From: an uncultured Granulosicoccaceae bacterium | GTDB taxonomy: Bacteria > Pseudomonadota > Gammaproteobacteria > CALCKW01 | Assembly (NCBI GenBank): GCA_937925815.1 | Contig: CALAMQ010000173.1 | Coordinates: 1-35,209, forward strand | Length of the DNA: 35,209 nt | Reading direction: 5' to 3' | Shown here: positions 1 to 35,209 of the stretch, piece after piece | Layout of the letters: each line of letters opens with the position of its first letter | Numbering within the stretch: the stretch's first letter is position 1 | Translations under genes and position numbers: made by a program | Notes under the pieces: generated by a model | Told to the model about the DNA's origin: nothing | What the model saw: the letters and a program-made list of their open reading frames with translations, nothing else | Database searches by the model: none

Positions 1-99
1 AATGGCGGACTTCTGCCCGGCGGCAGCGATTTCGCAAGAGCACTACAGCGTGCGAATGTTGAGCGTCTAGGCATCCTAAGTCGATGGATTTTCAACTGA
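1..99 (+). CDS. Possible 3' end of an unidentified coding region (partial)
   Basis: Frame 1 is open from the window edge to a TGA at 97-99 and gives about 32 residues ending in ERLGILSRWIFN. I do not recognise the family. The stretch is too short to prove it is coding, and another frame is also open for about 70 bases, so this is only a possible gene end. Confidence 0.25.
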   Translation, partial: NGGLLPGGSDFARALQRANVERLGILSRWIFN

Positions 100-272
100 G
101 CAATTGGCGCCTGTGAGCAACACCAACAGACCGTCTCAGATGGCGGGCTTGCGTCATCTCATGAGTTCTGTGCCCAGCCTCTGCCGTAGCGGGCTGCCAC
201 AGCAAGCCGATCAAAGTTGAGTGGACCCTGTTGCCAGGCTAATGCGCGCGTGCTGGGGCGCGAACGGTGGTG

Positions 273-288
273 CGTGACATGGCTCACA
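273..288 (+). promoter_or_regulatory. Candidate CRP-binding site
   Basis: CGTGA-N6-TCACA matches nine of the ten core positions of the enterobacterial CRP consensus TGTGA-N6-TCACA. Its centre (about 280.5) lies about 100 bases before the likely transcription start of the nicotinate operon. A Crp/Vfr-like protein is encoded in this window (minus strand, 24717-25382). Binding is inferred, and a single match of this quality could be chance. Confidence 0.4.
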
Positions 289-350
289 GCGCGCTAACTG
301 ACCCCAAAAGGTTGCCTTGTTGTCAGCCATTTTGGCCGGGTGGGTGTGCC

Positions 351-391
351 TTGACAGTTCAAGGGTCTACTGTTACGTTAGCTTACTAACG
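351..391 (+). promoter_or_regulatory. Promoter and MarR-type operator of the nicotinate operon
   Basis: A perfect -35 box TTGACA (351-356) is followed after 17 bases by a weak -10 (TACGTT, 374-379). A palindrome with arms CGTTAG (376-381) and CTAACG (386-391) overlaps the -10. Almost the same palindrome occurs at the promoter of the minus-strand ABC operon (17719-17736). The overlap fits repression by blocking RNA polymerase, with the MarR protein at 17983-18399 as the obvious candidate. Confidence 0.65.
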
Positions 392-478
392 CTATTCGTA
401 AATCGCCAAGGGCTAGGGTCAGTCTGTTGGAAGACCCCGTCAGCGCGTGCGGTGGCAACGGTAGAGGAGTGCGTGTAG

Positions 479-802
479 ATGACCTTTCTAGTGACTGAGA
501 ACTGCATCCGTTGCAAATATCAGGATTGTGTCTCCGTTTGCCCGGTCGATTGCTTCTTTGAAGGCGACACGATGCTGGTCATTGACCCCGACGAGTGCAT
601 CGACTGTGGTGTGTGTGTCCCAGAGTGCCCAGCGGATGCGATCGTTGCCGGGGATGAAGACGAGGACGGCTACTGGCTCGAGGTCAACACGCGCTTTGCG
701 AAAATTTGGCCAAATATCCTCACGCCCGGCGAGGTGCCTGCCGACGCGGACGAGTGGAACGGCAAATTAGGCAAGCGCGAGGTGTTGAACGGACATGGCT
801 GA
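479..802 (+). CDS. 7Fe-8S ferredoxin (FdxA type)
   Basis: A 107-residue low-potential electron carrier. The cysteine pattern matches Azotobacter ferredoxin I: C9, C17 and C50 are placed to bind a [3Fe-4S] cluster and C21, C40, C43 and C46 a [4Fe-4S] cluster, with C12 and C25 as extra cysteines. The C-terminal tail after residue 60 is also typical of the FdxA family. GGAG lies about nine bases before the ATG. The gene opens the operon and overlaps the ferredoxin reductase gene by 8 bases. Because the 6-hydroxynicotinate reductase of this pathway uses reduced ferredoxin, this protein is most simply its dedicated donor. That partnership is inferred from gene order. Confidence 0.9.
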
Positions 803-1625
803 AGCTGCAAGACACCTCGATTCTGAGCTGCTCATATTGGATGACGGGTTGCCAACGCCCGACAACTGTCTGCGCGCGCGCGTCCTGAGCGTCACCCACT
901 ACACTGATAACTTGTTTGAATTTTCGGTTGAGCGAGATCCGGGTTTTCGCTTCCAAGCCGGTGAATTTGCCATGTTGGGCTTGCCGCTTAGCGACACGCC
1001 GTTTCGTGCGTATTCAGTCGCCAGCGCGCCGTGGGAAGACCATCTGACCTTTTACTCAATCAAAGTGCCCGGTGGGCCGCTGACTGAGAAGTTGCAACAC
1101 CTGCAGGCGGGTGACTCGGTGCTACTCCGCCGCAAAACCACTGGCACTTTGGTCTGTGACGCGTTGTTGCCGGGCGAGCGTTTGATCATGCTGTCAACAG
1201 GCACTGGCGTTGCGCCCTTCGCCTCCGTTGCGCTTGACCCAGCAATCTACGACGCCTTTGGATCACTGGCGCTTGTTCAGGGTGTGCGCGTGTCGGCAGA
1301 GTTGCAATTTGCGCGTGCCTTACAACAGCGTATCGAGTCGGATGAGCTGATCCGCGAATTTGCGGCGGACCGCTTCGAACTGCTCACGTGCACCAGCCGC
1401 GAGGCCGGCGCGCGTGAGGGGCGGGTGACGGACTGGCTTTACTCAGGTGAGCTCGCCGCTGCAATGGGTTCCAGCGGGCTCGATCCCGAGACGGACCGCA
1501 TTATGATTTGTGGTTCAATGGCGATGCTCAATGAGCTCAAGTCATATGTAATTGATGCGGGGTTTGTGGAGGGTTCACGCAATCGCCCCGGTACTTTTGC
1601 GGTAGAGCGCGCTTTCGCCGGTTGA
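795..1625 (+). CDS. fpr: Ferredoxin--NADP+ reductase
   Basis: A 276-residue FAD enzyme of the bacterial (subclass I) ferredoxin-NADP+ reductase family. The FAD-binding motif RAYSVAS is near residue 73, the nucleotide-binding motif GTGVAPF near residue 137, and a MICGSMAM segment lies in the C-terminal part. The protein ends FAVERAFAG, like other Fpr proteins that close on an aromatic-x-x-(E/K)-x-AF pattern. It overlaps the ferredoxin gene by 8 bases, so the two are probably translationally coupled. Inferred role: pass electrons from NADPH to the ferredoxin and on to 6-hydroxynicotinate reductase. It could also serve the Rieske oxygenase encoded at 18697, which has no reductase gene beside it. 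Confidence 0.9.
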
Positions 1626-1657
1626 TGTGTTAGCGCTCTCGTAACAGGAAAGCAGGA

Positions 1658-2503
1658 ATGGGCTACGTGCTGGTCGCAACCGAAAATGAATTGCAAGACC
1701 GTTTGGCAAACGGTGGGTGCCGAGTGGCTGCGGGCATGACAGACATGTACCCATCTGGACAGCTGCCCGGTTCGACTGAGTCTGTGGTCGATATCAGCCA
1801 GGTGTCGTCGCTTCGTGATATCAGCTGCACGGACGGCGCGTGGCGTATTGGCACCACCGTGCGTTGGTCGGATGTGCGGGTATACCCCTGGCCTGCGGGT
1901 CTTGAGATGTTGGCTGAAGTCGCGAGCCAAGTCGGTGCGGTGCAGGTGCAAAATGCAGCGACCGTGGGCGGGAATTTATGCAATGCATCGCCTGCTGCCG
2001 ATGGGATGCCGGTATTGCTTGCGCTCGGTGCCACCGTTGAATTGTGGTCTGTGCGCGGTGTGCGGGAAATGCTGCTGTCTGATTTCATTACGGGTGTTCG
2101 CCGAACCGCGCTCGAGCCCGGTGAGTACCTTCGCGCGATTTGCTTCAAAAACAACGAAGACGCTGTCGCCAGCGCCTTTTGTAAATTGGGTTTGCGGCAG
2201 TACTTGGTGATTTCAATCGCGATGGCCGCAGGCCAACTTCGCTGTGATTCAGCAGGCTGTGTCAGTGGTATTTCACTGGCGCTCGGCGCGTGCTCACCGG
2301 TTGCCACCCGCTTGTCAGACATTGAAGCATCCATCGTCGGGAAGCCAGTGTCCAAATCCTTGATTGACGAAGTCACAGCGGAGCGCGTTGCCTCGGTGAT
2401 TAGCCCCATCGACGATGTGCGCGCGACAGCCGCATACCGCCGTGATGCGGCAGTGCATGTTCTGCGCGATACCCTCGCGCGTTTAGTGGAGGCGGTGGCA
2501 TGA
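1658..2503 (+). CDS. FAD-binding subunit of a molybdenum hydroxylase (probable nicotinate dehydrogenase)
   Basis: A 281-residue medium subunit of the xanthine dehydrogenase/CoxM family. The two flavin-binding motifs are visible: AAGMTD (residues 24-29) and TVGGNLCNASPAADG (102-116). A C-terminal CO-dehydrogenase flavoprotein-like domain follows. AGGA lies just upstream of the ATG. The gene overlaps the next one by 4 bases (ATGA), so it should form a complex with the fused 2Fe-2S/Mo protein. A FAD subunit implies NAD(P)+ as electron acceptor, unlike the cytochrome-linked NicAB enzyme of Pseudomonas. The family is certain. Nicotinate as substrate rests on the neighbours, which act on 6-hydroxynicotinate. 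Confidence 0.85.
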   Translation: MGYVLVATENELQDRLANGGCRVAAGMTDMYPSGQLPGSTESVVDISQVSSLRDISCTDGAWRIGTTVRWSDVRVYPWPAGLEMLAEVASQVGAVQVQNAATVGGNLCNASPAADGMPVLLALGATVELWSVRGVREMLLSDFITGVRRTALEPGEYLRAICFKNNEDAVASAFCKLGLRQYLVISIAMAAGQLRCDSAGCVSGISLALGACSPVATRLSDIEASIVGKPVSKSLIDEVTAERVASVISPIDDVRATAAYRRDAAVHVLRDTLARLVEAVA

Positions 2504-5253
2504 AAGTATCGCTGACATTGAACGGGCAAGAGACCAGCATCGATGACCTCAGCGGCGCCGAGCGGCTGTCCAGCGTGTTGCGTGAATCTTGTGGCGCACG
2601 CGACGTCAAAGTGGGCTGTGAGGCCGGCGACTGCGGGGCTTGTACCGTGCTGGTCGATGGCGAGGCGATGAACGCGTGTATTGTGCCGGTCGCGCAGGTT
2701 GCCAACCGCCACGTCGAGACGGCAGCCGGTTTGCACCGCAACGGCGACCCAGATGCGGTACGCGTCGCGAGCGCCTTTGACGCCGGTGGCGCAGTGCAAT
2801 GCGGAATCTGTTTCCCCGGATTTCTGACCTCCTTGGTCGCGCTAAAGCGCCAGCAATCCCAACCTACCGAAGCTGAAATCACCGATGCGCTTGGCGGCGT
2901 GTTGTGCCGCTGTTCGGGTTACCGCAAGTTGATCGACGCCGCGGTGTCGGCCTGCGATGGGTCCGTACCGCGTACCGAGTGTGATGCTCTCGCCGGCAGT
3001 GTTGGTGATGCGGTGGCGCGTGTTGACGGCTTGCCGCGAATCACTGGTGACCAAATTTTCGGTGATGACATTGCCCCCGCAGACGCGCTTCGGCTCAGAG
3101 TGCTGCGCTCGCCTCACGCGCGTGCACGCTTCACGATCGGCGACACCCAAAGCTGGGTTTCACATCATCCGGGGGTTGAACTTGTTCTCACGGCGTCTGA
3201 CGTGCCGGGGGTCAATCGTTACGGTGTGTTGCCGGGCTTTGAAGACCAGCCCGTCTTCGCTGAATCTGAAGCGCGTTTCCGGGGTGAAGCGGTCGCAGCT
3301 GTGGTTGGGGAAAAAGCCGTAATTGAGGGTTTAGATCTCAACGACTTCCCGGTGACGTGGGAGCCGCTTGATGCCCTTGTGGACATGCCATCGGCGCGCA
3401 AACCGTCTGCTGATGCCTTGCACGCACACGCAGCAGAGAACATTTTATGCCGTGGTCGGGTCGAGAAGGGCGATGTGACATCAGCATTGGCGAGCGCGGA
3501 GTTTATCAAGCGCGGCACCTTTGAGACCGGGTTTGTTGAGCACGCCTACATCGAGCCTGAAGCGGGCTACGCAAGTTTTGACGGTGAGCGGGTGTCGGTT
3601 TTTGGTTGCACGCAGGCCCCTGTTATGGATCAAGAAGCGCTCGCCGGCATTCTCGATCTGCGTCTCGCGCAGCTGCGCATTGTGCCAACAGCCGTTGGCG
3701 GGGGCTTTGGCTCCAAGCTTGACTTGTCTTTCCAGCCCTTTGTGGCGCTCGCGGCGATGCGACTCAAGCGCGCTGTGCGCATGTGTTACTCGCGGCAGGA
3801 GTCGATGCAGTCTTCGACCAAGCGTCATCCATCTCGGATTGAACTGTCTATTGGCGCAACGCGCGATGGCTACCTCACGGCCTGTGATTTCGACGGCGAG
3901 TTCAACACCGGTGCCTACGCCTCTTGGGGGCCCACTGTGGCCAACCGGGTGCCGGTTCACGCATCCGGCCCCTACGCCTACCCACACTATCGCGCGCGCA
4001 CCACTGGTGTTTACACCAACAACCCGCCAGCCGGTGCTTTCCGCGGCTTCGGTGTGCCGCAGGCGGCCATCGCATTAGAGTTGTTGTTGGATGAAATGGC
4101 AGATGAACTCGGGCTAGATCCGCTGGCTTTTCGTCAGAAGAATGCGTTGCAAAACAATGTGCCAACCGCGACCGGTCAATGCTTTTCACAGGGCGTGGGT
4201 ATCTCGGCGTGTTTTGATGCGCTCGCGCCTCACTGGCAGTCGTTGAATGCAGAGGCTGCGGCCTTCAACAACGAGTCTGCTCCGCGCTACCGACGCGGCG
4301 TGGGTCTGGCCGGTGGGTGGTACGGCTGCGGCAACACCTCGATGCCCAACCCGTCGACGATCAAGTCGGCCCTGCGCGCAGACGGTGGCGTTGTGCTGCA
4401 CCAAGGTGCTGTTGACATTGGACAAGGGTCCAACACAGTGATCGCGCAGATTTTTGCGACGGCCGTGGGCTGTTCACTGCACGCGCTTGAGTTGATCAGC
4501 GCGGACACGGACATCACACCGGATGCCGGCAAGACATCGGCGTCGCGCCAGACCTTCATCAGTGGCAATGCCGCGCGCTTGAGCGGGCTCTCTTTACGTC
4601 GCGAGTTGCTCGCGGCGCTCGGAGCGCCCGATGACGCAGATCTCGTGTTTGACCCCAATCTGACCGGTGCGCGGTTGGGCGACGCCTTTTGGCCATTTGA
4701 TGCCAGCGCCTTGCCGCTCGATAACGCGGGCTATGTCATCTGTGTCGAGGAGAGCTACGACCCGCCAACAGCACCGCTCGACGAAAACGGCCAGGGCGAA
4801 CCCTATGCGCAATTTGGTTATGCGGCGCATCTGGTGATGCTGACGGTGGATACGGCACTAGGCACTGTGGAACTCAATAAGATTGTGGCGGCACACGATG
4901 TCGGCAAGGCGATCAACCCGATTTTGGTTGAAGGCCAAGTGCACGGCGGTGTTGCTCAGGGCGTTGGTATGGCCTTGATGGAAGCCTATGTGCCAGGCCA
5001 GAGTGAAGATCTGCACAACTACCTCATACCAACCATTGGCGACGTTCCGCCAATAGAATCACTGATTGTCGAGGTGCCGGACGCGCACGGCGCGCACGGT
5101 GCCAAGGGCCTGGGTGAGCACGTGTTGATTCCAACTGCGCCTGCCATCCTCAATGGAATTCGACGGGCGACCGGTGCGCGTTTGCGTGCCATCCCCGCCA
5201 CCCCTGATGCCATTCTTACCGCATTGCGCGGTGACGAGCTTGTAGAAGAGTGA
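2500..5253 (+). CDS. Fused [2Fe-2S]/molybdopterin subunit of a molybdenum hydroxylase (probable nicotinate dehydrogenase)
   Basis: This 917-residue protein joins two subunits that are often separate. Residues 1-150 carry the plant-type 2Fe-2S set C40, C45, C48, C60 and the second cluster set C101, C104, C136, C138. From about residue 165 the xanthine dehydrogenase large-subunit domains follow, with the Mo-cofactor motifs GGGFGSK and GAFRGFG. A conserved glutamate near residue 873, in GLGEHVL, fits the catalytic base. Predicted reaction: hydroxylation of nicotinate at C6 with water as oxygen source, electrons passing through the Fe-S clusters to the FAD subunit. No signal peptide is seen, so it is cytoplasmic. 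The substrate is inferred from the adjacent 6-hydroxynicotinate reductase. No XdhC-like maturation factor is present in the window. Confidence 0.85.
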   Translation: MKVSLTLNGQETSIDDLSGAERLSSVLRESCGARDVKVGCEAGDCGACTVLVDGEAMNACIVPVAQVANRHVETAAGLHRNGDPDAVRVASAFDAGGAVQCGICFPGFLTSLVALKRQQSQPTEAEITDALGGVLCRCSGYRKLIDAAVSACDGSVPRTECDALAGSVGDAVARVDGLPRITGDQIFGDDIAPADALRLRVLRSPHARARFTIGDTQSWVSHHPGVELVLTASDVPGVNRYGVLPGFEDQPVFAESEARFRGEAVAAVVGEKAVIEGLDLNDFPVTWEPLDALVDMPSARKPSADALHAHAAENILCRGRVEKGDVTSALASAEFIKRGTFETGFVEHAYIEPEAGYASFDGERVSVFGCTQAPVMDQEALAGILDLRLAQLRIVPTAVGGGFGSKLDLSFQPFVALAAMRLKRAVRMCYSRQESMQSSTKRHPSRIELSIGATRDGYLTACDFDGEFNTGAYASWGPTVANRVPVHASGPYAYPHYRARTTGVYTNNPPAGAFRGFGVPQAAIALELLLDEMADELGLDPLAFRQKNALQNNVPTATGQCFSQGVGISACFDALAPHWQSLNAEAAAFNNESAPRYRRGVGLAGGWYGCGNTSMPNPSTIKSALRADGGVVLHQGAVDIGQGSNTVIAQIFATAVGCSLHALELISADTDITPDAGKTSASRQTFISGNAARLSGLSLRRELLAALGAPDDADLVFDPNLTGARLGDAFWPFDASALPLDNAGYVICVEESYDPPTAPLDENGQGEPYAQFGYAAHLVMLTVDTALGTVELNKIVAAHDVGKAINPILVEGQVHGGVAQGVGMALMEAYVPGQSEDLHNYLIPTIGDVPPIESLIVEVPDAHGAHGAKGLGEHVLIPTAPAILNGIRRATGARLRAIPATPDAILTALRGDELVEE

Positions 5254-5257
5254 TGAT

Positions 5258-6733
5258 ATGACTCGAGTGCCAGTCGAGAAGATTCGTTGCGACGCCTGTC
5301 CTGTGACCTGTTTCATTGCGCCGGGAAAGTCGGGCGCTTGTGATCGCTACGCCAATCACGACGGAGATTTGGTTCGATTGGATTCGCCAACCGTCGTCGA
5401 GCGAGTCGTTGCGCGCGGTGGTAAGCTCGTGCCATTTAGCCCCAGTGGTGAGTGGGACGGCGATGTGGTTCACAGCAATCGGCCATTTTTGACAGCGGTT
5501 GGCACGGGCACAACCTACCCAGACTACAAGCCAGCCCCTTTTATCGTGAGCCAGGATCTCGATGGCGTGGACCTCGTGACTGTGGTCACCGAGGGAATTT
5601 TCAGCTATTGCGGCGTCAAGGTGAAAATTGACACTGACCGGCACCTCGGTCACGAGTGCGCGAGCGTGCGCGCTAACGGTGAGGTGGTAGGTCACGTCAC
5701 CACGACTGAGTACGGCTCAAAGATGCTCTCCCTCGGCGGCGTTGAGCACCTGACGGGTGGCAGTAAGAAAGAGGGGCGTATCACCTGTGAGACCTTGTTG
5801 GCACTGACCAATCGGGAAGCCGTCACGCTGACCATTGACGAGGGCCCGGAAGTGATAGTCCAGGCTGGTCAGCCGCCGGTGATCGATGGCGTGACCGAGG
5901 CACGCATGCGCGTCGGCTGTGGTTCCGCGACTATAGGCATGTTTGCCAAACAGTGGTTTTCGCTGGTGGATGAAGTGGTGGTCGTGGATGACCACATCAC
6001 AGGTGTGTTATCTGAACACGAAGCGGGTAAGGGTCTGGACGTGCCGCCAACCGGCATCCGCATGCGCGGGCGCAAGTCGACCCCGGGCCGCTATTTTCAA
6101 GTTGCCAACCCAGGCACTGGCTGGGGTGGTACGGACATCGAAGACCCCTTGAGTATCATCGAACACTTCAAGCCAGCTGTTGCTTGGCCGGGATTGCGGT
6201 TGTTGATGGTGTCCACAACCGGCGAGCAGTGGGCGTACTTTGAACTCGATGATGACTTACAGCCGCAGCCGGCGGAGATCAGCGAGGCATTGCGTTTAAC
6301 CGTGGATCGCATCGAGGAGAACTGCGAGCCCTCGGTGTGTTCGGTGTTGTTCATGGGTGGTGCGGGTGGCTCATTGCGTGCTGGTGTCACCGAGAACCCT
6401 GTGCGCCTCACACGCTCTGTCAAAGACACGCTGACACACGTGAGTTGTGGCGGCGCTGAGGCCTATGTCTGGCCCGGTGGTGGCATCACTGTGATGGTGG
6501 ATGTGTGTGACATGCCATCCGGCTCTTTTGGCTACGTGCCAACCCCGGCACTGGTCGCGCCGATTGAATTTACCATGCGCCGCGATGACTACGCGGCGCT
6601 CGGCGGTCATGTCGACGAAATCGTGCCACTGCAATCCGTGCTCGATCAACCGCACCGCGCGGTAGACGCTGCCACTGCCCATTGGCCGGTGGATCAAAAC
6701 CACTTTGGTTGGCGCGAGCAAAACGGTGACTAG
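5258..6733 (+). CDS. hnr: 6-hydroxynicotinate reductase
   Basis: A 491-residue protein that I recognise as a homologue of 6-hydroxynicotinate reductase. That enzyme uses reduced ferredoxin to convert 6-hydroxynicotinate to 1,4,5,6-tetrahydro-6-oxonicotinate. The N-terminus has a cysteine set C11-x2-C14-x3-C18-x9-C28 suited to an Fe-S cluster, and further cysteines occur in the middle (SYCG, HEC) and near the end (NCEPSVC, SCGGAEAYVWPGGG). The characterised E. barkeri enzyme holds [2Fe-2S] and [4Fe-4S] clusters and a covalently bound flavin. The gene starts 4 bases after the dehydrogenase stop and overlaps the UPF0280 gene. The enamidase and ferredoxin genes in the same operon support the assignment strongly. 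Confidence 0.85.
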   Translation: MTRVPVEKIRCDACPVTCFIAPGKSGACDRYANHDGDLVRLDSPTVVERVVARGGKLVPFSPSGEWDGDVVHSNRPFLTAVGTGTTYPDYKPAPFIVSQDLDGVDLVTVVTEGIFSYCGVKVKIDTDRHLGHECASVRANGEVVGHVTTTEYGSKMLSLGGVEHLTGGSKKEGRITCETLLALTNREAVTLTIDEGPEVIVQAGQPPVIDGVTEARMRVGCGSATIGMFAKQWFSLVDEVVVVDDHITGVLSEHEAGKGLDVPPTGIRMRGRKSTPGRYFQVANPGTGWGGTDIEDPLSIIEHFKPAVAWPGLRLLMVSTTGEQWAYFELDDDLQPQPAEISEALRLTVDRIEENCEPSVCSVLFMGGAGGSLRAGVTENPVRLTRSVKDTLTHVSCGGAEAYVWPGGGITVMVDVCDMPSGSFGYVPTPALVAPIEFTMRRDDYAALGGHVDEIVPLQSVLDQPHRAVDAATAHWPVDQNHFGWREQNGD

Positions 6734-7616
6734 CCTCGCTGCGCGCTTGCCGCGGCGAGACCGCCCGGACAGTTTGCACCTGCAGCACGGTCCAATCGAT
6801 CTCGTGCTCAGCTACCACGGCGATGCCGCTGCGGTTGATCGCGCCTACGCGATGGCCGCAACCTACTTTGACGGCCTGTTGCAAGCGTTGGTGGACGAAC
6901 TCCCAGCCCTGCGCGCACAGACCCGTGCGGGCAATCAGTTTGCAGGTGCGGTGGCGCAACGCATGCAACGGGCGACAGAATCGGCGTCGCGTGGCACCTT
7001 TGTCACCCCGATGGCTGCAGTCGCGGGATCGGTGGCGGACGCCGTGCTCGAGGCGTCGTGGGTGCCTGGCATTACCCGCGCGAGCGTGAACAATGGTGGC
7101 GATATCGCACTGCGTTTGGCGCCACAAGAACGCTACACACTCAGGGTATGCAGCTTGGACAACCAGCCGCTCGCTGACTTTTCTGTGCATGAGCAAGACG
7201 GTATTGGCGGTGTTGCCACCAGTGGTCGCGGAGGCCGTAGCCTGAGTTGCGGTATCGCTGATTCTGTTACCGTGTTGGCGTCTTGCGCGGCCGAGGCGGA
7301 TGTCGCGGCCACATTGATCGCCAACGCGGTGGACATGCCCGGTTGCGACCGTATAGTACGTGAGCCGGCCAATGCGCTGCAGCCAGACTCCGATCTCGGG
7401 GAGCGCTTGGTCGTGACTCACTGCGGCGACTTGGACGAGCACGAAGTCGCCATGGCCCTAGACAATGGCGCGTGTTGCGCGCGTGAATGGGTCGACCGCG
7501 GCGCAGTTAAAGCCGTCGCGCTATTTCTCAGGGGCGCAACCCGCGTCGTTGGTTGTGAACGCAGCGTTGCCCTAGCGGGAAGCGCCAGTCAGGAGAGACA
7601 ATGCATAACGTTGTAG
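6726..7616 (+). CDS. UPF0280 family protein (ApbE superfamily), candidate flavin transferase
   Basis: A 296-residue protein from a GTG at 6726 that overlaps the reductase stop by 8 bases. A TTG at 6705 would add seven residues. It resembles UPF0280/COG2122, a group distantly related to ApbE FAD:protein FMN transferases. Visible segments are FVTPMAAVAGSVAD (about residues 95-108), NNGGDIALRL (about 121-130) and a late SCGIADSVTV, which correspond to conserved blocks of this superfamily. The function of UPF0280 is not established. The reductase encoded just upstream has covalent flavin in its characterised homologue, so a role in attaching it is plausible. This is inference from position and fold family. 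Confidence 0.75.
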   Translation: MTSLAARLPRRDRPDSLHLQHGPIDLVLSYHGDAAAVDRAYAMAATYFDGLLQALVDELPALRAQTRAGNQFAGAVAQRMQRATESASRGTFVTPMAAVAGSVADAVLEASWVPGITRASVNNGGDIALRLAPQERYTLRVCSLDNQPLADFSVHEQDGIGGVATSGRGGRSLSCGIADSVTVLASCAAEADVAATLIANAVDMPGCDRIVREPANALQPDSDLGERLVVTHCGDLDEHEVAMALDNGACCAREWVDRGAVKAVALFLRGATRVVGCERSVALAGSASQERQCITL

Positions 7617-8182
7617 TTCGACGTCAATTTGAATTCGTCGAAGAGATTTTTCATGAGGGTGGACCAAGGCCCGATGCGCCGCTGCGCAAAGCCGCGACGG
7701 TTGCAGTCATTCACAACCCCTTTGCCGGCAGTTACCACGAGGACATCAGTCCGTTCATGGAGGCATTGAAGCCCATTGGGCTTCAACTGGCGCGCGCCAC
7801 AGCTGAGGCTCTTGGCGGTGTCGAACGTGTGCAAGGTTATGGCAAGGGTGCCTTGGTAGGTTGCTCTGGCGAGCTTGAACACGGTGCCCTGTGGCACGTG
7901 CCCGGCGGCTATGCCATGCGTGAGATCCTTGGTGACGCACTTGCCATTGTGCCTTCGACTAAGAAAGTGTGCGCGCCCGGTGGATCGTTGGATATTCCCT
8001 TGACCCACGTCAACGCTTCCTATGTGCGCAGCCACTTCGATGCAATGGAAATTTGCCACAGTGACATGCCGCGTCACGATGAGATAGCCGTCGTCCTCGT
8101 CATGAGCGACGGCGCCCGAATTCACAACCGAGTCGGTGGCCTCGCCGCCGATGAAATCAGCGCAATGGACGGATTGAGATGA
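7601..8182 (+). CDS. DUF1185 / 'amino acid synthesis' family protein, copy 1
   Basis: A 193-residue protein of the AA_synth (DUF1185) family, whose reaction is not known to me. Conserved blocks are HNPFAGSYHED, YGKGALVG followed by GELEH, VPSTKK, SLDIPLTHVNASYVRSHFD and a C-terminal RVGGL...DGLR. It has no signal peptide or membrane segment, so it is probably cytoplasmic. It overlaps the UPF0280 gene by 16 bases, has its own AGGAGAG upstream of the ATG, and overlaps the second copy by 4 bases. The two copies share all these blocks but differ widely elsewhere, which suggests two distinct subunits or two successive reactions. Its operon place suggests a role in nicotinate breakdown, perhaps after enamidase. 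Confidence 0.8.
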   Translation: MHNVVVRRQFEFVEEIFHEGGPRPDAPLRKAATVAVIHNPFAGSYHEDISPFMEALKPIGLQLARATAEALGGVERVQGYGKGALVGCSGELEHGALWHVPGGYAMREILGDALAIVPSTKKVCAPGGSLDIPLTHVNASYVRSHFDAMEICHSDMPRHDEIAVVLVMSDGARIHNRVGGLAADEISAMDGLR

Positions 8183-8763
8183 AAGCGGACATTCGAAAAA
8201 TACTGGTCAATGTCGAGATTACTGAACGCGAAATGGGCCGGGAGATTTCACCGCCAACGCGCAAGGCGGTCGCCGCTGCTGTGATCGAGAACCCCTTTGC
8301 CGGGCGGTATGAGGAAGACCTGACACCGCTGATGGAGATCGGTGCTGAACTCGGCGCGCTGCTCGGTAAGCGCTGCGTGCAGGCACTTGGTATTGCGCCC
8401 GAGCAGGCCGAAAGCTATGGCAAGTCAGCCATGGTTGGCGAAAACGGCGAGCTCGAGCACGCGGCTGCCATTCTTCACCCTAAACTCGGCGCACCGCTGC
8501 GCGCTGAAGTTGAGAAGGGTGCGGCATTGGTGCCGTCGTCTAAAAAAATGGGCGGGCCGGGTCAGGTGCTCGATGTACCACTTGGTCATAAAGACGCAGC
8601 CTATGTTCGCAGTCATTTTGATGGCATTGAAGTGCGGTGCAGCGATGCGCCACGCGCCAACGAAATTTTGGTTGCAGTATCCGTGACCGACAGCGGGCGT
8701 CCCCTGCCACGCGTTGGCGGCCTGGAAGCCGCCGATGCAAAAGGCGAAGACGGCTTGCGCTGA
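8179..8763 (+). CDS. DUF1185 / 'amino acid synthesis' family protein, copy 2
   Basis: A 194-residue paralogue of the preceding protein, coupled to it through an ATGA overlap. It shares NPFAGRYEED, YGKSAMVG, GELEH, VPSSKK, LDVPLGHKDAAYVRSHFD, DAPRANEI and the ending DGLR. Conserved Lys, His, Asp and Glu residues in these blocks could form an active site, but no catalytic assignment is known to me. It is followed after 20 bases by the nicotinamidase gene. The tandem arrangement with strong divergence outside the motifs argues for an old duplication with separate roles or a heteromer rather than a recent copy. Confidence 0.8.
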   Translation: MKADIRKILVNVEITEREMGREISPPTRKAVAAAVIENPFAGRYEEDLTPLMEIGAELGALLGKRCVQALGIAPEQAESYGKSAMVGENGELEHAAAILHPKLGAPLRAEVEKGAALVPSSKKMGGPGQVLDVPLGHKDAAYVRSHFDGIEVRCSDAPRANEILVAVSVTDSGRPLPRVGGLEAADAKGEDGLR

Positions 8764-8783
8764 GGCCCACACGAGGAACAGTC

Positions 8784-9386
8784 ATGAACTCAGATCACGC
8801 ATTACTCATCATCGACGTTCAAAATGATTTCTGTCCAGGCGGCGCCTTGGCCGTGGAGCAGGGAGATCAGATTGTCGACAGCATCAACGCGATGCAATCG
8901 CAGTATTCCTGCGTTATCGCAACGCAAGATTGGCACCCCCAAGGGCACAGCTCCTTCGCCAGCACTCACAATGCTGAGCCGTTCTCAATGAAGCAGATGC
9001 CTTATGGTGAACAAGTGTTGTGGCCCGACCACTGCGTGATCGGAAGTGAAGGTGCTGCTTTTCACGCTCGGCTGCAAACCGAACGCGTCAACGCGGTGAT
9101 CCGAAAAGGCAGTAACCCGGCCATCGACAGTTATTCTGCGTTCTTCGAAAATGACCGCACAACCCCAACCGGTTTGCATGGGCTTCTGTCAGAGCTTGGG
9201 GTCAAGGACATCACGCTGGTGGGGCTTGCGACGGATTTCTGCGTCGCCTATTCGGCACTCGATGCCGCCCGACTCGGCTATGGCGTCACCGTGGATACGG
9301 CGGCGTGCCGCGCGATAGACATGAATGGCGAAACCCTTGCTGCGGCGATCACCGAGATGCGCGCTGCCGGCATCAACGTTCAGTAA
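8784..9386 (+). CDS. pncA: Nicotinamidase (PncA-type, isochorismatase fold)
   Basis: A 200-residue enzyme predicted to hydrolyse nicotinamide to nicotinate and ammonia. The catalytic triad of the family is present: D11 in IIDVQNDF, K108 in IRKGSNP and C153 in GLATDFCV. Metal ligands D49, H51 and H55 lie in DWHPQGH, with H83 in WPDHC. These motifs fit PncA better than maleamate or isochorismate hydrolases. I chose the ATG at 8784 because GAGGA precedes it at 8772-8776 and the catalytic Asp then sits at its usual place. Within this operon it would widen the substrate range from nicotinate to nicotinamide, although it could also serve NAD salvage. Confidence 0.9.
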   Translation: MNSDHALLIIDVQNDFCPGGALAVEQGDQIVDSINAMQSQYSCVIATQDWHPQGHSSFASTHNAEPFSMKQMPYGEQVLWPDHCVIGSEGAAFHARLQTERVNAVIRKGSNPAIDSYSAFFENDRTTPTGLHGLLSELGVKDITLVGLATDFCVAYSALDAARLGYGVTVDTAACRAIDMNGETLAAAITEMRAAGINVQ

Positions 9387-9397
9387 GGAGACTGCAC

Positions 9398-10564
9398 ATG
9401 AGCAAATTGGTTGTCAGGAACATCGACTTGATGCTGACGGGCAAGCTTGAAGCGCCGATCGACGACGCTGACTGCCTGATTGCGGTCAATGGCATCATCG
9501 AAGAGATTGGCAAAGAAGCCAACCTCGACACCAGTGGCGCTGATACAGTTGTCGATGCCAAAGGCACGGCTGTGTGCCCGGGACTGATTGACAGTCACAT
9601 TCACCCGGTGATCGGTGACTACACACCGCGCCAGAATCAATTGAACTGGATTGACTCCACGCTCAACGGCGGTGTCACCACCATGATCTCGGCGGGTGAA
9701 GTGCACATGCCCGGCCGGCCCAAAGACATCGTTGGCCTCAAAGCCATGGCCATCGCGTCTCAGCGCTGGTACGAAAACTTCCGACCCTCTGGCGTCAAAG
9801 TGCACGCCGGTGCGCCTGTAATCGAGCAGGGCATGGAAGAGCACGATTTCAAAGAAATGGCCGATGCAGGCGTCAAGCTGCTCGGCGAGATCGGGCTTGG
9901 CTCGGTCAAGGACGGGCCAACCGCCAAGAAAATGGTGGACTGGGCGCGCAAGTACGGCATGCAGAGCACCATCCACACCGGTGGTCCCTCGATCCCAGGT
10001 TCCGGCCTGATCGACAAAGACATCGTGCTCGAGGCGGGCACTGATGTCATTGGTCACATCAACGGCGGGCACTCGGCGTTGCCGGATGACCAGATCATCT
10101 GCCTGTGCGAGAGCTGTCTTGCGGGTATTGAGATCGTTCACAACGGCAACGAGCGCGCAGGCATTTTGACCGTCAACACCGCGCGTGAACTCGATCAGCT
10201 TGACCGCGTGATTCTCGGAACAGACGGCCCGGCCGGTTCCGGCGTGCAGCCACTTGGCATATTGCGCATGGTGGCGTTGCTCTCGAGTCTCGCCAATGTC
10301 AAAGCTGAGATTGCGTTCTGCTTTGCCACGGGGAATACCGCCCGTGTGCGTGAGCTCGACTGCGGCATCATCGAGCCCGGTCGCGTTGCCGATCTCGTGA
10401 TCATGGACCAAGCACAGCATTCCCCAGGCAAGAACCTGCTCGAGTCGGTCGAGCAGGGCAATCTGCCTGGCATTGGCATGGTAATCATCGACGGAGAAGT
10501 GCGCTGTCACCGCAGTCGCAACACACCGCCTGCTGGCCGTTTGCCGGAAGTGGTTGGAGCCTGA
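9398..10564 (+). CDS. ena: Enamidase (amidohydrolase; 1,4,5,6-tetrahydro-6-oxonicotinate hydrolase)
   Basis: A 388-residue amidohydrolase closely resembling enamidase of Eubacterium barkeri. That enzyme hydrolyses 1,4,5,6-tetrahydro-6-oxonicotinate to 2-formylglutarate and ammonia with a bimetal Fe/Zn centre. Predicted metal ligands are H67 and H69 in DSHIHP, a bridging E164 in GEIGLG, H193 in TIHTGG, H220 in GHINGG and D276 in GTDGP. Segments near YTPRQ, GGVTTMISAG, MPGRPKD and the C-terminal SRNTPPA are family-specific. The start at 9398 follows TAAGGAG. It is the last gene of the operon, and no gene for reduction of 2-formylglutarate follows. After it come 98 bases before the convergent gene at 10663. 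Confidence 0.9.
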   Translation: MSKLVVRNIDLMLTGKLEAPIDDADCLIAVNGIIEEIGKEANLDTSGADTVVDAKGTAVCPGLIDSHIHPVIGDYTPRQNQLNWIDSTLNGGVTTMISAGEVHMPGRPKDIVGLKAMAIASQRWYENFRPSGVKVHAGAPVIEQGMEEHDFKEMADAGVKLLGEIGLGSVKDGPTAKKMVDWARKYGMQSTIHTGGPSIPGSGLIDKDIVLEAGTDVIGHINGGHSALPDDQIICLCESCLAGIEIVHNGNERAGILTVNTARELDQLDRVILGTDGPAGSGVQPLGILRMVALLSSLANVKAEIAFCFATGNTARVRELDCGIIEPGRVADLVIMDQAQHSPGKNLLESVEQGNLPGIGMVIIDGEVRCHRSRNTPPAGRLPEVVGA

Positions 10565-10662
10565 GAAAAGGGACGTTGGCCACTCGCGGTCAGTGTCCGC
10601 CAAAGCTGAACTGTACACTCACACCCCCCACAGCGCGTGTGGAGGAGTGGCGGTCCAGCGTC

Positions 10663-11490
10663 TCAGTCGACGGTGATCAGTACCTCTGCGCTCACAGCTT
10701 CACCGTTTACCCAGTACGGCTGGTGCACGTTGGTGTTTAAGTCCAGGCGCAGCCGATGTTGCCCGGCGGGCAATTGACCGATGGACATGTCACTGCCGAA
10801 GTACCGCGCGAGCTTGACGTTGTTTAAGTAGAGATGGCCGTGTCCTGAGCCTGCAACGTGCTCGGTGTCCACGAGCTCGGTATCAAATTGAAAGTGGCTG
10901 ACCGTGGATGACACCTGCCAGGTGCCGGAGTTGTTATCGCGGTCCACTTCAAGCGCGATTTGCGGTGCGGGATCAATTGGCTGTCCAGCCATACCCCCGT
11001 GAGAGCTGTGATCCATTGGGTCAGCTTCTGCGACAGTGACCTGGGTTTTGAGAATGGATCCGTCGCCCAGCGTGAAATGCAGTGGGATCAGGCGGCCAAC
11101 GGTCATCTCGCCTGTGACTGCCATGGCCATGATGTGGGCACCGTCCAGTGCGAAGCTGATACGCCCCCCGCCGGGGACGACAACATCACCGAGCTCGCCT
11201 CCCATGATGTGCGTGTTGCCAGCGTCGGTTGAACTCAATGCAGAGAAGGTCACAGGCTCGCCGCGGTTTTCGATGTTCAGGGTGATCATCAGGCCAGGCA
11301 TTGCGCCGTTTACGGGTAGCGCGATGGCATCGAAGACAACCAAATTGCGAGATTGCCCCGTCGTGCTAAGCCCCCACAACACCGCCGCCAGTGGCACTGA
11401 TAACAGGACGAATACGAGTGCAAAGACCTTCGCAAGGTTGTTTTTTGGCACCTGAGACAAGAGAGCGAGACCCGACAATGTGTAGGGCAT
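10663..11490 (-). CDS. Exported PCuAC-like (copper chaperone) protein with extra C-terminal domain
   Basis: A 275-residue protein from an ATG at 11490. A GTG at 11451 would give 262 residues and leave more room for the divergent promoter. A hydrophobic anchor or signal segment (NNLAKVFALVFVLLSVPLAA) is near the N-terminus. A PCuAC-like domain follows, with an HIMGG segment and GAHIMAMAV, then a linker rich in Met, His and Gly (MDHSSHGGM). The C-terminal domain has a GHGHLYLNNVKLARYFG segment also seen in small periplasmic copper-related proteins. The likely site is the periplasm, membrane-tethered. Copper handling is inferred from the domain and Met/His content. It is divergent from the membrane protein at 11523, with only about 30-70 bases between. 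Confidence 0.6.
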   Translation of the reverse strand: MPYTLSGLALLSQVPKNNLAKVFALVFVLLSVPLAAVLWGLSTTGQSRNLVVFDAIALPVNGAMPGLMITLNIENRGEPVTFSALSSTDAGNTHIMGGELGDVVVPGGGRISFALDGAHIMAMAVTGEMTVGRLIPLHFTLGDGSILKTQVTVAEADPMDHSSHGGMAGQPIDPAPQIALEVDRDNNSGTWQVSSTVSHFQFDTELVDTEHVAGSGHGHLYLNNVKLARYFGSDMSIGQLPAGQHRLRLDLNTNVHQPYWVNGEAVSAEVLITVD

Positions 11491-11522
11491 TGTACCATTC
11501 ACACAGGTTGCTAAATACTGCG

Positions 11523-12926
11523 ATGACAATGCGTGCTTTGTTTGTCTTTTTTGGGCTTTTCACACCATTAGCGGCGCTCGCGCACGCGTCGAGTCAGCAG
11601 CTTGTTCTGTTGTTGCCAACAGCGTTTTATAACAGCGTTGGTGTCATCATTGTCTTGATGACGGCGCTATTCCTGATGGTGCCAGCAGTTGCAAATCGGC
11701 TCACTGCGTTCGCGCATTGGCGATTGGGTCAGGTCGACACGCAGTCGGCTCGGCGGCTTACAAGTTTGCTGTCCTGTGCGGTATTGGTGATGGCATTGGT
11801 CGCGGGTTTGATCGGCTCACGTGACCCACTGACCAACCCATTGACACTGCTGATTTGGTCGGTGTGGTGGATTGTGCTTGTGGTGCTGAACGGTCTGCTT
11901 GGCAACTTGTGGTACTGGTTGAATCCCTGGGTCGGCGCTTGCCATATGATGCGGCGTGCTGTGGGCGAACGCTCTGTTGGCGGGCGCCCGGTGCTGTCGT
12001 TGCCGGACTGGGTTGGGCATTGGCCAGCCGTGATTGGCTTCCTGTGTTTTTCGGCTTTTTTGTTGGCCCACCCTGCACCAGACGATCCCGCTGTGCTCGC
12101 GTTGAGCGTGGCGCTGTATTGGATGATCACCTTGGTGGCGATGTTGCTCTTTGGTGAATCTGCCTGGTTGCAGCGCGGTGAATTTGTCACCGTGATCATG
12201 ACGCAGTTGTCGCGGTCCGCCTTATTCGGTGTGCATAACCACGCGCTTCACGTTGGTGTGCCCGGCTGGCGATTGCGTGAGGCGAGCAACGCGTCATTGA
12301 GTTTGGCTTTGTTCGTGTTGTTGATGCTTGGCACCAGCAGCTTTGATGGCTTTAACGAGACCTTTTTCTGGCTGGGTATTTTGGGTGTCAACCCCTTGGA
12401 ATTCCCCGGTCGTTCCGCGGTAATACCGCACACCCTCGCTGGGATTTTGGTGGTTAATGCGGTGCTTATCTCACTGTTCGCACTGTGTATTGCAGTGGGC
12501 GTTACGCTGGCGAGAGTGAAGCTGCCGGTTTGGTGGGTGGTTGTACGCCTGGCGCCAACGATCTTGCCTATCGCAGTGGGTTATCACTTCGCGCATTATT
12601 TAACGACAATACTCGTCACGATTCAGTACACCGTCGCGTCGTTCAACGACCCGTTTTCTTTGGGTTGGGATCTGTTTGGTGTCGGCCAGTTTTACGTGAC
12701 AACAGGTTTCTTCAACAGGCCAGAATCGGTCGAACAAATTTACCTGTCGCAGGCCACAGCGGTTGTGATTGCGCACCTGATTTCGCTGCTCTGCGCTCAC
12801 CGTGTGGTGGCGTCCTTGGTACCAGACAACAAGCAAGCGATCATCAGCCAATTACCGCTTGCGATATTTATGGTGAACTACACGCTGTTTGGGCTGTGGC
12901 TGCTGTCTGCGCCACGGGGTGCCTGA
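11523..12926 (+). CDS. Polytopic inner-membrane protein of unknown function
   Basis: A 467-residue protein with an N-terminal signal-like segment (MTMRALFVFFGLFTPLAALAH) and about ten further hydrophobic segments. Conserved-looking features are LLLPTAFYNSVG near the start and LWYWLNPW in the middle. It resembles proteins annotated in databases as FedB-like or fenitrothion hydrolase-like, but I would not assign that activity. The longer open frame upstream runs into the divergent gene, so I take the ATG at 11523. The divergent PCuAC-like gene suggests a shared metal- or respiration-related role, which is a guess. It converges on the ABC transporter operon with a hairpin between. Confidence 0.65.
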   Translation: MTMRALFVFFGLFTPLAALAHASSQQLVLLLPTAFYNSVGVIIVLMTALFLMVPAVANRLTAFAHWRLGQVDTQSARRLTSLLSCAVLVMALVAGLIGSRDPLTNPLTLLIWSVWWIVLVVLNGLLGNLWYWLNPWVGACHMMRRAVGERSVGGRPVLSLPDWVGHWPAVIGFLCFSAFLLAHPAPDDPAVLALSVALYWMITLVAMLLFGESAWLQRGEFVTVIMTQLSRSALFGVHNHALHVGVPGWRLREASNASLSLALFVLLMLGTSSFDGFNETFFWLGILGVNPLEFPGRSAVIPHTLAGILVVNAVLISLFALCIAVGVTLARVKLPVWWVVVRLAPTILPIAVGYHFAHYLTTILVTIQYTVASFNDPFSLGWDLFGVGQFYVTTGFFNRPESVEQIYLSQATAVVIAHLISLLCAHRVVASLVPDNKQAIISQLPLAIFMVNYTLFGLWLLSAPRGA

Positions 12927-12951
12927 GGCGACCTGGGTTTGGGCATCAAGT

Positions 12952-12969
12952 GCGCATCGACCGATGCGC
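12952..12969. terminator. Hairpin between convergent genes (possible bidirectional terminator)
   Basis: GCGCATCG (12952-12959) and CGATGCGC (12962-12969) form a perfect inverted repeat between the stop of the membrane protein gene and the end of the minus-strand livF gene. In the plus direction GAATTAAA follows. There is no long U tract, so termination is probable but not certain. Confidence 0.45.
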
Positions 12970-12972
12970 GAA

Positions 12973-13668
12973 TTAAACGCCGACGTACTTTTCAAGCAAA
13001 CTGCGGTCGGTTTTCAGCGTCGCCGCTGGTACCACTTCGCGGCTGTAGCCGTTTTCAATGAACGCGACTTTGTCCGCAATGGACAGCACCGCGTCGATGC
13101 GCTGCTCAACCAGCAAAACCCCAACCCCGGATTTGGACAGGGTAGAGACAACCTCCTGAATCAAGGCGACGATGGACGGCTGTAGGCCCTCTGTGGGTTC
13201 GTCGAGCAGCAAGAAGCGGGGATTGATGCAAAGCGCGCGGCCAATAGCCGCCATTTGTTGCTCGCCACCGGAGAGGGTGTGTGCCAGCTGGTTCATGCGT
13301 TCTTCGAGCCGCGGGAACAATTCCAGCACCCAGTCGAGCACACGGCTGTCCTCACCGCGTGCCATCAGACCGATTTCCAAGTTCTCCCGCACGGTGAGTT
13401 CGGGGAACAGGCGCCGGCCTTGTGGGGTATAGGCGACACGGTGCTTGGCGACGTGGTCAACCGGCAAGGTGTCGAGTCGGGTGCCGTCTACTGTGATCTG
13501 TCCGGCGCTCAGCGGCAGCAACCCCATGATGGCTTTCATGGTTGATGTCTTGCCGGCACCGTTGCGGCCGAGCACGCAGACGACTTCGCCCTCACAAACG
13601 GAGAGCGAGACGTCGTGCAACACCTTGACGCGTCCGTAGGCGGCGGCGATGCCACTCAGTTCTAGCAT
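12973..13668 (-). CDS. Branched-chain-type ABC transporter ATP-binding protein (LivF-like)
   Basis: A 231-residue ATPase of the LivF group. Walker A is GRNGAGKT (about residues 34-41), the signature is LSGGEQQ (about 130-136) and Walker B is FLLLDEPTEGL. The YTPQGRRLFPELTVRENL segment is typical of LivF. The ATG at 13668 is preceded by GGAGGATGAG. It is the last gene of the minus-strand operon and begins just after the livG stop. With LivG it powers import through the LivH/LivM pair. The shared operator palindrome suggests it imports the nicotinate-pathway substrate rather than branched-chain amino acids. Confidence 0.9.
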   Translation of the reverse strand: MLELSGIAAAYGRVKVLHDVSLSVCEGEVVCVLGRNGAGKTSTMKAIMGLLPLSAGQITVDGTRLDTLPVDHVAKHRVAYTPQGRRLFPELTVRENLEIGLMARGEDSRVLDWVLELFPRLEERMNQLAHTLSGGEQQMAAIGRALCINPRFLLLDEPTEGLQPSIVALIQEVVSTLSKSGVGVLLVEQRIDAVLSIADKVAFIENGYSREVVPAATLKTDRSLLEKYVGV

Positions 13669-13669
13669 C

Positions 13670-14377
13670 TCATCCTCCCAAATAGGCTGATTGAACGGCC
13701 GCGTTGCTTTGAATCGATTCAGGGTCGCCGCTCGCGAGCACGCGCCCAAACTGCAATACCGTGATGGTGTCGGCGACTGCCATGACCACGTCCATGTTGT
13801 GCTCAATCAACAGCAGCGTGGTCTCGCTGCGCAGGCTTTTGAGTAGATCGACAAACCATTGGACTTCGGCGTCCCCAAGTCCCTGTGTCGGCTCATCGAG
13901 AATCAGCAAGCTCGGTTTTTGCACGATGCCCAGTGCAATTTCCAACAGCCGTTGATGGCCGTAGGCGAGGTCACCTGCCAACTGCTGGCGGCGGTCGCTC
14001 AAGCCGACGGTTTCGAGCGCGTGATCGACTGCCTGCGCCATTGCATCACGCGCCTTGTGGCGAGCCATGGCGGCCAACTCAACGTTGGCCTCGATCGTCA
14101 TGTTGGGAAAAACAGACGTGATTTGAAAGGTGTAGGCAATGCCCATTTGCACGCGCCGGTACGCGGGAGCTTTGCTGATATCTTGGCCCTGCAGCACGAT
14201 GCGGCCGGCGTCGGGGAGAATGCGTCCACTGAGCAAATTGACCAGCGTGGATTTGCCGGCCCCGTTGGGTCCAATCAACGCGTGCACCGTGCCCGGTTCA
14301 ACCGCGAGATCAACAGTGTCGGTGGCGCGCAGGCCGCCGAAAGATTTGATGAGTCCGTGAGCTTCCAGCAAAGGCAT
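13670..14377 (-). CDS. Branched-chain-type ABC transporter ATP-binding protein (LivG-like)
   Basis: A 235-residue ATPase. Walker A is GPNGAGKST (residues 36-44), a LAYGHQR signature variant replaces LSGGQ as usual in LivG, and Walker B is LLILDEPTQGL followed by the His switch in LIEHNMD. The ATG at 14377 begins 5 bases after the livM stop. A longer open frame upstream runs through livM and is not used. The protein is shorter than E. coli LivG but normal for short-LivG families of this transporter class. Confidence 0.9.
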   Translation of the reverse strand: MPLLEAHGLIKSFGGLRATDTVDLAVEPGTVHALIGPNGAGKSTLVNLLSGRILPDAGRIVLQGQDISKAPAYRRVQMGIAYTFQITSVFPNMTIEANVELAAMARHKARDAMAQAVDHALETVGLSDRRQQLAGDLAYGHQRLLEIALGIVQKPSLLILDEPTQGLGDAEVQWFVDLLKSLRSETTLLLIEHNMDVVMAVADTITVLQFGRVLASGDPESIQSNAAVQSAYLGG

Positions 14378-14382
14378 GATGA

Positions 14383-15324
14383 TCACTGAATCCAGGGTGC
14401 GAGGCGGCGACGGATTGTTCCGACGATCCCCTCTGGGACATAGAGTGTGAGCAGCACCAATACGATGCCTGCCACGAGCATGTAGGCGGTTGTAAATTCG
14501 CTGCTGATATCGATCAGGTAGAACATCAACGCGGTGCCAATCAACGGACCGATCAATGTGCCAGTGCCACCGAGCAGCACCCACAACAGCGGGAAAATCG
14601 AATACTGGACCGATGCGAAGGTAGCGCCGACATAGCCAAATAGCAGGCTGTAAGCACCGCCAGCGAGCGCTGCCATCGCACCGGAAATGGCCAGTGCGCT
14701 GAGCTTTGCACGAAACACATTGAAGCCGAGCATTTGAGTTCGCTCTTCGTTCTCGCGAATCGCTACCAGTACTTTGCCAAGTCGGCTTCGAACGACAACC
14801 TGACAGCCCAAAACGCACAAGCTGATCAGCACCCACGAGACGATCAGCCGGGTGTCATCTGATGAGAGATCAATGCCCAAGAAAGTGCGTTTGTCTTGTG
14901 AGATTACGAAGCCTTCGTCGCCGCGCGTGAATTCACCAAACAGCAGCACCGTCAGAAAGAAGGCTTGCGAGAACATCAGTGTCACGATCATGAACGAGAC
15001 ACCGGTTGTGCGAAGCGCGAGCAGACCAACAGCCACCGCCAACACCAGGCCGCAAACAATGCCGAACAGAAAACCGATCTCTGAAGGAAATTCGAGCAGT
15101 TGCACTGTGAGGCCGACACCGTACAAACCGGCGGAAAAGAACATCGCGTGCCCGAGGCTGAGCAGGCCGGTGTAGCCAAAGCTGATGTTGTATGCGCAGG
15201 CAAAACAAGCCAGAACCATGATGCGCGCGAAGTTGCCCTGATGGTATTCAGGCAGCGCCAGCACGACCAATAACAAGGCCAGCAACAGCCCAATGTTGAA
15301 CAGTACGGAACGGTCCATGCTCAT
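14383..15324 (-). CDS. Branched-chain-type ABC transporter permease (LivM-like)
   Basis: A 313-residue inner-membrane permease with about eight to ten hydrophobic segments. The cytoplasmic coupling region RENEERTQMLGFNVFRAK (around residue 190) and the motif SFGYTGLLSLGHAMFF near residue 50 are typical of LivM. Its ATG overlaps the livH stop by 4 bases. It forms the translocation pore with LivH, working with the binding protein encoded at the head of the operon. Confidence 0.9.
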   Translation of the reverse strand: MSMDRSVLFNIGLLLALLLVVLALPEYHQGNFARIMVLACFACAYNISFGYTGLLSLGHAMFFSAGLYGVGLTVQLLEFPSEIGFLFGIVCGLVLAVAVGLLALRTTGVSFMIVTLMFSQAFFLTVLLFGEFTRGDEGFVISQDKRTFLGIDLSSDDTRLIVSWVLISLCVLGCQVVVRSRLGKVLVAIRENEERTQMLGFNVFRAKLSALAISGAMAALAGGAYSLLFGYVGATFASVQYSIFPLLWVLLGGTGTLIGPLIGTALMFYLIDISSEFTTAYMLVAGIVLVLLTLYVPEGIVGTIRRRLAPWIQ

Positions 15325-16250
15325 CTGCTGCTCCGCGTGAACAAGCCGGCAGGTCGCCAGATCAATACCAGCGCGACGAGCAAGGTTGCGAGAATTTTTG
15401 CAAGTGTGGGCGAAAAAAACACCGCGATCATGCCATTGCTCAACCCGATGATTGCGGCGGCCACCAAGGTGCCAGACAGGCTGCCTAAGCCGCCGAGAAT
15501 AACGACAATAAAGGACAGCAATAGTGGGTCGCCGCCCATCAGGTAATGGGCTTGCTGAATGGGCACAATCAACACAGCGCCCATCGCTGCCAGCGCACCG
15601 CCGGCTGCGAAAACCAGGCCGTACACCCGCTCAATGCGGATACCAAAAGCCTGGGCAATGTCTTTGTCTTGTTGCGTTGCACGCATGATCAGGCCATAGC
15701 GGGTTTTGGATAAAACCAACCAAACACCAATCAGCAGAACAATCGAGATGGCAATCACGGCGAGCTTGTAAGACGTGATGCTCAGGCCCCAGGGCCAGTA
15801 CACAGCCCAGCCCTGCTCAGTGATCTCAAGCCACGGAATGGCTAGGCGCGTATTGAACGGTGGTTCTACAGGGCGTGCGTCCGGCCCGAAAGTCATCAGC
15901 GATATCTGCTGGAAAATGTAGAGCAGGCCGACTGTCGCGACGATAGTGCGCTCTGGATCGTAGTCAACGCGGTTGATCACAATCCGATCAGAGGCGTAGG
16001 CAATTGCACCGACAAGCAACGGGCTTAAAACGAGTGCCACAGCAAAGCCAACGGCTGGCGAGAATGCGGTGAGTTGGTCTGTGATCCACCACGCCAGCAC
16101 GGCGCCAAGCATGAAAAATTCCCCGTGCGCGACGTTCACCACGCGCATGATGCCAAACACCAGCGCTAAACCGATGGCCGTCAAGGCCAGCACGGCGGTG
16201 GACACAGCGCTCTCTAAAAGCGCCAATAAAATGTGGGGTCCGAGTTCCAT
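15321..16250 (-). CDS. Branched-chain-type ABC transporter permease (LivH-like)
   Basis: A LivH-family permease of 309 residues from the ATG at 16250. GGAG lies eight bases upstream (16259-16262 on the plus coordinate), which favours this start over an ATG at 16286 that would add 12 residues. The segment VFGIMRVVNVAHGEFFMLGA near the N-terminus and ILGGLGSLSGTLVAA near the C-terminus are hallmarks of LivH. The coupling motif RATQQDKDIAQAFGI lies in the middle. It is separated from the binding protein gene by a strong hairpin at 16344-16369. Confidence 0.9.
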   Translation of the reverse strand: MELGPHILLALLESAVSTAVLALTAIGLALVFGIMRVVNVAHGEFFMLGAVLAWWITDQLTAFSPAVGFAVALVLSPLLVGAIAYASDRIVINRVDYDPERTIVATVGLLYIFQQISLMTFGPDARPVEPPFNTRLAIPWLEITEQGWAVYWPWGLSITSYKLAVIAISIVLLIGVWLVLSKTRYGLIMRATQQDKDIAQAFGIRIERVYGLVFAAGGALAAMGAVLIVPIQQAHYLMGGDPLLLSFIVVILGGLGSLSGTLVAAAIIGLSNGMIAVFFSPTLAKILATLLVALVLIWRPAGLFTRSSR

Positions 16251-16343
16251 CGACGCAGCTCCGACAGCAAGCGTGGGCAACAGCATCGCAGTTGTGCAGG
16301 GTAACTAGTGCACAACTTGCGAATGCGTAGGGGACATTAAAAT

Positions 16344-16369
16344 GCCGGGCAATCCAAGGATTGCCCGGC
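16344..16369 (-). terminator. Hairpin between binding-protein gene and livH (attenuator or mRNA-stabilising stem)
   Basis: GCCGGGCAATCC (16344-16355) and GGATTGCCCGGC (16358-16369) form a nearly perfect stem just after the stop of the binding-protein gene. In the minus direction it is followed by ATTTTAATG. In transporter operons such stems often let the first gene be expressed above the permease genes, through partial termination or 3'-end protection. Confidence 0.65.
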
Positions 16370-16380
16370 TCAGCACTGAC

Positions 16381-17679
16381 TCAGAGGGACTGTGTGGTGT
16401 AGTCCACTTCGTCTTCGTAGAGTCCGTCCTCAATCGACGTGGTGTGCACGCGATTGAGTTTGCCGCTTTCGACTCTGGAAATGTACTGGTGGCCAAACAC
16501 TTGGTGTGTCTTGCCGTTGAACAACTTCGATCCCTGAGGGAACTGGGCTGACTCATCAAAATTGCGCATCGCTTCAACCGCTTCAACCAGTTTCGCGCGG
16601 TCTTGCGGTCCCTTGTAGTCGCACGCTTCCATGCCCTGTTTGATGACAAAAAGCGTCTCCCAGCAGCCAAACATGTGCGAGTAGGTTGAAACGTCTCGGC
16701 TGTCTGAAATGGACGCGCCGTTCTCATCCACGCCGACCGCCGTGCGAAACGCTTTGTCGAATTCTGTTTGGTCTGACTGAGCGTTGCGTGGGTTGCCTTC
16801 CCAGAAGTAGCTGCCTTCGAGGAACTCCAAGCCTGGGGATTGCATGTCCACAGCTTCCAGGCTGTCGATGAACCCAAACAGTTGTGGCCCGCGGCCACCA
16901 AAGAACTCGCCCATTTCTTTGACAAAGGTCAATACCGCTGGCCCCACCATCACGTGGTACACCACCTCAGTGTCGCGAGGAATCTTGGGGAAATAACGCG
17001 TGAAGCTGGTCTCTGCCGGTGGAATGGCAATTTTCTCGAGAACTTGTCCACCTTGAGCTTCGATTGCGGCAGAGAAGTAATCGCGGTGGTCGTGGCCGAA
17101 AGCGAAGTCAGGGTAAATCATGGTGACTTTCTTGCCGAGGTTGCCCGCGACAAAAGGGGCCATGGCCTGTACTTGGCTTTTGACGTCTGTGATGCCGGGT
17201 TGGAGCGTGTAGCGGTTCAACATGCCGGACGCGACGTGGTGCCCTTCCGACACCACAAAGTAGGGCAGTTTGAGTTCGCCTGCGCGCGGCGCGGACCCGA
17301 TCACGACGTGGCTAAACAGGGTGCCAAAAGCCACGTCACAGTTGCGTTGTTTGGCGAATTTCTCAACCACCTCAGCGCCGCGTTTGGGATCGGTGCCGTC
17401 GTCCTCTGCCACGAGCTCAACCATGCGTCCGTTGATGCCGCCCATGTTGTTGATCGCGGCGACAGCAGCTTCAGTCGTGCGCCCGTACCAACGGCCGTAT
17501 GCGGCACCGATGCCTGAGCTGTGTTGTTGGAAACCGATTCGAATCGGTTCGGCGCTCTGGGCTTGTACATATTGGCCCAGCGATGCACCAGTCATAGCCG
17601 CTGCGGTAGTCACGCCAGCTGTTTTGAGAAAGGTTCGCCGAGAGGTATTCAGTGCTTCAACGTGCTTGTTTTTGCTCAT
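16381..17679 (-). CDS. ABC transporter substrate-binding protein (Liv/urea-amide type, Tat signal)
   Basis: A 432-residue periplasmic binding protein. The N-terminus has a twin-arginine signal, SRRTFLK at residues 13-19, then a hydrophobic stretch ending at VQAQS. The mature part begins PIRIGFQQHSSGIGAAYG, like the periplasmic-binding-protein-6 group that binds amides, urea or amino-acid-like ligands. The ATG at 17679 is preceded by GGAG at eight bases. It heads the operon with LivH, M, G and F. The promoter carries the palindrome also found in front of the nicotinate operon, so nicotinate, nicotinamide or a related pyridine is the likely ligand. That is inference, since the ligand cannot be read from the sequence. 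Confidence 0.85.
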   Translation of the reverse strand: MSKNKHVEALNTSRRTFLKTAGVTTAAAMTGASLGQYVQAQSAEPIRIGFQQHSSGIGAAYGRWYGRTTEAAVAAINNMGGINGRMVELVAEDDGTDPKRGAEVVEKFAKQRNCDVAFGTLFSHVVIGSAPRAGELKLPYFVVSEGHHVASGMLNRYTLQPGITDVKSQVQAMAPFVAGNLGKKVTMIYPDFAFGHDHRDYFSAAIEAQGGQVLEKIAIPPAETSFTRYFPKIPRDTEVVYHVMVGPAVLTFVKEMGEFFGGRGPQLFGFIDSLEAVDMQSPGLEFLEGSYFWEGNPRNAQSDQTEFDKAFRTAVGVDENGASISDSRDVSTYSHMFGCWETLFVIKQGMEACDYKGPQDRAKLVEAVEAMRNFDESAQFPQGSKLFNGKTHQVFGHQYISRVESGKLNRVHTTSIEDGLYEDEVDYTTQSL

Positions 17680-17718
17680 GGACCGGGCTCCTAGACAGTG
17701 TGTGTGCTGATTCATATT

Positions 17719-17756
17719 GTGTTAGCAAGCTAACACTAGGCTTCCTGACTTGTCAA
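17719..17756 (-). promoter_or_regulatory. Promoter and MarR-type operator of the ABC transporter operon
   Basis: On the minus strand a perfect TTGACA (17751-17756 in plus coordinates) is followed after 14 bases by the palindrome GTGTTAGCTTGCTAACAC (17719-17736), whose arms are perfect 8-base complements. The palindrome covers the -10 position. Its core GTTAGCTT.CTAAC is identical to that at 377-390 in front of the nicotinate operon, and both follow a TTGACA box. This arrangement is expected for repression by a dimeric MarR protein, one of which is encoded at 17983-18399. Confidence 0.7.
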
Positions 17757-17982
17757 TTGTGGCGCAATGCTTTGTGTTCTTGGGTGGTTTTATGGGTTTT
17801 TTGGGCTGATGATCCTTGGCAACTGCAATCAGTACACTCCGATACGCGACAGCATCCTGGCTGGGCTGTGGGCGTTTTAACCGCTTCCCAGAGTTGCAAA
17901 ATCTCAGGCGAGCACAATGTGGTTGCACTGTTTCGTTAGAAGCGTGTGCAAGAGAAAGCAGTCGGAGCAAAGCGGCTGTGTG
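17737..17982. other. Region between the transporter promoter and the MarR gene
   Basis: Apart from the -35 box at 17751-17756, I see no gene or clear terminator here. The minus-strand MarR gene ends at 17983, so this stretch is its 3' region as well as the upstream region of the transporter promoter. Confidence 0.4.
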
Positions 17983-18399
17983 TCAGCAGATCTTCTTGAG
18001 CAGCGTGAGCAATTGAGTTTGCTCGTCTGACGTCAGCGGGCTGAGTGTCTCCGTAGAGATGCTCAGCCCAATGCCCAGGAGACGCTCGACCAGCGCTTCA
18101 CCGTCCGCTGTGAGTTGTATTTTTCGGCGGCGCACGTCGGCGCTGTCGACAGCGCTTGATACCAAGCCTTTTTTGCGCAAACGATCGATCACGCCTTTGG
18201 TAGTGGCCACATCCATCCCCACCATCCGGCCGAGCAGGTTTTGGGAACTGCTGCCGACTTCCGTGAGCCGGACCAAGGTGGAAAACTGAGTGGGTGTGAG
18301 GTCTTCACCTATCAGCGACTGAAAAATGGAAGTGTGACGCTGCCCAGCGAGTCGCAATACGAAACCGATCTGTTCATCGAGTTGATAGGGGGCGCTCAT
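17983..18399 (-). CDS. MarR-family transcriptional regulator
   Basis: A 138-residue winged-helix regulator. LTPTQFSTLVRLTE (about residues 34-47) begins the DNA-binding part, the recognition region is GMDVATTKGVIDRLRKKGLV and the wing is DSADVRRRKIQLTADG. The N- and C-terminal helices should dimerise. I take the ATG at 18399 because AGGA lies seven bases upstream; a TTG directly in front would add one residue. MarR proteins bind palindromes of this size and release them on binding aromatic ligands. Pseudomonas NicR, a regulator of nicotinate genes, belongs to the same family. It likely represses the operons starting at 479 and 17679, and a pyridine intermediate may be its ligand. Confidence 0.85.
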   Translation of the reverse strand: MSAPYQLDEQIGFVLRLAGQRHTSIFQSLIGEDLTPTQFSTLVRLTEVGSSSQNLLGRMVGMDVATTKGVIDRLRKKGLVSSAVDSADVRRRKIQLTADGEALVERLLGIGLSISTETLSPLTSDEQTQLLTLLKKIC

Positions 18400-18624
18400 C
18401 AATCGTCCTTGGAGTCCGGTGGCCAGCGTTTGGCACAGATCGGATGGGGTTAGTGGAGGCGTGGAGAATGTACCGCCAAAACAGGTGTTTTATTCAGTGT
18501 AGTGTGTAAGCGGGCTCTCTCAGTATTCTGGCACTGCCAATCTGCCGGTGTCCACGGCCGGGCGTCGGATTGGATTGTGACTACTTTGAATTGGCCTCTA
18601 GGGGTTGAAACAAAAAGATCACTC

Positions 18625-18642
18625 GTATTAGCATGCAAACGC
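18625..18642 (+). promoter_or_regulatory. Weak third copy of the operator palindrome, upstream of the Rieske oxygenase gene
   Basis: GTATTAGCATGCAAACGC matches the 18-base palindrome at 17719-17736 at 14 positions. A TTGAAA box lies at 18605-18610, so the spacing to the palindrome is 14 bases, the same as at the transporter promoter. The right arm is degenerate, so binding would be weaker if it occurs. Confidence 0.4.
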
Positions 18643-18696
18643 AGAGTTGAGCACCCGTCGTCCTGAGAATATCTCTAGCCTAACCGGGAGTACGCC

Positions 18697-19764
18697 ATGG
18701 AATTTGTCGAAAACGCGTGGTACGTGGCGGGTTGGTCGTCGGAGTTCGACGATGAGCTCAGACGCGTCACTGTGCTTGATCGGCATGTGCTCATGTACCG
18801 CTGCAGCGACGGCACCGTCGCGGCACTTGAGGACCGTTGCCCCCACCGCCACTTGCCCCTGTCCCACGGCAAACGCATCGGCGACGATGTGCAGTGCGGC
18901 TACCACGGCATGACCTTCGACTGCTCTGGCCAGTGTGTGCGCATACCCGGCCAGGACAACGTGCCACGGGCCGCTTACGTTGAGCGCTTCCCCGTCTGTG
19001 AGCAGCACGACATCGTCTGGATTTGGATGGGTAATCCGGACTTGGCTGTATCGACTCCGGTGTTCGACTTGCCTGAATTCTCTGACCCGTCTTGGCACGC
19101 CCACCAAGGCGAAGCGCTGCATCTCAAATCCCATTACATCAACGTCGCTGAGAATCTAGTGGACCCTGCACACGTGAGCTTCGTGCACCCAACCACCCTT
19201 GGCAACGCCGCGAGCGAAAACGTGCCGGTGCACGTGAGCACCGGCGGCGACCCGATTGTCGCGTGGCGCTGGATACGTGACGCAGAGCCAATCGGGTTTT
19301 TCAAAAACGTTGGCGGCTTCAGCGCTAACGTCGACCGCTGGCACTACTACTACCTCCACCTGCCGTGCACTGCGGTCATCGACTTTGGCAGTGCAGACGC
19401 AGCGTTGTCGCTTGCAGAGGATGAGCGCGACAAAGGCGTGCGCATTCTCGCCTTGCATTTTATAACGCCTGTCAGCGAGCAATATTCCATTGACCGGTGG
19501 ATGCATTTACGCAATACCGCACTCGATGATGACGAGGTGTCCGCGTCGATGGACGCGATGTTCAAAGTGGCCTTTGCAGAAGACAAGGCCATTCTCGAAG
19601 CCATACAAGAAGAAGAAAACCGCCCCTCTCGCAGGCGCCCCATTCGCCTCGCGATCGACAAAGGGTCAACCGTTTACCGCAAGCGTATTAGAGACTTGGT
19701 TGAAGCCGAGCGGATTGAGAGCATGGGCGAGCCCGTGGCGCCGTCTTACGTGCACCATGACTGA
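18697..19764 (+). CDS. Rieske non-haem iron oxygenase, VanA-like
   Basis: A 355-residue oxygenase alpha subunit. The Rieske [2Fe-2S] ligands are C48 and H50 in CPH and C67 and H70 in CGYH. The mononuclear iron ligands are H159 and H164 in NLVDPAHVSFVH. The length and the N-terminal MEFVENAWYVAGW fit the vanillate O-demethylase/phenoxybenzoate oxygenase group, which act on single-ring aromatic acids. No reductase gene is adjacent, although such enzymes need one. The ferredoxin and ferredoxin reductase at 479-1625 or a distant VanB could serve. An ABC importer gene set follows after 82 bases. The substrate is unknown: a methoxylated or hydroxylated aromatic acid, possibly a pyridine, is likely. 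Confidence 0.85.
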   Translation: MEFVENAWYVAGWSSEFDDELRRVTVLDRHVLMYRCSDGTVAALEDRCPHRHLPLSHGKRIGDDVQCGYHGMTFDCSGQCVRIPGQDNVPRAAYVERFPVCEQHDIVWIWMGNPDLAVSTPVFDLPEFSDPSWHAHQGEALHLKSHYINVAENLVDPAHVSFVHPTTLGNAASENVPVHVSTGGDPIVAWRWIRDAEPIGFFKNVGGFSANVDRWHYYYLHLPCTAVIDFGSADAALSLAEDERDKGVRILALHFITPVSEQYSIDRWMHLRNTALDDDEVSASMDAMFKVAFAEDKAILEAIQEEENRPSRRRPIRLAIDKGSTVYRKRIRDLVEAERIESMGEPVAPSYVHHD

Positions 19765-19846
19765 TTAAAGGAATTAAGTGGGTGGGTTGCCTGTAGACCC
19801 GCTTGCAACATAAACCGGCCTGACTACGGGCCCAAGGAGTAAGAGG

Positions 19847-21046
19847 ATGAAATTAAGAAGGCATTTTTTAAAACTGACAGTTGCGGCCGCACTGGGCCTC
19901 ACAGCTGTCGCAGGTCAAGCCGCTGACACGATCAAAATCGGTGAGATCAACCACTACAAACGCATGGCGGCCTTCGCCGGCCCTTACAAGAACGGCATTG
20001 AGCTCGCGCTGTCGCAAATCAACGACGCAGGCGGCGTGCTCGGCAAGCCGCTTGAATTTATTTACCGCGACGACCAAGGCAAGCCCGGCGAAGCGATCAA
20101 AATCGCTGAAGAGCTCATGACTCGCGATGGCGCGGTCATGCTGACCGGCACCATTCTCTCGAATGTCGGTCTGGCGATCTCGTCATTTGCCGCCGAGAAG
20201 AAATACCTCTACCTCGCCTCCGAGCCGCTCGCTGACGCCATTGTGTGGTCCAAAGGCAACGATTACACCTTCCGCCTGCGTGCCTCAACCTACATGCAAG
20301 CCGCCATGCTCGCTGAAGAAGCGGCCAAAACGGGTGCGACCAAATTCGCAACCATCGCACCGAACTACGCCTACGGCAAAGACGCAGTAGCCGCGTTTAA
20401 AAAGGCGTTGTTGGCGCTTAACCCAGATGTTGAGTTTGTGACCGAGCAGTGGCCTGCACTCTTTAAGATCGACGCCGGCGCGGAAGTGCAAGCGATTGAA
20501 GCGGCCAAGCCCGACGCCATCTACAACGTCACCTTCGGCGGTGACCTCGCCAAGTTTGTGCGCGAAGGCACCACGCGTGGTCTCTTTGAAGGCCGCAACG
20601 TCTATGGCCTCTTAACTGGGGAGCCCGAGTACCTCGATCCGCTGAAAGACGAGGCGCCCGTAGGTTGGACGGTCACGGGTTACCCTTGGTATGACCTCAC
20701 CGATGACGCCAACAAAGCCTTCGTTGACGCCTACATGGCGGAATACGACTCCGGTCCCGGTATCGGTTCGTTGGTGGGTTACATGACAGCGCAATCGATC
20801 GCCTCTGCCATCACGCGCGCCGGTTCGACCGACACCGACGCACTCGTGGCTGCCTTCAAAGGCCTCGAAGTCGAGACACCCGTTGGACCGATCATGTTCC
20901 GTGAGCAAGATCACCAATCCACGATGGGTGCCTTTGTGGGCACGATCGCGCTCAAAGACGACGCGGGCGTGATGGTGGACTGGACCTATAAAAAAGGTGA
21001 AGACTACCTGCCGTCAGACGAAGAAGTCGCCAAGCTGCGACCCTGA
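19847..21046 (+). CDS. ABC transporter substrate-binding protein (LivK-like), second system
   Basis: A 399-residue periplasmic binding protein of the type I Leu/Ile/Val class. A Sec signal peptide spans about residues 1-25 (positively charged MKLRRHFLK, then a hydrophobic stretch ending AGQA). The mature protein starts with IKIGEINHYKRMAAFAGPYKNG. AAGGAG lies upstream of the ATG. It is the first transporter gene after the Rieske oxygenase and is followed by a long hairpin (21060-21097) before the permease gene. The ligand is probably the oxygenase substrate or a related aromatic acid, judged by position only. Confidence 0.85.
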   Translation: MKLRRHFLKLTVAAALGLTAVAGQAADTIKIGEINHYKRMAAFAGPYKNGIELALSQINDAGGVLGKPLEFIYRDDQGKPGEAIKIAEELMTRDGAVMLTGTILSNVGLAISSFAAEKKYLYLASEPLADAIVWSKGNDYTFRLRASTYMQAAMLAEEAAKTGATKFATIAPNYAYGKDAVAAFKKALLALNPDVEFVTEQWPALFKIDAGAEVQAIEAAKPDAIYNVTFGGDLAKFVREGTTRGLFEGRNVYGLLTGEPEYLDPLKDEAPVGWTVTGYPWYDLTDDANKAFVDAYMAEYDSGPGIGSLVGYMTAQSIASAITRAGSTDTDALVAAFKGLEVETPVGPIMFREQDHQSTMGAFVGTIALKDDAGVMVDWTYKKGEDYLPSDEEVAKLRP

Positions 21047-21059
21047 CATCTGCGACTTA

Positions 21060-21097
21060 CAGATGGGCCCACTGCCGAAGCGGCGTGGGCCCATCTG
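21060..21097 (+). terminator. Long hairpin between binding-protein gene and fused permease gene
   Basis: CAGATGGGCCCAC (21060-21072) pairs perfectly with GTGGGCCCATCTG (21085-21097), with an inner GCCG/CGGC stem in the loop. TTAATTG follows instead of a U tract. It lies in the same relative place as the stem at 16344-16369 in the other transporter operon, so it is more likely to set binding-protein excess than to end transcription fully. Confidence 0.65.
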
Positions 21098-21117
21098 TTA
21101 ATTGAGGCGAAACTAGC

Positions 21118-22980
21118 ATGGGTTTGTTTGTAGCACAGTTGCTTACCGGGTTGGCGAATGCCGCCACCTTGTTCCTGGTGGCGGCGGGTTTGTCACTTAT
21201 TTTTGGTGTGACGCGGATCGTGAATTTTGCACACGGTTCGCTTTACATGCTCGGCGCTTACATTGGGTACAACCTGATGCAAGTGTTGCCCGGCGCATTT
21301 GGCTTTTGGTCATCTGTGCTCTTGGCCGGTGTGATCGTGGGTTTGATCGGTGTGATCATCGAGGTATGCGTGTTGCGCCCGGTATATCGCGCGCCAGAGC
21401 TCTTTCAGTTGGTGGCAACCTTTGGTGTCATCCTTGTCATACAAGATTTGGCTTTGATAATCTGGGGTGCAGAAGACGTGCTCGGGCCACGTGCACCCGG
21501 TCTCAAGGGCGTTGTGCGCATCCTCGGTGAACCCGTGCCGATGTACGATCTGGCGATGATCGCGATCACGCCCTTTGTTCTTTTCGCGCTCTGGTACTTG
21601 ATTTCCCGCACCCGGATTGGTGTCTTGGTGCGCGCGGCGACCCAAGACCGAGAGATGGTCGGCGCGCTCGGCGTCAACCAAGCGTGGTTGTTCACCGGTG
21701 TGTTCTTTCTCGGCGCGGCGCTCGCCGGACTGGGCGGTGCAGCCCAACTGCCAAAGGGTGGTGCGGACCTCCTGATGGATTTTAATATCCTCGCTGCGAT
21801 CTTCGTGGTGGTGGTGATCGGCGGCATGGGCTCATTGCCCGGTGCCTACGTCGCCGCCGTGCTGATCTCAGTGCTCAATGTGTTCGGGGTGGCGTACATA
21901 CCGCAGAGCACCTTGGTGCTGATGTATGTGGTGATGGCCATTGTGTTGTTGGTCAAACCCTACGGTCTCTTTGGCCGCGAGGAAGTGGCCGGGGAACACG
22001 GACAAGTGGGTGAGCCCGAACGCCCAATCAAGCCCGCATCCTTGCGCGTGAGGTTGATAGTCGGCGCAGGCTTGGTGTTGCTCGCGTGTGTGCCGCTCTT
22101 TGGCTCCAACTTCACGCAAGTGCTGATTTCAGACATCATCATTTTCTGCCTCTTCGCTGCAAGCTTGCATTTTATTCTTGGGCTCGGGGGCTTGGTGTCC
22201 TTTGGTCACGCAGCCTTCTTTGGCGGCGGTGCCTACGTCGCAGCGTTGATTGTCACCTACGCCGACACGCCGATGGAGGTCGCCTTCTTGTTGGCGCCAT
22301 TGGGCGCGGGCCTGGGTGCAGTGATCATCGGTTGGCTCTGCATGAGCCGCACGGGTGTGTACTTCGCGATGTTGACGTTGGCCTTTGCGCAGCTGATCTG
22401 GTCATTGGTGTTCCAGTGGGGCGAAGTGACTGGTGGCGATGACGGCTTGGTCGATATCTGGCCATCTGAGTGGCTCAATGACACCACCCCGTATTTCTAT
22501 TTCACGCTGGTGCTGGGTGTTGGCGGCATTTTGCTGCTGCGCCACGCTGCGCACTCGCCTTTTGGTTACGCACTGCGCGCCTCGCGCGATTCGAGTCGGC
22601 AAGCCGAAGCCACTGGCATCAACACCAAGCGCGTGCAGTGGGCAGCCTTCAGTTTTGCCGGTGCCATGGCGGGCCTTGCCGGCGCGCTCTTTGTCTTCTC
22701 CAAGGGCAGTATCTTCCCGTCTGAGCTTGAAATTGCCCGCTCTTTTGATGCGTTGATCGTGATTTTCCTCGGCGGGGTGAAGACCCTTGCGGGTGCGGTC
22801 GTAGGCGGTGCGTCACTTGAGTACGCTAAAGATTTGATCACGCGCTTTGAGTACTGGCGCTTGACACTCGGTTTGCTGATCATCTTTGTGGTGGTCGTCG
22901 CGCCTGAGGGCATTGTGGGCACGGCCCGCAAAGCGGCTGAGCGCGTCGGTTTGCTCCCAGACCCGAGTAAGCAGTCATGA
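21118..22980 (+). CDS. Fused LivH-LivM ABC transporter permease
   Basis: A 620-residue membrane protein made of two permeases joined in one chain. Residues 1 to about 285 are LivH-like, with IFGVTRIVNFAHGSLYMLGA near the N-terminus and VIGGMGSLPGAYVAA near 235. A polar linker rich in Glu, Gly and Pro (about 286-308) follows. Residues from about 310 are LivM-like, with GLGGLVSFGHAAFFGGGAY and the coupling segment RASRDSSRQAEATGI. The ATG of the next gene overlaps its stop by 4 bases. Fusion enforces a 1:1 pore, unlike the first transporter in this window, where the two permeases are separate. Confidence 0.9.
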   Translation: MGLFVAQLLTGLANAATLFLVAAGLSLIFGVTRIVNFAHGSLYMLGAYIGYNLMQVLPGAFGFWSSVLLAGVIVGLIGVIIEVCVLRPVYRAPELFQLVATFGVILVIQDLALIIWGAEDVLGPRAPGLKGVVRILGEPVPMYDLAMIAITPFVLFALWYLISRTRIGVLVRAATQDREMVGALGVNQAWLFTGVFFLGAALAGLGGAAQLPKGGADLLMDFNILAAIFVVVVIGGMGSLPGAYVAAVLISVLNVFGVAYIPQSTLVLMYVVMAIVLLVKPYGLFGREEVAGEHGQVGEPERPIKPASLRVRLIVGAGLVLLACVPLFGSNFTQVLISDIIIFCLFAASLHFILGLGGLVSFGHAAFFGGGAYVAALIVTYADTPMEVAFLLAPLGAGLGAVIIGWLCMSRTGVYFAMLTLAFAQLIWSLVFQWGEVTGGDDGLVDIWPSEWLNDTTPYFYFTLVLGVGGILLLRHAAHSPFGYALRASRDSSRQAEATGINTKRVQWAAFSFAGAMAGLAGALFVFSKGSIFPSELEIARSFDALIVIFLGGVKTLAGAVVGGASLEYAKDLITRFEYWRLTLGLLIIFVVVVAPEGIVGTARKAAERVGLLPDPSKQS

Positions 22981-23747
22981 CGGCGGTATTGCAAGTCGAG
23001 AACCTCAGTAAGTCCTTTGGCGGGGTCGTCGCGGTAAGCAACGTCAACTTCGCCGTCGAGAAGGGCGAACTCCTCGCCTTGATCGGTCCAAATGGCGCGG
23101 GCAAGAGCACCTGCTTCAACATGTTGATGGGTCAGCTCAAGCCCTCTGCTGGCAAGGTGTTCTTCCAAGGCGAGGACCTCTCGGGCCTACCGAGCCGTGC
23201 AATTTGGCGAAAGGGTGTCGGGCGCACCTTTCAGATCACCGCAACCTATGCGTCGATGACCGTTGCTGAAAACGTGCAGATGGCGTTGATCTCGCACAAC
23301 AAGCGCGTTTTCTCAGTTTTTCCCTACGCACACAAGCTCTACCGCGAGCGCGCCATGGAATTACTGAGCTTGGTTGGGCTCGCCGATCAGGCAGACAGAC
23401 ACTGCGCGATTCTGGCTTACGGTGACCTCAAGCGTCTGGAGCTCGCTATCGCGCTGTGTCATGAGCCCTCCTTGCTGCTCATGGATGAGCCAACTGCAGG
23501 CATGGCACCGAGTGAACGTGAGCGTCTGATGGCGTTGACCGCGAGCATCGTTGCGGACAAAGGCATTTCGGTGCTCTTCACCGAGCACGACATGGACACG
23601 GTCTTTGCGCACGCTCACCGGATCATGGTGCTCAATCGGGGTGAGTTGATCGCCAACGGCACGGTGGATGAAATCCGCAACAACGCTCAGGTACAAGAGG
23701 TGTACCTCGGCGGCGGGAACTTGTACGAGAGCAACGAGGCTGGATGA
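22977..23747 (+). CDS. ABC transporter ATP-binding protein (LivG-like), second system
   Basis: A 256-residue ATPase. Walker A is GPNGAGKST (about residues 37-45), the signature region is LAYGDLKRLELA and Walker B is LLLMDEPTAGM, with H in FTEHDMD. It overlaps both neighbours by 4 bases, so the permease and both ATPases are translated together. Its partner LivF follows directly. Confidence 0.9.
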   Translation: MTAVLQVENLSKSFGGVVAVSNVNFAVEKGELLALIGPNGAGKSTCFNMLMGQLKPSAGKVFFQGEDLSGLPSRAIWRKGVGRTFQITATYASMTVAENVQMALISHNKRVFSVFPYAHKLYRERAMELLSLVGLADQADRHCAILAYGDLKRLELAIALCHEPSLLLMDEPTAGMAPSERERLMALTASIVADKGISVLFTEHDMDTVFAHAHRIMVLNRGELIANGTVDEIRNNAQVQEVYLGGGNLYESNEAG

Positions 23748-24451
23748 TGATTGACGTTAAAGACATCAACAGCTTTTACGGCAAAGCCCATATCTTGAAC
23801 GGGCTCAGCTTCAGTATTGGCCAAGGTGAAGTGGTGTCCCTGCTCGGGCGCAATGGGGCGGGTAAAACCACCACAATGAAATCCATCATGCAGCTCGTGC
23901 GGCCGGCGTCTGGATCAGTGCGCTTTGCCGACCGAGAGCTCGTGGGCCTGGCGCCTTATCAAGTTGCCAAACTTGGCATGGGCTACGTTCCAGAGGAGCG
24001 CCGCATTTTCACCGATCTCACCATCCTCGAGAACCTCGAGGTCGGTCGTCAGCCGGCGCGAGACGGCATAAGTCAGTGGACCATTGAGTTGCTGTTCGAG
24101 TTGTTTCCAAACCTCGCCGAGCGGCAGCACAACCGCGGCAAAGCGCTCTCGGGCGGTGAACAGCAAATGCTCACCATCGCACGCACGCTTATGGGTAACC
24201 CGGTGTGCCTGTTACTCGATGAACCCTCGGAGGGCATCGCGCCGGTGATCGTTGAGCAAATGGCCAACACCATTCTCAAGATCAAGCAGCAGGGTTTGAC
24301 GGTGATCTTGTCAGAGCAAAATCTGCACTTTGCACGGTTGGTCGCTGACCGGGCCATCATCATCGAAAGTGGGGAGATGCGCTTTGATGGGGCGTTCAGT
24401 GAACTGGACGCGAACCCTGAGCTGCAAGAAGCCTATATCGCGGTAAGTTAG
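23744..24451 (+). CDS. ABC transporter ATP-binding protein (LivF-like), second system
   Basis: A 235-residue ATPase. Walker A is GRNGAGKT, the signature LSGGEQQ and Walker B LLLDEPSEGI. The YVPEERRIFTDLTILENL segment is typical of LivF. The start ATG overlaps the livG stop; a second ATG directly follows. It is the last gene of the oxygenase/transporter group, and a hairpin at 24678-24704 lies between it and the convergent crp gene. Confidence 0.9.
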   Translation: MMIDVKDINSFYGKAHILNGLSFSIGQGEVVSLLGRNGAGKTTTMKSIMQLVRPASGSVRFADRELVGLAPYQVAKLGMGYVPEERRIFTDLTILENLEVGRQPARDGISQWTIELLFELFPNLAERQHNRGKALSGGEQQMLTIARTLMGNPVCLLLDEPSEGIAPVIVEQMANTILKIKQQGLTVILSEQNLHFARLVADRAIIIESGEMRFDGAFSELDANPELQEAYIAVS

Positions 24452-24677
24452 GAAAGTCCCGAGCAAGTCCTATCTGGCAAGGAGACCTGCCCTCGGAGCA
24501 CCGGCCCGGTCCGCTTTTTTGGATGGTCGGTCACAGGGATGGCTTTGCCTTGTTTCGCACTCAGCTGGGACTCGCTCGGAGCCTCCCCAGGGGAGTCGCG
24601 GTTCAGCGTGTGGTGTGGCGGGTAGCCGCTTTGGTGTGCGGCGGAAGAGTGGCGCGGACGCGCGCGCTCTTAATGTG

Positions 24678-24704
24678 GGCTCGGCCCCAGCGTGGGGCCT
24701 GAGC
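24678..24704. terminator. GC-rich hairpin between convergent livF and crp genes
   Basis: GGCTCGGCCCCA pairs with TGGGGCC-T-GAGCC across a three-base loop, leaving one bulged base. It lies just beyond the crp stop and could end transcription from either side, although no U tract is present. Nothing else recognisable was seen in the 265-base gap 24452-24716. Confidence 0.45.
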
Positions 24705-24716
24705 CTCAATGGGGTC

Positions 24717-25382
24717 TCAGCGGGTGCCGTAGACCACCATGGTCTTGCCACGTGCGTGGATCATCTCTTGTTCTTCGAGATCTTTGAGCACGCGCCCAAC
24801 CATCTCACGCGAACAACCCACAATTCGCGCAATCTCTTGGCGCGTGATGCGAATCTGCATGCCGTCGGGGTGGGTGATGGCGTCGGGCTGTTTGGCGAGG
24901 TCGAGCAAGGTGGCGGCGACACGGCCGGTCACATCCAGAAACGCGAGGTCTTTGACCTTGCTCGATGTCTTGCGCAAGCGCGAGGCAATCTGGCGGGTCA
25001 ACGCGAACAGAATCTCAGGCTCCTGCTTTGAAAGGCGCTTGAATTGCTCGTAGTTGATCTCAGCGAACTCGCATTTTGAGCGCGCAACCACCCAGGCCGA
25101 GCGGTTAGCTGCGTCTTCAAACAGCCCCATCTCACCGAAGAAGTCACCCTTGTTCAGGTAGGCCAAGATGATTTCACGACCGTCGTCGTCTTCCACCAGC
25201 ACGCTGACGGAGCCCTCGACGATGTAATAGAGCGTCTCCGGTTGGTCACCGTGGTGAATGATCGTGGTTTTGTTCGCGTACTGTCGTCTGTGACTGTGGC
25301 GAAGGAATGTCTGCAACCAGGCTTCCGGTTGGACCATGTTTCGCGGCGGGATCATAATCCTTGGCGCTCCGTTCATTCCCAT
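24717..25382 (-). CDS. crp: cAMP receptor protein family regulator (Crp/Vfr)
   Basis: A 221-residue regulator very similar to E. coli CRP and Pseudomonas Vfr. The cyclic-nucleotide pocket is visible as [10 protein letters not shown] followed by NRSAWV, with Thr-Ser in the dimer helix (RKTSSKV). [11 protein letters not shown] leads to the helix-turn-helix [19 protein letters not shown], which carries the Arg, Glu and Arg that contact TGTGA in CRP. The end VVYGTR is also conserved. The start is uncertain: ATGs at 25382, 25376, 25355 and 25337 are in frame, and comparison with Vfr would allow the shorter forms. It is divergent from the OsmC-like gene, as crp and yhfA are in enterobacteria. A candidate target lies at 273-288. 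Confidence 0.9.
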
Positions 25383-25397
25383 TAACTCTCTGTGGGG

Positions 25398-25465
25398 GGC
25401 CTGTAAAACACGTTCAGGCCAGTATCGTATTCGTCTACGCAGCAGGCCCCGTCGTGGTGCGACGG
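25398..25465. promoter_or_regulatory. Inverted repeats in the crp/osmC-like divergent promoter region
   Basis: Two inverted repeats lie between the divergent genes: GGCCTG (25398-25403) with CAGGCC (25415-25420), and CCGTCG (25449-25454) with CGACGG (25460-25465). Either could be an operator or a leader stem. No CRP-like site is evident here, so autoregulation is not supported. Confidence 0.3.
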
Positions 25466-25541
25466 AGGCAGCTATGCGAAGCTATCGGCCCGAGCGAGTA
25501 GAATTTGAATCTCATCTGGCAGTGTTTTAAGAGCAAATCCC

Positions 25542-25955
25542 ATGCAAACGCGCGTTAAGTGGTTAGAGCAGAAGACTTTCGTGGCCGAGACCGGCAGTGG
25601 CCACGTCGTGGCTATGGACGGTGCACCGGAGTCTGGCGGGCGAAATTTGGCCGCTCGCCCAATGGAAATGGTGCTTGTCGGGCTCGGCGGTTGTTCAGCC
25701 TACGATGTCGTGATGATGCTCGAGAAATCGCGCCAGTTGCCGGACACCTTTGAAGTGCGAATGGACGCCAGCCGGGTCGATGCGGTCCCCGCGGTGTTTG
25801 AAGCCATCGAACTGGTGTTCAGCTTTACCGGTGACGCACTCAATGAAAAGGCGATACAGCGCGCGGTGAGCTTGTCGATGGAGAAGTATTGCTCAGTGAC
25901 CAAGATGCTCGAACCGACAGTCAAGATCACTTGGGCAATTGAGATAAACCCTTAA
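25542..25955 (+). CDS. OsmC/Ohr family protein (YhfA-like)
   Basis: A 137-residue OsmC-fold protein. The family segment RPMEMVLVGLGGCSAYDVVMML (about residues 39-60) contains the first conserved cysteine, and SMEKYCSVTKML near residue 110 the second. The pair of cysteines is the peroxidase-type site of OsmC proteins. The position next to crp mirrors yhfA in enterobacteria, whose exact role is unknown. Thiol peroxide detoxification is possible but not shown. A stem at 25998-26018 ends the unit. Confidence 0.85.
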   Translation: MQTRVKWLEQKTFVAETGSGHVVAMDGAPESGGRNLAARPMEMVLVGLGGCSAYDVVMMLEKSRQLPDTFEVRMDASRVDAVPAVFEAIELVFSFTGDALNEKAIQRAVSLSMEKYCSVTKMLEPTVKITWAIEINP

Positions 25956-25997
25956 AATCAAAAAGATAGGGTAGGGCGCTGCGCTCCATAGAGCGTG

Positions 25998-26018
25998 GGG
26001 CAGTATCCGTAACTGCCC
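25998..26018 (+). terminator. Intrinsic-type terminator after the OsmC-like gene
   Basis: GGGCAGT (25998-26004) and ACTGCCC (26012-26018) form a perfect seven-base stem with a seven-base loop, followed by TCTT. A second small stem (CGCTC/GAGCG, 25982-25995) lies directly in front. The U tract is short. Confidence 0.5.
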
Positions 26019-26057
26019 TCTTCGCACCGGTATGTGCGCGATTGAGCGTTTTGGTGC

Positions 26058-26086
26058 TTGTGCCGAAGGGGCAGGTCCCCTACAAT
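26058..26086 (+). promoter_or_regulatory. Promoter of rplM-rpsI
   Basis: TTGTGC (26058-26063) and TACAAT (26081-26086) are separated by exactly 17 bases, a good sigma-70 match. The leader from there to the rplM ATG is about 65 bases and can fold into small stems (CCACA/TGTGG and GGTC/GACC), where L13 might act on its own mRNA. Confidence 0.6.
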
Positions 26087-26157
26087 TGACGGTTTCTCTG
26101 CGCCACAACCCTTTGAGTGTGGCTGCCATGGTCCTTGAGACCACCTTGGAGTACGCA

Positions 26158-26586
26158 ATGAAGACCTTCAGCGCCAAGCCGGCGGAAGTCAAACGTCAGT
26201 GGTTTGTGGTCGATGCCGACGGCAAGACCCTTGGTCGCTTGGCGAGTGAAATCGCCCGCCGCCTGCGTGGCAAGCACAAGCCCGAATACACCCCCCACGT
26301 GGACACCGGCGATTACATCGTCGTGATCAACGCGGAAAAGATCGCCGTGACAGGCAAGAAAGAGACTGACAAGCTCTATCACCACCACACGGGTTACATC
26401 GGTGGTCTCAAGACAGTCAATCTCGCCAAGCAGCGTGCTGAGCACCCTGAGCGTATCTTGCAGTCTGCTGTTAAAGGTATGCTGCCGAAGAACCCGCTCG
26501 GTCGCGCCATGTTCAAGAAGCTGCGCGTTTTCGCCGGCTCCAATCACTCGCACGTCGCGCAGCAGCCGACGCCGCTCGATATCTGA
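26158..26586 (+). CDS. rplM: Large ribosomal subunit protein uL13
   Basis: At 142 residues it is the same length as E. coli L13, and it starts [20 protein letters not shown] as in gamma- and betaproteobacteria. Typical blocks are [37 protein letters not shown] and [11 protein letters not shown]. The ATG at 26158 is taken because the family starts there; the open frame further upstream contains the promoter. It is co-transcribed with rpsI, 11 bases downstream. Confidence 0.98.
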
Positions 26587-26597
26587 GTTAAACACTT

Positions 26598-26987
26598 ATG
26601 GCTGATCAGTATTACGGCACTGGCCGACGCAAGACTTCCAGCGCACGCGTGTTCATGCGTGCCGGTGGCGGTTCCATCACCGTCAACAGCAAGCCGATCG
26701 AAGACTTCTTTGGTCGTGAGACCTCACGCATGATCGTGCGTCAACCGCTCGAGGCGCTGTCGGTATCGGATAAATTCGATTTCGCCATCACCGTCAACGG
26801 TGGCGGCAGCAGCGGCCAGGCCGGCGCTATCCGCCTCGGCATCGCCCGTGCACTGCTCTCCTACAACGAAGAGCTCCGCTCCGACCTGCGTCGCCACGGC
26901 TTCCTCACCCGTGATGCACGTAAAGTTGAGCGTAAGAAAGTCGGCTTGCGTAAAGCCCGTCGCGCGACGCAGTTCAGCAAGCGCTGA
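26598..26987 (+). CDS. rpsI: Small ribosomal subunit protein uS9
   Basis: A 129-residue protein starting [15 protein letters not shown] and ending in the conserved basic tail RRATQFSKR, which reaches the P-site tRNA in the ribosome. The middle block [19 protein letters not shown] is also typical. It is followed by a strong terminator at 27011-27037. The usual petABC (cytochrome bc1) genes found after rpsI in many gammaproteobacteria are absent here; serC follows instead. Confidence 0.98.
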
Positions 26988-27010
26988 TCCGCAACCCGCC
27001 GCGACAGGAA

Positions 27011-27037
27011 AGCCCTGCCTTTGCAGGGCTTTTTTTT
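27011..27037 (+). terminator. Rho-independent terminator of rplM-rpsI
   Basis: AGCCCTGC (27011-27018) pairs with GCAGGGCT (27023-27030) across a CTTT loop and is followed by a run of eight T. This is a textbook intrinsic terminator. Confidence 0.92.
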
Positions 27038-27090
27038 GTCTGCTGTTTTTGCCTTGCTGTCGCAGTTGACGAAAAGCTTGTCGGTTTTCG

Positions 27091-27119
27091 TTGCATTGTG
27101 CAGCGCAATGCGTTTAAAT
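27091..27119 (+). promoter_or_regulatory. Candidate serC promoter with overlapping palindrome
   Basis: TTGCAT (27091-27096) and TTAAAT (27114-27119) are 17 bases apart and could be -35 and -10. The palindrome GCATTGTGC (27093-27101) / GCGCAATGC (27103-27111), imperfect at one pair, sits over the -35 and spacer, where a repressor would block transcription. The regulator is unknown. Confidence 0.4.
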
Positions 27120-27125
27120 CTCCGG

Positions 27126-27377
27126 CTTAGTCACTCCCGCACTGATCCCTTGTCCACAACCATGTTCGCTGTCCACTGCTCAAGCGCCCAGACCCGTCGG
27201 TTCCAATCGAACGGTGGCGTGTGCGCGGCTGTGACCTCGGGTTGTGGCGGCTCGGCGTCGTGCGCCCTGTCATCAGGTTCATCCTGATCTGAACTCCCCG
27301 ACCTGAAGCGTTTGCCAGATTCCGCACCTTCGGGAAGGCGGAACCTCTCTCATTCGTTTCAACCCGTCGAGGACCCC
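27126..27377 (+). other. Long serC leader with two hairpins
   Basis: If the promoter above is right, the serC mRNA has a leader of about 250 bases without a convincing gene. It contains a stem ATCAGG/CCTGAT (27272-27288) and a longer stem built from TTCCG-CA-CCTT and AAGG-CGGAA around a CGGG loop (27320-27343), about 35 bases before the start codon. A cis-regulatory RNA is possible; I do not recognise a known riboswitch. Confidence 0.35.
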
Positions 27378-28505
27378 ATGACTGCTGACAACACACCAAG
27401 CCACCGTCCCGCTAACCCGAACTTTTCCTCTGGCCCGTGCGCCAAGCGCCCCGGCTACCGCGTGGACACCTTGGATCTCTCGGCGCTGGGACGCTCACAC
27501 CGTGCCGCCCCCGGCAAAAGCCAGCTTGCAGACGTCTGCAGCCGCACAGCTGAATTGCTCGAGTTGCCTGAAGGCTACCGCGTTGGCGTCGTGCCCGGTT
27601 CGGATACCGGCGCCTTTGAGATGGCCATGTGGAGCCTGCTCGGCGCGCGCCCGGTTGAAATCCTCGCTTGGGAATCGTTTGGCAAAGGGTGGGTCACGGA
27701 TGCTGTCAAACAGCTCAAACTGCCGTCACTCAACGTGCACGAGGCAGATTACGGTGAATTGCCAAGCCTGGAGAATCTCGATCAGGATGCAGACATCGTC
27801 TTCACGTGGAACGGCACCACCTCCGGTGTGTGCGTGCCCAACGGCGACTGGATCCCAGAAGACCGCGCGGGCCTGACACTGTGCGACGCAACGTCTGCTG
27901 TGTTCGCCATGGACATTCCGTGGCACAAAATTGATGTCGCGACCTTCTCTTGGCAGAAGGCGCTCGGCGGCGAGGGCGGCCACGGCGTGATCGTGCTCAG
28001 CCCGCGCGCTGTAGAACGGCTTGAGTCTTACACACCAAGCTGGCCCATCCCGAAAATCTTTCGCCTGACCAAGGGCGGCAAGTTGATTGAGGGCATCTTC
28101 AGCGGCGCCACCATCAACACACCGTCCATGCTGTGCGTGGCGGATTGCCTCGACGCACTCGACTGGGTGGCGGAGGTTGGCGGCACGCGCGCAACCCAGG
28201 CGCGCACCAGTGAGAACGCCGCCGTGATTGAAGCGGCCGTGGCCGAGCGCGACTGGCTCAACTACCTCGCCAAAGACCCGGCAACCCGCTCGACCACCAG
28301 CGTGTGTTTGACCGTGGACGCAGACCCCGCTGCGGTCAAGCAGATGGTGTCGCTCTTGGCATCTGAAAAAGCCGCCTTTGATATCGGCGCCTACCGCGAC
28401 GCCCCGGCTGGGCTTCGCATCTGGTGTGGCCCGACGGTGGAATCCGACAACTTACGCGCCTTGGTGCCCTGGCTCGACTGGGCCTACCAACGCGCCACCC
28501 AATAA
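27378..28505 (+). CDS. serC: Phosphoserine aminotransferase (alphaproteobacterial/Methanosarcina type)
   Basis: A 375-residue PLP enzyme converting 3-phosphohydroxypyruvate and glutamate to phosphoserine, the second step of serine synthesis. The Schiff-base lysine is K194 in [11 protein letters not shown], with D170 in LCDATSA contacting the cofactor. The N-terminal [14 protein letters not shown] and the SHRAAPGK segment mark the variant SerC form known from Caulobacter, rhizobia and Methanosarcina rather than the E. coli form. The ATG at 27378 has GAGG six bases upstream; an in-frame ATG at 27312 lies inside the leader hairpin region. It is followed by serA after 21 bases. Confidence 0.92.
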
Positions 28506-28526
28506 TCTCTCGACTCAGGAAATCCC

Positions 28527-29705
28527 ATGTTTAAGGTTAAGACCTACAACGCCATCTCAGAAGTTGGGTTGGCCCGTTTTAGTGCGGAAAAATACCGTGT
28601 CAGTGACGCCGAAGAGTCGCCTGATGCGTTGATGCTCCGAAGCCAGAAATTGCACGGCATGGACGTGCCGGAGTCTCTGTTGGCCGTGGCGCGCGCGGGC
28701 GCGGGTGTCAACAATATCCCGGTTGAGGACTACACCGCCAAAGGCGTGGTGGTGTTCAACACCCCGGGCGCCAATGCCAACTCGGTGAAAGAGCTGGTGC
28801 TCGCGGGCATGTTGCTCTCGTCCCGCGGCATAGTGCCTGGCTTGGCATACAGTCAGAGCCTGTCAGATATGGACGACGCCGCCGAAATGAACGTGCTGCT
28901 CGAGAAGCAGAAAAAACAATTCGCTGGCAGCGAGTTGCGCGGCAAGACGCTTGGCGTAATTGGCCTCGGTGCCATCGGGTCATTGGTTGCCGACACCGCG
29001 TTGTCGCTTGATATGGACGTTATCGGCTACGACCCTGCCATCTCGGTTGAAGCCGCATGGCGTTTGCAGAGCCGCGTGCAGCGTGCTGAGAACATCAACG
29101 CGCTGATCGCGCGCTCTGATTACATCACCTTGCACGTGCCCGCGATTGACGCCACCAAGCACATGATCAACAGCGACGCGCTCGCCAACGCAAAGGCCGG
29201 CGCGGTGCTGCTGAACTTTGCGCGCGGCGGTGTGGTGGATACCGAAGCCGTTGTTGCCGCTCTCGACGCTGGCAAGCTCGGGCGCTACGTCTGTGACTTC
29301 CCGGAGCCGCGTCTGCTCGGGCGCGATGACGTGCTGGCCATGCCGCACATCGGCGCCTCAACCCGTGAAGCGGAAGAGAACTGCGCGCGCATGGCAGCCG
29401 ATCAACTCATGGATTACCTTGAGAACGGCAACATCAAAAACAGCGTGAATTTCCCGGCCATCGCTATGCAGCGCGAGAGCTGCTGCCGCCTGACCTTCGC
29501 CAACCACAACGTCGCTGGCGTGTTGGGTGATGTGCTCTCGATCATCAAGCGCTATGACGTCAACGTCACCGACATGGTCAACAAGAGCCGCGGCGAGCTT
29601 GCGTACAACATCCTCGATATCGAATCCAATCCACCGGAAGCGATGATCGAAGAATTGCGCGGTTTGCAGCAGCTATTTGCGATGCGTGTGATCTGCGACT
29701 GCTAA
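28527..29705 (+). CDS. serA: D-3-phosphoglycerate dehydrogenase
   Basis: A 392-residue NAD-dependent 2-hydroxyacid dehydrogenase that oxidises 3-phosphoglycerate, the first step of serine synthesis. The nucleotide-binding motif GVIGLGAIG spans residues 143-151. The active-site Arg lies in LNFARGG, and the His in AMPHIGAST. The C-terminal 70 residues (from about 320) form an ACT-like domain, often used for serine feedback. It is shorter than the long mycobacterial type with an intervening domain. It is paired with serC, so both steps are co-expressed. Confidence 0.92.
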   Translation: MFKVKTYNAISEVGLARFSAEKYRVSDAEESPDALMLRSQKLHGMDVPESLLAVARAGAGVNNIPVEDYTAKGVVVFNTPGANANSVKELVLAGMLLSSRGIVPGLAYSQSLSDMDDAAEMNVLLEKQKKQFAGSELRGKTLGVIGLGAIGSLVADTALSLDMDVIGYDPAISVEAAWRLQSRVQRAENINALIARSDYITLHVPAIDATKHMINSDALANAKAGAVLLNFARGGVVDTEAVVAALDAGKLGRYVCDFPEPRLLGRDDVLAMPHIGASTREAEENCARMAADQLMDYLENGNIKNSVNFPAIAMQRESCCRLTFANHNVAGVLGDVLSIIKRYDVNVTDMVNKSRGELAYNILDIESNPPEAMIEELRGLQQLFAMRVICDC

Positions 29706-29726
29706 ATACGCAGAGCCGAACCACAA

Positions 29727-29755
29727 CCACCGTTGCCCTCATGTGGGCGCGGTGG
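29727..29755 (+). terminator. Possible terminator after serA
   Basis: CCACCG (29727-29732) pairs with CGGTGG (29750-29755), with an inner GCCC/GGGC stem. It is followed by CTGTGTTCTAATT, with no true U run, so termination is likely only partial. Confidence 0.4.
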
Positions 29756-29772
29756 CTGTGTTCTAATTCGGC

Positions 29773-30639
29773 ATGTCTGATCAATCGCGTGGACTCGCCT
29801 GGATAGCACTGGGCGGTGTGTTCTTTGTTGTCTTCATGGTCTTGGTGCGTCAGGTCAGCCTCTCGCTGCACCCGGTGCAGTCTGCGTTTGTGCGTTACGC
29901 GATGGGCCTGCTGTTGATCGCGCCGCTGTTGTGGCGTCAGGGGCCGGCGCTGTTCGCGCGTGGACACGTGCGCCAACACGCACTGCGTGGCGTGCTGCAC
30001 GGCATCGGTGTGTTGCTCTGGTTCTACGCCATTGCGCGTCTGCCGCTCGCGGACGTGACCGCGCTCGGTTTCACCGCGCCAGTCTATGTCTTGCTCGGCG
30101 CCTGGCTGTTTCTCGGTGAGTCACTGACCACCGTGCGCGTGGCGTCGGTGATGGTGGGGCTGTGTGGGGTGATGCTCATCCTGCGGCCGGGTTATTCACC
30201 GGTTGGGCTGGCCACGATTGCCATGTTGCTCGCAGCACCGCTCTTTGCCGCCTCGAAGTTGCTCACCAAATCATTAGTGCGGTACGACAGCAGCGAGACC
30301 GTGATTGCCTACCTCGCGGTCTTTTGCACGCTCACCATGCTGCCGTTTGCGGTGGCCGTCTGGCAACCGCCCGAAGACTGGCAGTTGGTGGTGCTCTTTG
30401 GCACGGCGGTGTTTGCCACCGCCAGCCACTGGTGCGTGGCCAAGGGGCTCTCGAGCGTTGCCGTCACCGCCGCGCAGCCCGTTGAATTTCTGCAATTAGT
30501 GTGGAGTGCGCTGATGGGTTATATCCTCTTTGCCGAGCAACCCAGCGTGTTGGTCGTCCTCGGTGCCTCGCTGGTGATCGCGAGTGCCACCTGGGTGGCG
30601 CACCACGAATCCCGAGCGCAAACGCAACCCAGCATATGA
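29773..30639 (+). CDS. EamA/DMT-superfamily membrane transporter
   Basis: A 288-residue inner-membrane protein with about ten hydrophobic helices in two repeated EamA halves (roughly residues 1-135 and 145-280). The repeats include YAIARLPLADVTALGFTAPV and GLSSVAVTAAQPVEFLQLVW. Members export small metabolites or amino acids, and the substrate cannot be read from the sequence. No clear ribosome-binding site precedes the ATG. The stop overlaps the start of the darP gene (ATGA), so the two are probably translated in tandem. Confidence 0.85.
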   Translation: MSDQSRGLAWIALGGVFFVVFMVLVRQVSLSLHPVQSAFVRYAMGLLLIAPLLWRQGPALFARGHVRQHALRGVLHGIGVLLWFYAIARLPLADVTALGFTAPVYVLLGAWLFLGESLTTVRVASVMVGLCGVMLILRPGYSPVGLATIAMLLAAPLFAASKLLTKSLVRYDSSETVIAYLAVFCTLTMLPFAVAVWQPPEDWQLVVLFGTAVFATASHWCVAKGLSSVAVTAAQPVEFLQLVWSALMGYILFAEQPSVLVVLGASLVIASATWVAHHESRAQTQPSI

Positions 30640-31202
30640 ATAACGATTACGAGCCCGACGATTTCGACGCGGAAGAAGACTTCGATGACGAAGACGAATT
30701 CCGCGGACCGAGCCGCTCCCAGCAAAAGCGCGATCACAAAGCGCTGCGCGACCTCGTGCGCGCGCTGGTGGCGCTCCCGCCCGCAACCCTCGCCACCTTG
30801 CCGATAGAGCCCGGATTGGCCGAGCAGCTGCACGCAGCCAAGCAATTGGTGCCCAAGGCGCTCAACCGTGAGATTCGCTACCTCACGCGGCAGTTGGTCG
30901 ACGCCGACCCCGAGGCGCTGCGCACCGTGATCGAGCGCCACCACGCGCCGCATAAAATGGAAATCAAAGCGCTGCACGCCGCCGAGCATTTGCGTGACAC
31001 GCTGATTGCGGGTGACGACGCGGCGCTCAGTCAGCTGTTTGACCGCCACCCGTCCGCAGACCGTCAGCAGCTGCGCCAACTGGTGCGTGCCGCGCGCAAA
31101 GAGCACGCGGCAGGCGCTGCACCCAAAGCCGCGCGCAAGTTGTTTAAAGCGCTGCACGCGCTAGAAAACGCTGCGAGCACGGGCGGGGATAGCGCGCTGT
31201 AA
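30636..31202 (+). CDS. darP: DarP/YjgA-type ribosome biogenesis factor (DUF615)
   Basis: A 188-residue protein, close to the 183 residues of E. coli YjgA/DarP. The N-terminus is very acidic (DDFDAEEDFDDEDEF), then SRSQQKRDHKALRDL leads into the helical DUF615 domain with QLVPKALNREIRYLTRQL. In E. coli the protein binds late 50S precursors. The start ATG at 30636 overlaps the preceding stop. The family is mostly confined to gamma- and betaproteobacteria, which helps place the organism. Confidence 0.9.
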   Translation: MNNDYEPDDFDAEEDFDDEDEFRGPSRSQQKRDHKALRDLVRALVALPPATLATLPIEPGLAEQLHAAKQLVPKALNREIRYLTRQLVDADPEALRTVIERHHAPHKMEIKALHAAEHLRDTLIAGDDAALSQLFDRHPSADRQQLRQLVRAARKEHAAGAAPKAARKLFKALHALENAASTGGDSAL

Positions 31203-31306
31203 CACAAGGCCGGCAACCAGCTCGCCACACCATGGAACTGCCCAGTTGGTACACTGTCCGATGGGCGTCCCCGTGCGCCACTCAATCAACAAACAGCCAG
31301 ATTGCC

Positions 31307-32344
31307 ATGAACAGCCCCTTGCACTTGCCAGACGCCCACCCACCCGTCGCCACGCCAAAAGTGGGCGTGTTGTTGGTCAACCTCGGCACCCCAGACGGCA
31401 CCGATTACTGGTCGATGCGGCGCTACCTCTCGGAGTTTTTGAGCGACACCCGCGTCATTGAAACCTCGAAGTGGATCTGGCAACCGATTCTGCAAGGCAT
31501 CATCCTGACGCTGCGCCCGAGCAAGAGCGGCGAGGCCTACAAATCCATCTGGATCGAAGAGACGGACGAATCGCCACTGCGCAAATTCACCCGCGACCAA
31601 TCCGCCGCGCTGGCCGAGCGCATTGGCTCTGATCACTTGGTGGTGGACTGGGCCATGCGCTACGGCAACCCCTCGATTGCCTCCAAGCTCGACGGGCTGC
31701 GCGAGCAGGGCTGCCAACGCATCTTGGTGATGGCGCTCTACCCGCAGTACAGCGCGACCACAATGGCCTCGGTCTACGACAAAACCTTCCTCGCGCTCAA
31801 GCACCTGCGCTGGCAGCCGGCCGTGCGCACCCTGCCGGCCTTCCACGATCACCCAACCTACATCGATAAACTGGCAACCAGTATCGAGAAAGGCGTGGCC
31901 GCTGCTGACTTTGACCCCGAGGTCGTGTTGCTGTCGTACCACGGCATCCCGAAAAAGTATTTCGACAAAGGCGACCCCTACCACTGCCACTGCCACAAAA
32001 CCACGCGCCTGGTGCGCGAGCGCCTGGGCTGGAGCGAAGAGAAGCTGCAAATGAGTTTTCAGTCGCGCTTTGGGCCGGCTGAGTGGTTGCAGCCCTACAC
32101 CGACAAAACCCTCGAGCGCCTCGCCGAAGAAGGCATCAAGCGCGTGATGGTGGCAGCGCCTGCGTTTATCTCAGATTGCGTTGAGACGCTCGAAGAGATC
32201 GCCCTCGAGGGCCGCGACACCTTCCTCGAAGCCGGCGGCGAACACTTCGACACCATCCCCTGCCTGAACGCGAGCGAAGAGTGCATCGACGTGCTCGAAA
32301 CCCTCGCCAAAAACGAACTGCTCGGCTGGCACAACCTCGACTGA
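31307..32344 (+). CDS. hemH: Ferrochelatase
   Basis: A 345-residue enzyme that inserts Fe(II) into protoporphyrin IX, the last step of haem synthesis. GVLLVNLGTPD opens the domain, the active-site His is H212 in SYHGIPKKYF, and the SFQSRFGPAEWLQPYTD segment and the C-terminal PAFISDCVETLEEI with its conserved Glu are typical. A PYHCHCHKT segment follows the active-site His. The start at 31307 gives the family's usual N-terminus; upstream residues look non-coding. No other haem gene is nearby. Confidence 0.95.
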   Translation: MNSPLHLPDAHPPVATPKVGVLLVNLGTPDGTDYWSMRRYLSEFLSDTRVIETSKWIWQPILQGIILTLRPSKSGEAYKSIWIEETDESPLRKFTRDQSAALAERIGSDHLVVDWAMRYGNPSIASKLDGLREQGCQRILVMALYPQYSATTMASVYDKTFLALKHLRWQPAVRTLPAFHDHPTYIDKLATSIEKGVAAADFDPEVVLLSYHGIPKKYFDKGDPYHCHCHKTTRLVRERLGWSEEKLQMSFQSRFGPAEWLQPYTDKTLERLAEEGIKRVMVAAPAFISDCVETLEEIALEGRDTFLEAGGEHFDTIPCLNASEECIDVLETLAKNELLGWHNLD

Positions 32345-32474
32345 TTCAAGCTGGGTCAGAGAGTGGTGGATCGTGGGGCAAAGCGGTGCCCACGGCTGAT
32401 ATCCGCCCAAAACGCGCGCGCAGCCGCTTGCAACCGCCGCCGAACGTGGCGGTGAGTGGGGGGCGAGGGCGGTA

Positions 32475-32522
32475 AAGTGGTATTCCCGGCTGTGGCGCCG
32501 GATTTCCGGCCTGATACCGCTT
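32475..32522 (+). other. Structured element upstream of ygiQ
   Basis: Between hemH and the radical SAM gene, AAGTGGTAT (32475-32483) can pair with ATACCGCTT (32514-32522) in nine pairs, one a G-U. The enclosed bases contain a further CCGGA/TCCGG stem. A small RNA, a leader structure or a terminator for hemH are all possible; I recognise no known family. Confidence 0.3.
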
Positions 32523-32604
32523 GGTGACACCGCGCACAGGTCCCGTGCGTCAATCAGTGAGACAATGTGCGGTTATCCGCATTCTGCCGTGGCCGGAGGT
32601 CACC

Positions 32605-34857
32605 ATGCACACAGCCAAACCGCTCTTCTCGTACCGCAAGCACTGGGCACACAAATTCGGCACAGCGCCTTTCCTGCCGATGAGCCGCGAGGAGATGAAC
32701 GAGCTCGGCTGGGACGCCTGCGACATTATCGTTGTCACCGGTGACGCCTATTGCGACCACCCAAGCTTCGGCATGGCGGTCATTGGCCGCTTCCTCGAGG
32801 CCCAGGGCTTTCGCGTTGGCATCATCGCGCAGCCGGATTGGCAGTCAGCTGAACCCTTCAAAGAGCTCGGCCGCCCCGAACTCTTCTTTGGGGTGACCGC
32901 CGGCAACATGGACTCTTTGGTCAACCACTACACCTCAGACCGCCGCCTGCGCCACAACGACGCCTACACCCCGCACAACGCGCACGGCAAGCGCCCGGAC
33001 CGCGCCGCCACGGTGTACAGCAACCGCTGCCGCGAAGCTTACAAAGACGTGCCGATTGTGGTCGGCGGCATCGAAGCGAGCCTGCGCCGCATCGCGCACT
33101 ACGACTACTGGAGCGACAAAGTGCGCCGCTCCGTGCTGCTCGACTCCAAAGCCGACCTCCTGCTCTACGGCAACGCCGAGCGTGCGCTCGGGGAAGTGGC
33201 GCACCGCTTGGCGGCGGGTGAAGCAATCACCGACATCCAGGACATCCGCGGCACCGCCTTCATGCGCAAAGCCGTGCCCGAGGGATACCTTGAAGTTGAC
33301 TCGACCACCGTCGATGCGCCCGGCAAAGTGGATGCCCACATCGACCCCTACAAGATGGACGGCATGGAGGGCGCCGCGCGCACCACGCAGCCCGGCCGCG
33401 AGCCGGCCTGCGGCACTGTTAAACCCGATTCGCAAAGCGACGCGGCACCCGACTCGTCACCTGCGGCGCCAAACGACGCCCTAGACACCCCAACCCAATC
33501 TACCGTGTTGCAATTTGACCGCAACGCCCGCATTTCGCGCGACAAACAAGTCATCCGCCTGCCGTCTTTTGAGCAAGTGAAAGAAGACGAGGTGCTCTAC
33601 GCCCACGCCTCCCGGGTGATGCACCTTGAGACCAACCCCGGCAACGCCCGTGCGCTGGTGCAGCGCCACGGCAAGCGCGACGTCTGGCTCAACCCGCCAC
33701 CAATCCCGCTGACCACACCCGAGATGGACGCGATCTTCGACCTGCCGTACCAGCGCGTGCCGCACCCGGTGTACGGGGGTGCAAAAATCCCCGCGTACAA
33801 CATGATCCGTTTCTCCGTGAACATCATGCGCGGTTGTTTTGGTGGCTGTACCTTTTGCTCCATCACCGAGCACGAAGGCCGCGTGATCCAGAGCCGCTCT
33901 GAAGACTCCATCGTGCGCGAAGTCGAGGCCATGCAAGACGTGCCGGGTTTCACCGGCATCGTCTCAGACCTCGGCGGCCCCACCGCCAACATGTACCGCC
34001 TCGCGTGCAAGTCGCCCGAGATTGAAAAAGTGTGCCGGCGTTTGTCATGTGTGTACCCAGACATCTGCAAAAACCTCAACACCGACCACGCGCCGCTGGT
34101 GAAACTCTACCGCCGCGTGCGCGAGATGCCAGGGGTCAAGAAAGTGTTGATCGCGTCAGGCTTGCGCTATGACCTCGCCGTGCGCGACAAGAACTACGTC
34201 AAAGAGCTCGTGAGCCACCACGTCGGTGGTTACCTCAAAATCGCGCCCGAGCACACCGAAGGTGGGCCGCTCTCGAAAATGATGAAGCCCGGCATGGGCG
34301 CATACGATGAATTCAAGCGCCTGTTTGAAAAATTCTCCAAAGAGGCGGGCAAAGAGCAGTACCTGATCCCGTACTTCATCGCCGCGCACCCCGGCACCAC
34401 CGTTGAAGACATGGTCAATCTTGCACTTTGGCTCAAAGCCAACAACTTCCGCGCAGACCAAGTGCAAGCCTTCCTGCCAACGCCCATGGCGCTTGCCACC
34501 ACCATGTACCACTCCGAGAAAAACCCGCTCAAAGGCGTCAAACGCGAGACCGGCGAGAGCGTCTCAAGCGCACGCGGCCTCAAACAACGCCGCCTGCACA
34601 AAGCCTTCCTGCGCTACCACGATCCTGAAAACTGGCCGCTGCTCAGGCAAGCGCTAAAGGACATGGGCCGTGCGGATTTGATTGGGAATGGGAAGAAGCA
34701 TTTGATCCCGACGTTTCAGCCTAAGGGGACTGGGAAGGCGGGTGGTGAGGGTGCGCGTACCGGGCGCAAGCATGGTAAGCAGACGTTTATGACTAAGCAT
34801 GTGCATGCTGGGGATTTGAAGGGGAAGCCTGGTGGGCGGGGGAAGGGGGTGAGGTGA
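32605..34857 (+). CDS. YgiQ-family radical SAM protein
   Basis: A 750-residue member of the YgiQ/UPF0313 family of unknown reaction. The SAM-cluster cysteines are C411, C415 and C418 in [10 protein letters not shown]. The N-terminal domain ([31 protein letters not shown]) and the segment [19 protein letters not shown] are diagnostic. A Pro/Ser/Asp-rich insert of about 45 residues (around 257-300) is low-complexity and may be a flexible loop. GGAGGT lies four bases before the ATG at 32605. The last 60 codons change sharply in composition, from C-ending codons to G- and T-ending ones, and the tail is basic and Gly/Lys-rich. Confidence 0.9.
34821..34849 (+). other. G-rich run able to form a quadruplex at the end of ygiQ
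   Basis: Four runs of three to five G (34821-34824, 34834-34836, 34838-34842, 34845-34849) lie just before the stop codon, followed after the stop by a T6 run and later a T8 run. A G-quadruplex on the coding strand or mRNA is possible; the first loop of nine bases is longer than the usual limit. Confidence 0.35.
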
Positions 34858-34918
34858 TTTTTTCGATCTGTGTGATCAATTTGGGTGAGGTTTTTTTTGA
34901 TTGATTTGGTGTACTTTT

Positions 34919-35209
34919 CTAACTAATCGGTATTAGTCGCGACCTGATCTGACAGTTACCGATCACACCAACGCTCGGTATCGTCATCAATCGCGTACAT
35001 CCCGGTCTGCTGCATCGGTGGCCTTGATCTGCGCGTTCAGCCTGTCGAGTCGGGTGCTGACAACTGGAATCCAAGACAGGCGGGTTCTGCCCCGATTTCA
35101 CGACCAATAGATTTGGCTGGTCTATTTCTGACACGTGCCCATGTCGGACTCTGAACATCGATCTAATCGTTGGTTTCTACAATCAAATTACCATTGCCTA
35201 TGATCTTGC
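34919..35209 (-). pseudogene. Frameshifted remnant of an IS110-family transposase (partial)
   Basis: On the minus strand, one frame reads RLDRLNAQIKATDAADRDVR (35052-34993) and stops. A frame shifted by one continues RLMTIPSVGVIG (34993-34958). Together they resemble the helix plus R-L-x-x-I-P-G-V-G motif of the C-terminal Transposase_20 domain of IS110-family transposases. No intact frame is present and the window ends before any further part. The local DNA is less GC-rich than the genes beside it. The similarity is short, so this is moderately supported. Confidence 0.45.

Follow-up and report, generated by a model that had tools for sequence, protein, structure and literature searches.

A very probable reductive nicotinate catabolic gene cluster of aerobic proteobacteria, with a candidate flavin transferase beside 6-hydroxynicotinate reductase

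The window, which is the whole stretch of 35,209 nucleotides analysed here from an uncultured Granulosicoccaceae bacterium, was found to carry what is very probably a reductive nicotinate catabolic cluster of aerobic proteobacteria, with a gene content read directly from the DNA and enzymatic steps that are each predicted by homology. The first new point is the UPF0280 protein, a constant partner of 6-hydroxynicotinate reductase (Hnr), the central enzyme of the reductive route, which looks like the enzyme that fixes flavin onto Hnr. Nicotinate and related compounds are widely found in soil and plankton, and the reductive route, already documented in aerobes from soil and the sea, occurs in hundreds of mostly aerobic bacteria; the window holds a compact, self-contained version, comprising donor chain, hydroxylase, reductase, putative maturase and ring opener, which lends itself to expression and assay as one set. 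Positions 479 to 10564 hold all ten genes, tightly packed on the + strand and separated from their neighbours by -29 to +32 bases; beyond them the cluster extends to about 24451 and includes a MarR regulator, two Liv-type ABC transporters and a Rieske oxygenase. The initial annotation had described the ten packed genes, and their presence and the names it gave were borne out by family and structure matches, although it had left UPF0280 and the PF06684 pair unnamed and had drawn the cluster too short. The features are as follows:

479..802, + strand, FdxA-type 7Fe ferredoxin (NF045490 above the NCBIfam cut-off; Azotobacter ferredoxin I structures, 1e-34)
795..1625, + strand, ferredoxin-NADP reductase (FNR), Fpr type (bacterial FPRs in the PDB, 1e-67; Azotobacter FPR 1a8p, 3e-62)
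1658..2503, + strand, putative nicotinate hydroxylase FAD subunit, NdhF-like (PF00941, PF03450; top PDB match 3hrd_C, 3e-26)
2500..5253, + strand, putative nicotinate hydroxylase subunit with fused 2Fe-2S and molybdopterin parts, a single chain corresponding to NdhS+L+M (Pfam Fer2, Fer2_2, MoCoBD_1/2; PDB 3hrd)
5258..6733, + strand, Hnr (60-75% identical over the full length to proteins annotated as Hnr, from 26 plasmid records and 80 GTDB loci)
6705..7616, + strand, UPF0280/COG2122 protein with ApbE-like fold (NF003322, 327 bits)
7601..8182, + strand, PF06684 protein 1 (DUF1185, 'AA_synth'; Pfam match)
8179..8763, + strand, PF06684 protein 2 (Pfam match; solved homologue 2qtp, SPO0826, 4e-101)
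about 8784..9386, + strand, nicotinamidase PncA (NF008623, 234 bits, above cut-off)
about 9398..10564, + strand, enamidase, predicted to convert 1,4,5,6-tetrahydro-6-oxonicotinate (THON) to 2-formylglutarate and ammonia (PDB 2vun)
10663..11529, - strand, PCuAC-like secreted or membrane protein (weak PF04314; homologue in loci L107 and L028)
11505..12926, + strand, polytopic membrane protein (co-occurs with the LivK1-type transporter)
12973..17715, - strand, Liv-type ABC transporter 1 with two ATPases, two permeases and binding protein LivK1 (family matches)
17983..18402, - strand, MarR-family regulator (homologues near Hnr elsewhere)
18697..19764, + strand, Rieske oxygenase, VanA_C type (PF19112, PF00355)
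19847..24451, + strand, Liv-type ABC transporter 2 with fused permease (family matches; arrangement as in the Sulfitobacter locus L007)

The polytopic membrane protein gave zero Pfam or NCBIfam matches and has homologues at 15 further Hnr-type loci, and scans for promoters and terminators yielded no clear signal over shuffled sequences. In the proposed pathway, PncA would deamidate nicotinamide, the Mo-Fe/S-FAD hydroxylase would form 6-hydroxynicotinate, Hnr would reduce the ring to THON with electrons passing from NADPH through FNR to the 7Fe ferredoxin, the enamidase would open the ring, and the carbon would leave through glutarate and glutaryl-CoA to acetyl-CoA. The family and structure matches support the first reading of the DNA as a reductive nicotinamide/nicotinate pathway equipped with a ferredoxin and a ferredoxin reductase of its own, and family searches among the window genes detected none of NicC, NicX, NicD and NicF of the oxidative Nic (maleamate) pathway. 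The fused Mo subunit matched 3hrd_A (2e-73), 3hrd_B (1e-54) and 3hrd_D (1e-26), so that all subunits of the Eubacterium barkeri nicotinate dehydrogenase (NDH) are matched by the window hydroxylase chains, and the enzyme is a molybdenum hydroxylase with nicotinate as its putative substrate. The enamidase aligned with E. barkeri 2vun at 1e-106 over 384 of 386 residues and keeps the ligands of the binuclear metal site (HxH, Glu, His, His, Asp); the suggested comparison with E. barkeri NdhFSLM and Ena thus turned out in favour of the pathway. For Hnr, neither a Pfam family nor a solved relative was found, and no fold is claimed, given a weak model (pLDDT 70) for which Foldseek returned no significant match. 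Separately, an Hnr match in genome G292 (E=9e-4, 66 residues) was set aside as spurious.

Relatives of Hnr were detected at no fewer than 593 GTDB loci (at least), from which 80 were kept and the 67 with full flanks were counted. UPF0280 was observed in 66 of these 67 loci, lying just outside the flank in the remaining one (L053), and PF06684 protein 1 in 65; UPF0280 and the PF06684 pair are the most constant neighbours, and the invariant core is Hnr-UPF0280-PF06684-PF06684. In the class to which the host belongs, UPF0280 is present in 3 of 369 genomes, all three with Hnr (p=5e-7), and one genome (G051) has Hnr and UPF0280 on separate contigs. A covalent flavin was reportedly found in E. barkeri Hnr by Alhapel and colleagues in 2006, and ApbE is missing from 29 of the 55 Hnr genomes tested. 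The AlphaFold model of UPF0280 (pLDDT 91) retrieved with Foldseek DUF375 2o34 first and thereafter ApbE flavin transferases only (4e-5 to 1e-2). Among 30 sequences, with alignments for structure work built from the window and locus sequences only, the metal-site residues after the ATSG motif were conserved, D199 being invariant and T203 present in at least 90%. UPF0280 therefore resembles the ApbE flavin transferase (PF02424) in its fold and in its ApbE-like GGD, ATSG and ADxxxT motifs; unlike it, UPF0280 lies outside the Pfam ApbE model (0 Pfam families matched, PF02424 included; hhalign against ApbE weak, 15% probability), and its partner Hnr has no usual target motif, [ST]GA[ST] occurring in 0 of 32 Hnr sequences. 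UPF0280 would therefore need a different site, for example the invariant Thr378 of Hnr in GSLRxGxTxNP.

On this evidence UPF0280 would attach the covalent flavin of Hnr, a step much less certain than the pathway, and it is tentatively proposed, at somewhat less than an even chance, that UPF0280 (COG2122) represents a second, Hnr-dedicated flavin transferase family, distinct from ApbE and with a non-canonical target site. If true, the proteobacterial UPF0280 branch would gain a function, and the manner in which bacteria without ApbE make the covalent flavoprotein Hnr would be explained. Against such a role, a flavin-binding region has been reported missing from UPF0280, and the methanogen member (MA1715) has been described as acting in sulfur trafficking. 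Genetic work on MA1715 and DvMF_0044, and the need of both Hnr and the hydroxylase for sulfur-containing cofactors, would fit a role in which UPF0280 attaches no flavin but handles persulfide sulfur, destined either for the Hnr Fe-S clusters or for the hydroxylase's sulfido ligand; this is unlikely, as the fold matches beyond DUF375 are exclusively ApbE flavin transferases, UPF0280 stays with Hnr where the hydroxylase is exchanged, and the 30-sequence alignment contains no invariant cysteine.

Because the PF06684 pair is retained where other types of hydroxylase and ring-opening enzyme take over, it would act at the Hnr step or directly after it, with 2-formylglutarate as a possible substrate. 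A second new point is that, in genomes without enamidase, a caprolactamase-like HyuAB pair is located in the cluster and is probably an ATP-driven enamidase substitute; in some Hyphomicrobiales and Rhodobacterales an ATP-dependent lactamase thus seems to take the place of enamidase. An in-cluster nicotinamidase is rare, being observed among the comparison loci only in L014. MarR is found in 60 of 67 loci and the Rieske gene in 13, always alongside an FAD-type hydroxylase and a LivK2-type transporter. This association, together with the Rieske gene of the window itself, the occurrence of demethylases in the VanA_C family and the participation of TgnF, a PF06684 protein, in the Acinetobacter trigonelline pathway, could indicate that the true substrate is another pyridine, such as a methylated one (trigonelline), which the Rieske enzyme first demethylates or hydroxylates, with nicotinate as an intermediate. 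That scheme is considered rather improbable, since the Rieske gene is missing at 54 of 67 loci, the nicotinamidase within the window cluster points to nicotinamide, and the Rieske enzyme matched no curated family name.

The FdxA-type ferredoxin is proposed as the electron donor of Hnr, and a local ferredoxin gene is uncommon (5 of 67 loci). VanA-type oxygenases require a reductase and none adjoins the Rieske gene of the window, so ferredoxin and FNR might supply the oxygenase and not Hnr; however, the two genes head the hnr operon in the window and at 30 of 36 FNR loci a Rieske gene is absent within 10 kb, which makes this assignment improbable. A redox balance between hydroxylase and reductase, inferred earlier, is unsupported as a rule: FNR was present in 20 of 26 loci with NicAB-type hydroxylase versus 15 of 38 with the FAD type, and being commoner at the NicAB-type (cytochrome-linked) loci it does not follow the distribution of the NAD(P)H-type hydroxylase.

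The assignment of the host as a probable gammaproteobacterium agrees with a CRP equivalog above cut-off and with DarP. The host genome encodes COX1 (heme-copper oxidase), and its contig 74 bears GcdH (glutaryl-CoA dehydrogenase) and a CoA-transferase III in adjoining ORFs, the GcdH showing 71% identity to a Kaistia homologue whose top PDB matches are GcdH; the Kaistia Hnr locus itself bears GcdH and succinate-glutarate CoA-transferase. The pathway is that of an aerobe, because of the heme-copper oxidase, the GcdH/CoA-transferase pair and the Rieske oxygenase in the cluster. The oxygen-independent life style envisaged in the initial annotation is consequently not supported, the known hosts also being aerobic, and in place of the E. 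barkeri-type lower pathway the Azorhizobium glutarate route fits better. The anaerobe E. barkeri has a hydroxylase of four subunits and a lower pathway that uses a B12 mutase. That the host ferments nicotinate in the same way, through 2-hydroxymethylglutarate and methyleneglutarate mutase, is highly improbable: the first three enzymes are common to both, but the window contains no later gene of the E. barkeri pathway and the genome holds the glutarate pair and COX1.

Compared with the E. barkeri cluster (NdhFSLM, Hnr, Ena), the window has a homologous hydroxylase, reductase and enamidase, the likeness of Hnr resting on annotation and on a published identity of 42% for a proteobacterial relative; it differs in a Mo part that is one chain fused to a 2Fe-2S domain and in a host genome with the glutarate route. 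The proteobacterial cluster is not new: it is widespread, and a 2012 paper (PMC3511419, Fig. 4) reported it from Azorhizobium caulinodans (AZC_2804-2790), Bradyrhizobium (blr3818-3830) and Rhodopseudomonas palustris HaA2. Common to those loci and the window are genes for the first three steps, two conserved genes and a putative nicotinate ABC transporter, together with the glutarate end, which in the host lies elsewhere in the genome; the window adds the ferredoxin, the nicotinamidase, the Rieske oxygenase and both transporter types, and where it has an FAD-type hydroxylase with a fused Mo subunit, the Bradyrhizobium loci compared here have one of the NicAB type. The same cluster also occurs on Sulfitobacter and Sagittula plasmids, such as Sulfitobacter pontiacus plasmid pDSM110277_c (L007), which resembles the window in FNR, FAD and Mo subunits, Hnr, UPF0280, PF06684 pair, MarR, Rieske oxygenase, fused-permease transporter and enamidase, and differs in having no local ferredoxin or nicotinamidase, the enamidase on the other strand and a single transporter.

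The window, one entire contig (G000:C173) of a 3.56 Mb genome that is 99% complete, carries ten overlapping or abutting genes at 479-10564, with families matched by Pfam, NCBIfam and PDB. The initial annotation had described a reductive nicotinamide/nicotinate operon here, and both its gene set and its pathway assignment were borne out: the enamidase aligned end to end with Eubacterium barkeri enamidase (2vun), retaining HxH, Glu, His, His and Asp, and in PDB searches the top solved match of the hydroxylase FAD subunit was E. barkeri nicotinate dehydrogenase, whose remaining three subunits were matched by the fused 2Fe-2S/molybdopterin subunit. The cluster is longer than first described, extending past 10564 up to 24451, as follows:

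479-10564, + strand: 7Fe ferredoxin, Fpr-type ferredoxin-NADP reductase (FNR), hydroxylase FAD subunit, fused 2Fe-2S/molybdopterin subunit, 6-hydroxynicotinate reductase (Hnr), UPF0280, two PF06684 proteins, nicotinamidase, enamidase
10663-11529, divergent: PCuAC-like gene, preceding the membrane-protein gene
11505-12926: membrane protein, no Pfam or NCBIfam match
12973-17715: Liv-type transporter (LivK1-type)
between this transporter and the Rieske gene: MarR regulator
18697-19764: VanA_C Rieske oxygenase
19847-24451: Liv-type transporter with fused permease (LivK2-type)

The MarR-Rieske-transporter block is part of the system, because the same block immediately adjoins FNR-hydroxylase-Hnr-UPF0280-PF06684-PF06684 on a Sulfitobacter pontiacus plasmid; downstream of the cluster lie housekeeping genes, including rplM, rpsI and ferrochelatase. 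Homologues of the membrane protein were observed in 15 other Hnr-type loci with a LivK1-type transporter, such as L009, L102 and L107, and its pairing with the PCuAC-like neighbour was retained in just two other loci (L107, 7209-7991, for one).

The novelty implied for the operon was not upheld, as a 2012 paper (PMC3511419) already describes an Hnr cluster shared by Azorhizobium caulinodans, Bradyrhizobium and Rhodopseudomonas, in which the first three steps and a transporter are encoded together with two functionally unassigned genes and which leads to glutarate, and the same route via 1,4,5,6-tetrahydro-6-oxonicotinate (THON) and enamidase is summarised in PMC9304392. The genome scan confirmed at least 593 Hnr relatives, from which 80 loci were retained, mostly from Rhodobacterales and Hyphomicrobiales, and 26 plasmids carry the cluster.

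Constant and exchangeable parts were distinguished among 67 loci with long flanks. UPF0280 (66/67), PF06684 copies (65/67) and MarR (60/67) are constant, whereas the hydroxylase is either FAD-type (38/67) or NicAB-type (26/67), never both; enamidase (48/67) and HyuAB (8/67) likewise never co-occur (p = 1e-5, although the loci are mutually related and p-values on them overstate the number of independent events), nor do LivK1 (13/67) and LivK2 (38/67). The Rieske oxygenase was observed in 13/67 loci, each with FAD-type hydroxylase and LivK2. Local FNR occurs in 36/67 loci, local ferredoxin in five, and nicotinamidase in none, being present in one shorter locus (L014); the window, combining ferredoxin, nicotinamidase and both transporters, is thus unusual.

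HyuAB pairs (L009, 15632-19425; also L006, L010, L011, L054, L059, L061 and L063) were found only in loci missing enamidase, and enamidase was not found in any of the four HyuAB genomes searched whole (top matches about 25 bits), while it exceeded 600 bits in 9/10 other Hnr genomes, frequently beyond the retrieved flanks (p = 0.005). The top curated family of HyuA is caprolactamase, an ATP-using lactam hydrolase, with a score under the family cut-off. Since THON is a six-membered lactam, HyuAB as an ATP-dependent substitute ring opener is plausible but unproven.

The proposed redox balance between hydroxylase and reductase was not supported as a rule, as FNR is commoner in NicAB loci (20/26) than in FAD-type loci (15/38). 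NicAB-type enzymes deliver electrons to cytochromes, so FNR is independent of NAD(P)H from the hydroxylase; the simplest reading is that FNR feeds electrons to Hnr, and strict balance is unnecessary in a respiring cell. At L101 (10189-13865; G051 contig 55), hnr stands apart from the remaining cluster beside genes for MarR and an aldehyde ferredoxin oxidoreductase, which could be a source of reduced ferredoxin for Hnr.

A search of 369 genomes from the same class as the window detected Hnr in four (G000, G051, G295 and G354; a fifth match was discarded as spurious) and UPF0280 in three, every one among these four (p = 5e-7). The Hnr genome without UPF0280 is G295, a 79% complete assembly whose contig breaks off within hnr; in G051 the two genes lie on separate contigs, with UPF0280-PF06684-PF06684 adjoining hydroxylase genes, and the genome search found neither in G190, which belongs to the same genus. 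At L053, from a Granulosicoccus genome, UPF0280 was found a little outside the flank. The UPF0280 AlphaFold model is good (pLDDT 91), its significant PDB matches are the DUF375 protein 2o34 and otherwise only ApbE-family flavin transferases, and the ApbE-like motifs GGD, ATSG and ADxxxT are conserved. ApbE itself was not found in 29 of 55 Hnr genomes examined, part of them draft or metagenome assemblies, and E. barkeri Hnr reportedly carries a covalent flavin, as Alhapel is said to have found in 2006. Together, the co-occurrence, the fold and motifs, the frequent ApbE absence and this flavin suggest that UPF0280 flavinylates Hnr. Against this count the absence of the [ST]GA[ST] motif from 32 Hnr sequences, the weak profile match of UPF0280 to ApbE and the link of methanogen UPF0280 to sulfur use. 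Thr378, within GSLRxG[VF]TxNP and invariant in the 32 Hnr sequences, is a candidate attachment site only.

The PF06684 pair is kept whichever hydroxylase and ring opener are present, and should therefore act at the Hnr step or later. Conservation is 97% or higher at forty positions when the two paralogues are taken together, with several His, Lys, Arg, Asp and Glu residues among them, a pattern that resembles an enzyme's; solved members have a chorismate-mutase-like fold with no function assigned, and TgnF, a relative from the trigonelline pathway, reportedly stimulates a semialdehyde oxidation. As a low-confidence guess, the pair would act on 2-formylglutarate, en route to glutarate semialdehyde. 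Lone extra PF06684 genes, about 33-40% identical, occur outside the cluster (G190:C30, G295:C69 and G051:C74).

The suggestion of an alternative needing no oxygen stands for the ring steps themselves, which consume none, but its anaerobic emphasis does not, since COX1 is present in G000 and the system belongs to aerobes. The cluster represents a known pathway type, for whose constant unknown genes testable functions are newly proposed here. An Hnr-UPF0280-FNR locus of Kaistia dalseonensis includes a glutaryl-CoA dehydrogenase (its closest solved structures are such enzymes) and a protein with succinate-glutarate CoA-transferase as top family. The route most likely ends in glutarate rather than in the fermentation of E. 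barkeri, and G000 carries a glutaryl-CoA dehydrogenase gene followed by a CoA-transferase III gene.

Follow-up and report, generated by a model that had tools for sequence, protein, structure and literature searches.

UPF0280 accompanies 6-hydroxynicotinate reductase in three bacterial phyla and is a candidate maturation factor of this enzyme

A UPF0280 protein with an ApbE-like fold is encoded directly after hnr, the gene of 6-hydroxynicotinate reductase (Hnr), and a partnership between the two proteins is close to certain. Because UPF0280 is present in essentially every sampled genome with Hnr, in three phyla, it is very probably the dedicated helper of Hnr. That this help consists in maturation of Hnr in the cytosol, most likely by covalent transfer of a flavin, is a plausible reading for which we hold the chances to be about even. 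An ApbE-fold partner that has no catalytic His and tracks a cytosolic Fe-S reductase through three phyla would represent a second maturation route. With Hnr, one branch of the UPF0280 family gains a concrete partner, and a question of niacin breakdown, perhaps also one of homocysteine synthesis in anaerobes, becomes approachable by way of two genes. The literature that we searched for a link between UPF0280 and Hnr yielded no paper.

The nicotinate operon and its UPF0280 gene

The + strand of the window (the whole stretch of 35,209 nt that was analysed) carries a nicotinate-catabolism operon of ten genes, which extends from the gene of the ferredoxin FdxA (479) to that of an amidohydrolase (10564; Table 1). 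The hnr gene encodes 491 aa and ends with a TAG codon at 6731-6733, while the UPF0280 reading frame of 296 aa starts with GTG at 6726, the other possible start being TTG at 6705, and has its stop codon at 7614-7616. The overlap of the UPF0280 gene with the end of the reductase gene, which had been claimed in an earlier note on this DNA, is borne out and amounts to 8 nt (6726-6733). The following AA_synth gene (7601) in turn shares 16 nt with UPF0280, so that the genes have the tight packing of an operon, and since UPF0280 is kept beside hnr in three phyla, it is no chance reading frame. AA_synth genes (PF06684) follow UPF0280 in one or two copies in most clusters of Pseudomonadota and Bacillota and in none of those of Synergistota; AA_synth was rejected as the true partner of UPF0280 because of this absence from the Synergistota clusters.

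Table 1. Genes of the nicotinate operon in the window
Feature	Coordinates	Strand	Evidence
FdxA ferredoxin, probable electron carrier	479..802	+	NF045490, 150.3 bits (cut-off 135)
Ferredoxin-NADP(+) reductase-like protein	795..1625	+	best NCBIfam NF008178, under its cut-off; Pfam NAD_binding_1
Nicotinate dehydrogenase, FAD subunit	1658..2503	+	PF00941, PF03450
Nicotinate dehydrogenase, [2Fe-2S] and molybdopterin domains fused	2500..5253	+	Fer2_2, MoCoBD_1, MoCoBD_2
hnr, 6-hydroxynicotinate reductase orthologue	5258..6733	+	tblastn relatives so annotated; conservation
UPF0280 (NF003322 clade), ApbE-fold protein, candidate flavin transferase and proposed maturation factor of Hnr	6726..7616	+	NF003322, 2o34, AlphaFold2 and Foldseek
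AA_synth protein 1	7601..8182	+	PF06684, 220.6 bits; frequent, non-universal neighbour
AA_synth protein 2	8179..8763	+	PF06684, 244.7 bits
Nicotinamidase	8781..9386	+	NF008623, 235.5 bits (cut-off 174)
Enamidase-type amidohydrolase	9398..10564	+	PF01979; orthologue in E. barkeri-type clusters

The identity of Hnr follows from its sequence kinship to annotated 6-hydroxynicotinate reductases together with the nicotinate genes around it, and comparison with the reductase of Eubacterium barkeri and with the nicotinate clusters of Azorhizobium/Bradyrhizobiaceae (PMC3511419) points to the same enzyme in the same pathway. The Hnr of the window has no N-terminal dicluster ferredoxin domain, which the forms from Synergistota and most of those from Bacillota possess, and a separate ferredoxin gene is present in its operon. 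At its N-terminus lies a Cys4 motif (C11-x2-C14-x3-C18 and C28), and C221 and C356 are invariant. The stretch with this motif (C..CPV.C.I..G..GAC.R..N; window 5285-5360, about residues 10-34 of Hnr) has weak matches in about 70 Bacillota genomes (E 1e-6 to 1e-3), mostly in reading frames of about 300-380 aa, which we take to be possibly radical SAM proteins of the AmmeMemoRadiSam type. Further along the window, a Rieske-type oxygenase is encoded at 18697-19764; relatives of it also occur near the Hnr clusters of loci L120 and L140, so that it may share their neighbourhood.

Co-occurrence of UPF0280 and Hnr

Co-occurrence across genomes, which the earlier note had proposed as a check, is near-perfect in the three phyla, at 33/33, 11/11 and 8/8 in genome counts that ignore relatedness. 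Among 399 Pseudomonadota genomes (at genus level, Hnr occurs in 16 of 213 genera), the 33 with Hnr are identical to those with an NF003322 match over the cut-off, two more genomes having short sub-threshold matches. The same identity holds for the 11 genomes with full Hnr among 151 from Synergistota and for the 8 among 250 from Bacillota, where matches of >250 bits were counted as Hnr and those of at least 208 bits as Hnr-type UPF0280; the phylum names of these two samples are those of the loci used as sample centres. About 80 other Bacillota genomes harbor a clearly different UPF0280, scoring at most 83 bits. Genomes with only one of Hnr and Hnr-type UPF0280 were found in none of the three even samples. 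An independent scan for a conserved stretch of Hnr, made with an AT-biased DNA pattern whose chance matches opened the way into the Bacillota, returned 44 Hnr loci, and UPF0280 is present in all 44 genomes (in the same stretch in 33, by search of the whole genome in the other 11). UPF0280 is also present on each of the 26 plasmids that have Hnr and, beyond these, on one plasmid that has no Hnr.

Physical linkage is not the sole reason for this co-occurrence. In G051, a genome of the same genus as the window (loci L080 and L065), the nicotinate cluster comprises the dehydrogenase, UPF0280 and two AA_synth genes, with hnr missing, and an Hnr paralogue of 62% identity is encoded on another contig. 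In Cypionkella (L155), AA_synth directly follows hnr, and UPF0280 lies on another contig. Two copies each of Hnr and UPF0280 are encoded in G932, a Bacillota genome, and in both trees one pair groups with the Synergistota pair and the other with the same Bacillota pair. The neighbors of the G051 paralogue are an aldehyde:ferredoxin oxidoreductase-like gene, an amidase and a PotABCD-like transporter.

Fold and active-site residues of UPF0280

Against NF003322, a UPF0280 subfamily with a cut-off of 290 bits, the protein scores 327.6 bits and hence is a member. Its AlphaFold2 model (pLDDT 90.9) confidently matched, by Foldseek against the PDB, 2o34 (DVU1097, a UPF0280 protein itself) and then only structures of ApbE, FmnB and Ftp, with a probability of about 1.0, E 7e-5 to 1e-3 and TM 0.4-0.5 for the ApbE T-fold structures 6nxi, 5mgy, 4xgx and 4ifu. 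Profile-profile comparison with ApbE gave 95.5%, and 96.5% (E 8.4e-10) with sequences from the three phyla, whereas the gathering score of the Pfam family ApbE (PF02424) is missed (14.1 vs. 25.6 bits, E 0.035). UPF0280 shares with ApbE, Ftp and FmnB (PF02424) the T-fold, the GG-D/E motif, the [AS]TSG loop and metal site 1 (D-x-x-x-T), but differs from them in having no signal peptide, no His loop and no recognisable isoalloxazine region, and in the exchange of the second metal Glu for Ala.

Residues N122, D126, S166, R171, D192, T196 and N200 are invariant in UPF0280. D192 and T196 align with the ligands of metal site 1 in E. coli ApbE, D280 and T284 (PMC4767422), and S166 in the ATSG loop is by alignment the active-site Ser (Ser241 in V. 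cholerae), all three being invariant in the 43 tabulated sequences; R171 lies one residue off the position of the phosphate-binding R240. In place of the second metal ligand (E. coli E169), the alignment of the same 43 sequences has an invariant A100. The N-terminal half of UPF0280 gave no confident alignment with the N-terminal region of ApbE that contacts the isoalloxazine (around E. coli Y60), and in the alignment with ApbE the loop of the general base (V. cholerae His257), about 18 residues, is deleted. His257 is the general base of V. cholerae ApbE, and its exchange in H257G is described as lowering flavin transferase activity, abolition not being stated (PMC12052999); the missing His thus weakens the case for transfer by UPF0280 without excluding it. 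The relationship to ApbE that the earlier note had asserted therefore stands with regard to the fold, metal site 1 and the active-site Ser, but not with regard to the second metal ligand and the loop of the general base. A lack of all flavin- and Mg2+-binding residues, by which the same note would have regarded its proposal of a flavin transferase as refuted, is not what we see, as metal site 1 is kept within an ApbE fold.

Candidates for flavin transfer in Hnr genomes

A covalent flavin is attached either by the flavoprotein itself or, in the case of an FMN phosphoester, by ApbE. The genome of the window encodes one canonical ApbE only, the N-terminus of which reads as a lipoprotein signal (LLTAC), so that this enzyme is probably periplasmic; Hnr reads as cytosolic from its sequence, and neither Hnr nor UPF0280 has an evident signal peptide. 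A canonical ApbE is lacking in 13 of the 33 Pseudomonadota genomes with Hnr, one of which (G420) has UPF0280 itself as its sole weak match. Hence, if Hnr needs an enzyme of the ApbE type, UPF0280 is the only candidate there.

The Hnr of E. barkeri, the only one for which this is known, reportedly contains a covalently bound flavin. Of the single mechanisms for UPF0280, we rate flavin transfer highest because the fold, the metal site and the known covalent flavin of the partner agree. With FAD and Mg2+ bound in the ApbE-like fold, UPF0280 would transfer a flavin phosphate group (FMN) to a hydroxyl or another side chain of Hnr, which would thereby acquire the covalent flavin of its E. barkeri counterpart; both the nature of the transferred group, a flavin, and its destination we infer. 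Given that both the general-base His and the target motif of ApbE are absent, attachment would take place at an unrecognised site of Hnr, with the base supplied elsewhere, for instance by Hnr itself.

In contrast to the targets of ApbE, Hnr has no flavinylation motif: D-x-x-[ST]-G-A-[ST] was found in none of the 34 Hnr proteins examined. The nearest sequence, GCGSAT, was rejected as a disguised motif because its acceptor position varies (T, V, A or C); its Ser is replaced by Gly in Synergistota. Possible flavin carriers, conserved to at least 96% over the three phyla, include T108, T111, S116, S154, T275, T292, T320, T321, S372, H246, C221 and C356, none of which was singled out. No relative of Hnr was found in the PDB by sequence or fold, and its model is of moderate confidence (pLDDT 75). 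The missing His, the missing motif and the unrecognised flavin site leave real doubt on flavin transfer.

This doubt leaves room for the possible, if rather doubtful, reading that UPF0280 matures Hnr by another Mg2+-dependent group transfer (e.g., nucleotidyl or phosphoryl) or by installing a cofactor (e.g., an Fe-S cluster), and that the covalent flavin forms independently. Such a role accounts equally well for the partnership, it agrees with the retention of the metal and TSG/Arg residues rather than of flavin contacts, and UPF0280 proteins also serve the unrelated HcyBio and NIL-ferredoxin, the visible common trait of the partners being Fe-S redox chemistry. However, a special covalent modification is known to be required by one of the partners only, by Hnr, where it is a flavin, and we know of no characterised enzyme of the ApbE fold that performs a transfer of this other kind.

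It is unlikely that the flavin of Hnr attaches itself by an 8-alpha or C6 linkage, with UPF0280 acting as a flavin-handling helper such as an FMN-supplying FAD pyrophosphatase or a chaperone. Ring-linked flavins are self-catalysed as a rule (PMC12052999), the invariant C221, C356, H246 and Tyr of Hnr could form such links, and Ftp of T. pallidum, a relative of ApbE, hydrolyses FAD (PMC4767422), but a general supplier of flavin would not be expected to track Hnr so exactly in three phyla.

Relation to homocysteine-type UPF0280 proteins

UPF0280 is not the wholly uncharacterised family that the earlier note took it to be, since Desulfovibrio needs the protein (COG2122), on genetic evidence, to synthesise homocysteine, and its mutant profile there matches that of the DUF39 protein (r = 0.98; PMC5764234). 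Its homology to ApbE stops short of the flavin-binding region of the latter, and a persulfide role has been proposed for it (reported in PMC5764234); no report of a covalent flavin in homocysteine synthesis was found (PMC5764234). The Hnr type and the homocysteine type (DVU1097/2o34, DvMF_0044, MA1715) belong to the same family (profile 99.8%, E 3.5e-30), and both neighbor an Fe-S redox system, which for the homocysteine type consists of HcyBio and NIL-ferredoxin in Bacillota, where loci with the operon HcyBio, NIL-ferredoxin, UPF0280 occur. In the tree, however, the Hnr type forms a separate clade (support 100/100), and it is distinguished by NNGGD, ATSG and R171, where the homocysteine type has ENGGD, TSSG and Pro/His, as well as by an extra C-terminal extension of about 65-80 aa. 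The UPF0280 protein of the window falls in the Hnr clade, and its neighbors are Hnr and nicotinate genes, not HcyBio and NIL-ferredoxin. Kinship between HcyBio and Hnr as a shared target was discarded, as there is none in sequence (probability 0.1%).

MA1715/COG2122 has been proposed to traffic sulfur in Methanosarcina (PMC5764234, PMC12068725), a precedent for sulfur delivery to Hnr by UPF0280. We consider this very unlikely, since the Hnr-linked proteins, in their separate clade, have no conserved Cys, no column exceeding 30% Cys in 52 Hnr-type sequences.

Flavin transfer, preferred for the Hnr type, may tentatively be extended to the family as a whole. Beside ApbE, the family could constitute a second branch of flavin transferases with this fold, one that works in the cytosol without the His of ApbE, uses another attachment site and provides ferredoxin-dependent reductases with a covalent flavin (Hnr in one clade and, in the other, the homocysteine synthase formed by HcyBio/NIL-ferredoxin). 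The basis for this extension is that an organic substrate is reduced by Fe-S proteins in both cases, these being the partner itself or proteins with which it works; if true, the extension would explain both the covalent flavin of Hnr and the requirement for COG2122 in homocysteine synthesis.

Variety of clusters with Hnr and UPF0280

At several Bacillota loci, UPF0280 directly follows hnr and stands beside genes of the dimethylmalate dehydratase type and the methylitaconate isomerase type, a lyase and an enamidase. This gene set is that of nicotinate fermentation in E. barkeri, the class with the covalent flavin; the clusters were seen in Bacillota other than E. barkeri. In Synergistota (L200 and L202-L206) and at L247 of G932, the cluster around the pair differs and includes a molybdenum hydroxylase as well as an OYE-family reductase, to which L200 adds methylaspartate ammonia-lyase, fumarase, an amidohydrolase and a DctM/NMT1-like transporter; the breakdown of another N-heterocycle is perhaps encoded here. 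On the Pleomorphomonas plasmid pSM30-1 (L064), Hnr, UPF0280 and AA_synth lie beside genes annotated as acetophenone carboxylase subunits, and nicotinate dehydrogenase is not nearby.

That UPF0280 takes part in the nicotinate pathway itself, as an enzyme or a subunit, and merely stands beside hnr would suit the operon of the window and G051, where it follows the dehydrogenase without hnr, but is barely credible for a protein that accompanies Hnr even at unlinked positions and tracks it into clusters with other genes, such as those for methylaspartate ammonia-lyase and fumarase in Synergistota or the acetophenone carboxylase-like ones in Pleomorphomonas.

On a plasmid of Hydrogenophaga BPS33 (L063), which carries no Hnr, copies of UPF0280 recur at four places, together with IS1071 and a Rieske protein. 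Three UPF0280 matches, L074 (G646), L166 (G669) and L233 (G1022), have one in-frame stop near or inside the match, which may reflect a sequencing error, a decayed copy or a gene border.
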